Of a stretch of DNA of 64,000 nt, positions 1 to 64,000 are shown piece by piece; within the stretch, counting starts at the first letter, position 1, and the number at the start of each line of letters is the position of its first letter. The stretch is from Cladochytrium replicatum (lineage: Eukaryota; Chytridiomycota; Chytridiomycetes; Cladochytriales; Cladochytriaceae), in NCBI GenBank assembly GCA_025526935.1, contig JAHLKD010000100.1:142397-206396 (forward strand), written 5' to 3'. Below the pieces are notes generated by a model. That model had not been told where the DNA came from, did not search any database, and worked only from the letters and a program-made list of their open reading frames with translations. Made by a program: the position numbers and the translations under genes.

Positions 1-17
1 GAAGCTCCGTCTAAAAC

Positions 18-616
18 TGTTGAACAAAGCTGTAGTCTGGATCCTCAGGTTGTGTGTGTTGCTAATTCACGGGTTAATGTTTCTAAGAGATGAATAAAGA
101 AGATTGCGAGTCACAAGTACTAGCGCAAGAGAATGCTCCTTGTGTGTATCGCCACAGGCTCCTTAAATAAGTGTACTGTCGTTTTGGCTTTTCCTTCCGG
201 AAGATCTGGATCGCAGCGATAAGGTTTGACTCTTCTTCTCACAGGCGTAGCGAAGCATAATCATGCTAAGCTGTGCGTGAGATCTAGCTCTCCTCAACAG
301 GATTGTTCTCACACATGATTCCCACGAACGCGTTAATCATATGTAAACCTTTGCTGTGATCTGATCCAGGCTTCACTTCTACAAGTGGATGATAGAAAAG
401 TAATGACAGTTTACTATACCTATGGCCGCAATAAATATAACCCATGAAGAAATAACTGGAGGTATCCAAACTCGTAATAGATCATCATCTATATGCTTTA
501 GTTCAATAGTTAGAAATGTTGCTCGGTGAAGAGTGACATTTCTGTATATCGGGCGTTTGTGTTTTTGTACTATCAATGACTGTATTGGCCAAGTCCATCA
601 ATCGAAATACTTAACA
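18..616 (-). repeat. 3' LTR of copia-type element A
   Basis: This 599-bp segment begins TGTT and ends AACA and is matched almost base for base, in opposite orientation, by 8,800-9,398. It lies directly downstream (minus sense) of a purine-rich tract (reverse complement of 617-628, ending GAGGGGGTG), which is where a 3' LTR should start. A third, partial and rearranged copy is at 11,918-12,458. Confidence 0.88.
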
Positions 617-743
617 CACCCCCTCAGTCATTAGATAGGTACAACCGAGAGTATCACTCAACCGATCATAACTTTCTGTAAATGCTGAAGTTGATATTCC
701 ATTGAAATAAAGGTGAGTTGTATGGACATCGCCAGTCGGTCAT

Positions 744-3700
744 TCAAGATAGTATATTAAGTGAAGACTGACTGACTAGCCCCAACGAGCCCCTGTGTTT
801 AAGGTATAATTTACTTCCAAGAGGTTTAGTTAAGATGTCCGCGATCATATCAGAAGTATCCATATGGTGTAACTCCTGATGTTTCTGTTCAACTTGGAGA
901 TTCACAAATCTCTCGCGAACGTCCATGTGTTTAGTCCGTTTGTTGTTGAACAGATTGTTTGCGATAGACTCGGTGGATTGATTGTCTTGCCATAAACGGA
1001 GCGGATTGAACGACGTAATTCCGATACCTGTCATAAGATTTTTCATCCACTTCATCTCACGCGATAGTTCGTTCAGCGCATACAGTTCGCCACGTACGAT
1101 ATCTTCATTAACATTGATCGAAATTGTGTTGACTCGGCATCGGACAGTGTTGGTGTGGTCTCATCAAAGATATATGATTTTGACATCGGTGTTTTGGTCG
1201 GTTTGATGTTGGTACCCCATAAATTCGCTTCTTCGAGAATCTTCTTTACGTACAATGCATTGCTAAGGAAATATCCTTCCGTTGTCTGCAATAACTCCAT
1301 TTTCAGAATCCATTTCGCCTTCGAAGAACTGCCTACTCTGAACGAAGTTTCCAAATCGGTCTGAAACCGATGATATGCGTTTGGATCTGTGGAAAAATGT
1401 AGTATATCATCGACATGAACGGTAGTGTGTTCGCGGGTATTATTTGTTGGATTGTATCGCCAGAAATGACAGATGTCTGCAATATTCCGCACGAAACCAA
1501 CACTGAGATATTGTTTCCAAAGAGTTTTGTACCATTCTCGAGCTGCCTGGTGTAGACCGTACAGACTTTTGATAAGTCTGCAGACGATGGGTCGATTCCG
1601 GAAATCTACTCGTCTGAAACCATGAGGGAGTTCGATGTAGTTCTCTTCTTCCAGTATCGCATTGAGATATGCACCCTTGATATCAAACTGGAATATTATC
1701 ATGCCGACTAATGCTGCTAATGCAATCAGAAAACAGATTGTGGACGTTTTCGTAACTGGAGAATAGGTTTCATTGAAATCCAATCCTTCAATCTGTGAAA
1801 ATCCTCGTACGACCCAACGTGCTTTGAATCGAGTAATATTGCCATGTTCGTCAAGCGTATATGTGAAACCCCATTTGCCCGATAATAAATTCCGTCCATC
1901 AGGTAAAAACGTTTCGGCCCAAGTATTGTTGCCGACTAGTTGTGTGACTTCCTCCTTCATCGCCGCTAACCAGAATGGAGCCTCATCGGATCGTGATAAA
2001 GCCTCACGAAGAGTCTTTGGTGCAGTCCGTATATTTCCATTCGCAATTGGTTGTGTTGGATATGAGGAATCGGCCTTCAGGGTCCAATCGATATTAGGAA
2101 CGGACCGGGTAAACAAGGAATTTTGTTTCCTTTTGGCGTTCGACAAATTTGCACTTGCTTGACGTTTTCGTTTTCTTGCTGCATACGCTTCGTCGACATC
2201 TTCTCCAATGAATTGAAGATCACTTTCGAGTTGTGCATCATATTCCTCTACAGGAGATACGGAAGACAAATTCGGAGATTCTTCAGTAATGGATTGTGGA
2301 GTCGATAAATCAGCATTTGGATCATAATCAGCATCGTCTGGGTCATCATCGTCTAGTCCATGTAAATGTTCAACAACATGCATGTCACTGGCTTCTTCTA
2401 AGCGGTAATATATGGGGTCGTCGTTCATATCCTCATCGATTTCTTCGTCTGCAACAGTAGAAATCGGGAAATTGTCTGAGACAAACTCAACAGTCGTCTC
2501 TTGCACCCCCTGATCCCCGGTTGGTATTTGATCAACATCGAAATATGTCCCGGCCTTCAGTGGATATTGTACCGTAAGATCGTCGAGTAACTGTCGGGTA
2601 GGATTATAACCAACAAAAACTCCCTCGTGGAACGTAACATGGAAGTATTCACCTATTGTGTTTGTCCGAAAATTGAGTGCTATGACGATCTTCAGGTCTT
2701 CACCCTTGTATCCGAGAAACAGACCTAGTTCAGACTTGTCTCGGATTCTGCGCGCCAACCTTTGTTCGTGTGAGATCCACAAACTAGCGATTGTTCCAAA
2801 GGCGTGGATAGTTGCCAAATCTATCCGCTTGTCAAGGTAAGCAAAGTACGGAATCGCATTCACAGCTGAATGTAAAATAGCGTTCTTGACGACCGCAGCG
2901 TATAGGATGGAGAGTTGCACGAATTGAAGTGTTCGTGGTAGTCCAGCTTGTAGCAGCATCGCGTCCGACATATACTTGATCGATTGTATATTCCGCTCTG
3001 ATAGACCATCGAGTTCCTTTACTTACGGAGGAGCTGGGTGGACGCGGATGCGAGGAATCTTGGTATTGCACCATTGGATCAACCGTTTCGTAATCAATTC
3101 TCCTGAATCGGAACGTAGTTCAGCAACGTGTAATGGGTGATTGCGATTTTCCACATCAGCGATATGTCGAATCATACTATCCACCGCATCACTCTTTCGA
3201 TTCAGGAAGTAGATTGTGATGAAACGAGGTTGTTCGTCAACAATGATCGGCCAATATCTCTTCTTCTGTCCGTCGTAGATTAAACGTACCACATCGGAAA
3301 ACAGACGGAAAAGTTTCCTCGGAGCTCGACTTATTGTAGAATAAATCGGCTTCTGCTTCAGCTTCGTGCGACTACAGACCAAACAATTCTGCATAATTGA
3401 TTTGTTGACAAGATTGAATGCATCTGGTTCAACCTTGGGCATTTTGATGTTGAGCTTCTATGCCGTTCGAAAGATCGTCCGTAAGTGGATGTGACCAAAC
3501 TGCTGGTGTAACTTTGCAAGTTCGTGTACTGTCACTGGCGATAAGTTGGTGCTCACTCCAACTGTATCTTGAGATGCTCGTTGACATTCATCATCGTTCG
3601 TTTGACGAATGTTGTTGTCTGACATTACATCGAGACCCATCGCGTGAGAAGATCGTACACCGGACGTAAAGTCCATCGACTGATCGAGACCTTCTGCGGA

Positions 3701-4036
3701 TACCGCTACTGCTTTAGCTTGTTGAGCAATCACATGCCGCGGTTGGTGAGCTCCGACAGTGCTAACATCAGCATAGAGATAGTACAAATCTCTTTCCCGT
3801 CGCCCAATAATAACGTGTTCATCCGTATCACCATGCGTGAGGATAACCTTGTCTTTGGTGAAACTCACAATGTCCCCGGAGTCTCCAATGATACTACACA
3901 CTGATGCAAGTGTGTCTTCGAGATCAGGAACATAAAGTGCGTTGTGTATTATCTTAATTCGCCCATTGGGTAAAACTACAGATACATCTCCAAAACCACA
4001 AACTGGAATTGTATGACTATCCGCTAGTTCCACCAC
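744..4036 (-). pseudogene. copia A polyprotein: protease tail, integrase, reverse transcriptase, RNase H
   Basis: The frame is broken at about 1,060, 3,000 and 3,450. Order on the minus strand: retropepsin remnant (4,036-3,458; begins at ELADSHTIPVCGFGD, so the active-site DSG is lost); integrase zinc-binding region around the HQQFGHIHLR start and the CLVCSRTK cysteine pair (3,500-3,380); integrase core; the copia reverse transcriptase with QFDIKGAYLNA (motif A) and HVDDILHF (the YVDD box, written HVDD); and RNase H with WQDNQSTESIANNLF and KHMDVRERF (1,055-744). The protein is clearly homologous to that of element B but diverged, so these are two families. A linker rich in Asp and Glu (about 2,150-2,500) separates integrase and reverse transcriptase. 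Frameshifts make it non-functional. Confidence 0.88.
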
Positions 4037-4041
4037 GTCCT

Positions 4042-4722
4042 TGTTGATGCATGCACATATATGGAACTAGCTACTCCAGTCTTCATCCACTACCGACACT
4101 GAGGGGAAATAGCCTTACCAGAGACGTCTGGGACAAGTTCATGCGTAATCATACATTACATGAAAGAACTGGCATTTCTAACTATTGGTCATGAAGACAT
4201 CCTCCTTTACTCATTGGAATCTAGTAGAGTTCTGAGAGTGATCACGCGTTTGAGAAAGAATGTGATGCTAATCAGTTTGCTGCTGACAGTTATATCACAC
4301 TCGAGTACATCTCGTATGATATTAATGCAAGGTACTACATACTTATTTCTCATAAAGAACATGTCATTGTAGACAAGATTATAGCTAATCTTCATGTTCT
4401 GCTCACAATGGTTATTGTGAACGATCACTGGGATCTATAGCTCTCTATTCGAGAGAATAATGTTTATGTTAGATATTTCCATATATCTATAGCCACAGGT
4501 TAATTATAAAAGCCGAAACGACAGTATATTTGAATTGTTTGCACAATTCAAAGAGCCTGTGGCGATATGAGATTTCGGGTGGCTGTGGTGCAAGAGCGTG
4601 ATTGGACAAACACGAAACTCTGCACATACACAGATCAACCTGAGGACTATCTCTAGCGCAAGTCCCAGATCAGTAGCACTAAAACTGATCAAATCACATC
4701 GCCCTCAAACCAAACTTCGACA
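4042..4722 (+). repeat. 5' LTR of copia element B
   Basis: It begins TGTTGATGCATG and ends CTTCGACA. It matches 10,949-11,631 along its whole length with scattered single-base changes. It is followed by GTTGT (4,723-4,727), the reverse complement of the ACAAC that follows the mini-LTR at 5,077-5,081, a signature of the inversion described in the findings. Confidence 0.9.
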
Positions 4723-5006
4723 GTTGTGTCGTATTCTTCGAGTGCAGATGGTCGTTCAGGCCGTTCAGGCTCCTCTTCTTTCACAAAGTCTTCCGGCTTT
4801 GGGTAGGGCGGCTTTGTGAGCAAAGTTCCAGCTTCTCCTTTCGAGTTTGCATAATTCTGAACGATCTTCATGTATTTATCGAACTCCCCAAGCGTTTGCC
4901 CAGCGAATGGCCTTGGTTTTCCGTCGCGGGCGTCGTTCTTAGGCATACTGTAAGCGTTGGAGATCTGGTGTTGATCGGGGGAAGCGCCTTGTGGCAATAA
5001 CTATTG
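4723..5006 (-). pseudogene. copia B gag N-terminus, inverted
   Basis: On the minus strand this reads PQGASPDQHQISNAYSMPK, then QTLGEFDKYMKIVQNYAN, and ends at SALEEYDTT. It is the start of the gag protein of element B: the homologous fragment at 12,459-13,031 continues from the same point into the residues that here lie on the plus strand from about 5,082. The segment is flanked by family-B LTR sequence in opposite orientations, so the gene has been turned around in place. The bases next to the mini-LTR (4,990-5,006, minus sense CAATAGTTATTGCC) would have been the leader just after the 5' LTR; a similar CAATAGTTA follows the family-A LTR at 11,909-11,917, so this may be a shared primer-binding region. 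Confidence 0.82.
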
Positions 5007-5076
5007 TGTCGAAGTTTGGTTTGAGGGCGATGTGAAGACTGGAGTAGCTAGTTCCATATATGTGCATGCATCAACA
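5007..5076 (-). repeat. miniature LTR-B remnant (70 bp)
   Basis: Read on the minus strand, this is the first ~41 bp of the family-B LTR joined directly to its last ~29 bp; about 610 bp of the interior are missing. It is flanked on the right by ACAAC (5,077-5,081), the expected 5-bp target duplication whose partner was moved to 4,723-4,727 by the inversion. Confidence 0.85.
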
Positions 5077-5081
5077 ACAAC

Positions 5082-6630
5082 AAATGTGCCGTTAAAGAGT
5101 ACGACGTAGCGTTGAAAGAGTACAACGCAATTGTGAACGACAATCATCGACGATTGCAATCATATCGCGCTGAATTACAGATGTACGAACCATCTCAAGG
5201 ACACAACAACATTGCAAACAGTTGTCTTGCCGATTGTTTTCCGGAGGTCAACATCAATTTAGTGCAAAAACATCAGAATGCCGTTGATCGAGTTGCTGCT
5301 TTACGCGGAATTTACGCAGCTAAACGGCAGAAGACTTTTGAGAGCCGCCATTGGGAAGACCGTTTCAAAGCTCTAGCTTGCTCCAACGGTGAAGATGCAC
5401 TTGAAGTCAAATCATTCATTGCTGAGCTGATTCAACTCACCGAGGAAAAGCTTTCAACCCAACCGGCTGAAGCTGTTATTCACGAACTTCTCACTCGAGT
5501 TTGCTCAAAGATCAGTGAACCTGATATCAATCTACAATCCTTTTCGATTTTACTCAGAGACATCTCAATGGACACTTTCACAAAGTATGAACCTGATCTA
5601 CTTGATGATGAGGATGATTCTGGTCAGAAGATACAATCAGAACACCATTACCTGAGAACAATGCAGAACTTACTTGCTGAGATGAGAGAAATCATTCAAA
5701 TGGATGTAACTCGCGATTACACTCCTTCAGATTCACCTCAAATCAAAGGCAAAGCCATGCGAGCAAAGACCAAAAGGCTACCGAAAGCTCATGCTGCTCA
5801 TGAGGTTTGTGTTTTACATCCCAACTCTTCTCATTCTTCTGCAGAGTGTAAACAACTCAAATATATGATTGAGAAACATGCTTCCTCACATAAAGGAAAT
5901 GCCAACAGTAAGACTGCAAACAATCGTGCCGCATCAATATCAAAGGATGCGAAGAACAACAAATTCTCTTGCGATTTCTGTGGCAAATCTGGCCACACGC
6001 AGAATTTCTGCAGGAAACGCAAACTAGCCAAACGTTTGAATGATGAGGAATGGAAACAGATAAAAGCATCTCGTGCTTCCTCCTCAACATCCCAGAACAT
6101 GGATATCGATTCTCAGGAATCAGAACCTTCCAGAAAGGTACAATCCATCAAATCCTTCTCTTCAATCTTCAAAACTAATAATATTGTGGATTTTACACAT
6201 CCCTCTATTATCACAGCATTGAAGAGTACCAACTGCAATCTACACGTAAATGCCAAACCTCTCGGTTTGATTGACTCTGGTGCTACTGCTTGGATGACTC
6301 CAGACAGACATGCATTCAAGAATTTATTTTACGTTAATGATGCAGGAGATGTTTACTTGGCAGACAATCATCCCATTCCTATTAAAGGCTATGGAGATAT
6401 TGCACTTGTTTTGTCAAATGGTTCAATAAAACACATTCAAAATGCACTTTTTGTTCCCGATTTAGAGGATACACTTATATCTGTCTATAGCATCATCGGG
6501 GATGAAGGTGATATAGTCAGTTTTACCAAAGACAAAGTCTATTTGTCAAACAAAGGAACTGAACAATGTGTTACCATTGGTTTAAGACGTGGAGGTTTAT
6601 ATTATCTTCATGGAAGTTTGGATCCACTAA
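5082..6630 (+). pseudogene. copia B gag C-terminus and aspartic protease
   Basis: The frame continues the gag protein from EYNAIVNDNHRRLQSYRAEL through a helical capsid-like region to a CCHC zinc knuckle (CDFCGKSGHTQNFC, about 5,968-6,010), followed by a basic linker and the retropepsin motif GLIDSGATAWMT (about 6,262-6,300). The frame is lost near 6,630, where the next reading frame takes over. About 10 bp of gag are missing at 5,087 compared with the fragment at 12,459-13,031, which may have put the start of this part out of frame. No N-terminus is attached because that part was inverted. Confidence 0.85.
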
Positions 6631-8799
6631 TCCATTACTTAAACACTCTTCCCAAATAGGTGCAGCTATTTTGACGAATCTTTCTAATTCTGCACTCTCT
6701 GTTGGCAAACAGAATGTTTTACCTGGTACCACTACAAACACCGCCCAAGAGCAGCAGACAACCACGTCTGGTGTAAGGTTTGACACAGTGAAGGACAACA
6801 ATGTTTTCCCAAAAGATTCTAACAAAACTAGAAATTACGGGGGTGAAGTTTTAGACGGAGCTTCATCTGCAACATTAAGTCTATACTCCCAAACAATGGC
6901 TGATAATGGAGTAAACAAGGTTTCAGCTGTGACCATCAACAAATTAGCTAGATTACACCGGCAATTTGGTCACATACATTTGCGGAAAATCCTGCAAACT
7001 TTACATTCTCTGGGAAAGAAACTGCCCAAAGTCAGGAGTGATGCACTTGATTTTGTTAACTCGTCTATTTTACAGAACTGCATAATTTGCAATCAGACTA
7101 AGGCTGTACAAACTCCAATTTACTCAACGCTAAGTCCAGCACTGAGGAAATTATATTGCCTACATACTGATGCAGTACCAATTGTCCGAAATGGCAAAAC
7201 AATAGGTCACTGGCAGATTATCGTAGATGAATACAGTTCTCACATCACAATCTACTTCTTGCAACGAAAGAGCGAAGCCTCTGATATTATGCTAAGACAC
7301 ATTGCAGATGTTGAAAATAGATTTCTGCCACTTCACGTCTATGAAGTGAGATCCGATTCTGGAGAACTATTGTCAAATCACATCGCCCTCAAACCAAACT
7401 TCGACACAATCTACTTCTTGCAACGAAAGAGCAAAGCCTCTGATAGTATGCTAAGACACATCGCAGATGTTGAAAATAGATTTCTGCCACTTCACGTCTA
7501 TGAAGTGAGAGCCGATTCTGGAGAACTATTTTCAAACCAATTCTTGACTTGGTGTAGCAACAAGGTACCACGCATACATGCGCATCCTTCACCTGCATCA
7601 GTCAAAGAGCTGAATGGTCTTGCTGAACGGAATGTCCGTTCAATGAAAGAGATGTACAAGTCTATGCTGAAAACAGCTGGTCTTCCACATACTTTACAGT
7701 TCATCAAATTTGCCATCCTTTATGCTGCGACTGTCAAAAATTGTGTTTACCATTCTAGAACAAAGAATGTACCACATGCTGTTTACTTTGACAAGCTGAT
7801 TGATCCGGCAATCATTCATACCTTTACCGTGGTTAGTCTCTGGATCTCTCTAGAACAAAGGTCTAGTCGCAAAGTATCAGAGAAGTCAGAGATAGGACTA
7901 TTTCTGGGTTATAAGGGTGAAGATATGAAAATCATTCATGCTTTGAATCTTAATACCAAACGCATAAGCGAATATTTTCATTTTACTTTTCATGAGGGAG
8001 TATTTGTTGGCTTAAACCCAACATCACAAACTTTAAATGACCTCACCAAACACTATCCTATTCCTCAGGGTCAACATTTTGATATTTCAAATTTACCTGA
8101 TATGAATAGAGATAATGACAATATTACAGACTCAGATTCTGATGATAGCGCTAACACCTCATCTGATGAGGAGTTGGATCCCAATCAACGATTCTATCAT
8201 CGAATGGATATCTCACAAATGCATGTTACTCCTATGTCCCAACATGATTCCAATGTTGATGACGAGCACGATACCACCAACGACTATAACCATTCGTTAA
8301 ACATGAACGATGACACTTATGTACCACTTTCTGTACAACACGTACAAGAACAAAATGAAGATGATTCCCAAATAATTCGGAAGATTTACAATGGATTGGT
8401 GAAGATGATGACAACGATTATGGATTTGTTGCACACAAAGCCAAACGTCGCAAACTTAAAGGCAAACAACCTATGGTTACTCCAACAAACAGATTTCATC
8501 CCCAGCGAAGACATCCTTTGTTGAGACGTAATATCCCCAATGTCAATGTAAATGAGAAAGCAAAATCGAGTACACCCGACATTCCTATACCTCAAGGACA
8601 CTTGAGAAGTATTCCCAAAACAGTCCAGGAAGCTATGTCGCGACCTGATGAATGGCCATACTGGCTTGCAACCATGTGTGAAGAAAATCAACAACTTATC
8701 AATTTGGGAACATGGAACAAACGCATCTTGCCAAATGGGAACAACCTTCTCACAGGCAAATGGGTTTATTCATACAAACTTGATGTAGATGGCAACATC
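6631..8799 (+). pseudogene. copia B integrase and start of reverse transcriptase
   Basis: The integrase starts with the HRQFGHIHLR...CIICNQTK zinc-binding region (about 6,950-7,100), followed by the catalytic core. Part of the core is present twice in tandem (7,246-7,378 and 7,405-7,538) with a 33-bp LTR-B end at the join. VKELNGLAERNVRSMKEMY and the YKGEDMKIIHAL segment complete the integrase. An acidic linker (8,090-8,440) is followed by a frame change at about 8,480 and the reverse-transcriptase N-terminus ending GKWVYSYKLDVDGNI. A solo LTR interrupts the protein there. Confidence 0.85.
7374..7406 (+). repeat. 33-bp LTR-B end inside the integrase gene
   Basis: These 33 bases match the last 33 bases of the family-B LTR (4,690-4,722) and sit exactly between the two copies of a duplicated integrase segment. 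Their role is unknown; they look like the scar of a deleted LTR insertion or of template switching. Confidence 0.8.
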
Positions 8800-9398
8800 T
8801 GTTAAGTATTTCGATTGATGGACTTGGCCAATCCAGTCATTGATAGTACAAAAACACAAACGCCCGATATACAGAAATGCCACTCTTCACTGAGCAACAT
8901 TTCTAACTATTGAACTAAAGCATATAGATGATGATCTATTACGAGTTTGGATACCTCCAGTTATTTCTTCATGGGTTATATTTATTGCGGCCATAGGTAT
9001 AGTAAACTGTCATTACTTTTCTATCATCCACTTGTAGAAGTGAAGCCCGGATCAGATCACAGCAAAGGTTTACATATGATTAACGCGTTCGTGGGAATCA
9101 TGTGTGGGAACAATCCTGTTGAGGAGAGCTAGATCTCACGCACAGCTTAGCATGATTATGCTTCGCTACGCCTGTGAGAAGAAGAGTCAAACCTTATCGC
9201 TTCGATCCAGATCTTCCGGAAGGAAAAGCCAAAACGACAGTACACTTATTTAAGGAGCCTGTGGCGATACACACAAGGAGCATTCTCTTGCGCTAGTACT
9301 TGTGACTCGCAATCTTCTTTATTCATCTCTTAGAAACATTAACCCGTGAATTAGCAACACACACAACCTGAGGATCCAGACCACAGCTTTGTTCAACA
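8800..9398 (+). repeat. solo LTR of family A with 5-bp target duplication
   Basis: 599 bp, TGTTAAG...TTCAACA, nearly identical to the reverse complement of 18-616. It is flanked by ACATC at 8,795-8,799 and 9,399-9,403. It interrupts the reverse-transcriptase codons of element B. No internal sequence remains, which is the usual product of recombination between the two LTRs of a full element. Confidence 0.93.
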
Positions 9399-9403
9399 AC
9401 ATC

Positions 9404-10863
9404 ATCTGATTCAAGGCACGATGGGTAGTTAGAGGGTTCTCCCAGATACAGGGAATGGATTTCGACAAAACCTATTCTCCTGTGGCAAAAACCACTACAA
9501 TTCGATTACTAGTTGCTCTTGCTGCAATTGTCAAATTACACATTTATCAATTTGACATTACAGGAGCATATCTCAATGCAATACTTGAGGAAGATGTTTA
9601 TGTTGAAATGCCCCATGGATTTACAGAGACTAACGAATCTGGCAATCCATTAGTTTGTAATCTTGTCAAAAGCTTATATGGTTTACATCAAGCTGCTAGA
9701 GAATGGTACAAATGCCTCTGGGCAAAATATGAAGACATGGGATACATCCGTGATCTTTCAGATGCTTGTCATTTCTGGCAAATGAAACCATCTACTCACA
9801 GTTCCACTGTGAAAATACGTGAACACACTACTGTTCATGTAGATGATATTCTTCATTTCTCTCCAGACCCAAATGGCTACCAGGACTTCATGGATGGCTT
9901 GAATTCCTCATTCAAGGTCGGAAGTCACTCTACAGCAAAATGGATTCTGAAAATGCAATTGATCAAAACTACTCACGGTTATTTCATAACCAATGCTCAA
10001 TATGCAAAGGAAATATTGCAGAGATTGAAATTATGGGAATCCAATTTAAGACCAGCCAAAACACCTATTTCTTCTCACTACAAACATGACACAAGCTTGC
10101 CTATTTTATCCAAAAATGATGCCACTATTTTTCGCTCGGAACTCATGAAAATCTCGTACCTAGCTACAAAGACCAGACCTGATTTATCTTATGCTGTCAA
10201 TGTCTTGGCACAACATCAGGTTGAACCACGAGTTTGCGAACAAAAGGCACTAGCTCGCCTGCATCGTTACTTATTGGGAACATGGGACTATGGTTTGCAT
10301 TACACACACAACAACATACCCACTCCCAACGTACACTCTGATGGTGCATATGAGTTTGCATCAAATGAACACATCCCTATGGGATATGCTGATGCAGACT
10401 GGGCAAATGATCCTGCAGCTATTCCAGGACAGGATATGTTGTAATGTTTGCCAATGCAGCTGTTTGCTGGCAGTCTACAAAGCAACAGGTTATAACTTGC
10501 TCTTCCACTGAAGCAGAGTTATATGCATTGAATGAATTATCACGTGAGATGAAGTGGATGAAAAACGTCACGGCAACCATTGGTATTTCATCCAAAAGTA
10601 AGCCCATGATCCTCTGGCAAGATAATACCTCTACGCAGTCTATTGCCAATGACCTGCTTAATGATCACAGAACTAAACACATGGATGTTCGCGAAAAGTT
10701 TGTGAATCTTCAAATTGAGCAGAAGCAGTAGGAACTCAGAGATATTGATACTGAGAACCAAATTGCTGATATTTTCACAAAACCCTTGACATTCAAATTA
10801 TTTTCAAAATTCACACGCGCACTTGGTCTTACACGTCAATCTGATTTGACCATTGTTGACTAA
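9404..10863 (+). pseudogene. copia B reverse transcriptase C-terminus and RNase H
   Basis: Directly after the solo LTR the reading frame resumes at FKARW (preceded by TGA where element A has an arginine codon, consistent with CGA to TGA). QFDITGAYLNAILEED is motif A, SLYGLHQAAREWYK is the usual copia block, and HVDDILHF replaces YVDD. RNase H follows with STEAELYALNELSREMKW, WQDNTSTQSIANDLL and KHMDVREKF, ending in the TKPL-type tail at about 10,785. A frameshift near 10,440 and a stop near 10,731 break the frame. Confidence 0.88.
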
Positions 10864-10935
10864 TACATACATTACCAACAAACAGACGTGCGACTCAACG
10901 CTCATACCAATATCCTCATTGTCTACCGCAGCTTT

Positions 10936-10948
10936 GCCTGCGGGGGTG
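10936..10948 (+). other. polypurine tract of copia B
   Basis: GCGGGGGTG immediately precedes the TGTTGATG start of the 3' LTR, the position and composition expected of the plus-strand primer site. Element A has an equivalent GAGGGGGTG next to its own 3' LTR. Confidence 0.8.
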
Positions 10949-11631
10949 TGTTGATGCATGCACGTATATGGAACTAGCTACTCCAGTCTTCATCCGCTAC
11001 TGACACTGAGGGGAAATTGCCTTACCAGAGACGTCTGGGACAAGTTCATGCGTAATCATACATTACATGAAAGAACTGGCATTTCTAACTATTGGTCATG
11101 AAGACATCCTCCTTTACTCATTGGAATCTAGTAGAGTTCTGCGAGTGATCACGCGTTTGAGAAAGAATGTGATGCTAATCAGTTTGCTGCTGACAGTTAT
11201 ATCATACTCGAGTACATCTCGTATGATATTAATGCAAGGTACTACACACTTATTTCTCATAGAGAACATGTCATCGTAGACAAGATTATAGCTAATCTTC
11301 ATGTTCTGCTCACAATGGTTATTGTGAACGATCACTGGGATCTATATCTCTCTATTCGAGAGAATAATGTTTATATTAGATATTTCCATATATCTATAGC
11401 CACAGGTTAATTATAAAAGCCGAAACAACACTATATTTGAATTGTTTGCACAATTCAAAGAGCCTGTGGCGATATGAGATTTCGGGTGGCTGTGGCGCAA
11501 GAGCGTGATTGGAGAAACACAAAAAACTCTGCACATACACAGATCAACCTGAGGACTATCTCTAGCGCAAGTCCCAGATCAGCAGCACTAAAACTGATCA
11601 AATCACATCGCCCTCAAACCAAACTTCGACA
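10949..11631 (+). repeat. 3' LTR of copia element B
   Basis: 683 bp from TGTTGATGCATG to CTTCGACA, the partner of 4,042-4,722. It runs directly into the gag remnant of element A on the other strand. Confidence 0.92.
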
Positions 11632-11884
11632 CAGCTCTGCCAGCAGCTCTGGTGATGACTATCGGACGCTGTGGGCGATTTCCTTCCGCTTCGTAATTCG
11701 GACTATCAGGAAGAGCCATTGGTTCTTGGAGAAGCATAGTGCCAGCGCCGCCACGTAAGTTTGCGTAAGTCTGCACTTGTTCCGTGTAGAGATCGAAATC
11801 CTGCAGTGTTTTACCAGTGAATTGCTTTTGCTGCGAAGATGTGGCGTCATTCGATCCTGAGCCCATTTTGTCGTTGTTGCCCAA
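11632..11884 (-). pseudogene. copia A gag N-terminal remnant
   Basis: On the minus strand this encodes GKTLQDFDLYTEQVQTYANL, similar in layout to the QTLGEFDKYMKIVQNYAN of family B but clearly diverged. It stops where the LTR of element B ends. Together with the LTR at 11,918 it forms the missing 5' end of element A. Confidence 0.75.
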
Positions 11885-11917
11885 AGAAATGTGTGAAGCA
11901 ACGATTCGTAACTATTG

Positions 11918-12458
11918 TGTTGAACAAAGGTGGATCTGGATCCCCAGGTTGTGTGTGTTGAATCATAATTGAATCATAACACCTGCGCCCCTGCTCGTTT
12001 CACATCACAATCGTCTTAAATGCCCACACAAACCTGCTCGCAAAAGTCAGCGTTTAAACAACAAATACATCTTCAATATTACACTATTCTGTAGGAAAAG
12101 ATACTGGTGACAGAGCGTCAAATGGTGAACGGGTGAAAAGACCCAAGCTGATTCATGGTTAACGATAATAAGAGATCAATAAAGAAGATTGCGAGTCACA
12201 AGTGCTAGCGCAAGAGAATGGTCCTTGTGTGTATCGCCACAGGCTCCTTAAATAAGTGTACTGTTGTTTTGGCTTTTCCTTCCAGAAGATCTGGATCGTA
12301 GCGATAAGGTTTGACTCTTCTTCTCACATGCATAGCGAAGCATAATCATGCCTAACTGTGCATGAGATCTAGCTCTCCTCAACAGGATTGTTCTCGCACA
12401 TGATTCCCACGAACGCGTGATTCATATGTAAACCTTTGCTCTGATCTGATCCGGGCTT
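11918..12458 (-). repeat. 5' LTR of copia A, partial and rearranged
   Basis: The ends TGTTGAACAAAG at 11,918 and the long match from about 12,165 to 12,458 belong to the family-A LTR. About 190 bp between them (roughly 11,965-12,150) do not match 18-616. The LTR stops short at 12,458, about 230 bp before its expected end, where an unrelated gag fragment begins. Confidence 0.75.
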
Positions 12459-13031
12459 TCAAAAGTCTTCTGTCCTTTTGCTGCGTAAATTCCGCGTAAA
12501 GCAGCAACTTGATCGACAGCATTCTATGTTGTGCAATAAATTGATGTCGACCTCCGGAAAACAATCGGCAAGACTACTGTTTGCAATGTTCTTGTGTCCT
12601 TGAGATCGTTCGTACATCTGTAATTCAGCGCGATATGATTGCAATGGTCGATGATTGTCGTTCACAATTGTGTTGTATTCTTTCAAAGCTACGTCGTACT
12701 CTTTAACGGCATAAGCAAAATCATTTGTTGTGTCGTATTCTTGGAGTGCAGACGGTCGTTCTGGCCATTCAGGCTCCTCTTCTTTCATGAAGTCTTCCGG
12801 CTTTGGGTAGGGCGACTTTGTGAGCAAAGTTCCAGCTTCTCCGTTTGAGTTTGCATAATTCTGAACAATTTTCATGTATTTGTCGAACTCTCCAAGTGTT
12901 TGCGCAGCGAACGGCATTGGTTTTCCGTTGCGGTGTTGTTCCTAGGCATACTGTGAGCGTTGGAAATCTGGTGTTGATCGGGGGAAGCGCCTTGCGGCAA
13001 TGAGTAATCATTGCTCTGGTTGTTTTGGCTC
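12459..13031 (-). pseudogene. third copia gag fragment (family B-like)
   Basis: The minus strand encodes, in two frames joined by a frameshift near 12,930, QNNQSNDYSLPQGASPDQHQ and then QTLGEFDKYMKIVQNYANSN up to CFPEVDINL and a garbled end. It is uninterrupted across the point where the gag gene of element B was inverted, so it serves as the reference for reconstructing that event. There is no LTR of its own in view. Confidence 0.8.
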
Positions 13032-14098
13032 TGTAACATTTGATATCTGTGCAAATTCAAACCAAAGACGAACCTTTCATTGGTCAAGTCGCTAAATGCA
13101 TCATGCACGTTTAAAGTTGGAGTCCTCATTCTGGAATGGCGGCTGCGATGATCATGGACATCTCCGCCACAAAATATTCGGGAAAACAGCTCAGAGACCA
13201 CTGAAAATCTCCTTATAAACAGCTCGAAATTTCTCATGTTGTCAATCCCGACTGGTCTAAAATGTGCTCTGGATCGTGAGTGCAGATTCGCAAATGTTGA
13301 ACCTATCCCCGCAGAGCACCAACACCAACCAACATCTACCATCTTCACAAATACTGCCAAAATGTAGACACGACTTGCTTCTGTTGCCACAGAATTCATG
13401 GGGATGGACTGGCGAGTGCTTGGAGGAATAAAACATCGATGCGCCGTACTTTCAAGGTGCGGGTTTCTTCTCGATTTTTGTGGTGTGGCCTCCATCATTA
13501 TCTATAGCCTCTTGGAACACCTCCTAGGTCATTGTTGCCAGGACCACCTTAGGGCATTCTCTGGGGCACACGATGGTGTGGGCCATATCGGACAGGGACA
13601 TTCAACTGAATTGAAGTGTGAATGCAAAACGTACCTTGAATTTGCGTTCAATAGTACTTCAATCGTCGCTGACCTAATTACACATGTCAACCCAACAGCG
13701 GCTGGTCCCCATTGCCATTGCACCTAGCTGAGCTTGTTTCCAACGAAGCTGTGGATTCTATTGGTGGCCATTCAAACGAACTTTGACCAACATTCTTCAG
13801 CTGTCATGCATTTCGACTGTATCCTAGATTATACAGCTATTGTACCATTGGTTGGTTTACTTAAGTCCAACATTATTGGTACTGTTGCCATTGGATCTTG
13901 ATTCTATTTCTCTTAGGTCTGGTGTTCCCCACTTTCTTCGACTGGCTTTTGGGCCATCTTCCCGCAGCCTTCAGCAGCGCATCCTCAGGTATGACACTGT
14001 TCACAGTTCACAGCTGACAAGAAAGAGTCCAAGTAGATAAGGTACATGAAGACTGTGAATTCAAAAATATAATCACTTGATTGGAGTCTACTCCCACC
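13032..14098. other. no recognised gene; possible third peroxidase scrap
   Basis: I see no convincing gene here. On the minus strand at about 13,290-13,405 the frame reads NSVATEASRVYILAVFVKMV, whose spacing resembles the SVAAANTLFKDRYGTVFMKMV segment of the peroxidase at 15,769-17,053. It could be a relic of a third tandem copy or chance. The rest is unassigned. Confidence 0.3.
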
Positions 14099-15490
14099 TC
14101 ATTGTTTTCGCAATTGACGGACGCGAACTGTCCCTAAGCAAACCAAACAGTACTCAAGCATGCAAAGAACACCCGAGATCGCATCCAAAACATTCCGCAC
14201 CACCGACACTCCCGCAGAGCTCGATGCCGTCGGTGTGCTCTGTACCGTGGGCGACCTCGAGTTCTGATACTCAACTGGTACCCACGACGCTGGTATCCCC
14301 ATAATCTGCTTTTCAATCGGAACATCGACTATCTGCGCCGCCGTGCACGCATCCCCGGACAACCGACACCCAAGTGTATTGCCATATCCACCATCTTCAA
14401 AAACGCCTGTGCGTAATTTAATTCTCATAAAACACCGCGTTTCCAGCTGCAACCGAGCTCGCATACGACCATACAATCTCCAACCTCTCCGGCTGTGTTC
14501 CGATCAGCCTGTCGCTAGGGAGCCAGTACGGACTCTGCGCGTTCGCGTTTGACTCGGTCGCGACCGCGTTGAAAAGTAGCTGTCGTCAACACCGTGGGCG
14601 TGGAGTCGAAATCCTGCGGCGGGAAGACTCCGAAACCAGGGGACCCCACAGTCCTGTTCGCGCCCGCAAGCGAGTGCGAGCCGAGCACGATCGTGACGTA
14701 ATCGGGTTGGGTAAAGTTCATTCTCGTGAACGCGGCGCGGAGTGCGTCGAGACCCATGCCATTGCTCGGGAGGAGGGTAAAGTCGTTCGGCGTGAAGAGT
14801 CCACGCGGCTGGGGCGGAACTGTGGGTGAGGCGGGACCTCCGCAGCGGTGAAGTGCAACCATTCCACCCAGCACTATGTCCACGAAATTGCAATATCGGA
14901 ATAGTACAAAGGCAAGCCGCTGTTCTTCCACCAATCGAGGACGTGCACGTGGCCTTTCAGACTCGGGTTATTAATGCTGTTTGTACAGAGTTTCAGGTCA
15001 AGGCCGCTCGATTTCCACCATTCGAGGACATCGACGTGCCAGTCTGCCGCTACGGAATACAAAGCGTGAACGGCCTTAATGTAGGGTTAGGGAGGCCAAA
15101 TACCGGAGACTGTTGGATGATAAATGGCCCAGCTTTCTGAACAACTGAATGTTTTCGCCACCACGGACATTTCCTTCGATGTTTGCTTCGGTTTCCGTCA
15201 GGATCGACGCATCGATGCCACCACGCAGGTCGGCTTCTGAGGTAGCGTTTGCATCAAAGGTGGCGAAATCATGGAAGACTGTGCGAACCCAGCCGATATA
15301 AGATCTACAAGTTACAAAAGTGTGAGATGGTGTGCTTTATGAAAGTTTCAAAGTACCCCATAGAATTCGTCAACTTGCTGTTTGTGCCAGCCATTTCCCT
15401 GAGCAAAGTGTAGTTGTAGCCATTTGCTGATGGTGGATTGGCCGAGAAAACGAGCGCAAGAAGTATGAGGAAGGAGCGAGCGGAGACTCT
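14099..15490 (-). pseudogene. heme peroxidase pseudogene with ankyrin insertion
   Basis: Downstream tandem copy of the gene at 15,769-17,053. The signal-peptide exon is recognisable (VSARSFLILLALVFSANPPSANG, then YNYTLLREMAGTNSKLTN), but the position of the neighbour's ATG reads GTG. The next exon keeps WVRTVFHDFATFDANAT with the distal Arg-His pair. The frame then fails, an ankyrin-repeat segment of about 220 bp intervenes, and the gene resumes at IVLGGMVALHRCGG, keeps the proximal histidine in VLGSHSLAGAN, and breaks again near 14,560. The remaining GNTLGCRLSGDACTAAQIVD and the hydrophobic tail are in another frame. It cannot make a full enzyme. It is probably a degenerated duplicate rather than a different peroxidase class. 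Confidence 0.85.
14890..15110 (-). other. ankyrin-repeat gene fragment inside the peroxidase pseudogene
   Basis: On the minus strand the sequence encodes two adjacent repeat-like blocks, VLEWWKSSGLDLK and GHVHVLDWWKNSGLPLYYSD. I recognise this 'GHVxVLxWWKxSGL' pattern as that of large ankyrin-repeat families common in chytrid genomes (established knowledge, from memory). The block has no counterpart in the neighbouring intact peroxidase and lies between FFRTW-like and IVLGG-like peroxidase sequence, so it was inserted or patched in. Confidence 0.7.
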
Positions 15491-15768
15491 CACGGCGAGA
15501 AGCTCAGAAGAGTTTTGAGTGCATAAGCTGAAACAAATTTTCATCCTATTTTTTCACTCTATTTTCATGATAGCGAGTGGTCAGCGAGCACGGCGAACGT
15601 CCCAAATAAGCTGAGAAGAAAACAGAAAGTTGTGGTGTTGTCCAGAAAACTCGAACATTACGAAAGTTGTGCAGAGACATATGAAAAGAAATAAAAAATT
15701 AAAGAAACAAACTCGCAGGAGCTTTCCTAAACACTCCCGCAGTAACAATACGCAATTAGTAAGGATAA

Positions 15769-17053
15769 CTATGCAAACCACACTGAACCCAAGCACACAA
15801 AGAACGCACTCAGAAGTGTGCGAACAGCAATCGTCGGTTCGGCAACATGTGATGCCGCTCCCGTCTTATCTGCCGACGCAGTTCCCGTAAGTTGAATGAT
15901 GGGACCGCCGGCGGGCGACGGCACACTCTGGTATCCCGCTGGGATCCACGACTCCGGAATCGCAGAGATCGAATTCGCGATATTCGAGTCGACAAGCTGC
16001 GCCGCAGTGCAACCCGCACCCGACAGCGGGCATCCAAGCGTATGCCCCATATCCACCATCTTCATAAACACAGTTCCATAACGGTCCTTGAAAAGGGTGT
16101 TGGCCGCCGCGACGGAGCTCGTGGTTCCAGCGTACGACTGGATTAATGCAGCCGCGCCAGGTTCTGACCCAATTTTGTCGTCGCTGGGCAGCCAGTACGG
16201 CGACAAGACTTTCGAGTCCGTCTTTGACGCGATGGCGTTGACAAAGTAGTTGTTGTCAAAGACGCTGGGAGTGGAGTCGAAGGAGTGCGGAGGGTACTTT
16301 CCGAAACCTGGGGATCCGGAGGTCATGTTGACGCCACCGAGGGAGTGTGAGCCGAGAACGAGGGTGAGGTATTCTGGTTGAGTAAAGTTCATGCGTTTGA
16401 AGGCGGTGTGAATCGCGTCGAGACTCATGTCCTTGTTGGGCAAGAGTTCGATGTTGTTTGCCTTGAATGAGTCAACTCTGCCGGGGCGGAATTGTGGGGT
16501 AAGGTCAGGGCCTCCGCAGATTCGGAGTGCGACCATGCCGCCAAGAACGATCCAGTCCGTTGCTATTGGGAAGCAAAATGTGTTAGGAATGGCTGCTGCA
16601 CACTGACTCATATCCTCTTTCACAGTTTTTTGCGCTGTTCTACACTGCAAATTACCAGAAACAGAAGGGTGCTGAAGAGCCCATGTCCTGAAGAACTGAA
16701 TGTTTCCACCTCCACGGATATCCCCGTTGTCATCAATGTTTGCTTCCGTTTCTGTCAAGATTGAGGCGTCCAGACCGCCACGGTGCTCAGCAGAAGTAGC
16801 GTTTGCGTCGAAAGTAGCGAAGTCGTGGAAGACTGTTCGCACCCAGCCGATAGCCATAGCACCGCAAGTTCTGCTAACTAGTCAGACAAGTGTGAAACAA
16901 ATCGGTCTCTGTAACATACCCCATAGCGTTTGTAAGCTTGCTGTTCGTCCCAGCCATCTCCTTCAGCAACGTGTAGTTGTAGCCCCTTACTGGTGGTGCT
17001 GCCGAGAATGCCAGGCCGAGCACCACGACGAATGCGCTTGGCCCGACTCTCAT
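15769..17053 (-). CDS. secreted, probably GPI-anchored heme peroxidase
   Basis: Heme peroxidase of the plant/fungal peroxidase superfamily, oxidising substrates with H2O2 at the cell surface. The ATG at 17,053 opens a signal peptide (MRVGPSAFVVVLGLAFSAA). Two introns are visible: one of about 60 bp after LTNAMG, with splicing giving TCGAMAIGWVRT, and one at 16,563-16,655 (GTAATT...ATAG) joining HPSVS to ATDWIVLGG. Key residues: distal Arg and His in WVRTVFHDFA, proximal His in VLGSHSLGG, and a conserved GCPLSGAGCTAAQ cysteine segment. The C-terminus ends in a short hydrophobic stretch (LLSAFFVCLGSVWFA) after small residues, as in GPI-anchor signals. The frame is intact after splicing. I cannot assign manganese or lignin substrate specificity. 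A dead tandem copy lies just downstream. Confidence 0.85.
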
Positions 17054-17147
17054 TGACGAGTTTAACTTGATTTCTGTGTATTTAGCACTGCCATTTCTGT
17101 GTTGTGGTGCACTAGTGAATCACTCACTCACATTGTTACTGAGTAAC

Positions 17148-20122
17148 TCATCGCATCATCACGTCCATACGAGTCAACTGCGCAAACGTGTCGGTCGGGA
17201 TCCGGAACTGGATCAGCCCCGCAAACACCATTAGTCGCGTCGCCTTGCCCCGCAACTCTGCCCTCCGCTCGCTCCGCACCCAATCCTCCCCGCCCTTGTC
17301 CCCAACACGCTGGTACAGCTTCTGCAGCACGCTCATCGTCGCAACAAGCACCTCAGGGAATGTCACCCCGACTCCCTCGTCAAGCTCTCCAAACTCGTCC
17401 GCCTTGCGTTGTATCATCCCCATGTCCAACGCTCCGCTGCTTCCCGATCCACTGCCTTCCAACGGGATCAGCCCGAGCGTCTCCATCCCAGCGAGAGCCT
17501 CGTCGAGCTTGCCCTGTCCGTAGTCGCGGAAGAATTTGCTCAGCGAAAGAAGAACTTCCACGGTCCGCTTGCGGCCGGCTGTGATCGTCCCCCAGATCGT
17601 CGCGTATCCCTTGTAGTACTCAATCACTTCTTCTGCGTACTGCACCGCAGTCCTCGCTTCGTCAACCCCACCAGCACCAATATCCATCCCTCCATAACTC
17701 TGTCGTCTCCCACCACCATCCGCTTCTCCCCCTGCAAACCTCTGCTGTCCCATCATCTCTCCAAGATGCCTGTTCAAAATCGACACCACTGTGTTGTAGT
17801 CCGCCGCAAGGTCGTACAAGTACACTGCTTCCTTAAACTTGCCGTCCCGATCCGCTTGCTCCGCAGCAACCTTGACCATCGTCGCCAAAAACTCCTCGTG
17901 CGTACGGATGTGAATCAGCCGTCCAAACTTCTCCACCTCTCCAGCCGTCGTCGTCCCTTCCGTCCCTCGCCTCGGCTTCCCAAACAGCGTTGCGTAATCC
18001 CCACTGCCCCTCGCAATGTCACGCACATAGGTATGACACACCCTCGTGTAGTCCCGTCCCATCGACCCACCAGAAAACGCTCCCCCATCCTGCATCGACC
18101 CATCCGAGTCCAGCTCGGCACCGTAAAGCCCAATCAGATACACGTACTGAAGCGCTTCGACGGGCTCCGTACCCAAGAAGCTCTTCGCGTACTGGTGCAT
18201 CAACCTCGCAAAGCTCAAACTCGCAGCGGCATACTTTGCCGGGTCGATTCCAGGCACCGCCTGCACGCTCAGAAGGTGCATCCCAACATCCGTCGCATGT
18301 GGGTTCTCCGGAACCCGAAGAGCACCATAGTACGCCAGAGCCGTCGCAAAATGCACCGCGTCGATCGCAACGCCGTCTATCCCCGTCAAATACTCCACAG
18401 CCCTCTCAAACTCTCCGCACAGAAGCAAGGTCTTGAACCAGATCACCGGCGTCTTTCCTTTCGAGCTGAAATGGTCCGCACCAAATCGCTGCATTGCCGC
18501 AGACATGTCTCGGAGACTGTACTTTGCAGAAGCCGGCTCGCTCCCCGCCGACCCGTCCTCAGACACGAGCATCAGCTGAAGCCACAGATAATCCTCGATC
18601 GACGGCACGACTTCCGCAACAAGCGAGCGCTTGCTCAGCTCGCATCTCCCCACAATCTTGTAAATCGCCATCTTGAACGCGTCCCCGCCCGCCCACACAC
18701 CATTCGCGTCCAACATCACCGACCCCCTCACTCGCTGGTTATACTCCCCGTGTATCTGCGCCCTCAACGAATCTTGCAACTTCCCACACCCGCCGTTCAC
18801 CCACGCCGTAAAGTACATTCCGAATTTCGCATCGTCCGTGCGCTCCAAGATCCCCTGGTACGACTCCACAAACTCGCGCGCAACGTCGACGAATCCAGCC
18901 CGGATCAAATAGAACAGGTGGGCCCAGAACGGCACGCCTCGGAACCGTTCGAGCCACTCGTGCTTCCACGACCCGATCTGCGTCATCCGCACATTCACGT
19001 ATGCCTCGATGATGCTGGAAACGGTCGGTCGCCCGCCGATCGCGGAACGGTGTTGCTGGACTTGGTTCTCCGCGTACGCCCAAAAGAGTTGCTGGAGCGA
19101 CCGACGGCCGCCGGCAACCAGCATCTTTCTTAACGATGGGTCGGACGACGCGACCGCGACGGCGTACTGTTTTTCTTTGAGCGGAGTACGTTGGAACCGC
19201 CCATGGAGGACGTCGGTCTCGTTGAGTATCGAAGCAAGATGCGTCCAGCATTCCGTTAGGTGTTGCTGGGTCGCGTCGACGCGGTCGAGTTGCTTGGACA
19301 CCTCGCGGAGCTGCGAGATGAGCCCGTAGTCTTCGCCGCGGAGTCGGGCCTCGTTGAGTTCGCGGATGACTTTTGCGTATCGCTTCACCCGTGGTTCAAG
19401 CTGCACACTTTCCCGTCCTGAAATGAAAAATATAAACCAACGAACAATAAAAAAATATGGCACTCACTTGCAGAACCACCCAGAAGATTGCCCATCACTG
19501 TTACAATCCACAAGTAAATGAGCTTCCATCCAAAAAGTCGCAAACTTTTTTGTCACTCACCTTGTGAACCCGACCGATCGCTCCCAAACCCAAACCCTCC
19601 GCCTCCCACCCCACTCCCACCAACCATTTGATGCTGTCCAAGCTCCTCAAACGCCCTCCGTTTCGCCCTCTCCCACTCAACCCTCCCCGCCCTCTCGAAA
19701 CCCTCCTCAAACTCCCTCACCGCCGCCCTCCTCACCTCCTCCACAGCCCCAACAATAACCATCTCATGCGCGTGGCGCACATACCCCTCCAGATCCGTCT
19801 CGTGCAGCGGACTCAGGCTCTCAAACGTCGACGACGGTGCAGTCGCAATATGGATCGAGTTCAACACGTCCGAGATCCGCTCGGGGTCGAATCCCCGGTT
19901 CGCGAACAGGTACGCTGTACGCGTGTCGGTTGTTGCGGTCGCGTGTTGGGTTGCGGCGGTTGTCGGGGATTGCGACGGGTGCGATTTGGAGAGAAGCTTG
20001 CGCGATTGAGAGTCGATTTGGTCCAGGCCGCGCTCGAGGTGCGGGAGGCCTGGACCCAGGATGTGCGAGGTGAGCTGGCGCGAGCGGGCGAGGAGCTCCG
20101 CAAAGTCTGGAGTAGATTCCAT
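17148..20122 (-). CDS. NIC96: nucleoporin NIC96/Nup93, nuclear pore inner ring
   Basis: Linker nucleoporin of the inner ring, which anchors other nucleoporins in the pore scaffold. The ATG at 20,122 starts ESTPDFAELLARSRQLTSHI. The family signature region NRGFDPERISDVLNSI...ETDLEGYVRHAHE is at residues ~75-120. Three exons are clear: 19,561-20,122, a 30-bp microexon at 19,468-19,497 (VMGNLLGGSA), and 17,148-19,417, with introns of 63 and 50 bp that both begin GTGAGTG. The splice phases join into RRESVQLEPRVKRYAKVI. The last exon is a long alpha-helical solenoid (770 residues; ILNRHLGEMM and AGMETLGLIPL near the end are typical). Total about 950 residues, a little longer than yeast Nic96. The GC-rich exon creates long antisense open frames that I do not consider genes. 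Confidence 0.9.
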
Positions 20123-20369
20123 CTTTTCAAGGAGGAACGAAAAGTTGTAAAACGCGGTCGAGGCGCTTAAAAAATAAGAGAGACAAAATGATTCTATTCT
20201 CAGTCATTCCGAAGATGATGTGTGCCTCAATCTGAACAAATGTAAAGACATAGAGAATGAGTACTAAATATGGTGACCTTTGATATATGTCGGCAGGGAA
20301 GAAACATATGGGGCGAAAAGAAGTGGAAGAACAATCGCTACAAATGAACTGAAGCCCAACCATAGAATT

Positions 20370-21010
20370 AAAATGTATATCAGCTCTCTCCCCCTCAAAT
20401 CAAGCATCGTTGGCCCATTTGTGAGTGTTAGCACATAAGAACACGATGTTTGATGAACTGAACATCGCCGAGCGTTTTGGTGAGAGAGTCGGCCATGTTC
20501 TCAGAAGAGGTTAGTTCAGAAGAGAAAGTTTTTGGTGACATGTAGATCAGTACCATGTGCAGTTGCAAAGACTTTCCAGTCTATCTATGTTAAGATCGTT
20601 GCGAACTGAACCTGACCTAATCTGGGAAACACCAATTAGCAGTGTTGTCTTCAGCGTACTCGGTCCATTGACGATTGTAGAGGTAATTGTAACTGTGTAA
20701 GAACAGCTGTGAAAAATTTTCTGATACATACAGTTTCCTTCACTGTGTCCCAAAGGACAAGAAATTCTGAATACATATTGGAGGTGGTGGGAGTGTCCTG
20801 TTTTGTCAATCGCCAGGAGAAAGCTGCTCCACTGAAGGTAAGTTCTTACCCTGGTCTGGCTTTACCAGAGGAGTAGTCAGACATGAAAAAAGCGTCAGCA
20901 AAGACAACAAGGAATCAAAGAAGAGTCCATAACCAAAGTCTGTGTTGGATAACGAACTGTGCCAAGAACATACCCAACAAAATTGTCTAGCACTTTCCAT
21001 CCGCTTTCCA
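20370..21010 (-). pseudogene. relic of a different copia element (RNase H end)
   Basis: On the minus strand at about 20,400-20,510 the sequence reads SSENMADSLTKTLGDVQFIK, the usual 'ADxxTKxL' end of copia RNase H, followed by a purine-rich GATTTGAGGGGGAGAG that could be a polypurine tract. The rest up to 21,010 is too decayed to read; LVKPDQGKNLPSVEQLSPGD lies there in another frame. Old, non-functional. Confidence 0.5.
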
Positions 21011-21114
21011 TCACGTTCCCCTGAATCGATAGAGAACGGAACGCAAAGTAATGAGATACTGTAAAGTTCAAAAATCGAAGAAACTTAGTACAGGTGGTAA
21101 ATCATCTGCACTCA

Positions 21115-21560
21115 TCAAAGGGGAGGGTACTGGATGATTATCTACGATGAGACACATCTATCTTTATTCACTTCCTCTCAATGAAGTCTGACTTGACAGA
21201 TTGCATTATTTGACATATTGCAAAGATAGAAAAGGCAACTAGTGACACTGTCATGGAACTTCAAGTGGACTTTGGAGAATCTATCACCAGGTAGATATTG
21301 CACAGAAAAGGTACCATCCATTGCACTTCAACAACCCTCACCAGCACATGTGAAGGAACTGAATGGATTAGCAGAGGAAAATGTTTGCTGCTACAATCTG
21401 GACTTTGACTTCCTCCTACATCCAATTCAGGAAGTTTTTAATCCTCTATGCCGCGACTGTCAAATACAGGGTCGTTCACATGCGAACTAAAAGCATACCC
21501 TTAATTGCTTATTTTGGAAAGATTGGATGTACATTTCCTAACTCATTTCTCAAAGAACTG
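21115..21560 (+). pseudogene. copia integrase relic
   Basis: Plus strand: VPSIALQQPSPAHVKELNGL followed by AEENV aligns with PRIHAHPSPASVKELNGLAERNV of element B. After a frameshift, FRKFLILYAATVKYRVVHMRTKSIPLIAYF aligns with the next block (FIKFAILYAATVKNCVYHSRTK). The upstream 100 bp resemble the IIVDE region of the core. It is a decayed fragment of a third copia lineage and may belong with the relic at 20,370 only if rearranged, since the strands differ. Confidence 0.7.
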
Positions 21561-23339
21561 GCGACATGATGTGGCATTGTTAACCAGCACTGCGTCTGGC
21601 ACAATGTAATCCAATGAAAATTGTCATGGCTGACAATATTTCGAAGGCTGCCCAGATCAACCAATACCTGCTTATACTTGTCCGCATCGCCGCCAAAATT
21701 ATTCCAAAACCCGTGCTTCCTTCAGAAACTGCCTACAATAGACATGAACTTGCTGAAGTCCCAGATTGCCTCAAAGTCGTTGCCCAAATGTGCCTGTTTC
21801 CCGATTAGCCGAGCTGCAGCAAGTACGTCCCTTGGATTTTGGTGAGATGAAGTTTCAATAATGTGTTTTTCCGCCTACTCAGGTATATCTATCCTGCTCA
21901 TAAGTACATCCCGCAGGAAGATCACTACGATTGACGTCAGCACGTCAACCACACATCTCGCTTGTTGAATAGCAAAAGAGAATCAGTTGCTCTTCCGATC
22001 TGTGTACAGCTTGTATCTTGAAGGATGATACTGATCGGAGCACTGATGTCATGTGCAGCCAACCTAATTGTAAATCAGAGTTTGTAAGCGTGGAGCTGCT
22101 GAAATCCATACCAATGCTTACAGATTCGATCATCTGAACAGAAGATATAAAGCGCTAGAGAATATACAGAGAGAGTTGGCAAATTCATTACCGTAATTAG
22201 GGAAACTTACTCTTCTTACCTTGGATCCTTTGAGATTCGTCAAAAATTTCTCTTCTTTTTTGGGTAATGAATCCATCACCAAAACTGCGCTAATAGCCCA
22301 TTCAAACTCCATCTCCAAGTCTTGTGGGTTCGATGTCACGCTCGAATTTATCAACAAGTAATGTCCGAGTGATTCAGAGGTACAGTCCTTGTTATCTGCT
22401 CTGGTCAGATAATTTACGATATGTTTGGCACAATGTACTGATGGGTTCAAGAAGGAGATCTGGAGCTGATTTTACCTTAATCTTGTCATCTATGGTAGCT
22501 GAGGAGCTTGTTGAAGACAAGCAACTGATGAGTATGGAAGACGCTGATGGAACTGGTCCTGGCTAGGCTTCACTTGCTGAGGCAGATGGAACAGCAGCTG
22601 CAGCCGCACTTGTCGAAGAGACCGACGACAGGTCAGCCGTGCCTGAAGATGACCCAGCAGTGCTCATTGAACGGAAAGCGAGTGAGTTGATGTGTCATGC
22701 AAATGGGCCCAAATTAAGCTCGTCGTGAAATATTCACACGACGACTATGATGAGGAACTGCGGGCTGCAGGGATGTATATGCTCAACTTTGCTAACATTA
22801 CTGTAGGAAAAAGAGAACCATGATGATTCACCCCCAATCGTCGACTTCACAGACAGCAAATCAACAGTTCCCTGCGTTATCGACAACGGTGCTCGAGTTA
22901 ACAAAATTTGTTTCTTTTGAATTCAAGGGAACGACACCTGAAGCGATGCCATTTCGTAAATACTCAGGATCTCTGGTCTACACAGAGCTAACAAGTAACT
23001 GATTCTAATCAGCAAAAGCCTATCCATCTACCGCAATTACAAGTCAAGTTTGACAGGTATTTGGAATATTGTTGTTCAACGGACGTTAACATTGCGATGA
23101 TATTTAGATTTCATGTCAGAGAAAGGACCTAATCACTAGGCAACTCATGCAGCAGGTCTGGACACATTTTCAGAAATGAGATTCCATCATGGCATGGTGC
23201 CAACAATGTCACAGATACTTATGTGGCCTGATCACAGTCACACAGAAGCGCGCGACGGACTTCTGCAGGAAAATCGACCAGAAACCAGTAGCGGGAGCTT
23301 CTTTTTCCTCCGCTTTGACTTTGCCGTTCTGGTGGCTGG
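21561..23339. other. no recognised gene
   Basis: Only short open frames without recognisable homology. The composition and the flanking relics suggest decayed transposon sequence, but I can name nothing specific. Confidence 0.5.
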
Positions 23340-25875
23340 AAAAATAGAATTCATCATGGCCATAATGTGGATTGTAAAAAACAATGGAAGGTCAAGTGTA
23401 CTGCAGCCTGGTGAGTTGAAGCTTTGATTCGGTAACCGGGCAACTTCAGACCTTCCTGGCAGTAGGTAGAACTCCCACCTTATAAAGGGTGTGATCCGAG
23501 CCATATTGCTGTGGGTGGGACACGGGGAAGTTACTTGTCCATCGCTTGCCAAAAATGGTGATATTACGTGAGATGAGAACATGTACACCACTGCCACGCG
23601 ATCCCCCAACGTTTCTTGTCCTTGTACGCAGCCTACCACCATGTCTGGAATGATCCGTGCAAGAAAACAGATCAGGGTACGTGATGGCCACTTTAGTGCA
23701 CGACAGTCACCACGCGTTGGTATGTTGACGTTCGTTACCACCAGTCCAAGCCATGGTGAGCGACCAAGCAGCCTGTCTTCCCAACACTGATGTTTTTACA
23801 CCATGCCTGATCAAACACTTGGAATTACGGGAGAGCAAAATATCAGCAAAGCAGCTGGTGATTTTACTTTTCAAGCCTTTTAGTATCTTCCAACCCCATG
23901 TCTTCCGCTCTTTTAGAGCGAGTTTCGTTGACCACTATGGCCCCCGTGAACTCCAGTATACCAAACCCATTGATATTGGGATGTGTTACCGCCGCGAGCC
24001 CAGGACGCGCACAGTTTTTGCTTTTGTGATTGGTTTTTGCTTTTGTGATTGGTGAGTAGCAGCCAGCATCGAGCTGACCTGAACCTTCTAGGTGGTGCAA
24101 ACTGTCTGGTACGTGTGAGCTCACCCCTCCCCTGCCTTCTAAATCACTAACAGCGATTCGTGTACTAGATACTGCCCCGAGTGTGATTATTGGTCCAATG
24201 AATTCCAGCTGCCTGTACATCGCTTGTGCAGCTGTTTTGCCACCTTTCGCTTTTCCCAATGTGGATCCAACCGGTCAATCCAAACAGCGTAGACCCTTCC
24301 CACGAACAGGATACTGACGTTGGGCTTACAAGTTTGCCTTTTGCGAAATTTGTATTCAGTTAATTTCACTGGAGGACTGAACCTCAATGCGCCAACGGTT
24401 ACCATGAGTCAACGGATATGTGGAATATTGTTGTTCGATGAACCATGTGATTATATTTGGATCTTATATGCGAGAAATAGAACCTCATCACAAGGCTTCT
24501 CCTTCAGCAGGTTCGTGACACATTTTTCCAAAATGTGATTCCATCATGGCATGGTGTGCCCACAATGTCACAGATTCCATGTGAGGTACCTATCTGCCTG
24601 CTCAGTCGCACTGAAGCGCGCGGCGGACTTCCGCAGGAAAAATGGACCAGAAACCAGCAGCGAGAGCTTGACGCTCCCAACCTCGAGAAATGGAATCAGA
24701 TCCAGGCAGGGTACCTCCCAAGGAGACGCAACATTTCTCTAAGCGAAGAGCAATCGGCAATCCTGGTACTGACTCTGGTGGGTCCTCCATTTTCCGTTGG
24801 ACGAAGTGCAGCGTAGACATGTGCTGCTCAGGTTATGCTATCCCCACCCAGGACATTTACAAGCAGGACATTCACGGGGGCAACAGCCAGATGGAATACG
24901 ACATTTTCGAAAGAGAAATGGATGAGGTTTGCGAGGGATCCAGGGTCCATTTATATTCCCCAGAGAGGGAAAGTCACCGACTTGCTTCCGCCAAGTCACC
25001 GACTTGCTTCTGCTCTTGCCCCAAGCAAGTGATCGAAAGTTGGAGAGTCAAAAGAGCCAAGAGATCACATCGGAATCTCAGCGACCAGATCACAGTCACG
25101 TGAAACAGATTCGATCTAATTTTCAAAAATTTGTTGTTTCTCTGAATCTCTTCCAAGCAAATGCTTTGCGAGTGTTGGTTTCTGTGTCGTCTAGTTTGCA
25201 GATGCCAAGACAAGCATAGTCGAGCCCAGATCACCATTACTGACGTTGACTCCTGCTGAATTTTCAATAACCAACTTAAGAAAGCATCCCAAAACTATTT
25301 TGCTACTTGGATCCCCAAATAAAGAATGACTGAAGTGCGATTCTCTTGGTTTGATTTACCCAAAGTTCATGAAACGGGCTTGGTTTGAAGTTTAAAGGCC
25401 CAACACGGAGCTGTGGCAGGAAGAGTCTGTTACATGTGATAAATATAGTGCGAGGGGTTTCATTTAGAGTGAGCGACAATCAGTCGATTATGGGCACACT
25501 GACTTGTCAATGAAGGGAAAACTCGATCCCTCCAATCTCTGTTCTCTTTAGCTTTATTTCGTCACAACTTGAGTGTCCACTATTTTAACCGTAGTGAGCC
25601 GACCCTTACATGAAATCTGCGACGTATACATGTCAATGTCTGCTCTACTATCATAAGTACTGATCAAAATACCTTCAAAATCATCATACGGATCGTCTAA
25701 TAAACTGAATGCAGATCAGCCAATCATGGATACCAAGAGCATCACAAAAACTCACTGTCTCCATAGTTGGTCGTTTCTCTTCATGTCTTCCCTTTCAACA
25801 TTGCCTTCTTTGATTGAAAGTTCTCTTGGGAGTGATTCGCCAAAGTAGGCTTGAATTTGAAAGGAAAGTGTGGCA
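23340..25875 (-). repeat. dispersed repeat, copy 1 (longest)
   Basis: Inverted relative to the other two copies. The part 24,147-25,875 matches 36,945-38,800 and includes the 3' end of the eIF3j gene. The part from about 24,420 down to 23,360 matches 33,095-34,080. Copies 2 and 3 overlap each other only over about 200-250 bp. Several open frames run through it (for example VYAVWIDRLDPHWEKRKVAK on the minus strand around 24,240-24,300), but stops and indels differ between copies. I do not recognise a transposase or polymerase in it. Confidence 0.75.
25560..25875 (-). pseudogene. partial, intron-bearing copy of the eIF3j 3' end
   Basis: The minus strand repeats the eIF3j sequence of 36,945-37,391: YFGESLPRELSI-like codons at 25,815-25,870, a deletion of about 110 bp, then the TTNY codons, the last intron and the YDDFEGILIST tail. 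Because the intron is retained, the copy arose at DNA level, not through mRNA. Confidence 0.8.
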
Positions 25876-26228
25876 CAATGATTGCGATGTTAATTCCCCC
25901 TTGTCAGATGAAACCACCTAGAATTAAGTTCTCAATACAATCATCGTCAATAAGTACCTCCGAAAAAAAAGGACGCATCATCTTTCGGTATCCTCAGAGG
26001 AAAACAGTGGATCGCGATGATTACAACATGCTGCGTTCAGTCATATTCGAAATCCGACAGACCTTGATTTCCGAATTGAGCAACATAACATGCTCTTTTT
26101 TTCTTTGCATTTTTCCATGGAAATCTTTCCTGATGTTTCAAGCTGTTACGCGATTGTTTATCTCCACTCGTCAAAAGCTACAATAACCTTGTCCCACGAT
26201 ACGGCACCCCAAATGGCGCAGCATTACC
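25876..26228. other. short region upstream of ARP6
   Basis: No recognised gene. It should contain the ARP6 promoter. I see no clear TATA element. Confidence 0.4.
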
Positions 26229-28099
26229 ATGGCAACCAACACTTTTGTTTTGGACAACGGAGCATCGAATGTCAAGTGGGCGAGCTCAAGTACAGGATTT
26301 AAATGGTATTCGAAAAATGTACAGCTTTATTTTCGAAATTCACAACAAGTCACCAGCAAACGCTTTCCAAATGGCATATTCAAGGCTAAAACAGTGAAAC
26401 ATCCCCTTGTCGGTGATCAGCTCCTCGACTGCACCGATTTTTCACAGCTATACATTCGCTCACCGTTTGAGAGGGTACGTATTTCACGTGTGATTCGATG
26501 CGGGCATGCTCAATCTCATGTTTCACTAGGGTATTCTCACAAACTGGGACATTCAGAAAATCGTCTGGGATCGACTCTTTTCTGAAGACTGCGCACAGGT
26601 GCGAAATCAATTCGTATGATCCATGACATCGAGCTCAGTGTGAAGACCAATCAGATAAACCCATCGGACACGGCTCTGATTATTACCGAACCTGTCATGA
26701 ACCTTCCGAACGTCCGGCAAGCGTACGACGAAATCATATTCGAAGAGTACCAATTTCACTCTGCACTTCGTGCTACAGGTGCGATCTTTCAATTTGAAGC
26801 CTTGTAATCTGATGATTGACACAATTTTTTCAGCACCATTCCTCGCATCTCAAGGCGCACAGATTTCTGGAAACGGGCCTCTTCCAGCGGCAGTGATGGT
26901 GGTAGATACCGGGCACTCCTTCTCGCATGCGATTCCGTTCGTAATGGGGAAGGGAATATTGCGAGCCATTCGAAGGTAAAATAGGTTCTTAAAATTAAGA
27001 CCATAAATTTGTAACTATTATGCAATAGGGTGAATGTTGGTGGTAAGCTTCTCACAAATCAGATGAAGGAGGTAATCTCGTTCAGGTATGTGATGCGAGC
27101 GATGCTGAAAAATGTGTCCCTTATTAATTGTTAGGCACTATAACATGATGGAAGAAACGCACTTGGTGAATGAGATTAAAGAGAGATGTTGCATCGTGTC
27201 GAGTAGCTACGAGAAGGACTTGGCCCAATGCAAGTATGCAAATGTTAGACCATTCGGAAACATTATCTCTGATTCGAATAGGCGTGATGGTTCATTCAGT
27301 CCGTTCAGGCTAGAATATGTACTACCTGATTACAACACTACTTTCACTGGATCAATTCGGGTAAGTTTACATCGTGATATGGAATGATTGTCCAACTTGT
27401 CACCATGATTTCATTTGATAGGCTGATCCAAACATTCCACGACAACCGGATGAGCAGGTGCGTGAGAGAATATACTCAATAATATGAGCGTTATTTAGAG
27501 CATTCTCAGGTTTTGGTCTTGGGCAATGAGCGGTTCGCGATACCAGAGATACTCTTCCGACCAAGTGACATTGGTTTGCATTAAGTTTCTCTGTTTGGAA
27601 GAGAAATTAAACTCATTTTCTTCAGGCATTGAACAAGGAGGGATTGCGGAGGCTATTGCGGACTCGATATCCCTGTGCCCAGACGGTAGGCTGCGCAAAT
27701 CTGTCGCTTATTCAACTAAAACATCGCGAATACAAATATTAAGACGTTCAAGAAATCCTGTATGCGAACATCATTGTCGTGGGTGGGAACGCACTATTTC
27801 CGGGATTCAAAGCACGCTTGTAAGTTTAACATAATTTTCTTTTTGTTCTGAACATAACCAATGCGATCCTCAGAGAATCAGAATTACGGAATCTTGCTCC
27901 AATTGAGTACGACATTAACATTACTATACCTCAAAAGTATGTCTTTGAATCCTGCCGGATGGAGACATGGCACTCATCCTTTTCCAGCCCAATCGACTTT
28001 GCGTGTGAGAGTGGCTCACGGTGGTGTGAGAGTGATAGCCATCTCAGCTTTATGACGTTGAGGGAAGATTATGATGAGTATGGATCTTCGAGGAGGTGA
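26229..28099 (+). CDS. ARP6: actin-related protein 6 (SWR1 complex)
   Basis: Nuclear actin-fold protein; in yeast it is a core subunit of the SWR1 remodeller that loads H2A.Z (established for the family). The ATG at 26,229 gives [16 protein letters not shown], the actin phosphate-1 loop. Further exons, in order: [88 protein letters not shown] (the second nucleotide-binding loop); [63 protein letters not shown]; and a C-terminus ending [14 protein letters not shown]. At least seven short introns interrupt it; several junctions are clear (for example GTACGT...ACTAG before GILTNW), while the first intron after ASNVK is not exactly resolved. No definite frame break. Confidence 0.88.
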
Positions 28100-28478
28100 T
28101 TACTTACAAACAACAGGCGAGTCAGTGAGTGTCCTTATTCCGGGATAACACCATGTCAAGAGAATTGAACAGACAACCCCCAAATATATAGACGGTGAAT
28201 ACGCCGATCGTCGTGTATGGATATCATCATGAAATTTATCAATCCTGGCTGTGCACCCAACTCTAATTTTTTTCATTTTTTATTTCCAAAGAGAGACACA
28301 CACATAAATCCACATTCAAATTTTGCTACTGAGAGCGCCATTTTTTGACACCTTCCTTTCAGGATCGATCGATAGTCCGTCTTAAATCCACAAAACGAGA
28401 CTGGAGGAACCACAACTTATCTCAGTTCTGGATAAAAGACCACGTTTTCTCTCTCTCCGCCCACATTGCATTGAGATC
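28100..28478. other. intergenic, promoter of the GT2 gene
   Basis: No gene seen. The region lies between the ARP6 stop and the ATG at 28,479 and must hold the ARP6 3' end and the start of the glycosyltransferase transcript. Confidence 0.5.
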
Positions 28479-31400
28479 ATGGCCTCACCGAAGCTTGATA
28501 TGTCTGTTCCGAACTCTCCACAGCAAGCAGTCGCGAGTTCTTCTTCAGTCGCGACTCCTCCACAAAGCCCTGCTCCGCTGTCTGCGACTAGTCCGGATGC
28601 ACTGATCAACCCGAAAGTTTTCCGCAGTTCGCTGGTGCGGCATTCTTCCCAGTCGTCGACTGATACAGCCGCGAATGATATCAACCCGTCGCCCACTCGC
28701 CGATCGCGCCTGCGTGATCGTCTCCGATCTGCTCATAGCGAAGACTTCTACCCTGGGGAGGCGCTGATCGTTGGTTCGCAACCCTCTTCATCTTCGACCC
28801 TTTCTCAGGGATATGGTCGCGAACAATCTATGGAACATACCGTGAGATCTCCCGATCGCGCGCAGTTTCTGAGCGGGTTAGATTCTAATGAGGAGGTATA
28901 ATCGTTTCAAATCATGGCTGATGTCAACTGATGGTTCCCAAACTTTTCATACAGGAAATCGATGAGGAGGAGAACTTTAACGCCGTCCAACTTATGGTCG
29001 ACCTCATGTACACTCAATGCGAGCAAGCTGGTTTGTGGAACCGGAAGGACCCGTTTGATTTCTGTGTTGTTGCTCTGAGACACACCCACATTGATGAAAA
29101 TGGCGACCCAAAGATTGGATTTGTTATCCATCCCGCTGAAGCCTCCGAATTTAGTACAATCATGAGCAAATTCCCAGTTCAGGTTTGATATGTGGAATGA
29201 TGACGCAGCCATATTCACTCACCAGCCAATCAGGTCGCTATCATCTTCAGTAGTCGGACAATTCGACTGTGCATTACTCATACATCGTCGGATGTCTCCC
29301 ACATCCAGCTGAAAGACGGAAACCTCTTGCAAATCCTCGAGAACCTCGACTACCTCCCTCGAGCTCGCAAGCACCAATGGGCGGCACTGATCAGATCGGA
29401 AAAGGCTCTTGTGGTGTGGTCGGAGCAAGCGGAGGATGCCATCGGCATTGCCGAGAAAATGGAAGAGCAGCTCCTTGTATTCGCACGAAGCACAGAGATG
29501 AAGCTCGGGCTTGGTGGGATCGACGACGGAGTTGGAGGTGTGATCGGTAAAGCGACAGACGAAGACGTGGAAGTCGGCTCCGTTACCGGGACCAGCCGAC
29601 GGCGATACAACTTCTGGGCTGCTATCATCACCGCGCTCAGTTGTGGCACGGCCTTGATCCTCTTTTCAACGGGAATCCGTAAGTCAAATTCGCCATCAGT
29701 ACGCATTTTAACCTGATTGGACCTTTCTAGGCGACATTTTGGTCGACTCTTTCGTTGACGGTGATTGGAGGCGAATGGCCTGGATAGCGCTTCTTCCGAT
29801 CCAGTTCCTGTTCACGATCTTTGTCCCGACCGCTGCCATCTCGTCCATTTTCCAGATGGTCGGACCCATTTCCCAGCTTTCGAGCAATAGCGTCTACTAC
29901 ACCGGAAAACCGCCCAAGCGACTCAACACCCCGATTCTTCCTCATGTCACAATCCAAATCGCCGTGTACACCGAATCGCTTGCTTCTGTCATCCATCCGA
30001 CGATCCAGTCTGTCAAACAAGCAATCACGACGTATGAGCGACAAGGAGGCACTGCAAGCATTTACATCAACGACGACGGAATGCAGGTGATCAGCGAGCA
30101 AGAAGCGCAGCGCCGCAGGGACTACTACCATCTCCACTCAATCGGTTGGTGCTCGAGACCAAAGCACGGAAAGGACGGATTCATTCGCAAAGGTCGTTTC
30201 AAGAAAGCATCTAATCTTAACTTCTGTCTGAAAATATCCAAGAAAGTCGAAGACCTTATTGCGAACGGAGTTGATTACCAAGAAGCATTGAACAGGGTTG
30301 TCTCTGAAGACGGTTGTGCTTGGGCCGGTGGAAACATTCTGATTGGTGACTTTATCCTACAACTGGATGCCGACACGCGCGTACCGGAAGATTGTCTCCT
30401 GGATGCCGTTTCCGAGATGGTCGATTGCCCGGAAGTTGCTATCCTCCAGTTTACCGCCGGTGTCATGTACGTTGTTCGCAACTACTGGGAAAACGGAATC
30501 GGCCACTTCACGGACATCGTGTACGCGAGTATCCGTTTCATTTCCGCCTCTGGAGAGACAGCTCCGTTTGTTGGGTAAGTGGTTTCGCAGATATGGAATT
30601 CTGCTTTTTTTTCTGAATTCCACTCGTAGGCATAATGCGATGCTTCGGTGGACTGCTATGCAAGAAGTTGCGTTTGAGGAAGACGGTGTGATGAAGTACT
30701 GGTCGGAATCACACGTTTCCGAAGACTTTGACATGTCGCTTCGTCTGCAAATCAGAGGATACATCGTACGATATGCCGCGTACACCGGCGGAGGCTTCCA
30801 AGAAGGAGTTTCGTTGACCGTGTATGATGAACTAAAGCGCTGGCAGAAATATGCCTACGGTTGCTCGTAAGTTGAGCTTGGTCTTTCGATGAGTCTTTGC
30901 TTAGTGTCTTTTTTTTCCAGTGAGCTGGTGTTCAATCCTCTTCGCCAATGGCTATTCAAAGGTCCAATCACACCGCTGTTTGTCAAGTTTTTGACTTCCA
31001 ACATGAACCTGTCATCAAAGATTAACATAGTCGGATACATCGGATCATACTGTAAGTGCCTGGTGATGATTCGTGCTGATGACTAACAACAAAAACTAGA
31101 CGCAATCGGTGCATCTTGGCCGCTCACTATTCTCAACTACGTCCTGGCCGGCTACTGGAACGATACCCTCGATAAATACTACCTTCGATCTTACAACGTC
31201 GTCTTCACCTCCATCTGCGTTTTCACCATCCTCAGCACGATCTGCTTCACCATATTTAACTACAGATTAAACGAGGCAACCCTGGTCGGCGGTTTCTGGA
31301 CCAATCTCAAGTGGACCGTTTTCTTCGGCATCTTTTTCTCCGGACTCTCATTCCACGTCTCGCTCGCACTGCTGGCGCATATGGTCGGGTACAACATGAC

Positions 31401-31653
31401 CTGGGGAGCGACAGCAAAGGAAGTCGAGAACTCGAGTTTCTTTAAAGAGATACCCAAGATCGCGTGGGGTTACAAGTGGATGTACATGATCTTTATACCG
31501 TTGACGGTTGCGCTCCCTGTACTTGCAATTGTACCCCCTGTCGAGTGGCGAATTACAGAGTTGACTGTGGTGCTGCCTTGTGCGCTGTTGTACGGCGGAC
31601 ACATTCTCTTGCCGATCGCTTTGAACCCGTACTTGATGTTCTTTTCGTTCTGA
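28479..31653 (+). CDS. large membrane family-2 glycosyltransferase
   Basis: Processive-type GT2 enzyme, probably making or extending a cell-wall polysaccharide at a membrane; the product is not known from sequence. Seven exons: 28,479-28,895; 28,955-29,182; 29,234-29,678; 29,731-30,574; 30,630-30,866; 30,921-31,051; 31,100-31,653, all with GT-AG introns of 48-59 bp. The N-terminal ~140 residues are Ser/Pro-rich. A conserved cytosolic domain follows (NAVQLMVDLMYTQCEQAGLW), then two membrane segments around residue 350-420. The GT domain has HVTIQIAVYTES, QLDADTRVPED (DxD), SEDFDMSLRL (ED acceptor) and LKRWQKYAYGCSE in the place of the QxxRW motif. At least five C-terminal membrane spans follow. 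Relatives occur widely in fungi; a smaller relative, GT2 of Zymoseptoria and Fusarium, is needed for hyphal growth (from memory). Confidence 0.85.
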
Positions 31654-33094
31654 TTTACGATCGGCTGTCATCCACTCTGGTGTCAAAACGTTCTCTTCCT
31701 CATTCACATCTTTTAAGTGTATCTTAGCATTGCTTGCGATGTCTGTGATACTGGTTCTTTTTCGTTTCTCCGGGCATACCATTTCTTCTCCCCTACCACC
31801 TCGTTCATACTTCTCTGCGATGACCTTTGCTTTATGTCCAGCACATAAATATATTTCGAAAATTAATGCGGTGTGCATCTAACATCTCGCCAACCAGTTT
31901 TGTCGATCGCACTCAACGCTGGGAGCGATATACAGCTCTAGAGCAAGAAGAACATTGCTGAGTTCAAAATCAACCTCTGAGTCTCGAACAAAAAAAACTT
32001 TCTCCGATAAATATAGACAGTCTTATAAACAAAGGAAGTAACAGGCAATGTGCAAGATCTGAGCGGATAATATATAATTATATGGGAAATGAAGAAAGCT
32101 GAAATGAAACGAGGAGTTCTGGTGGGAAACACATTGTTTCCAAAAATCATTCTGTCACAAAATGAATGTCAAGCGGGCATTATGACCGAGTTGTCGATAA
32201 CCGTGTTTGCAGAACACCTTAATGGCTGCCGGAGAAGCCTGGGGGAGGTAATACGGCAAAAGAATGATTTGCTTTCACACATTCACGAGACGTTTGAACA
32301 AGTATCCGGCGAAACCGATCGTAAACTGTCCGAAAATTGGCACACAACAGAAAGACTCCAGCAATCCAGAGGTGCTTGGGTTGATATAAATAGGGAAAGC
32401 AGTAAATGTTTCGATGGAAGTCGCAGGAGTGGACCTTGTCCCGACAGATTTGACGACGGAGTTCAAATCAGGTAGGATTTGCAAGTAGAAGGTGAATGAG
32501 CGATTTGTTTTACCGCGCAATGGAGGGTTCCAACGGATCTCTGACTTGAAACTGTTCGTTTTTGGTGTCGCTGATCCTGAAGTCCGTCGAAACACATTCC
32601 GACGCCGCTGCGCCGAGTGCCGACCGACCTGAGAATTGGCGTGGGCGTGGTCGAATGCGTGCCGACAGACCAAAGAATTGGCGTGGGGTTGGGCGAACGC
32701 GTTCCAATAGGTTTGCCAAGAATGATAGTATTGGGGATTCCGTTGTCTGCTTTCGAGCCGCACTTATCACTTTCGGATGTAGGCTGTAGAGAAGCGGCTT
32801 CGCATATAAGCGGTATCTCTGTGGATGACGGACTCTTAAAGATAAACGCTGATTCGCCCAGGAGCGGTGTCATGTTCCATTTTGGCAAGTATGGGGAAAC
32901 CATCGGGGCAGTCTACCAAGAACCAGTTACTCATACCGCTCTTCGTCTTGCCTTTGATACATACCTTAATCACTGACATGAACGCTTCAGTCGATTTCGG
33001 ACGTTCACTCATTCTTTTTGTGCAGCCAAAAGTCTACAAATTGAAATGAGTACTTTGGTCAAGGAAGCTCACATCGGACTGGACTAACTCCGAG
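31654..33094. other. no recognised gene; imperfect 50-bp repeats
   Basis: Contains open frames on both strands without recognisable domains. At 32,630-32,710 a GAATTGGCGTGGG-containing unit of about 50 bp occurs twice with changes. The region could hold a decayed gene: on the minus strand, frames around 32,275-32,900 are open for up to 160 codons, but I see no family. Confidence 0.4.
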
Positions 33095-34080
33095 AACGTT
33101 GACTCATGGTCGCCGTTGGCGCATCGAGATTCAGTCTACGCTGGTTGGATTGACCGCTTGAATCCACGTTGGGAAAAGTGAAAGGTGGCGAAACAGCTGC
33201 ACAAGAGTTGGACAGGCAGCTGGAATTCACCGGACCCATAATCGCACCCGGTGCAGCATCTAGTAGCACTCATCGCTGTAAGTGATTCAGAAGGCAGGGG
33301 AGGGGTGAGCTGACGCGTAACAGATGTTTTGCACCCAGAACGTTCTTTAGCTGCAGTCCGAGGAGTTCTCAGGACGCTCTCTCCAGTTGTCCAGCGTCGG
33401 GAGATGCCGAACTCAGTGGTACGGTGCCCACGAGAGGATCTGTAGCGCCGCAGGGCATTCCTGAGAGATCTGAATCCAACGCTGATGACTCTTGGGCAAC
33501 GTTGTGGGTGTCACTCGCCCTGGGTGGTGACGGTGGGTCGAGACTGGGTTGTCCCATGGATATCAGAGTGATCGTGCCACTGCACATTGCCATTTGCAAC
33601 GGAACTTGGATGTCATCAGTTTTAGCACAGGTCAGCACGATACTGGCTCCTACTCACCAATCTCAAAAAGCAACGCGTTGCGGCCCAGGCGGTGAAGGAT
33701 CCTGATATCAATGGGTTTGGTATCGCTCCGAAAGATCCTGGATGTCACGGGGGGCTTTGAGACCAATGAAATTCACTCTAAACAGGTACCCTGATCGATT
33801 TTCTTGCACGGATCATTCCGGATATGGTGTTTGGGGGATCTGGTGTGTCGCGTCTTGTCCATTTTTGGTAAGAAGCCACTGTGCCATGTCCCACCCACAG
33901 CAATCTGCCTCGCATCACACCATTTATAAGGCGGGATTTCCAACTACAAACAAGAAGGTCCGAGGTAGCCCGGTTACCGAATCAACTGATTAACTTACCA
34001 GGCTGCAGCACACTTGACCTTCAATTCTTTTTTCAATTCACATATGTCCACATGATTTCTATTTTTGCTCCCACCAGTTT
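33095..34080 (+). repeat. dispersed repeat, copy 2
   Basis: 33,095-33,330 matches 38,530-38,800 (with about 75 bp missing near 33,140) and, inverted, 24,147-24,420. Parts of 33,700-34,080 match 23,980 down to 23,340 in inverted orientation: the frame ARIIPDM...CPTHSNLPRITPFIRRDF is shared with copy 1. About 360 bp (33,340-33,700) are poorly conserved. Confidence 0.7.
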
Positions 34081-34667
34081 CGCTGAGCGACTGAAAGGGG
34101 ATCCGGGCGGACTTCGGCCCATCCCGAACCCCTGATCCTCCCCTCCGCCAGCGTCTCTACCCCAACACCAACCGGCTGCTCGTCACGCACAACTTTTCGT
34201 ACACCACGTTCTCGCCGATCGTGAGCGAGAGCGGCAAACGCGAAGCAGAGGAAGAAGAAGACGCGGGGAAAACTCGTTGTCGCTTTCTCCAACGAGGATG
34301 GTGGAGCGCGCGGAGAAGGGGACTTATGGTAGGAGAGGGTGCGTAGCCCGGGGCAGTGGAAGTTGGTGGACCAAGTGTGTATGTGCTCGAGTATGGGAAT
34401 GGCCGACGAGACAAGTTTTGTTATGAGAAATTCCCCAAAAGCGAGGGTATTATTCCATTCCAGTTTTTCTTTCTTGCTCCTCTTCCTTTTGTTTGCGGTT
34501 TTCCTTCTTAGATTCGGAAGCAGCAAAGTTCGTGCGGTGGTGTTAGCTCTCTGATTTGGAAGCACTTTGGTTTTACTTAATTTCTTTTGTGAACCGTCCA
34601 TGCTTTCTTATCTTTTTCTCTGGTGCGGTTTCTTGAATTGGCACACATTTCAATAGTCTCGGTTTAG
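34081..34667. other. intergenic, no recognised gene
   Basis: Open frames on both strands are short or of low complexity (Lys/Arg-rich and hydrophobic). I recognise none. Confidence 0.45.
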
Positions 34668-34676
34668 ATATAAAAG
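34668..34676 (+). promoter_or_regulatory. TATA-like box of the glutaminyl cyclase gene
   Basis: GATATAAAAG lies about 150 bp upstream of the first in-frame ATG (34,820) in an AT-rich stretch. Candidate core promoter element. Confidence 0.45.
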
Positions 34677-34819
34677 ATATCCATTTTCAATTTCTAATAT
34701 TTTATTTTGCATTTTATTTGAATTCTCTGGTCTTCCTTTTTCCAAGAAATCTTCGTCCTGCTAAATTCCAGAATCCATCCTCTAAAATCCACTTTTTTAA
34801 CGTTCCCGTGCGTGTGCAC

Positions 34820-35962
34820 ATGCTGCTCCGTTTCCCCTTGAATTCCCATCTCAGGATGCGATTCGGCCGTCTGGGGACGTGGATGCTGTTCTTCACCGTC
34901 TTGTGCTCAGAGGCAAAGCAGGTCCACAGCCAGTTCAGGTCCACCGTATCCACTGCAGACCTGCCCAAATTCACCGCTCTGGGCGACCCGAACAACCTCA
35001 CCATCAAAGGCCCGTTCCTCAGCAACCTCCTCGTCGTCCGCGATGCCGGCTCACCCGGCAACATCAAAGTCCAGGAATTCATCAAATCCACACTCAAAAA
35101 TCTCGGCTGGGCGATCGAGGATGACCGTTTCAACGCCACGACACCATATGGCACCAAACCCTTCAACAACATCATCGCAACAAAGAACCCCAACGCGATG
35201 CGCAAACTCGTCCTCGCGGCGCACTTTGACTCCAAGTATTTCGCCAACGACGTGTTCCTAGGCGCATGCGATTCGGCCGCGCCGATCGCGATGATCCTCG
35301 ACGTCGCTCATGCTTTGAACGATCTCATGACCGCCGCGCAGAAACGCATCACGGCGCCATCGAGCTCTGTGTCGTTGCAACTCGTTTTTTTCGACGGCGA
35401 GGAAGCGTTTGTGACGTGGACGAACAGCGACTCATTGTACGGGTCCCGGCATCTGGCGGAGAAGTGGGAGGCGACGTACGTTGAGCCTGTACCGGTCGCA
35501 AACGGGGTAGGAAGACAAGGCGCGACGTCAAACGCGGTCAGTGTGTTGTCGACGATCGACTTGTTTGTGCTTTTGGACCTCTTGGGCACTGCGGATGGGA
35601 GGAGGATCCCGAATACGATGGCGGGGACGTCGTGGGCTTGGGACAGGCTCGTTGATATCCAGTCGCGACTTGGTAAGGCGGGGTTGCTCTCGAATGATGT
35701 GAGCGCGTCGGTTGCGAAGGGGAGCAGTGATTTGGTGTACTTTATGCCGGGGTACGCGGCCTACGCCGGAGGAGTGCAGGACGATCATCTGCCGTTTATG
35801 CAGAGGGGTGTTCCGATCGTGCATGTTATTCCACAGCCGTTCCCGTCGGTGTGGCATGAACCCAGTGATGGGCCGGATGCGTTGAGCGAGCCTGCGATCA
35901 GGGACCTTGCCCTGATTTTCAGAATTTTTGTGGCAGAGTATCTTGGACTGACTGCTTCATGA
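34820..35962 (+). CDS. glutaminyl-peptide cyclotransferase (M28 fold)
   Basis: Zinc enzyme that turns N-terminal Gln (or Glu) of secreted proteins into pyroglutamate. A single uninterrupted frame. Two ATGs are possible: 34,820, or 34,856 (MRFGRLGTWMLFFTVLCSEA), which gives the better signal peptide. Zinc ligands and active site follow the animal enzyme: AAHFDSKYF, GACDSAAP (Asp), FFDGEEAFVTW (Glu pair), DSLYGSRHLA, LLDLLGT, DDHLPFMQRGVPIVHVIP and PSVWH (His). The C-terminus ends AEYLGLTAS. Length (about 370-380 residues) fits the family. Probable site: secretory pathway. An AATAAA at 36,000 may be its polyadenylation signal; eIF3j starts only 123 bp after the stop. Confidence 0.93.
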   Translation: MLLRFPLNSHLRMRFGRLGTWMLFFTVLCSEAKQVHSQFRSTVSTADLPKFTALGDPNNLTIKGPFLSNLLVVRDAGSPGNIKVQEFIKSTLKNLGWAIEDDRFNATTPYGTKPFNNIIATKNPNAMRKLVLAAHFDSKYFANDVFLGACDSAAPIAMILDVAHALNDLMTAAQKRITAPSSSVSLQLVFFDGEEAFVTWTNSDSLYGSRHLAEKWEATYVEPVPVANGVGRQGATSNAVSVLSTIDLFVLLDLLGTADGRRIPNTMAGTSWAWDRLVDIQSRLGKAGLLSNDVSASVAKGSSDLVYFMPGYAAYAGGVQDDHLPFMQRGVPIVHVIPQPFPSVWHEPSDGPDALSEPAIRDLALIFRIFVAEYLGLTAS

Positions 35963-36085
35963 TGTATCGTTCTTGAACTTTTTTGCAACATGAAATTGGA
36001 AATAAAAAAGAACGAACTGTTATTTTTTAACGTGTCAATTGGACAAGACAAGCCATTTCTACGACTTTCTGAAGTAGCAAAAGAA

Positions 36086-37391
36086 ATGTCTGACGAAGAC
36101 GACTGGGGTAAGCAATGGTAGCGAGAAACAAATGCATGGTTGTGCTAGATAAACACCACTGAAACCACAAACTCTTGCCTCGAATTTTAAAATATAGACG
36201 CACCGCCAACTATTGTGCCAAAGATTCCCGTTGCTGCCTTGGTTCCTGGCTTGGCCGCATCACAATGGGACGATGAGGACGTGGACGACAAGCAAGTGAA
36301 GGTGGGGGTTGAAACCAGATCGCTAAGTGCAACTCGTCGAGTGGAGGCTAGCCATCATTGACTGCGGCAGCTACGATAGTCGGTCCATGGAAAACTTATA
36401 GGTGTATGTTTCTGTATAGGAATCTTGGGACGACGACGACGAGGACGAGAATCCAAAAATTCCAGCTAAAGCATCTTCGCCCGCGCCGCCGAAAAAGAAA
36501 AAGACTCTGCAGCAAAAGCTTCAGGAGAAGAAGGAGGAGGAGGAGAGGAAAAGGAGAGAAGCGGCAGAGGTAGAAAAATCGGTGAAGAAAAGGCTTTTTG
36601 AAGCTGACAGTCAAGTGCCCAGAAAGCGGCTGCAGAGGATAACGAAACGTCGGAGGAGAGGAAGAGGCGATTGTTGGAGAGACAGGTTGAATCCGACATG
36701 GCTAATGCTGTCGATTTGTTCGCTGGTGGAGGTTGGTTGCAAAATTTTGGAAATCAGATGGCATGTGCATTTAGCCCGGTTTTGATGATGCAGCTCCAGA
36801 AGCCCCAGCTGCATCATCCTCGATCCTCGACACACTGAAACCATCCACAAAAGAAGAATTCGACCAATACGTGAAAGCCGTTGCCGAAAACGTCCAGCCT
36901 TTCGAGGTACTCAATTTCGCAATCTAACCAATTTTTTGATTGTCTCACTCTTTTCGAATTCAGAAAAGCGGTCTGTTTTCCTACTTTGTCGAGTCACTCG
37001 CAAGAGAACTTTCGATCTCTCTGAATGTGGATGACACAAAGCGAATTGCAGCCACTCTCACTGCAGTCGCCAACGAGAAGCAAAAGGCACTGAAAGAGGC
37101 TCCTGGGAGGAAGAAGAAGGGCGGTGTTGTTGCAAAGAAGGCAATGTTGAAAGGGTCAACAGGAAGAGACACGACCAACTATGGAGACGGTGAGTTTTCG
37201 TGATGGCTCTGGTATCCATGATTGGCTGATCTGCATTCGGTTTATAAGACGAACTGTATGATGATTTTGAAGGTATTTTGATCAGTACTTATGATAGTAG
37301 AGCGGACATTGACATGTATACGTCGCAGATTTCATGTAAGGGTCGGCTCACTACGGTTAAAATAGTGGACACTCAAGTTGTGACGAAATAA
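36086..37391 (+). CDS. HCR1: translation initiation factor eIF3 subunit J, with unusual C-terminal tail
   Basis: eIF3j helps 40S ribosome recycling and start-site selection. Exon 1 is tiny (36,086-36,107, MSDEDDW); exon 2 is 36,198-36,300 (APPTIVPKIPVAALVPGL and acidic residues); exon 3 starts at 36,420 (ESWDDDDEDENPKIP). Further exons give the Lys/Glu-rich coiled coil, ESDMANAVDLFAGG, TKEEFDQYVKAVAENVQPFE, SGLFSYFVESLARELSISLN and GRDTTNYGD. The splice between FAGG and FDDAAPEAP (36,733-36,780) is not cleanly resolved in frame. The family normally ends soon after a D-Y-D-D-F-like motif. Here YDDFEG continues for about 40 residues (ILISTYDSRADIDMYTSQ...) to TAA at 37,389-37,391. That tail is within the duplicated region, see findings. 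Confidence 0.88.
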
Positions 37392-38800
37392 AGCTAAAGA
37401 GAACAGAGATTGGAGAGATCGAGTTTTCCCTTCATTGACAAGTCAGTGTGCCCATAATCGACTGATTGTCGCTCACTCTAAATGAAACTCCTCGCACTAT
37501 ATTTATCACATGTAACAGACTCTTCCTGCCACAGCTCCGTGTTGCGCCTTTAAACTTCAAACCAAGCCCGTTTCATGAACTTTGGGTAAATCAAACCAAG
37601 AGAATCGCACTTCAGTCATTCTTTATTTGGGGATCCAAGTAGCAAAATAGTTTTGGGACGCTTTCTTAAGTTGGTTATTGAAAATTCAGCAGGAGTCAAC
37701 GTCAGTAATGGTGATCTGGGCTCGACTATGCTTGTCTTGGCATCTGCAAACTAGACGACACAGAAACCAACACTCGCAAAGCATTTGCTTGGAAGAGATT
37801 CAGAGAAACAACAAATTTTTGAAAATTAGATCGAATCTGTTTCACGTGACTGTGATCTGGTCCCGCTGAGATTCCGATGTGATCTCTTGGCTCTTTTGAC
37901 TCTCCAACTTTCGATCACTTGCTTGGGGCAAGAGCAGCAGCAAGTCGGTGACTTGGCGGAAGCAAGTCGGTGACTTTCCCTCTCTGGGGAATATAAATGG
38001 ACCCTGGATCCCTCGCAAACCTCATCCATTTCTCTTTCGAAAATGTCGTATTCCATCTGGCTGTTGCCCCCGTGAATGTCCTGCTTGTAAATGTCCTGGG
38101 TGGGGATAGCATAACCTGAGCAGCACATGTCTACGCTGCACTTCGTCCAACGGAAAATGGCGGACCCACCAGAGTCAGTACCGGGATTGCCGATTGCTCT
38201 TCGCTAAGAGAAATGTTGCGTCTCCTTGGGAGGTACCCTGCCTGGATCTGATTCCATTTCTCGAGGTTGGGAGCGTCAAGCTCTCGCTGCTGGTTTCTGG
38301 TCCATTTTTCCTGCGGAAGTCCGTCGCGCGCTTCAGTGCGACTGAGCAGGCAGATAGGTACCTCACATGGAATCTGTGACATTGTGGGCACACCATGCCA
38401 TGATGGAATCACATTTTGGAAAAATGTGTCACGAACCTGCTGAAGGAGAAGCCTTGTGATGAGGTTCTATTTCTCGCATATAAGATCCAAATATAATCAC
38501 ATGGTTCATCGAACAACAATATTCCACATATCCGTTGACTCATGGTAACCGTTGGCGCATCGAGGTTCAGTCCTCCAGTGAAAATAAGTCAATACAAATT
38601 TCGCAAAAGGCAAACTTGTAAGCCCAATGTGAGTATCGTGGGAAGGGTCTACGCTGTTTGGATTGACCGGTTGGATCCACATTGGGAAAAGCGAAAGGTG
38701 GCAAAACAGCTGCACAAGCGTTGGCAGCTGGAATTCATGGGACCGATAATCGCACTCTGGGCAGTATCTAGTACACCAATCGCTGTTAGTGATTCAGATT
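36945..38800 (+). repeat. dispersed repeat, copy 3 (overlaps eIF3j 3' end)
   Basis: Inverted match of 24,147-25,875, very close over 37,260-38,530. It begins inside eIF3j and ends near 38,800 within GTGATTCAGA, after which the two copies diverge. The Thr/Lys-type open frames within it are conserved only in part. Confidence 0.82.
37915..38120 (+). other. promoter-like segment and short N-terminus inside repeat copy 3
   Basis: Two tandem copies of GAAGCAAGTCGGTGACTT (about 37,940-37,975) are followed by GGGAATATAAATGGACC and, some 50 bp on, an ATG that reads MSYSIWLLPPVNVLLVNVLGG before a stop. The same arrangement is in copy 1. It looks like a promoter plus the start of a lost gene. MSYSIWLLPP is reminiscent of the N-terminus of 2H-type cyclic phosphodiesterases, but I cannot confirm this. 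Confidence 0.3.
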
Positions 38801-39216
38801 ACTTTGACATCAACTAGAGCAGAACTGCATCTGAAAGTCACGGAGTCATGAGTCGTTGCTGTTGTGTTTTGCAGAGCGATTTCTTGTTGTGGGCATGGTC
38901 AAAAGTGAGCTTTGCAACTTTTCCACTCCATCATGTACAACACGTGTGTGTGAAAACGTCGGTGGTTTCTGACTTCAATGCGGGAAGAGATCAAGATAGA
39001 ATCACGGAGGCAGAGCTTGTGATTGACTTTGGCGGAGGTGAAAAGAGGAAGTTAGCTGTATGATACTTAAAAATCACGTAAAAAAATCATCTTCATTCCC
39101 TTTCAAGCGGCGAGCGGATTTTCTGGTGCTGGAAATCGACAAGTAATTATTTTTTATTCTTCTGTAGTGTAAGTTTTGAAGTGTCCATTTCCCTGCGCCA
39201 TTTGAAGTATTTGGAA
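38801..39216. other. intergenic upstream of VPS36
   Basis: A short open frame (38,848-39,063, ending FGGGEKRKLAV) has no recognisable homology. The rest is AT-rich and probably holds the VPS36 promoter. Confidence 0.4.
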
Positions 39217-41217
39217 ATGGACTTCCCGCCGGCTCAGCTGTCGGTTGCGCTGTTGCCTGTGCCTTTGGAGGACGAAATCATCCATTTCACGCAAAACGAC
39301 GTCGGTATTTACAAGGGGTATGGTTGGCACCAGATTGTAGCTGTGCATTGGTGTAAATGTTCATCCCAAAGTGCCGAACGCTTGAACGATTACGACAATG
39401 GAACCGCATACATTACCTCACATCGAATCATTTGGATCGATGCAATCGACCCAAAGTCGAAGAGTTGGGTGATTGAACTTGCGAGAGTCGAATTGTTCAC
39501 CTCAACAGTTAGTTTCAGCGATGATTTTGCGCAATGCATAACTCATACTCGTTACTCGTTCCCAAGGCCGGATACTTGAAACGGTCTGCAAAGCTGGAGC
39601 TGAAAATAAGACCTGAAATTCCCATCAATGACTCACCAAAAGTTGAGCAAACTGACTTATCTAGAACAAAAAACGTCTCAAACAACGTCTGTGCGGTGTG
39701 CACCTTCATAAACCATCCCGACCTCCTGGAATGCGAAATGTGTGGATCATCGCTCGCCGAAGATGTAAAAGTAGTGCACCCGGCAGAAACTTCGGCAACT
39801 TCTCCCGCACCTGGGAGTTCTTCAGCATCGTACTTGAGTTATGTGACGAGTGCGATCGGATTGGGTGCAACGAAGGAGATCGGGGACAATGTATATAAGC
39901 TGTCATTCCGAAGGGGAGGATGCGACACGTTCACAAAGAGTCTCAAAATGGCACTAGACGCCAAATTGTGGAAGGTTTGCACACACTAAGCTACCGAATC
40001 GAATTGAAGTTGATTGTGTATTAGGTGAAGAAAAAGAATCAAGGAGGACCATCGGCACCTTCGGGCACCTCCACACCAACGATCTCTTCCGGCTTAGGGG
40101 GCATTGGTAACGTACTCTGATACTCTCATGTTCGAGAGAAAACGTTAATCTCTCATTCTTCGATATAGCAACCATCATGCAGAGTGTGCAGCAGTCAAAG
40201 CAGGCAATGGATGTGAACTTGACAGAAGCGTTCCGAGATCTCGACGCTCTGATGACAAAAGCATCAGAGATGGTATGGATCACACCATGCATGCGACACA
40301 TCACAAACTGACCATTGGTCTCTGTTTGATGACAAGAATAGGTCAAACTGGCAGAATCTATCAGCGCGAAGCTTGCCGGGGCAGGATCTGGGGCGAGCGG
40401 TGCAAGTTCATCCGAGATGCGCGCATTTCAAGGTTATTTGGTAGAGCTTGGAATATCAAATCCCGTCACCAAGTAAGATTTGCCTGCGTCGTCCTTTTGT
40501 CAATTTCCTAACAGATGATTGTGAAAGGCAGTCTGCGGGCGACTTGTTTTCACAAGAGCTTGCAAGACAGCTGTCGGAATTTCTTGATAAAGCGCTTTCT
40601 AGAACTGGCGGCATGATGGGTTTGACGGACCTGTACTGTCTGTTCAATAGGGCACGCGGCGTTGGTACGATCACCCCCAATCATTGTGAAGCATGCACTA
40701 ACGCACTGCAGAGCTGATATCTCCCGAGGACCTTCACCGATCGTGCTCAATGTTTGATCAACTAGGCTTGCCATTTAGACTACGAGAGTTTGAAAGCGGT
40801 CTGCTCGTGGTTCATTCAAATATCCAAACATCTGTTGTCTGACCCGCACACCACCAATTCTTTTTGTTTGTTTATCTTGACTCTTTCATCACTTCGATTT
40901 AGCGACGAAGCGTCAGCCCAGAAAGTCAGGGACTTTGTGGTGAAGAACGCAAAAGTGACGGCGTTTGAGTTTGCCCGAGCTGAAGACATCCCCGTTGTGC
41001 TTGCCAGTGAATATCTATTGGTAAGTGAATAGAGCTTTACCGTCGAGATTATATCATCAATGGCTTACTTTAACTTTAATTCAAGATCGCAGAGAAGAGA
41101 GGACTTGTGTGCAGAGACGAGAGTTTGGAAGGGCTGGTGTTTTATGATAATCTTATTTGTCAGGTTTCCTTGAACGAAGCAGGACAAGGCGATAAAGTAC
41201 CATTGAACACATATTAA
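39217..41217 (+). CDS. VPS36: ESCRT-II subunit VPS36
   Basis: ESCRT-II subunit that binds ubiquitinated cargo and phosphoinositide on endosomes. The start ATG at 39,217 gives MDFPPAQLSVALLPVPLEDE. GLUE domain, first half: GTAYITSHRIIWID (39,400-39,430). An intron joins FTST to AGYLKRSAKLELKIRP. An NZF zinc finger follows inside the GLUE domain, as in yeast (CAVCTFINHPDLLECEMCGSS, about 39,690-39,750). Second GLUE half: LSFRRGGCDTFTKSL. Then linker and helices (DVNLTEAFRDLDALMTKASE) and the EAP30-type winged helices: LGISNPVT, LARQLSEFLDKAL, GMMGLTDLYCLFNRARG, VLASEYLL, AEKRGLVCRDESLEG. Short introns throughout, several with clear GT-AG ends. The frame ends LICQVSLNEAGQGD... at TAA 41,215-41,217, a little longer than usual. 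Confidence 0.9.
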
Positions 41218-42585
41218 TAGATCAGAGCAGCCATGGTACACCTCTGTAATTTTGGTGTTCACTTGATGACGTTTTACGCTTGTCTAGTCAATATCATCTT
41301 CAACTTTACGACTAGAAGGCTCAACGACAGTAATGGAAACGTGACTTAGGGGTTAGTGAAACACAACATTGTGATCAAGGGGGATTAAATCATTGTGCTT
41401 TGCCCATTCGCATTAATGCTCAACAGAGTTCTGCGTTTGACCGGGCCCATCACATTCGATGTGCTTCACTGATCACACGATATTTCTGGAGCGAACCTTG
41501 AAAACTGGTTCAAAAAGCAACATACTCTGGCGCGCCGAGTTTTCTGACTTTAACAAGATCACAAGCTCCAATGCGTCCGAGTTGGTCTGCATACGGCTCG
41601 AACGGGTAACCATCAGTTTCAGAATCCCTGAGAGTTCATTGCTTCGTGAAAGACATTAGCAGCGTGAGACCGCACAGCCGTTATTACATTAGAGAATTAA
41701 GCAATCGCTCCGACTTTACCAAGCTCGAAGAATTGCTCCTTCATCCTCGAAAAGCATCTCTGCTCCAAACTCCAACGCATGGACCTCTCCGATATGGCGC
41801 AGCTCGCCAATGGCAAAACTCACGGGCGTCGCAGATCCGTCACGAGCGCATGCTTCAGCTCAAAGAGAGCCTGCTTGACAATCTCGACCGCACGATCGAC
41901 GACAGGTGAAGATCGTTCGCCAGACATCCGTGTTGAAACTGAACGAGTTTATGGAGCGGATGGATTTGTTCTCCAATGGTGTGGAGTGCTTGGGCGCTAT
42001 TTATTTTGTGGCAGTACGCCAGGACGCTTCGGAACACGGCGTACCGCTACACGACGCAGCGGCTTCGAAGATGCGAGGACTTTGCAGCTAATGCGTCGAG
42101 AGTGTGCAACAGGCCACCGAGAGACTCGAGGAAGCGCCCAAGATCGACCCTTTGATCATCTATTCTGCCTTTGACGAGAGCTCGAGCGGAGGTGCAGGTG
42201 AAGGACTCAAGCGCGGGATCTCCATTTCGGATAGCATGGCGGAATTTGGCGCGACCAACAACAACGATGTCTGGCCCTCCTATTGGCGTGACTGGCACGG
42301 CGTTGTCAAGGAGCGCGTACAATTCACGTAGCGGATTCAGCGGTACAAAGTTGCTCAATTATTAATATGGACATCAACGACAACGGGAAACACTCGGTCG
42401 CAAGGGGACGGACGGCGTCGATTCAATGGAAGATCGAATACGGTTGCATTGCAGTGATCGTCCAAACAGATTCTATTACGTTTGATAATGTTGGTTGTTC
42501 CACTTCGTTGGTTTCTCTGGTTGCCCCAAGCCACACACAATTCCCACCCAAACCACATCCACAAGCAACGAATCGCTCGATCTCA
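41218..42585. other. unrecognised, possibly a decayed gene
   Basis: Plus-strand frames at 41,459-41,659, 41,646-41,909 and 41,906-42,331 could be exons or pieces of one gene: they include LERTLKTGSKSNILWRAEF, QIRHERMLQLKESLLDNLDR and LKLNEFMERMDLFSNGVECL, which look like protein (helical and amphipathic), but stops separate them and I recognise no family. Possibly the remains of an older neighbour of the NLR gene. Confidence 0.35.
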
Positions 42586-45500
42586 ATGGGAAACTCTCAG
42601 TCGCAGCAGACCGAATTCTTCAACGTCTGCGCTGAACACGCTGGAAAACAGGTCATCTTGACAATCTACGAAGACAGGACGATCGCCAGCTTGGAGAAGG
42701 AAGTACGTGGTCTCCACATTGCGGACTTTTGCCCTGACGATTATTCCAGTTGAGGGCTGAATGCGACATCGGCGACGCGGAATTTATGGTGCATGCACTG
42801 CTGGATGGGATTCGGAAGCGGCTCAAGTACAACGAAGATGTGGAAGCGATGGTCGAGGGTCGAATGTTCGGATCATCGGCGAAGACTCCCACCCTTATCG
42901 TTGAGCTCTTAGAAGCGAATGCAACTGTGCCAATTACGCCGCAAACGAATCCTGCTACTCCGATCGCGAGTCCATCATCATGTGCAGAATCCCAGTTTGC
43001 GACTGGTGAAACTTTTGATCTGATGCTGTCCTACCAGTGAGTAACGAAAATATTTCTCAGTTAATATTTACTCATTCCGTTTAATAGGTGGGACAGCAAA
43101 AAAAAGGTGCATCGCATTTATGATGAGCTCACTGCGAGCGGACTCAAAGTCTGGATGGACAAAGACCAAATGAGCGGCGACGTTTACAAACGCATGACCG
43201 AAGCGGTGAAGAACAGCAAAGTCTTCTCTCCTTGCCTGACCTTGGCTTATTCAGTAATTCTTCAACTCATTTCTGTTTCGAATGAAAATTTGACTCTTTT
43301 CATTTCAGCAATCTTACAATTGTTTGGGAGAGATAAAGTACGCACACGTGCTTCGGAAGACAATGGTCCCAAACTTGCTTTGGAAACCCCTGCCAACCAC
43401 ACCAATGGATGAAATCTTTGCTGAACTTAACGAAGTCGGCTTTATGACTGCTGGCCTGTTGTTTGTGGATTTCTCCATGGTTGAGCCTGGTCAATTCGAA
43501 TGGGCAGAGAAAATGTCACACCTGACAAAAGAGATCAAAAAGCAACTTTTGGACATAAGACCTTCAGATGGTGCCTCAACTTGTTCAACAATGCACCCAC
43601 CTCCACCAGTATTGTCTGTTAAGCCGAAAAAAGCAGATGCTCTGAAAGAATGGCTCAAGCCAGTTGACTTTGAACCTGATCTGCGAGCTTATGCAGAGTC
43701 ATATGTTAGAGGAACACGTCACTGGCTTCTTGAGAGGATCAATAACTGGATTGCTGGCCCTGATTCCAGTCAAGTGATGTGGTTCCGTGGTGGGGCAGGA
43801 GTTGGGAAATCCATTATGGCATGGTTTATTGGTGCCTATTTAAGTCATAGCCTATCAAAGCATGTAGAGGATTCCTTGGAGATTGATCGACCAGTCGAAA
43901 CTCTTCTTGGGGCTCAGTTCTTCTGCAAGTATAATGACAGTCTCAAAAATGATCCCCATTGCGTGATTCAATCAATTGCTCATCAGCTATCTTTGTTTGA
44001 TTCTCGAATTCAAATATACCTATCCGAACTCTGTAATAAGGATCTCGAAAAAAAACCATCATTATTAGACTTAGATATCCTGACCAAGTTTGACAAACTT
44101 GTGCTTGAACCCCTTAGGCAGATTGATGCTCACCAAGGAACAGGTCAAACGATTGTGATTATTTTGGATGCACTTGATGAATGTGGAAAAGTTGGAGGGA
44201 AAGCCCGGAAAGGATTATTATCAGCTCTTGCTAACACTACCAAAAAGATGCCAAAGAATGTGAAGCTTCTGGTCTCCGCCAGGCCAGAACCAGATGTTTT
44301 CTCCATCCTTCATAACATTCGCTGTACCGAGCTCCACCTAACTGATGAAGACAACTTGAAGGATATTAAAGTCTACGCACACGAGCGCCTTAAAATCTAT
44401 CTTGGAACCAACAAAAAGCTGCTAGATGAAGCAATTGACCATCTCAGTGCTGCAGCAGATGGAGTCTTTGTTTGGATGCAGCTTGCGTGTGATTATATCA
44501 GATCAAAATCTCACAAAAATGAAGCTGAAGCTATGTCTGTCATATCAGCACAGGGCAGAGGTGTGGACTCAATGTATCAACAGCTCTTGGAAAATGCCCT
44601 TCAGAATACTGGAGGGTCAGCTGAGAATTTCAGAAGAGTGTTTGGAATGCTGTGTGTTGTCAGAGTAACTGTTTGTTACTTTGAATGTATTGGCTGAGCT
44701 GCTCAATATGGAAGAAACCCTTGTATCAGCTGAGCTACTCCGCTATAGGTTTTTGATTGAGATAATGTCAAGTGGCGCAATCAAGTTTATGCACAAGAGT
44801 GTCAGTGATTTCTTGACCAATTCCAGCCATTGCAGTGATTCTAGGTTTTCAATTGATTTATCCATTTATGAGACAATAATTCTTGACCGATGCTTGGATA
44901 TCATGATGTCAGGTCTTTTTGCAAACATTGGTGACTTGAGTTCTACAAGAATCTATGAGAAAATACCTCCTTCTGTGCTGGAAACGATCCCCAAAACTCT
45001 CACATATTGCTGTTGTTATTGGATTGAGCATTTTCTTTGGATATCTGACATTTCCTCAGACGGATTAAGTAAAATATACAGCTTTTGCAAAACACATCTT
45101 CTGTCTTGGGGAGAGGTTATGATTATCAATCAGGCTATTCAGACTATGATTGGGCAATTAGAGAAAATTTCTTCCAAAATTGCAATGGTGAACAAGATGC
45201 CAGACGACATCAGTATCATAACTGTGACAGAAGCAGGTGTAGGTAGGGCAGATACTAGTTTTCTAAATCCAAGGGCAACAGCAACAAATTTCATTGAAAA
45301 CATTTCAGTAGATCTTGCAAGATTTTACGAGTACAATCTGGTTCCTATCTCGAAGTCTCCACTTCAGGTTTACTTCACAGGATTGGCGTGCTGTCCCACA
45401 AAATCCCAGCTATGGAAAACATACAAAGGTATTCTTAATGGACCGTTCTCTTCAGTCAAACATACTATTGGCAGAGAACTGTCTTGGAGTCCACAACTCT

Positions 45501-46708
45501 GGACACATCGACTTTCAAACAGGTGTAGTTTTGTGACTTACTCTCCTGATGGAACGATGATTGCAACAGCAACAGCAGAAGACATAATCATACTTGATAT
45601 GGAGTTCCATAGTGTATTGATCAAGCTCGAGGGTCACAGACGTGATGTTAATTCAGTAGCATGGTCACATGATGGTACAAAGATTGTGTCAGGATCATCA
45701 GACTGTACAGTGAGGGTGTGGTCAGCAGCAACAGGAGAGCAGCTGGTGAAGCTCGAGGATCACTGTGATTATGTGCATTCAGTAGCATGGTGTCATGATG
45801 GGACAAAGATTGTGTCAGGATCAGGTGACAGTACTGTGAGAGTGTGGTCAGCAACAACAGGAGAGCAGCTGATGAAGCTCGAGGGCCACAGTGATTGGGT
45901 GAATTCAGTAGCATGGTCACGTGATGGGACAAAGATTGTGTCAGGATCATTAGACAGTACAGTGAGAGTGTGGTCAGCAAGAACAGGAAAGTAGCTGATG
46001 AAGCTGGAGGGTCACAGTGATTGGGTGAATTCAGTAGCATGGTCACATGATCGGACAAAGATTGGGTCAGGATCAGATGATAGTACAGTGAGAGTGTGGT
46101 CAGCAAGAACAGGAGAGCAGCTGATAAATCTCACGGGTCATAGTGGTCATGTTTATTCAGTAGCATGGTCACATGATGGTACAAAGATTGTGTCAGGATC
46201 ATTAGACAGTACAGTGAGAGTGTGGTCAGCGACAAAAGGAGAGCAGCTGATGAAACTGGAGGGCCACAGCCATTCGGTTAATTCAGTAGCATGGTCATAT
46301 AATGGGACAAAGATTGTGTCAGGATCAGATGACAGGACAGTGAGAGTGTGGTCAGCAACAACAGGAGAGCAGCTGATGAAGCTTGAGGGTCACAGATCTT
46401 CAGTTAGTTCAGTATCATGGTCACATGATGGGACAAAGATTTTGTCACAACCAAATGGAGAAGTATGTATTTGGTCGGCAGTTACCGGACGCCAGCTTAA
46501 TGGTGAGAATCAATCAAAACAGGATGTTGGAAATAGGAAGGACGATTTATTGTTTCAGGTTGATTCAGATGGATGGGCAGTATTGGGCCATCACAAGTTC
46601 TGGTTGTCGGGAGAAATGAGGGGAAGAATTTACAATAATGGTGAGAATGGAATGTGTGTCGTTCACTCATCAAAGATGTATTGTTTTTTAAGTAGCAATA
46701 CAATTTAG
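42586..46708 (+). CDS. TIR-NACHT-WD40 NLR-like gene, two frame interruptions
   Basis: STAND-type receptor, a class linked in fungi to non-self recognition and cell death. Exons: 42,586-42,702; 42,750-43,036; 43,088-43,253; 43,309 onward, with GT-AG introns. MGNSQS at the start fits N-myristoylation (Gly2, Ser6). TIR domain at residues ~127-225: FDLMLSYQWDSKKKVHRIYD, GLKVWMDKDQMSGDVYKRM, and SYNCLGEIKYA, whose Glu is in the position of the catalytic Glu of NADase TIRs. NACHT: Walker A GGAGVGKS (~350), Walker B IVIILDALDECG (~471), VSARPEPD, and the HKSVSDFLT motif typical of NACHT-WD40 proteins. Then a linker and a WD40 array. Breaks: a one-base frameshift near 44,665-44,680 (or an unseen intron) and TAG at 45,992-45,994 inside the array, with the same frame continuing to TAG-free WD40 units and a stop at 46,708. 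Whether it is functional is open. Confidence 0.85.
45623..46500 (+). repeat. WD40 array, seven 126-bp units
   Basis: Units start near 45,623, 45,749, 45,875, 46,001, 46,127, 46,253 and 46,379, each 42 codons (KLEGH...VNSVAWSHDGTKIVSGS.D.TVRVWSATTGEQL). A degenerate blade precedes the array (45,523-45,620) and a tail region (46,500-46,708) may supply another. The units are nearly identical in DNA, but the residues right after GH and around SGSxDx differ from unit to unit. Confidence 0.93.
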
Positions 46709-47196
46709 TTTATGTGACACAAGTGGCTGTCCTGTAGCTTCCTTTTTTTTGTTGGACATTTCAAGCGTATTTCTCTGTTGCAGCTTCCCTCACTTCGGTT
46801 TCGGTAAGTGGGCATAAGTGGCTGGACTGTGTGGGAAGAGGAGAAAGTACGACAGGTGGTCACTTTGCGGAGACATTTTTGCAATGGTCAATAATGGGGA
46901 TCAATGGCTGAAAGAGGTCTGTGCTTGAATCCATTTCGGAGATGGATTGGGTGTCTCACTAACAAGGATTAGATGGAGTTTTGTCAGCCGTTGTAGCAGT
47001 GTTCTCCAGAATGAGCGTGAAAATGGAGATTTGGGAGTTATGTTTGGAAAATGGGGAGGTTTATGTGGATATTTCTTTTAATTATCTTCATTATTTGATT
47101 ATTTAGTGAGATTTCAAAATTTTTAAATATTTTAAAGTATTTTGTGTCATTTCAATTTCTCGAAATGGCAGAATAAATAGACTTGTTTTTTTTAAG
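46709..47196. other. intergenic, AT-rich, no gene seen
   Basis: Nothing recognised. The T-rich stretch at 46,740-46,760 follows the NLR stop. Confidence 0.5.
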
Positions 47197-47659
47197 TGAC
47201 AGTGATCTGTCATGATGCCCCTGAAGTGTCGCGTGCCCATGTCTCTGTGTGTCTACATTTGCGTGCTAGTTTGTCTGCTAGTTTTGATTTGGGCCCACCT
47301 GACGATCCCGGCCTACCTCTTGACATTGCAATTGATATGCTTTTACAATGGCCTTTTTATCCTTCGCCTGCTTTTTCCCAGTGGGTTCTTGTTCTTCGTG
47401 CACTTAACCGCATATGGTCAAACTGTCTTGGTTATGACCTAGTTTTGTCTCCACCTCCTGATTCTATCTTGTCTGCTTTTGTTGATTTGGATATGCCTTA
47501 GTGTTTTGAAACATTTTACTTTTCCTACAGCTCGCACGGCTCCCCATGTGCAGCCCATTTACGTGTATTTTTACACTTGTATTTGGATTTTGCACCAGCG
47601 GGTGATATGTATTGGTTGGACAATAAATACATATCATGAAGTTCAAAAAAAAAAAAAAC
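47197..47659 (+). mobile_element. 5'-truncated LINE, 3' end only
   Basis: The frame at 47,196-47,501 (LDIAIDMLLQWPF...ALNRIWSNCLGYDLVLSPPP, then FVDLDMP and stop) matches the C-terminal tail of the LINE protein at 54,196-54,500 (LDVAIDSL, LHKIWLHCMGLPLEVSPPD, FVDL). It is followed by an untranslated tail ending in a run of A (47,646-47,658). A typical truncated LINE insertion. Confidence 0.8.
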
Positions 47660-47742
47660 TCTCTGTCTCTCTCTCTGTCTCTCTCTCTCTCTCTCTCTCC
47701 CTCTCCCTCTCTCTCTCTCTCTCTCCCTCTCTCTCTCTCTCC
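47660..47742 (+). repeat. (CT)n microsatellite
   Basis: About 80 bp of nearly pure CTCTCT with a few CTGT and CCCT changes, directly after the LINE poly-A. The open frames across it are artefacts of the repeat. Confidence 0.95.
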
Positions 47743-47989
47743 CCAAATCAATGCCAGCTCCCAGCACTCCGCCTGCGCAGCTGCCTGACGCGCTGCATGC
47801 CGCGCCGCCCGCCGCACCCCCCTCAAAAATTTTCATCGCTTCTGGCTGTGCTCGCTCCCGTGCTCCCTCTGTGTGTCTCACCATCGCGCCCCTCAGGAAA
47901 TTATTCCTGACTCTCAGCCCAGCAACTTTGATGGAGAAAATTTTCTGTGGGCAGACAAAGTGAATTCTCCTCGCGAATTGCGCGAACGC
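47743..47989. other. unassigned junction sequence
   Basis: GC-rich, no gene recognised. One frame reads SQPSNFDGENFLWADKV, somewhat like a retrotransposon gag, and joins the hAT frame at about 47,990. The 5' end of hAT copy 1 has been replaced here. Confidence 0.35.
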
Positions 47990-49415
47990 TTATTGTGTAT
48001 TACAACCGACAACGGTTCAAACAACTTTACCATGAGTGCTAAGCTGGAGACGCTCTTGGAAGATAGGGATATTGCGTGGTCTGCAGAAACTCAACACATG
48101 CGGTGTATGGCACACATTATCAATCTTGCAGCAAAGGATTTTATCGATACATTCAGGTCCGCAGGGGACACAGTTGCAAATGACAATAACTTCGGCGCTA
48201 ATGTCATAAACCTTCTTCAACGGCTAGTCAGAGGAATCCGGTCTTCCCCAAAACGACGAAGCTCATTTATTGATTTGTGCCGATTTGTGAAACTGGTTCC
48301 TCTATTACCAATTATCGATGTGACAACTCGCTGGAATAGCATGTTCTATATGGTCAAACGAGCCTTACAGCTACGAGAGGCAATGGACAAAATATGCTGG
48401 ATTGAAGATTCTTTGAAAGATTGGTCAATAAATCCAAAGCAATAGGAGGTCCTACAGAAGATCCGGGATGGTTTGAGTGTTTTTGAGGTTATATCAAAGG
48501 CAATCGAGGGGTCTAGATATCCAACACTTCCGCTTGTTATTCCTTTTACAACAATCTTATCGATCAACTGGGGGACCTAGAGGAGGCAGAATCGGATGAA
48601 ACTTTCACCAAAGCATTTCGAAATGCACTAGATAAGCTGAGAATATATTACTCAATCGCTAAGAGCCCGTGTTTAGCAGTTGCTACTGTACTCGATCCTC
48701 GTTTTAAGGATCAATATTATCGATTTTCAAAGGCTTGGGAGAAAGAAGTAGGAAGGGATCAGGTCACCCTAGTACGGAAAGTCTGGGAGGAATCGTATAA
48801 GTCAAAGAAAATCAAGAACAGTGGAGCCGATGTTTTTGGAAACACGCCAGAGCCTCGACACGATTCGAGCGGAGCTTCCGGTGATAGACAGAAAAAAACA
48901 ACGCTGAACGCTTGAGAGCCATTAGATCCGTTTTCATCTGGCAAGAAGAGATTCCTGAGGAAAAAGATGAGCTGGATCGCTATCTTGGCGATCAGGTACT
49001 CCGCGGTATTGATTCTGATGGGAAGCCAATCAATATTATGGACTGGTGGAAGACTGTTGGAAGTGTGAACTTTCCAGCCCTAAGCCAGATGGCAATGGAC
49101 TATTTAGGAATACCAGCAACAAGCGCTCCAGTCGAACGAAAGTTTTCAGCCGGGGTTGATTTGGTACCTGCCACTCCCAATCGCCTTGCTCCAAGAACAA
49201 TAAATGCGTTGATGTGCCGTCATGACTGGTTGCATCAATTGAGTGCTGAAGAACCGTTCAAAAATGATTCCCTAGATTCAAAACGTGATGTTAGTGAGGA
49301 TTTTGTAAAGGTGCATAATTTTGGCGAGGATTTTGATGTGGTATTAGAGTTGGAAGCAACTGATGATAACCCACTCTTTAAATTTAAATTGTTGTTTAGA
49401 CTGTTCATCTGTTGA
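47990..49415 (+). pseudogene. hAT transposase, copy 1 (C-terminal two thirds)
   Basis: Begins at the second catalytic Asp region (LLCITTDNGSNNFTMSAKLE), followed by HMRCMAHIINLAA, LLPIIDVTTRWNSMFYMVKR, and AVATVLDPRFKDQYY. The hAT C-terminal dimerisation domain is well kept: WWKTVGSVNFPALSQMAMDYL, IPATSAPVERKFSAGVDL, then NRLAPRTINALMCRHDWL. Breaks: TAG at about 48,443 (WE codon region), frameshifts near 48,550 and 48,900. It contains the intact hATC that copy 2 lacks. Confidence 0.88.
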
Positions 49416-49419
49416 AGTA

Positions 49420-49690
49420 CCGTCCAGGAGTCGAGAAAGTGACCGCCTGGACAGAATCCTATTGCGAGTAGTATTTGTAGAGAGGTTGGTTGTACTCCAT
49501 CGAGATCAGTGAAGTACCGTCAATGAGTTGAGAAAGTGTCCGGGTGGACAGAATCCTATTGCTAGTAACATTGATAGAGAGGGTTAGCTTTACTTGATAG
49601 AGATCACTGAAGTACCGTCAATGAGTTGAGAAAGTGTCCTGGTGTCACTGTGTCTGTCTGGGTAGACAGTTTCTTCTCTAGCTTATTATT
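49420..49690 (+). repeat. palindromic minisatellite, hAT copy 1
   Basis: Two to three units of about 100 bp containing GAGTTGAGAAAGTGTCC and TGTCCGGGTGGACA, between the transposase and the coiled-coil ORF. Confidence 0.85.
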
Positions 49691-49801
49691 TTCAGATCGG
49701 GTAGAAAACTATAGTGTCAGGGAAGTATTATAGCATACATTCCTGTAACATTCTGGCTAAGAACCAGGCCTGTATCTTCCCAGACAAACATTACCAACAT
49801 C

Positions 49802-51446
49802 ATGCCTCGAACTACAAAGAAGCAAGCTTTGAAACAATCCAAACCATCATCTGATAGAGAATCAACTGCAGAACCGGTGACTGCACCTGAAACATCTCTG
49901 GGATTGGGTTCTGAAGTGAAAGAAGCAGAAGTAGGCCTTGATGTCAAATCGACAGATGTCAAATCGACAGATGTCAAATCAACAGATGTCAAATCGACAA
50001 CTCCTTCAAAGAAACCTGGGCGACGTGGTACTTAAGGGGATGCTGACTATTTGCTCATCGATGGACTCTGTCCTGCTTCAGACATACAATTTTGGTATCG
50101 AAAATTCAAAGCAAGCGGCCACCGCTATGACTCGGAGGACTTCATCAGCAACTGTCAAACAAATCGTGATGAATGCGGCCCAAGATTTGTTCTTCAAGGG
50201 TTAATCAACCGACTTAACTCTGACAGCAAGCTAGTTCGTCAAGCCCTGAATGAAATTCACGATGAATGAAGTGGACGAACGGAGTTCATAACAGCAGCAG
50301 CAGCAAACGCCTATCGTATGGAGTGCTTGAAAAGCTCTTCCTTTCAGAAGGAAACAACATTTCTGGACTCTTACAGGCGGCAGGGACACAAGTACAGCAT
50401 TTACAGAGGAATGCCTGTTACTGCAAAGGTTGACGAGTTCCCAGCGACCATCAAACAAGCAGATGAGGACCGTGAAAGGACAAAACAGGTCCTCAAACAG
50501 TCAGAACGACTGTTGAACATGACAAAAGATCTTGAAGAGACTGCAATGAACGAGAGAAGGACCCGCATCGCAGCAGAAGTGCGAGAGAAGGCTCTCATTG
50601 ATGAATTGGGCAGGGCGGGTGCATTGATTCAGCATGGCGAGCACAAAGAGCTAGAAAGATTCAGGGAGATCACCACTGCAATGGAAAGGGAGAAGCAGGC
50701 AATTTCCCAGGAGATTTCACAATGGAAATCACGTGTGACCGCCCTGGAGGGAGAGCTTGCTGCTCTGAAACGACAGGCGGGTCATTCAGATGCTGCAGCA
50801 CCGCCGGCTCCAACATCAACGGGCGGCCCAATAAGCATATCGTCGGCTATCAAGGGTATTGGTAGAATTCCGAAGGTACATCGAACTAGTTCTCCAACCA
50901 GTTCCCTTGCATTGCTCAGCAGCACCGTCAGCTACCCTTTTGGTGAAAGAGGTCATCCAGGGTATCTGCTTCCAGATGCATACGATCAATGAGGTTATTT
51001 ATGACCTTAAATTGCCGTCTCTTCCACCATCAATCAAGTATGTCAGTGTTAACTACGAAGTCCTCTCCCGAAATGAGTTTTTACGGCCCATATTTGTTGA
51101 ATCTGACGACCGCTCAAGCCGAACATCAACTTCAAGTAGCAGTGCTCGGAGCAGCCTTACTCTTCTTAGGGTGCACATTTTGCTCGGAAACTGGATACGG
51201 CACAACAATTCGCTAAGTACGTCTGCCACTATCTATCGTATGTTCAGAGCATTAGTGGCTGCATATCCTTCTGAGTGGCTAAGGTTCTGGACGGCATATA
51301 CCAGGCATCTTTCGTCCATAACACTCCCTGAGGTGGATTGGAAACCTTTGAAGACAGGTTTAGCCAAGGATTTCATGCTTTCAAATGACGACATCAATCA
51401 GTTCATCAGGACTGGGTTGGCGAAGGACGTAACCAGTGGTGGATGA
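49802..51446 (+). pseudogene. coiled-coil ORF of the hAT element, copy 1
   Basis: Same protein as at 58,071-59,513. Starts MPRTTKKQALKQS, then four copies of DVKST, then TAA at about 50,033. It resumes with GLCPASDIQFWYRKFKASGH, meets TGA near 50,266, resumes with the coiled coil (ERTKQVLKQSERLLNMTKDL), shifts frame near 50,890 and ends with the C-terminal part (LLGNWIRHNNSLS, RFWTAYTRHLSSITLPEVDW) that copy 2 has lost. No family recognised. See copy 2 for description. Confidence 0.75.
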
Positions 51447-51616
51447 GACTCTGACGATATGAACCAGATACAGAAGCTGATTTGGGCTGTTCCACCTATC
51501 AACTTGTGATTGTTCAGTGGAGTTTTGTTTCTCTTTACGATAGTGTTTCTAAATAACACACTGTCCAAACAGACACAAAGTGTTCATGTAAATATCCGTG
51601 TTCTAACCCAACCCAG

Positions 51617-51631
51617 ACCCGCCGAACCTTA
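51617..51631 (-). repeat. right terminal repeat of hAT copy 1
   Basis: ACCCGCCGAACCTTA is the reverse complement of the left terminus of copy 2 (57,615-57,629). The next 8 bases, GATATCAC, would be the target duplication, but the matching left flank is not in view. Confidence 0.75.
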
Positions 51632-51639
51632 GATATCAC

Positions 51640-51774
51640 CTGCAAGTGCAGTGTAGCCTTAATTCCTCAAGATGTTTTACCTCAAAGAAAGATGCCTTGC
51701 TTACACAGTAACTTAGCAAAGCAAAACGTTTGATCACTTGGAGCTTGAGAACCTTCTTCCACTGCTTCTGGGGA
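51640..51774. other. short gap between hAT copy 1 and the LINE
   Basis: No gene seen; may be host sequence or the decayed 3' end of the LINE. Confidence 0.35.
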
Positions 51775-53965
51775 TCACCAGGTCACTGAGCAGAAAAATC
51801 TTGATTTGTCGATGGTGCACCAAAATTTCCTACAATAAGGTCGGGGGTTTGGAAACAGGCGGCCAAGCCGATATAGCAGGAACAAACGAAGACATACTGT
51901 TGGGAGATGTTGGTGTGGGGGTAGCAACATAGGGTGGCGAAGTTTCAAATTGCGGACAGGGGCAAACGAAACTGCAATTGGTCCATTATGTGCAACAGCT
52001 AAAGACTGAAAATGCAACATCAACGGATGAAGTGGGGGCACAACAGGCATAGGAACAATGAGATCATTGTGACAAGCGGAAAAATAAGGAGATGAACCAT
52101 AACCAACTGGATATGACCGATAGAATTGCAACACAGCAGCTGGTAACAGAGGGCTGGAATCACTAGACCAGTGAGCAAACATACGTGCCTGAAGGTACTT
52201 CAGCCTGAACTCAAAAGTAGGAATTTGCGCAAACAGCAACAAACCAACACGCGAAGTGGTATGGGCTATCGAAAACAGACGACACAGTGCATGATAACAA
52301 AAACGCTCGAGTACCTGAAGCTGAGCAGTGGAAGGCCGAATAAGTGCTAAACCAAACTCAAGTGAAGGTCTAATAAAAGACAAAAACAACAACCTGGCAA
52401 CACGAGGAGCAGACCCACCAAAGTACGAGACATAAGGTGCAAAAAGATACAATGAGGCACGAGCTTTCTCTAAGCGATGATCAATAGTTGCAGCAAGATC
52501 AAACCCTTCAATAGTAAAATAGTGACCAAGGTATCTAAATGAAACCTCTACAGGGAGGGCAGAGCCATGAAGCTTCAAGGGGGTGGGTAACCGTTGAGAA
52601 GATAACACAGCACACTTTGAAGGTGAAAACACAAAATGAGAAGCTAAAGCAAAATCTTCACAAATTTTCAATGCACGTCGGGCTTGCTCAGGGGTGGCAG
52701 AAAACAAAGCTATGTCATCAGCAAAAACCAACGAATTGAAAACAGGAGTGTTATAAGAAAACCTAGCAAGATGAGAAGATTCACGACGAAGGAGCTGTGC
52801 TAAAGGATTGATGAAAACTGAGTACAAGAACGGAGACAAAACAGAACCTTGAAAAAGACCTCGTGGAAGCGAAAACAAATCAGAAGAACGATTCTCTATA
52901 ACAAGCTGAGAAGAACAACGATCAAACATACTCATCAAAACAGAGATCAAACGGTTTGGAATTCTGGGGAATTGACGAAGACGTTCCCACAAAAGAGGCC
53001 TATGCACAGTATCATACGCTGCTTTAATATCTAAGAAAGTAACACAATAAGGCAGAGCAGTGCGGGAAGCCCGTCGAAGGGTAGCATCTAATGCAAAAAC
53101 ACACTCAACACCTGAACGATTGGCCTGGAAACCAGCTTGGGCGGGATCAAGTTTACCAACATGAGCTACAAGCATAGGAAGCAGGGTACGCTCAAAGATT
53201 TTTCTATCAACATTGGTTAAAGTAATGGGGCAGTACTGACTAATATCACCAATGGAGCCCTTATTCTTCCAAACAGGTAACAACAAGCCAGCATTCCAGG
53301 CAGAGGGCGACAAACCTGAACGGAAAATAGAGTTTGAAAGTTGAACAAAAAGGATAGCAACATCAGAAGCTAACGGCTTAAATAACTCAGCGGGAATATG
53401 GTTTGGGCCAGGAGCAGAGTTGTTTGGGGAAGAACTAATAGCACAAACAAAGCCACTAACACTAACTGACACAGAATCATTCAGCGCATGTAGACGAACG
53501 TGTTCTGCACTGGCAGAGGATTGTGCAAACTGAGTCTGATAAACGGAGGCAAAGTGATTGCGATAATGAGATAAAGAGGCAGGATCAGACAATAAACCAC
53601 TTGCAGCTGAGCGCCGTTGATGACACCTACGCGCGGTGGAAAGAACTTTGCTAACCTCGGTTAAAGAACTAGGAGAAGAACTAAACATATTGTCGCCAGA
53701 AGCCTCTCGAGCTCGCTGAGAAAGAGACCAAGTACGAAAAGCTTTGACACGCTCACGCGATAGCCGGTCACGCTCCAAGCGGCAATACTCAACTAAACCA
53801 GGATCAGGATCATGACAGGAAGAAACAGCTAAATAGTGCTTATGAGCAAGTAAGTAGCTCCGTCACAAGGCCACTAAATGCGGCGGCAACAATGGCAGGG
53901 CAGGGCGACAGCGAACTAAACTGGGGGGTCCAATGACACAATCAGCACATGAAGTAACAAAGGAC
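51775..53965 (-). pseudogene. LINE-A reverse transcriptase (3' part)
   Basis: Non-LTR retrotransposon reverse transcriptase, open from 53,778 to 51,775 (667 codons) and readable some way further upstream to 53,965. Motifs: SSPNNSAPGPNHIPAELFK (motif 1 region), YCPITLTNVDRKIFERTL, FLDIKAAYDTVHRPLLW (motif A), GLFQGSVLSPFLYSVF (B), LVFADDIALFS (C; FADD), FRYLGHYFTIEG (D/E). The tail breaks off after RLGRLFPNPRPYC, where LINE-B continues with a Cys/His region, so the 3' end is lost. The upstream end abuts the poly-T of LINE-B at 53,966. Confidence 0.88.
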
Positions 53966-56179
53966 TTTTTTTTTAACAATATTATTATTTATTTTGCACA
54001 TACAATGCATAACAAAAAACAACACCCAAAGTGCCTTACAAGATGGTCATGGACCAGCACATAGGGAAGCGCGTGCAGCATAAGGAAAAGCAACAAAGCA
54101 AACAGAGAATGTAAACTCAAACCTGTGGCTACCCGTCAGATACTGCTAACGTGCCAAAAAAACAGGTGAGTAATAAATAATGAGAAAAGAAAACGTTAAA
54201 GATCCACAAATGCAGGGCCAAAGAGGGAGTCTGGAGGAGAAACTTCTAATGGCAGACCCATACAGTGAAGCCAAATCTTATGGAGACAACGAAAAACTAG
54301 ATACCACAGCGCAAGATTCACTGGGTTGACAATGCGAAGTGGACGAAGGCTATCAATTGCAACGTCAAGCGGAAGTTGTAAAACAGGAACAGGAACAGGA
54401 GGCAACAATAGGTCAAGACGCAAACATTCTGAAACATGAGATCTAGAGAGAGTTGCAGTGCGGCAGTGACAACACTGCTTGCGGGGGTGATAAAACAAAC
54501 GTCCAAGGCGATACTGCAGAAGCCTCAAGATTGACAAAATAGGGAAGCATGGAGGAGCAATTGCTAGCGCATGAGGGTGTGCAGATGCAAGGGGAGCAAA
54601 GCTAGCAGCTATAGAACCATAGGCAGATGAGGCTACTTGGTGAAAGTGATTTGCGATAACATCAGAAGGTTTGGGAACTACAACATTTGCAGCCGGGAAG
54701 AGGAAGTGATTGTTGAAAGGGACAGGAGAACAACGAAAGTGCTTTCCCTGGTGAAGAAAGAATGACAACATAGAGTGAACCATATCAGGGGCATCATCAT
54801 CCAGCCAACGTTGAAACATCTGAAACTGCAGATATTGAAGCCGAAACTGAAGGTCAGGAAACTTAAAAAACAGTAAAACCCCAGCAATTGAAGTAGAAAA
54901 TGAAAGGCGAAGAAATCGACACAAACATTGGTGAATAAAAGTCCGAACTGGTTTGCAAACAGCAACAGAGGGAAGGATAAAATATAAACCAATTCAAGCG
55001 TAGGTCGAATAAAAGACAAAAACAAATGACGAACCACAACCAGAGAATGAGAACTAAACATCCTTGAAAAAGAAAGCAAAGCAAAAGAAGCTGCGCGCGC
55101 TTTGGCAAGTCGATGGGAAATAGTCAGTGAAACATCAAATCCAGTATCTCCAAAAAAGCAACCCAGATAACGAAATGAAGGCTTGACAGGCAGAGTTTGA
55201 CCATGAAGAAGCAAAGGCGAATGAGCAGGAATAGGAATTTTTGTGAGAATCACAGACTTCAAAGGAGCAAAAGAAAAACCACGAGCTAGGGCAAACTGGT
55301 CACAAACAGAGAGAAGAACCTGCATAGCATCCAAAGTAATTGCAAACAAGGCCAAATCATCTGCAAATAAAAAAGAATTATATCGTGGTTTGGCAGGATG
55401 AAAGAGTGTTATAGGTGGGGCAAATGGTCGGAGGAGCCCAGGTAGAGGATCAAGAAAAGTGATATAGAGAAGTGGACTGAGAACAGAGCCTTGAAACAAA
55501 CCTCTAAACAAATCAAAAGCATCTGAAAAACAATTTGCAACAACCACTCTGGAAGAACAAAAATCAAACAGAGACTTCAAAACAAAAACAAATGGCAACG
55601 GTACTCCCCTAGAAAGAAGCTCAGCCCAAAGAATTGCACGATTTGTGGTGTCATAAGCTGCTTGAATATCTAAAAAACCAGCAACCCAAGGAACCTTGGC
55701 ATTAGACGCACGGGAGATACATGCCTGAAGACCAAAAACACATTCCATTCCCGAGCGGTGTGACTGAAATCCCGCTTGGGCAGCATCAAGTGGGCGTTGA
55801 GACGTGATAGCAGAATAAAGATGTGGCAACAAAGCTCGCTCAAAAATTTTTCGGGCAATACACGAAAGAGTAATGGGGCGATAATTAGTAATATCACCAA
55901 GCGTACCACGTTGCTTCCAAACTGGGTGCAAAAGCCCAAGATTCCATGAAGTGGGTGTAAGACCACTGCGAAAAATGGACTGAGAAAGTTGCAAGAACAA
56001 TGGAGCAAGAATAGCTGAAATTGGGCGATAAAGTTCTGCAGGCAGACGATCATGACCCGGGGCAGACTCCAAAGGGCAGTCCCTAATAGCTAGAACAAAA
56101 GCTTCAACATCCAATGGCAGCTGAAAATCACACAGAACAATTAAAGGCGAAACTTTATGAGCAGGTTGAGTAAGGTCAA
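53966..56179 (-). mobile_element. LINE-B, 5' truncated, inserted in LINE-A
   Basis: Minus-strand copy of a related LINE: poly-A end visible as T-run 53,966-53,974, 3' untranslated region to 54,195, C-terminus ending VSPPDSLFGPAFVDL, and reverse transcriptase up to about 56,150 with FLDIQAAYDTTNRAILW, GLFQGSVLSPLLY and LFADDLALFA. A frameshift near 54,920 breaks the frame. It lies between the endonuclease (56,459-57,053) and reverse transcriptase (51,775-53,965) of LINE-A, with a further LINE 3' fragment (LINE-C) next to it. Confidence 0.85.
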
Positions 56180-56458
56180 TTTTTTTTTTTTTTTTTTTGA
56201 ACAATATTATTTATTTATTTGCACATACAATGCATAACAATAAACAACACCCAAAGTGCCTTACAAGATGGTCGTGGACCAGCACATAGGGAAGCGAGCA
56301 AGTCGGAGGGCAAAGCGAAATAGAAATCAGAGATCTTAAAAACTCATTCCTGTGACTACCCGTCAGGCTCTGCTCAGGTGTCAAATACAGGTGAGGGATA
56401 AAGAAAAGAAAGAACACTCAACATAGTGAAGAATATAACAGCAAAGAGCAAATCACTG
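56180..56458 (-). mobile_element. LINE-C, 3' end fragment
   Basis: T-run 56,180-56,198 (a poly-A tail on the minus strand), followed by sequence very similar to the 3' untranslated region of LINE-B (both have TTTGCACATACAATGCATAAC and the ACAAGATGGTC segment). No coding part. Another truncated LINE insertion. Confidence 0.8.
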
Positions 56459-57053
56459 GGTCAAACGAAGGTCAGAAGCTGAGGTCATCGAAGGGGCATA
56501 TAATCGAGCGAGATGCACGAGCTGAAGAAGAAGCTGGGACAACCAATGAAAGTGAGTGGGCTGTAAAAAAAGGAAGAAGTGCTCTGGCACGGGCATTAGT
56601 AACATGATCACCAGTGCTCTGAGTTCTAAAATTGAAGTCACCCATCAAAACTACTGGTGTATCCGAATTCGAAACAAATTGAGGAAAATCAGATAATGCA
56701 CCCAAACAGTCTTCCGCAGTCCAACGTGGGGGAAAATAAAATCCACCAATCACGACCTGACGAAACCTAAACCACAAACCAAACCCAGAAGGAACTGATG
56801 CAATCAACCTAAATTGATAAGTACTGCAACGATGTGGGTTAATAAGAAGAGCAACACCAGATGCCAAAGGAGCGTCTGGTGGAGGACGAGAATCAAACAA
56901 CAAATACTCAGAAGAAACACTGTCTAAAGTTAACTGATGAGTTTCTGTTAAAACTAAAAAATCAAGCTGATGAGTAACAAGCCAAGCAAGTAAATCTGAA
57001 AAATCCAGAGGCAAACCTCTACAGTTGAAGGTTCCAGAACGAAAAGTCCACAT
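56459..57053 (-). pseudogene. LINE-A ORF2 start: AP-type endonuclease
   Basis: Opens at ATG 57,053 with MWTFRSGTFNCRGLPLDFSD; motifs FNCRGL, LTETH and VVLMGDFNFR identify the APE-like endonuclease that nicks the target for reverse transcription. The open frame breaks off after RASRSIICPFDDLSF, exactly where LINE-C/LINE-B begin; the continuation is the reverse transcriptase at 53,965-51,775. Confidence 0.85.
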
Positions 57054-57055
57054 TA
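57051..57055 (-). promoter_or_regulatory. TAATG stop-start overlap between LINE-A ORF1 and ORF2
   Basis: The ORF1 stop TAA and the ORF2 start ATG share bases (TAATG). In the silkworm LINE SART1 such an overlap lets ribosomes restart on ORF2 (established knowledge); by analogy the same may apply here. Confidence 0.7.
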
Positions 57056-57614
57056 ATTGCGAGATGTAGGTTCAGAACGCGAAGAACGGGCTAAAGAAAC
57101 AGTAGCTTCAAAGTCTGCAGCAGGAAGATTAGAACGAAGATAATGAAAAACTGCCGGATCATGAGTAATTCGCAAGAGGTGAGCAAATCTTTTGTGAACA
57201 GCCTTTGCTACAGCAACTTGACGTTGCTCAAGTGATTGAACAGACCCAGAACGAAGCTGCCCAGGGTCAAAAAGATCAACGGGCACCTCATCACCTGGAA
57301 AAATGTCCTTGCGGAGCTTGTCAGCACAGTCAGAAGTACAAATAAACTCAGCAGTGTTACGCCCAATAAAACTAATATGGCGAATGTCACGGGAAAATTG
57401 AGGGTTTCCAGAAATTCGATTAATCAGAGTGCGGAGCTGATTAAGTGGCTGACGACTAATTTCCTTAAACCTCACAGTAGCAAAACCAGCAGCACGATCA
57501 CGAACAGGCTGAGGAGGATTGATCAAAATTGGTGACTCAGCCGGGTAATCAATCACCAATCTGGGTGGCCGTAGTGATCTGCGAGATAGGGGGTCCACTC
57601 CAGCAACCACTGAG
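57053..57614 (-). pseudogene. LINE-A ORF1 C-terminal part
   Basis: Minus-strand frame VVAGVDPLSRRSLRPPRLVI through FKEISRQPLNQLRTLINRIS to SSRSEPTSRN and stop. I see no CCHC knuckle; ARHISFIGRNTAEFICTSDC could be an RRM-like or esterase-free RNA-binding segment, not assigned. It is cut at 57,614 by the hAT element and continues at 63,874-64,000. Confidence 0.7.
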
Positions 57615-57790
57615 TAAGGTTCGGCGGGTCCGGGTCGGGTCCGGGTTTCAGTGGCGACCCGCACCAAACCCTTTGGGTCGGGTCGTGTTTGTCTGGGGAC
57701 CCGCCGGGTCACTGACGGGTACAAAGGGAATACCCGGACCCGAAGTGGTTGAAACCCGTACCCGACCCTGACCCGCCGGGTTTTTACTGC
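57615..57790 (+). repeat. left terminal region of hAT copy 2
   Basis: Inverted terminal repeat plus many copies of the CCCGACCCG/CGGGTCGGG word in both orientations, able to fold on itself. Its partner is 63,690-63,865. Confidence 0.88.
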
Positions 57791-58070
57791 CCAGGAGAGG
57801 ATTGATTGAATTTTGAGTTAGACCATGGATATTTACATGAACACTTTGTGTCTTTGTTGACGAAAACGATCCTCAGTTATTCTTTGATATGCCTTTACCA
57901 ACTACATTTGCAAATGATCCTCATATAAGTCTGTGTGGACAGTGTGTATTTTAGAAACACTATCGTAAAAAGAAACAAAACTCCACTGAGCAATCACAAG
58001 TTGATAGGTGGAACAGCCCAAATCAGCTTCTGTATCTGGTTCATATCGTCAGAGTCCCATCCACCACTGG

Positions 58071-59513
58071 TTACGTCCTTCGCCAACCCACTAATGCCCT
58101 GAACATGCGATAGATAGTGGCAGACGTACTTAGCGAATTATTGTGCCGTATCCAGTTTCCGAGCAAAATGTGCACCCTAAGAAGAGTAAGGCTGCTCCGA
58201 GAACTGCTACTTGAAGTTGATATTCGGCTGTCGTCTGATTCAACAAATATGGGCCGTAAAAACTCATTTCGGGAGAGGACTTCGTAGTTTACATTGACGT
58301 ACTTGATTGATGGTGGAAGAGACGGCAATTTAAGGTCATAAATAACCTCAATGATCTTATGCATCTGGAAGCAGATACCCTGGATGACCTCTTTCACCAA
58401 AAGGATAGCCGTACGACGATGCTGCTGCAGGCTAAGCAATGCAAGGGAACTCGTTGGAGAACTGGTTCGATGTACCTTCGGAATTCTACCAATCCCCTTG
58501 ATAGCCGACGATATGCTTATTAGGCCGCCTGTTGATGTTGGCGCCGCAGGTGCTGCAGCTTCTGAATGACCAGCCTGTCGTTTCAGAGCAGCAAGCTCTC
58601 CCTCCAGGGCGGTCACACGTGATTTCCATTGTGAAATCTCCTGGGAAGTTGCCTGCTTCTCCCTTTCCATTGCGGCGGTGATCTCCCTGAATCTTGCTAG
58701 CTCTTCGTGCTCGCCGTGCTGAATCAATGCACCCGCCCTGCCCAATTCATCAATGAGAGCCTTCTCTCGCACTTCTGCTGCGATGCGGGTCCTTCTCTCG
58801 TTCATTGCAGTCTCTTCAAGATCTTTTGTCATGTTCAACAGTCGTTCTGACTGTTTGAGGACCTGTTTTGTCCTTTCACGGTCCTCATCTGCTCGTTTGA
58901 TGGTCGCTTGGAACTCATCAACCTTTGCAGTGACGGGCATTCCTCTGTAAATGCCGTACTTGTGTCCCTGCCGCCTGTAAAAGTCCAGAAATGTTGTTTC
59001 CTTCTGAAAGGAAGAGCTTTTCAAGCACTCCATACGATAGGCGTTTGCTGCTGTTATGAACTCCGTTCGTCCACTGCATTCATCGTGAATTTCGTTCAGG
59101 GCTTGACGAACTAGCTTGCTGTCAGAGTTAAGTCGGTCGATCAACCCTTGAAGAACAAATCTTGGGCCGCATTCATCACGATTTGTTTGACAGTTGCTGA
59201 TGAAGGCCTCCGAGTCGTAGCTGTGGCCGCTCGCTTTGAATTTTCGATACCAAAGTCGTATGTCTGAAGCAGGACAGAGTCCGTCGATGAGCAAATAGTC
59301 AGCATCCCCTTTAGTACCACGTCGCGCCGGTTTCTTTGAAGGAGCTGTCGATTTGACATCTGTCGATTTGACATCAAGGCCAACTTCTTCTGCTTCCACT
59401 TCAGAACCCGATGCCAGAGATGTTTCAGGTGCAGTCACAGGTTCTGCACTTGATTCTCTTTCAGATGATGGTCTGGATTGTTTTAACGCTCGCTTCTTTG
59501 TAGTTCGAGGCAT
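58071..59513 (-). CDS. coiled-coil protein carried by the hAT element, copy 2
   Basis: 480 codons from ATG 59,513. I recognise no family. In order: a basic, Ser/Glu-rich start (MPRTTKKRALKQSRPSSERE); two DVKST units; a conserved block with several Cys and Trp (LLIDGLCPASDIRLWYRKFK, NCQTNRDECGPRFVLQGLI, FQKETTFLDFYRRQGHKYG); a long coiled coil (residues ~215-325, heptads in ERTKQVLKQSERLLNMTKDL to ALEGELAALKRQ); a Ser/Pro linker; and a C-terminal globular part (EVIQGICFQMHKIIEVIYDL, LLRVHILLGNWIRHN). The end is altered: after MFRALV the frame runs into GWRRT and a stop because about 160 bp present in copy 1 are missing. It is co-oriented with the transposase in both copies, so it probably travels with the element. 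Confidence 0.75.
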   Translation of the reverse strand: MPRTTKKRALKQSRPSSERESSAEPVTAPETSLASGSEVEAEEVGLDVKSTDVKSTAPSKKPARRGTKGDADYLLIDGLCPASDIRLWYRKFKASGHSYDSEAFISNCQTNRDECGPRFVLQGLIDRLNSDSKLVRQALNEIHDECSGRTEFITAANAYRMECLKSSSFQKETTFLDFYRRQGHKYGIYRGMPVTAKVDEFQATIKRADEDRERTKQVLKQSERLLNMTKDLEETAMNERRTRIAAEVREKALIDELGRAGALIQHGEHEELARFREITAAMEREKQATSQEISQWKSRVTALEGELAALKRQAGHSEAAAPAAPTSTGGLISISSAIKGIGRIPKVHRTSSPTSSLALLSLQQHRRTAILLVKEVIQGICFQMHKIIEVIYDLKLPSLPPSIKYVNVNYEVLSRNEFLRPIFVESDDSRISTSSSSSRSSLTLLRVHILLGNWIRHNNSLSTSATIYRMFRALVGWRRT

Positions 59514-59639
59514 GGTGTTTGTACTGTTTGTCGTGGGAAGATACTGGCCCGGTGTTCTTAGCCGGAATGTTGCAGGAATGTATGCTATAATACTTCCCTG
59601 ACACTATAGTTTTCTACCCGATCTGAAAATAATAATAAG

Positions 59640-60580
59640 CTAGGGAAGAAACTGGCTAGTAACATTGATAGAGAGGATTCTGTCCGGGTGGACAGAATCT
59701 TATGCTAGTAAAATTGATAGAGATGTTTAGGCTGTACTTGATAGAGATCACTGAAGTACCGTAAATGAGTTGAGAAAGTGTCCGGGTGGACAGAATCTTA
59801 TTTGCTAGTACATTAATAGAGATGGTTAGCTGTACCTGATAGAAATTACTGAAGTACCGTCAATGAGTGTGAGAAAGGGTCCGGAGGGGACAGAATCCTA
59901 TTTCTACCCAGACAGACACAGTGACACTCAGTCTCCCCAGATTTTCTGTCACCCGGACACTTTCTCAAACTCATTGACGGGACTTCAGAATCTCTATCAG
60001 GTACAGCTACACTCTCTACAAATACTACTAGCAATAGGATTCTGTCCACCTGGACACTTTCTCAACTCATTGACGTACTTCATTATCTCTACCCAGTACA
60101 ACTAACCTCTATCAATGTTACTAGCAATACGATCTGTCCCACCCGGACACTTTCCAAGCAAGTCACAACGGAAGTTACTGTACAAACAATTTCCTACCAC
60201 GACAGACCTCGAGAGGCTGTGCTTTCTGTGCCCTGGACATTAGCGTCGGTAACGTTCCAGGCCACACCACAGCAAAAATCTCTACCCATAACAACCTAAC
60301 CTCTCTATCCATGTTACTAGCAATCGGATTCTGTCCACCCGGACAACTTTCTCAACTCATTGACGGTCCTTCAGTGAATCTCTATCAAGTACAGCTCACC
60401 TCTCTAATAATGTTAATAGCAATAAGATTCTGTCCACCGGACCACTTCTCAACTTCATTGACGGTACTTCACTGATACTTCACTCGATCTCGATAAGTAC
60501 AACCAACCTCTCTACAAATATACTTGTAATAGGATTCTGTCCAGGCCGGTCGCCTTTCTCCAACTCCTGGACGGTACTTC
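59640..60580. repeat. palindromic minisatellite, switching orientation
   Basis: About eight units of roughly 100 bp with AGTTGAGAAAGTGTCC and TGTCCGGGTGGACA. Units run one way from 59,640 to about 59,925 and the opposite way from there to 60,580, so the array is itself a large inverted repeat. Confidence 0.85.
60160..60290 (+). repeat. inverted repeat flanking the transposase gene, inner side
   Basis: About 120 bp (CTTTCCAAGCAAGTCACAAC to CAGGCCACACCACAGC) match 63,060-63,180 in inverted orientation, thus bracketing the transposase gene together with the minisatellites. Confidence 0.75.
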
Positions 60581-60599
60581 AACAGCATGAACCGTCTAA

Positions 60600-63060
60600 C
60601 AACAATTTATATTTAAAGAGTGGGTTATCATCAGTTGCCTCTCCAACTCTAATACCACATCAAAATCCTCGCCAAAATTATGCACCTTTACAAAATCCTC
60701 AACCAACATCACTTTTTGAATCTAGGGAATCATTTTTGAACGGTTCTTCCGCACTCAATTGATGCAACCAGTCATGACGGCACATCAACGCATTTATTGT
60801 TCTTGGAGCAAGGCGGTTGCGAGTTGCAGGTACCAAATCAACCCCGGCTGAAAACTTTCGTTCGACTGGAGCGCTTGTTTGCTGGTATTCCTAAATAGTC
60901 CATTGCCATCTGGCTTAGGGCTGGAAAGTTCACACTTCCAACGGTCTTCCACCAGTCCATAATATTGATTGGCTTCCCATCAGAATCAATACCGCGGAGT
61001 ACCTGATCGCCAAGATAGCGATCCAGCTCATCTTTTTCCTCAGGAATCTCTTCTTGCCAGATGAAAACGGATCTAATGGCTCTCAAGCGTTCAGCGTCCG
61101 TTTTTTTCTGTCTATCACCAGAAGCTCCGCTCGAATCGTGTCGACGTTCTGGCGTGTTTCCAAAAACATCGGCACCACTGTTCTTGATTTTCCGTGACTT
61201 ATACGATTCCTCCCAGACTTTCCGCACTAGGGTGACCTGATCCCTTCCTACATCTTTCTCCCAAGCCTTTGAAATCGATAATATTGATCCTTAAAACGAG
61301 GATCGAGTACCGTAGCAACTGCTAAACACGGGCTCTTAGCGATTGAGTAATATATTCTCAGCTTATCTAGTGCATTTCGAAATGCTTTGGTGAAAGTTTC
61401 ATCTAATTCTGCATCCTCTAGGTCCTCCAGTTGATCGATAAGATCGTTGTAAAATGGAATAACAAGCGGAAGTGTTGGATATCTAGACCCTTCGATTGCC
61501 TTTGATATAACCTCGAAAACACTCAAACCATCCCGGATCTTCTGTAGGACCTCCCATTGCTTTGGATTTATTGACCAATCTTTCAAAGAATCTTCAATCC
61601 AGCATATTTTGTCCATTGCCTCTCGTAGCTGTAAGGCTCGTTTGACCATATAGAACGTGCTATTCCAGCGAGTTGTCACATCGATAATTGGTAATAGAGG
61701 AACCAGTTTCACAAATCGGCACGAATCAATAAATGAGCTTCGTCGTTTTGGGGAAGACCGGATTCCTCTGGACTAGCCGTCGAAGAAGGTTATGACATTA
61801 ACGCCGGAGTTATCGTCATTTGCGACTGTGTCCCCTGCGGGCGCGAATGTATCGATAAAATCATTTGCTGCAAGATTGATAATGTGTGCCATACACCGCA
61901 TGTGTTGAGTTTCTGCAGACCACGCAATATCCCTATCTTCCAAGAGCGTCTCCAGCTTAGCACTCATGGTAAAGTTGTTTGAACCGTTGTCAGTTGTAAT
62001 GCACAATAAGCGTTCACACCCGATAGCATGCCAAATTCATCCAGACACTTGACAAGCTGACTAGCCATGGCGGACGCCTTCATGCTTTCCAACCATCGGA
62101 ATCATCTGCAGCAGCAAGTCCTGCGGCTCCCATTCTTTCGTGATGAAGTGGGCAGTAATTCCAAGAAAAGAAATCTGGTTCTTCGATGTCCAACAGTCAG
62201 CTGTTATTGATTACTTTTGAAGGCGAACCAACAATCAGACCTTTAATGAGCTCCTTCTGCCTATCGTAAAGATCCATCTCCTTTTGCTTCACTGCTTTTG
62301 CCGTCTTTGGTGTATAGTTTGGCTGAAAAGTCTTCAGCATGCTGACAAAGAACTCGTTCTCCACAACAGTAAAAGCCTGATTGTCTGCAGCAATCCAGTC
62401 CAAAATCGACCGCCACGCTACGTCTGGATTGAACACAAAGTTTTGCTCCTTCTCCTGCGAGCCGAAATTCAATGTCTGTTGTCCCTTGGGGACGATGTCC
62501 AACAGTCCAAGCGACCTGGCAATACTTCCATGGTGGTTTTTCAGATGCCGGAGGAAGTTTTTTGTTGATCCCGTCTTATCGACCTTCTGGCTCCACTTGC
62601 ATTTCGCAACCAAACATGTTCTCAGACCATTATCAACCTTATAGTAATCCTTCGCTATGCCGCCTCGACTACCTCTACAGTCCGACATGCTATCAACATC
62701 TGCGTCTGATGAAAGCATTGATGGTTGAACTGATCCAGCTGCAGGCTCCTGTCGCACTGAAGAGTCAGCAAAACTAACGTCGGCAGGAAGCTGTGGTGCA
62801 TGCTGAGAAGCCGGGCCCAACTCGCTGGAGTCATTGGAAGAAGATGTGGAGCTCGGCTCTCGAGCGCTGTTGTTGCCACGTGTCCTGATACACGTCTGCG
62901 TTTGTCCTGATTGTTCCCCTCGCTGGACGCCTCTGAAATTTGGGGGGCTGGCAGACTTCGCTTCCGTGTGTCAAGCGGATGACTGTCCACAGTCTTTGGC
63001 TTGCGTCGGACGCTGCCTTACGCTTTGGTTTAACAAAGGCGGCGTCCATTTTTGCTGTGG
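60600..63060 (-). pseudogene. hAT transposase, copy 2, with BED finger
   Basis: Starts near 63,049 (MDAAFVKPKRKAASD) or later; the N-terminal frame shifts several times. BED-type zinc finger: CLVAKCKW...GSTKNFLRHLKNHH (about 62,520-62,620). RNase H-like core: ADCWTSKNQISFLGITAHFI after a stop at about 62,197 (first Asp), LLCITTDNGSNN (second Asp), HMRCMAHIINLAA, LLPIIDVTTRWNSTFYMVKR, VLDPRFKDQYYRF. hATC begins WWKTVGSVNFPALSQMAMDY but shifts frame at IPANKRSS, where copy 1 has IPATSAPVERKFS. Several stops and frameshifts: inactive. Together the two copies cover the entire family layout. Confidence 0.88.
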
Positions 63061-63164
63061 TGTGGCTGGAACGTTACCGACTCTAATGTCCAGGTGCACA
63101 GAAAGCACAGCTCTCGAGGTCTGTCGTGGTAGAAATTGTTTGTTACAGAACTTCCGTTGTGACT

Positions 63165-63660
63165 TCTTGGAAAGTGTCCGGGTGGACAGAATCGTATTGC
63201 TAGTAACATTGATAGAGGTTAGTGTACTGGGTAGAGATAACTGAAGTACGTCAATGAGTTGAGAAAGTGTCCGGGTGGACAGAATCTATTGCTAGTAACA
63301 TTGATAGAGAGGTTAGCTGTATTGGGTAGAGATAACTGAAGTACGTCAATGAGTTGAGAAAGTGTCCGGGTGGACAGAATCTATTGCTAGTAACATTGAT
63401 AGAGAGGTTAGCTGTAGGTAGAGATCACTGAAGTACGTCAATGAGTTAAGAAAGTGTCCGGGTGGACAGAATCTTATTGCTAGTAACATTGATAGAGAGG
63501 TTAGTTGTATTGGGTAGAGATAACTGAAGTACGTCAATGAGTTGAGAAAGTGTCCGGGTGGACAGAAAATACATGCCTCGATGTCGTTGTGATGCAAAAT
63601 TGTTTGATACATACAAAACTTAATTGCGTCTTCTTGGAAAGTGTCCGCGTGGACAGAAAG
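63165..63660 (+). repeat. palindromic minisatellite, outer array
   Basis: About five units of 97-100 bp of the same minisatellite, very regular, between the transposase start and the right terminal region. Confidence 0.9.
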
Positions 63661-63689
63661 AACAATAGCTTCGTTTTAGATTCTCTATC

Positions 63690-63865
63690 ACATCGGGTTT
63701 TACTCGGGTCTGACTTTTGACCCGAGAAGGGTTTTCCTACTGGACCCGATACCCGACCCGGATCCGACCCGAAAATTTTCCATGAAAACCCGGCACTCGG
63801 GTCGGGTACATTTAGTCAATGGACCCGGACCCGACCCGAAAGACCCTAAAACCCGCCGATCCTTA
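63690..63865 (-). repeat. right terminal region of hAT copy 2
   Basis: ACCCGACCCG-rich block ending ACCCGCCGATCCTTA, inverted partner of 57,615-57,790, followed by the target duplication CTACTGAG. Confidence 0.88.
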
Positions 63866-63873
63866 CTACTGAG

Positions 63874-64000
63874 CGATGAAAGGGCGGGTTGAGCATCTGC
63901 TTCGGCAGCTTCAATACGAACAATAGCATTTGATGCACGAGAGGCAAATTTTGCAGTGCTGAAAGGCCCAGGATTGCGAGTAGCAGGGGTGTTGAGTGTT
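63874..64000 (-). pseudogene. LINE-A ORF1, upstream part
   Basis: The minus-strand frame (NPGPFSTAKFASRASNAIVR, then IEAAEADAQPALSSLS) joins that at 57,614 when the hAT element and one target duplication are removed. It runs off the window end. Confidence 0.7.

Follow-up and report, generated by a model that had tools for sequence, protein, structure and literature searches.

The receptor gene found in the window (the whole 64,000-nucleotide stretch of Cladochytrium replicatum DNA that was analyzed) is probably, at a rough probability of 0.6, a broken member of an expanded and clustered family of NLR-type receptors, whose intact members would work by the mechanism proposed below. The TIR-NACHT-WD40 domain order of the gene is real, the window copy is broken and otherwise well kept, and intact-looking copies of the receptor exist elsewhere in the same genome.

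The Pfam profile search gave, after the MGNSQS start, TIR (TIR_2), NACHT (NPHP3_N) and WD40 in that order (Table 1). The spliced N-terminal part matched TIR_2 with E 6.5e-14 and 52.9 bits against a cut-off of 28, exon 4 matched NPHP3_N with E 1.7e-26 and NACHT with E 6.4e-6 (26.5 bits, marginally below the 26.7 cut-off), and the two WD40 pieces matched PF00400 (WD40) with E 4.8e-35 and 1.9e-41. All motifs on which the initial annotation had relied (MGNSQS at 42586, GGAGVGKS, ILDALDE, HKSVSDFLT and the WD40 array) were present, and the profile search that it had proposed recovered TIR_2, NPHP3_N and WD40, with NACHT just short of its threshold. Its placing of all these features in one gene held for the family, across which the domain order recurs, but not for the window copy, where HKSVSDFLT and the WD40 array lie past a frame break and the array is interrupted by the TAG at 45992-45994. 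It had overlooked this damage, the large family, the possible ubiquitin/PB1-like domain at the N-terminus and the pattern of WD40 variability.

Table 1. Features of the window gene; positions are counted from the first nucleotide of the window.
Feature	Position	Strand	Remarks
Exon 1	42586..42702	+	Codes for the MGNSQS start, of myristoylation type, and for the N-terminal domain's first strands; the rise in conservation at the ATG backs the start
Intron 1	42703..42749	+	GT-AG, 47 nt; homologous sites in paralogues
Exon 2	42750..43036	+	Remainder of the possible ubiquitin/PB1-like domain (assigned from weak Pfam matches and a partial structure model), proline-rich linker, TIR start (FDLMLSY from 43014)
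Intron 2	43037..43087	+	Phase 2, 51 nt; supported by paralogues
Exon 3	43088..43253	+	TIR middle; TIR_2 E 3.1e-7 on the frame alone
Intron 3	43254..43308	+	55 nt; supported by paralogues
Exon 4 start	43309..43479	+	TIR end with SYNCLGEI; end coordinate approximate
NACHT (NPHP3_N) NTPase	43642..44601	+	GGAGVGKS and ILDALDE; Pfam match
Frame break	44664..44697	+	Two homologous open frames meeting out of phase
NACHT-to-WD40 region	44698..45508	+	HKSVSDFLT, second frame; by likeness to intact paralogues; presumably the winged-helix/arm, from its position
WD40 array	45509..46510	+	Seven 42-aa units, preceded by one divergent unit (recognized by eye)
WD40 42-aa unit starts	45629, 45755, 45881, 46007, 46133, 46259, 46385	+	Unit at 45881 meets the stop
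In-frame TAG	45992..45994	+	Within the WD40 array
Terminal stop	46706..46708	+	After the conserved C-terminal tail of the family; tail common to L027 and L038

The exons of the window gene recur at 30 loci of the 50.5-Mb genome. These loci are the 30 best NACHT matches (62–100% identity, with 281 or more of the 321 residues covered), the family numbering at least 30 members with broken copies included, and 21 of them are clustered on three contigs (10 on C63, 8 on C61 and 3 on C80). Matches to exons 1–4 were found in order at 30/30 loci, several copies matching partially, and this recurrence gives evolutionary support to the three introns of 47, 51 and 55 nt. The 19 loci spliced in silico had GT donors at 52 of 57 sites (GC at 2, other at 3) and AG acceptors at 57/57. 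Exon 2 of one copy, L050, is a 30-residue remnant only. Fifteen of the 19 tail-completed paralogues were open proteins of 1167–2439 aa, and WD40 units were present in 16/16 open paralogues, L052 included. As in fungal NACHT-WD40 NLRs, NACHT/NPHP3_N and WD40 are joined in one coding unit, in the window only in pieces. Median dN/dS values indicated purifying selection on the N-terminal domain (0.27; 87 usable of 105 pairs), TIR (0.23; 38 of 105 pairs), NACHT (0.20; 105 pairs) and arm (0.34; 105 pairs).

L038/L055, which had been considered an intron-free copy on account of a 1349-aa frame over TIR and NACHT, carries an in-frame, stop-free 51-nt intron 3. A subtelomeric location was also rejected: zones reaching 50 kb inward from the contig ends make up 0.34 of the length of the contigs concerned and contain 11 of 30 copies, which is no enrichment, and three tandem TTAGGG or TTTAGGG units were absent on either strand from the window, whose end is the contig end. 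The search for prokaryotic relatives produced a single weak plasmid match with one TIR query (Kovacikia minuta, 30%) and weak TIR-bearing matches in PADLOC and NCBIfam, while a NACHT alignment scan of prokaryotic genome contigs gave 66 pattern matches, 0 of them confirmed.

The TIR assignment made in the initial annotation was borne out by the TIR_2 score in the window and by the family: TIR_2 was found in 8/8 paralogues searched, drawn from the 16 open ones, and the glutamate of SYNCLGEI (the SxxCxxE segment) was kept at 30/30 loci. The corresponding glutamate is catalytic in other TIR domains, and TIR serves elsewhere as an NAD-destroying death switch. A profile of these 8 paralogues had one PDB match, the CRISPR-associated TIR protein Cat1 (E 0.0062), with the family glutamate aligned on that of Cat1 WCWDE. 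Foldseek with the L038 TIR model gave no PDB match at E<=0.001 and three matches at E<=10, none of them TIR; this model was poor (mean pLDDT 59.4), being built on an unspliced partial segment with the first strand missing and intron 3 retained. By analogy in sequence, the receptor TIR may consume NAD. That the domain does not itself deplete NAD+, but serves as a scaffold or produces a signalling nucleotide used by a separate killer, is a tangible but doubtful possibility: TIR products vary even inside one TIR clade, according to section 5 of PMC13142454, and the 71 TIR matches in the genome (counted exon by exon, this family included) offer conceivable partners, but retention of the glutamate in every copy, which fits an enzyme, speaks against it. 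NAD+ depletion and signalling are indistinguishable by sequence.

At the N-terminus, identity among the copies rose from 0.36 before the ATG to 0.88 after it, which supports the start codon at 42586, and in 23 of the 28 copies with the ATG an upstream in-frame stop precedes any other ATG. Gly2 and Ser6 were kept in 29/29 scorable copies (L047, being out of register at the start, was not scored, and L049 has no ATG), upholding the suggested myristoylation-type N-terminus. The M-G-x-x-x-S start, which is the N-myristoylation consensus, was present in 28/28 copies with an in-register ATG, and the genome contains an N-myristoyltransferase (NMT) match (E 2.7e-41). The receptor is predicted to be attached to the membrane through myristoylation. 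The first 95 residues may form a ubiquitin/PB1-like domain, on weak evidence. The best Pfam match was UN_NPL4 (E 0.003, in 4/9 members), followed by weak ones to OTU1_UBXL (3/9) and to PB1 and Crinkler (1/9 each), and three unrelated Pfam families also matched weakly. In the likewise poor model of the unspliced L038 segment (built, like the TIR model, on an alignment with pieces of homologous exons) mean pLDDT was 54.9 and only residues 64–113 or so were confident. Foldseek with this model gave no PDB match at E<=0.001, the MAP2K5 phox-domain complex (rank 3, E 0.47) and MEKK2 PB1 (rank 5, E 0.68) standing behind PCNA chains, and hhalign profile comparison with ubiquitin gave a probability of 0.3%.

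Among 136 WD40 units the most variable positions were 24, 6, 8, 5 and 26. Entropy reached 3.52, 3.30, 3.59 and 2.74 at positions 6, 8, 24 and 26, and 2.78, slightly above position 26, at position 5; positions 7 and 25 had 0.29 and 0.41, so that hypervariable residue pairs flank a fixed V and a fixed D, as in the Podospora anserina HNWD proteins. Positions 6/8/24/26 occurred in 123 combinations. Pooled in a test for diversifying selection, they had an omega of 1.52 (z -3.07, from parsimony counts on a tree whose assumptions are violated by exchange among repeats, which may recombine). Codons 5, 6, 8, 24 and 26 taken singly gave weak, uncorrected p values of 0.009 to 0.33, and positions 4, 17, 27 and 34 also had omega >1, without support. 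Because repeats were just slightly more alike within genes than between them (DNA identity 0.836 vs 0.800), exchange among repeats (concerted evolution) is only suggested. In HNWD, codons 7, 9, 25 and 27 flank the conserved 8 and 26 (PMC1805685, in part; the same four codons appear in the portion used of PMC2873952). Positions 6/8 and 24/26 were taken as homologous to codons 7/9 and 25/27, the four selected codons of HET-E/D/R; the variable position 5 is not among them.

In intact family members, N-myristoylation at Gly2 would anchor the protein to the membrane, with the possible, weakly supported ubiquitin/PB1-like domain between anchor and effector. The WD40 propeller, with its hypervariable top-surface residues, would bind a non-self or altered-self protein, by parallel with HET-E; nucleotide exchange at the NACHT domain would, as in the STAND family, lead to oligomer assembly; and the TIR domains brought together would cleave NAD+ through the conserved glutamate, causing cell death or producing a nucleotide signal.

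Of the two roles previously suggested, innate immunity or allorecognition, intruder recognition (viruses, bacteria, parasites) looks more likely, because chytrids, according to the cited portion of PMC10512372, seldom undergo anastomosis, which is probably linked to sexual reproduction. It is unlikely that the family controls fusion incompatibility like het-e and het-d: the NACHT-WD40 frame and hypervariable WD40 pairs are shared with HNWD (relevant sections of PMC1805685), but besides the rarity of anastomosis the high copy number speaks against that role. The genome contains a radial-spoke match and 19 HET domain matches, on which grounds the host is probably a flagellated (zoosporic) fungus of the Chytridiomycota, a placement on which the anastomosis argument depends. 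It also contains 5.8S/ITS/LSU DNA.

As for the disruption, the exon 4 open frame ends at 44697 and the homologous reading resumes in another frame from 44669; all 28 other copies that could be aligned across the break (28 of 29, L053 yielding no row) require 4 or 5 gap positions against the window copy. Frame loss within the NACHT match or the following 1.5 kb was found at 9 of 30 loci, the window locus included. The window copy is otherwise well kept: its NACHT is free of stops and has 62–81% identity with the 29 next-best places, and none of its three N-terminal introns is damaged. This would be seen in a functional copy in which the frame change came from an assembly error or was removed by splicing, and in which the TAG was erroneous, allelic or a programmed truncation. 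That the copy is functional is improbable, since it has two separate disruptions while 15/19 tail-completed copies read through, every aligned copy needs gaps at the break, and a GT-AG pair there would (by eye) give an intron of ~34 nt, against 47–67 nt measured in the family. Chance juxtaposition of a separate TIR gene and a NACHT-WD40 gene, conceivable at a single locus with four exons and a broken frame, is very unlikely, as both the order and the intron sites are repeated across 30 loci.

The broken window gene and its family resemble HET-E, HET-D and HET-R (HNWD) of P. anserina in NACHT combined with similar WD40 units of variable number, and in having broken members (the latter from parts of PMC1805685). 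They differ in that TIR_2 replaces HET, that a further N-terminal domain with an MG start is present, that the family has at least 30 copies, and that the host is probably a flagellated fungus. HET was absent from the N-terminal part of the window gene, for which only TIR_2 and TIR were listed (Pfam, E<=1); the earlier statement that TIR stands where ascomycetes usually have HET is therefore fair, but this genome has HET domains too. Plant TIR-NB-LRR receptors and animal SARM1 possess a TIR with a catalytic-type glutamate and cleave NAD+. The glutamate is shared with the window family, which in contrast has NACHT instead of the plant NB-ARC, and WD40 instead of LRR (plant) or SAM/ARM (SARM1): Pfam gave no NB-ARC for exon 4, but NPHP3_N/NACHT and WD40-type families (for the WD40 pieces, among the best 25 of 52 and the best 25 of 56 families). 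TIR-NLRs in fungi, chytrids included, are already in print, according to passages citing the Daskalov 2020 book chapter, and share with the present family TIR as the NLR effector. Those passages mention neither an expanded family nor a lipid-anchor start nor hypervariable WD40 residues, and these features of chytrid TIR-NLRs look new.

In the sections consulted of a 2026 TIR atlas preprint (PMC13142454), fungal TIRs were almost absent, those present belonging to a single species, Rhizoclosmatium globosum, and the InterPro STIR clan contained no fungal ones, with the caveat that the source was poor in fungi and that very few fungal TIRs had been reported before. A 2014 survey (PMC4986451), in the excerpt available, recorded no chytrid NLRs and tied NLRs to filamentous growth and multicellularity. 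Here, counting broken copies, at least 30 loci of TIR-NLRs were found where fungal TIRs were thought nearly absent. Tentatively, and at a little under even odds, a mostly unicellular flagellated fungus would possess a large, fast-evolving repertoire of lipid-anchored TIR-NLRs with ascomycete-type WD40 recognition pairs, a true TIR NADase effector and TIR module swaps between receptors. If true, the WD40 recognition scheme would be older than, or have arisen apart from, multicellular fungi, and TIR would be a working equivalent of HET. The genome is a direct test bed for HET and TIR as interchangeable effectors, and for the threats that cause WD40 units to diversify where cells rarely fuse.

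All features named in the initial annotation (MGNSQS, GGAGVGKS, ILDALDE, HKSVSDFLT and a WD40 array) were located in the window sequence, and the TIR-NACHT-WD40 architecture is real: the spliced N-terminal part matched the TIR_2 profile (E 6.5e-14), exon 4 matched NPHP3_N as a NACHT-type NTPase (E 1.7e-26), with Pfam NACHT slightly below the cut-off (E 6.4e-6), and both WD40 pieces gave strong PF00400 matches. The proposal of a single gene held for the domains but not for a single intact frame: the frame of exon 4 closes at 44697, homologous sequence continues in a different frame from 44669, and a TAG is present at 45992-45994. The window copy is broken.

Coordinates of the receptor gene and its introns in the window
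Feature	Position	Strand	Evidence
Window gene	42586-46708	+	sequence and profile matches
Introns of window gene	42703-42749, 43037-43087, 43254-43308	+	

The window abounds in mobile elements, as judged from Copia-like polyprotein pieces recognized by eye within 1073-10444 and 51775-56210 and an RVT_1 reverse-transcriptase frame at 51775-53862. Remnants of a hAT transposase are present 3' of the receptor gene (48517-49415; Dimer_Tnp_hAT E 5.2e-20). The regions 15769-19463, 29712-30578 and 34637-35962 contain a peroxidase, Nup93/Nic96, a family-2 glycosyl transferase piece and an M28 peptidase. In the genome as a whole, 5.8S matches were present on nine contigs (six near full score), and positions 1501-2500 of locus L022 hold a 5.8S/LSU-like stretch flanked by coding regions that seem ordinary by eye.

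Searching the genome (50.5 Mb, 198 contigs; window at C100:142397-206396) with the NACHT query gave 90 matches at E<=1e-5, the best 30 of which, the window's own included, had 62-100% identity across 281 or more of the 321 residues and were taken as loci L024-L053. Beyond them, equal coverage was found in three only, C61:160791 (66%, with one internal TGA), C123:54821 (41%) and C2:516618 (31%), the remaining matches being shorter. The 30 loci are spread over contigs C63 (ten), C61 (eight), C80 (three), C38 and C71 (two each) and five more with one each, and all had the matches to exons 1-4 in order, exon 2 of L050 being a remnant. After addition of the 3' tails, 19 loci were spliced in silico, with GT at 52, GC at two and other donors at three of the 57 sites and AG at all 57 acceptors. 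Open proteins of 1167-2439 aa resulted in 15 cases; L052 was also open (1390 aa), but with a guessed exon 1 boundary and AA as donor, and L031, L033 and L050 had early stops. The longest open protein (2439 aa), from L045 with L069 (C80:11500-20247), exceeded the next by ~850 aa and carried 14 WD40 units. The frame was lost within the NACHT match or the next 1.5 kb at nine of the 30 loci, including the window copy.

The receptor protein most likely begins with MG, judging from the inter-copy identity, which rose from 0.26-0.36 in blocks upstream of the ATG to 0.88 over the first 18 bases downstream, and from 23 of the 28 copies with an in-register ATG, in which reading back in frame meets a stop sooner than a second ATG (the window copy belongs to the other five). 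Gly2 and Ser6, which are part of the N-myristoylation consensus, were retained in all 28 and also in L049, whose ATG is missing; L047, out of register at the start, was left unscored. The genome contains an N-myristoyltransferase match, with internal stops expected from intron read-through.

The next ~95 residues are possibly ubiquitin/PB1-like. Weak Pfam matches were obtained to UN_NPL4 (four of nine members, best 0.003), OTU1_UBXL (3/9), PB1 and Crinkler (1/9 each), all of them ubiquitin-fold families; three unrelated families likewise matched weakly. A model of an unspliced L038 segment had strands and helices ordered as in ubiquitin, confident only at ~residues 64-113. Foldseek with this model placed PCNA chains at the top, followed at rank 3 by a MAP2K5 phox-domain complex and at rank 5 by a MEKK2 PB1; E was 0.18 or higher throughout. 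Profile comparison of the domain with ubiquitin was negative. Crinkler domains are recorded at N-termini of fungal NLRs in the accessible text of PMC9815663.

Since the structural model of the TIR was uninformative, the putative TIR fold is assigned from profile evidence. A profile of eight members had a single PDB match, the CRISPR-associated TIR protein Cat1 (E 0.0062), with Glu aligned to Glu, and this catalytic-type residue was retained at all 30 loci. In L030 and L045 the N-terminal domain was 83-84% identical to that of L027, L032 and L036, and the TIR was 79-83% identical to that of L025, L026 and L046 vs 62-64% to the former three. These two loci look chimeric, with an N-terminal domain from one clade and a TIR from a second, and this resemblance to different paralogues suggests that receptors exchange TIR modules. 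Outside the receptor family, twelve further TIR_2 places (L009-L020) had open frames of 86-270 aa with Glu at the corresponding site in 12/12 by eye; some adjoin, with three matches within 3 kb on C62 and two on C99.

The N-terminal domain, TIR, NACHT and arm were under purifying selection, with no pair above dN/dS 1 (usable dS in 87, 38, 105 and 105 of 105 pairs, respectively). In the open paralogues, 16 when L052 is counted, an HMM detected 154 WD40 units, five to 14 per protein; among the 136 ungapped 42-mers, entropy peaked at positions 24, 6, 8, 5 and 26, V7 and D25 were almost invariant, and residues 6/8/24/26 formed 123 combinations. For the HET-NACHT-WD40 (HNWD) family of Podospora, Paoletti et al. 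described diversifying selection at codons 7, 9, 25 and 27, in pairs flanking conserved 8 and 26 (accessible text of PMC1805685; codons repeated in that of PMC2873952). The conserved sites are 18 residues apart in both units, so the numbering was taken as offset by one; position 5 of the present units has no counterpart among the four codons. Parsimony omega at 5, 6, 8, 24 and 26 was 2.65, 1.73, 1.73, 1.52 and 1.15 (uncorrected p 0.009, 0.02, 0.08, 0.04 and 0.33), and slightly above 1, without support, at 4, 17, 27 and 34. Pooling the four sites that the HNWD work had already singled out gave an omega of 1.52 (z -3.07). The tree behind these counts is only approximate because of possible repeat exchange.

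The general kind of receptor is already known. As far as their accessible parts go, PMC9815663 mentions, with citations, TIR in NLRs of Chytridiomycota, PMC10197012 a 'small group' of fungal TIR NLRs, PMC7075850 merely the existence of TIRs in fungi and PMC11291939 NLR transfer into Mortierellomycota; PMC4986451 (2014) did not find chytrid NLRs, and fungal TIRs are almost absent in PMC13142454. The family itself is notable: a search of a partial literature collection for chytrid TIR-NLRs found, in titles and abstract openings, no description of an expanded myristoyl-start TIR-NACHT-WD40 family. The same genome contains radial-spoke matches and 19 HET domain matches, which together indicate a fungus with flagella, probably a member of the Chytridiomycota. 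Between the two uses proposed initially, innate immunity and allorecognition, we prefer the recognition of intruders, since chytrids, according to the accessible text of PMC10512372, rarely undergo anastomosis.
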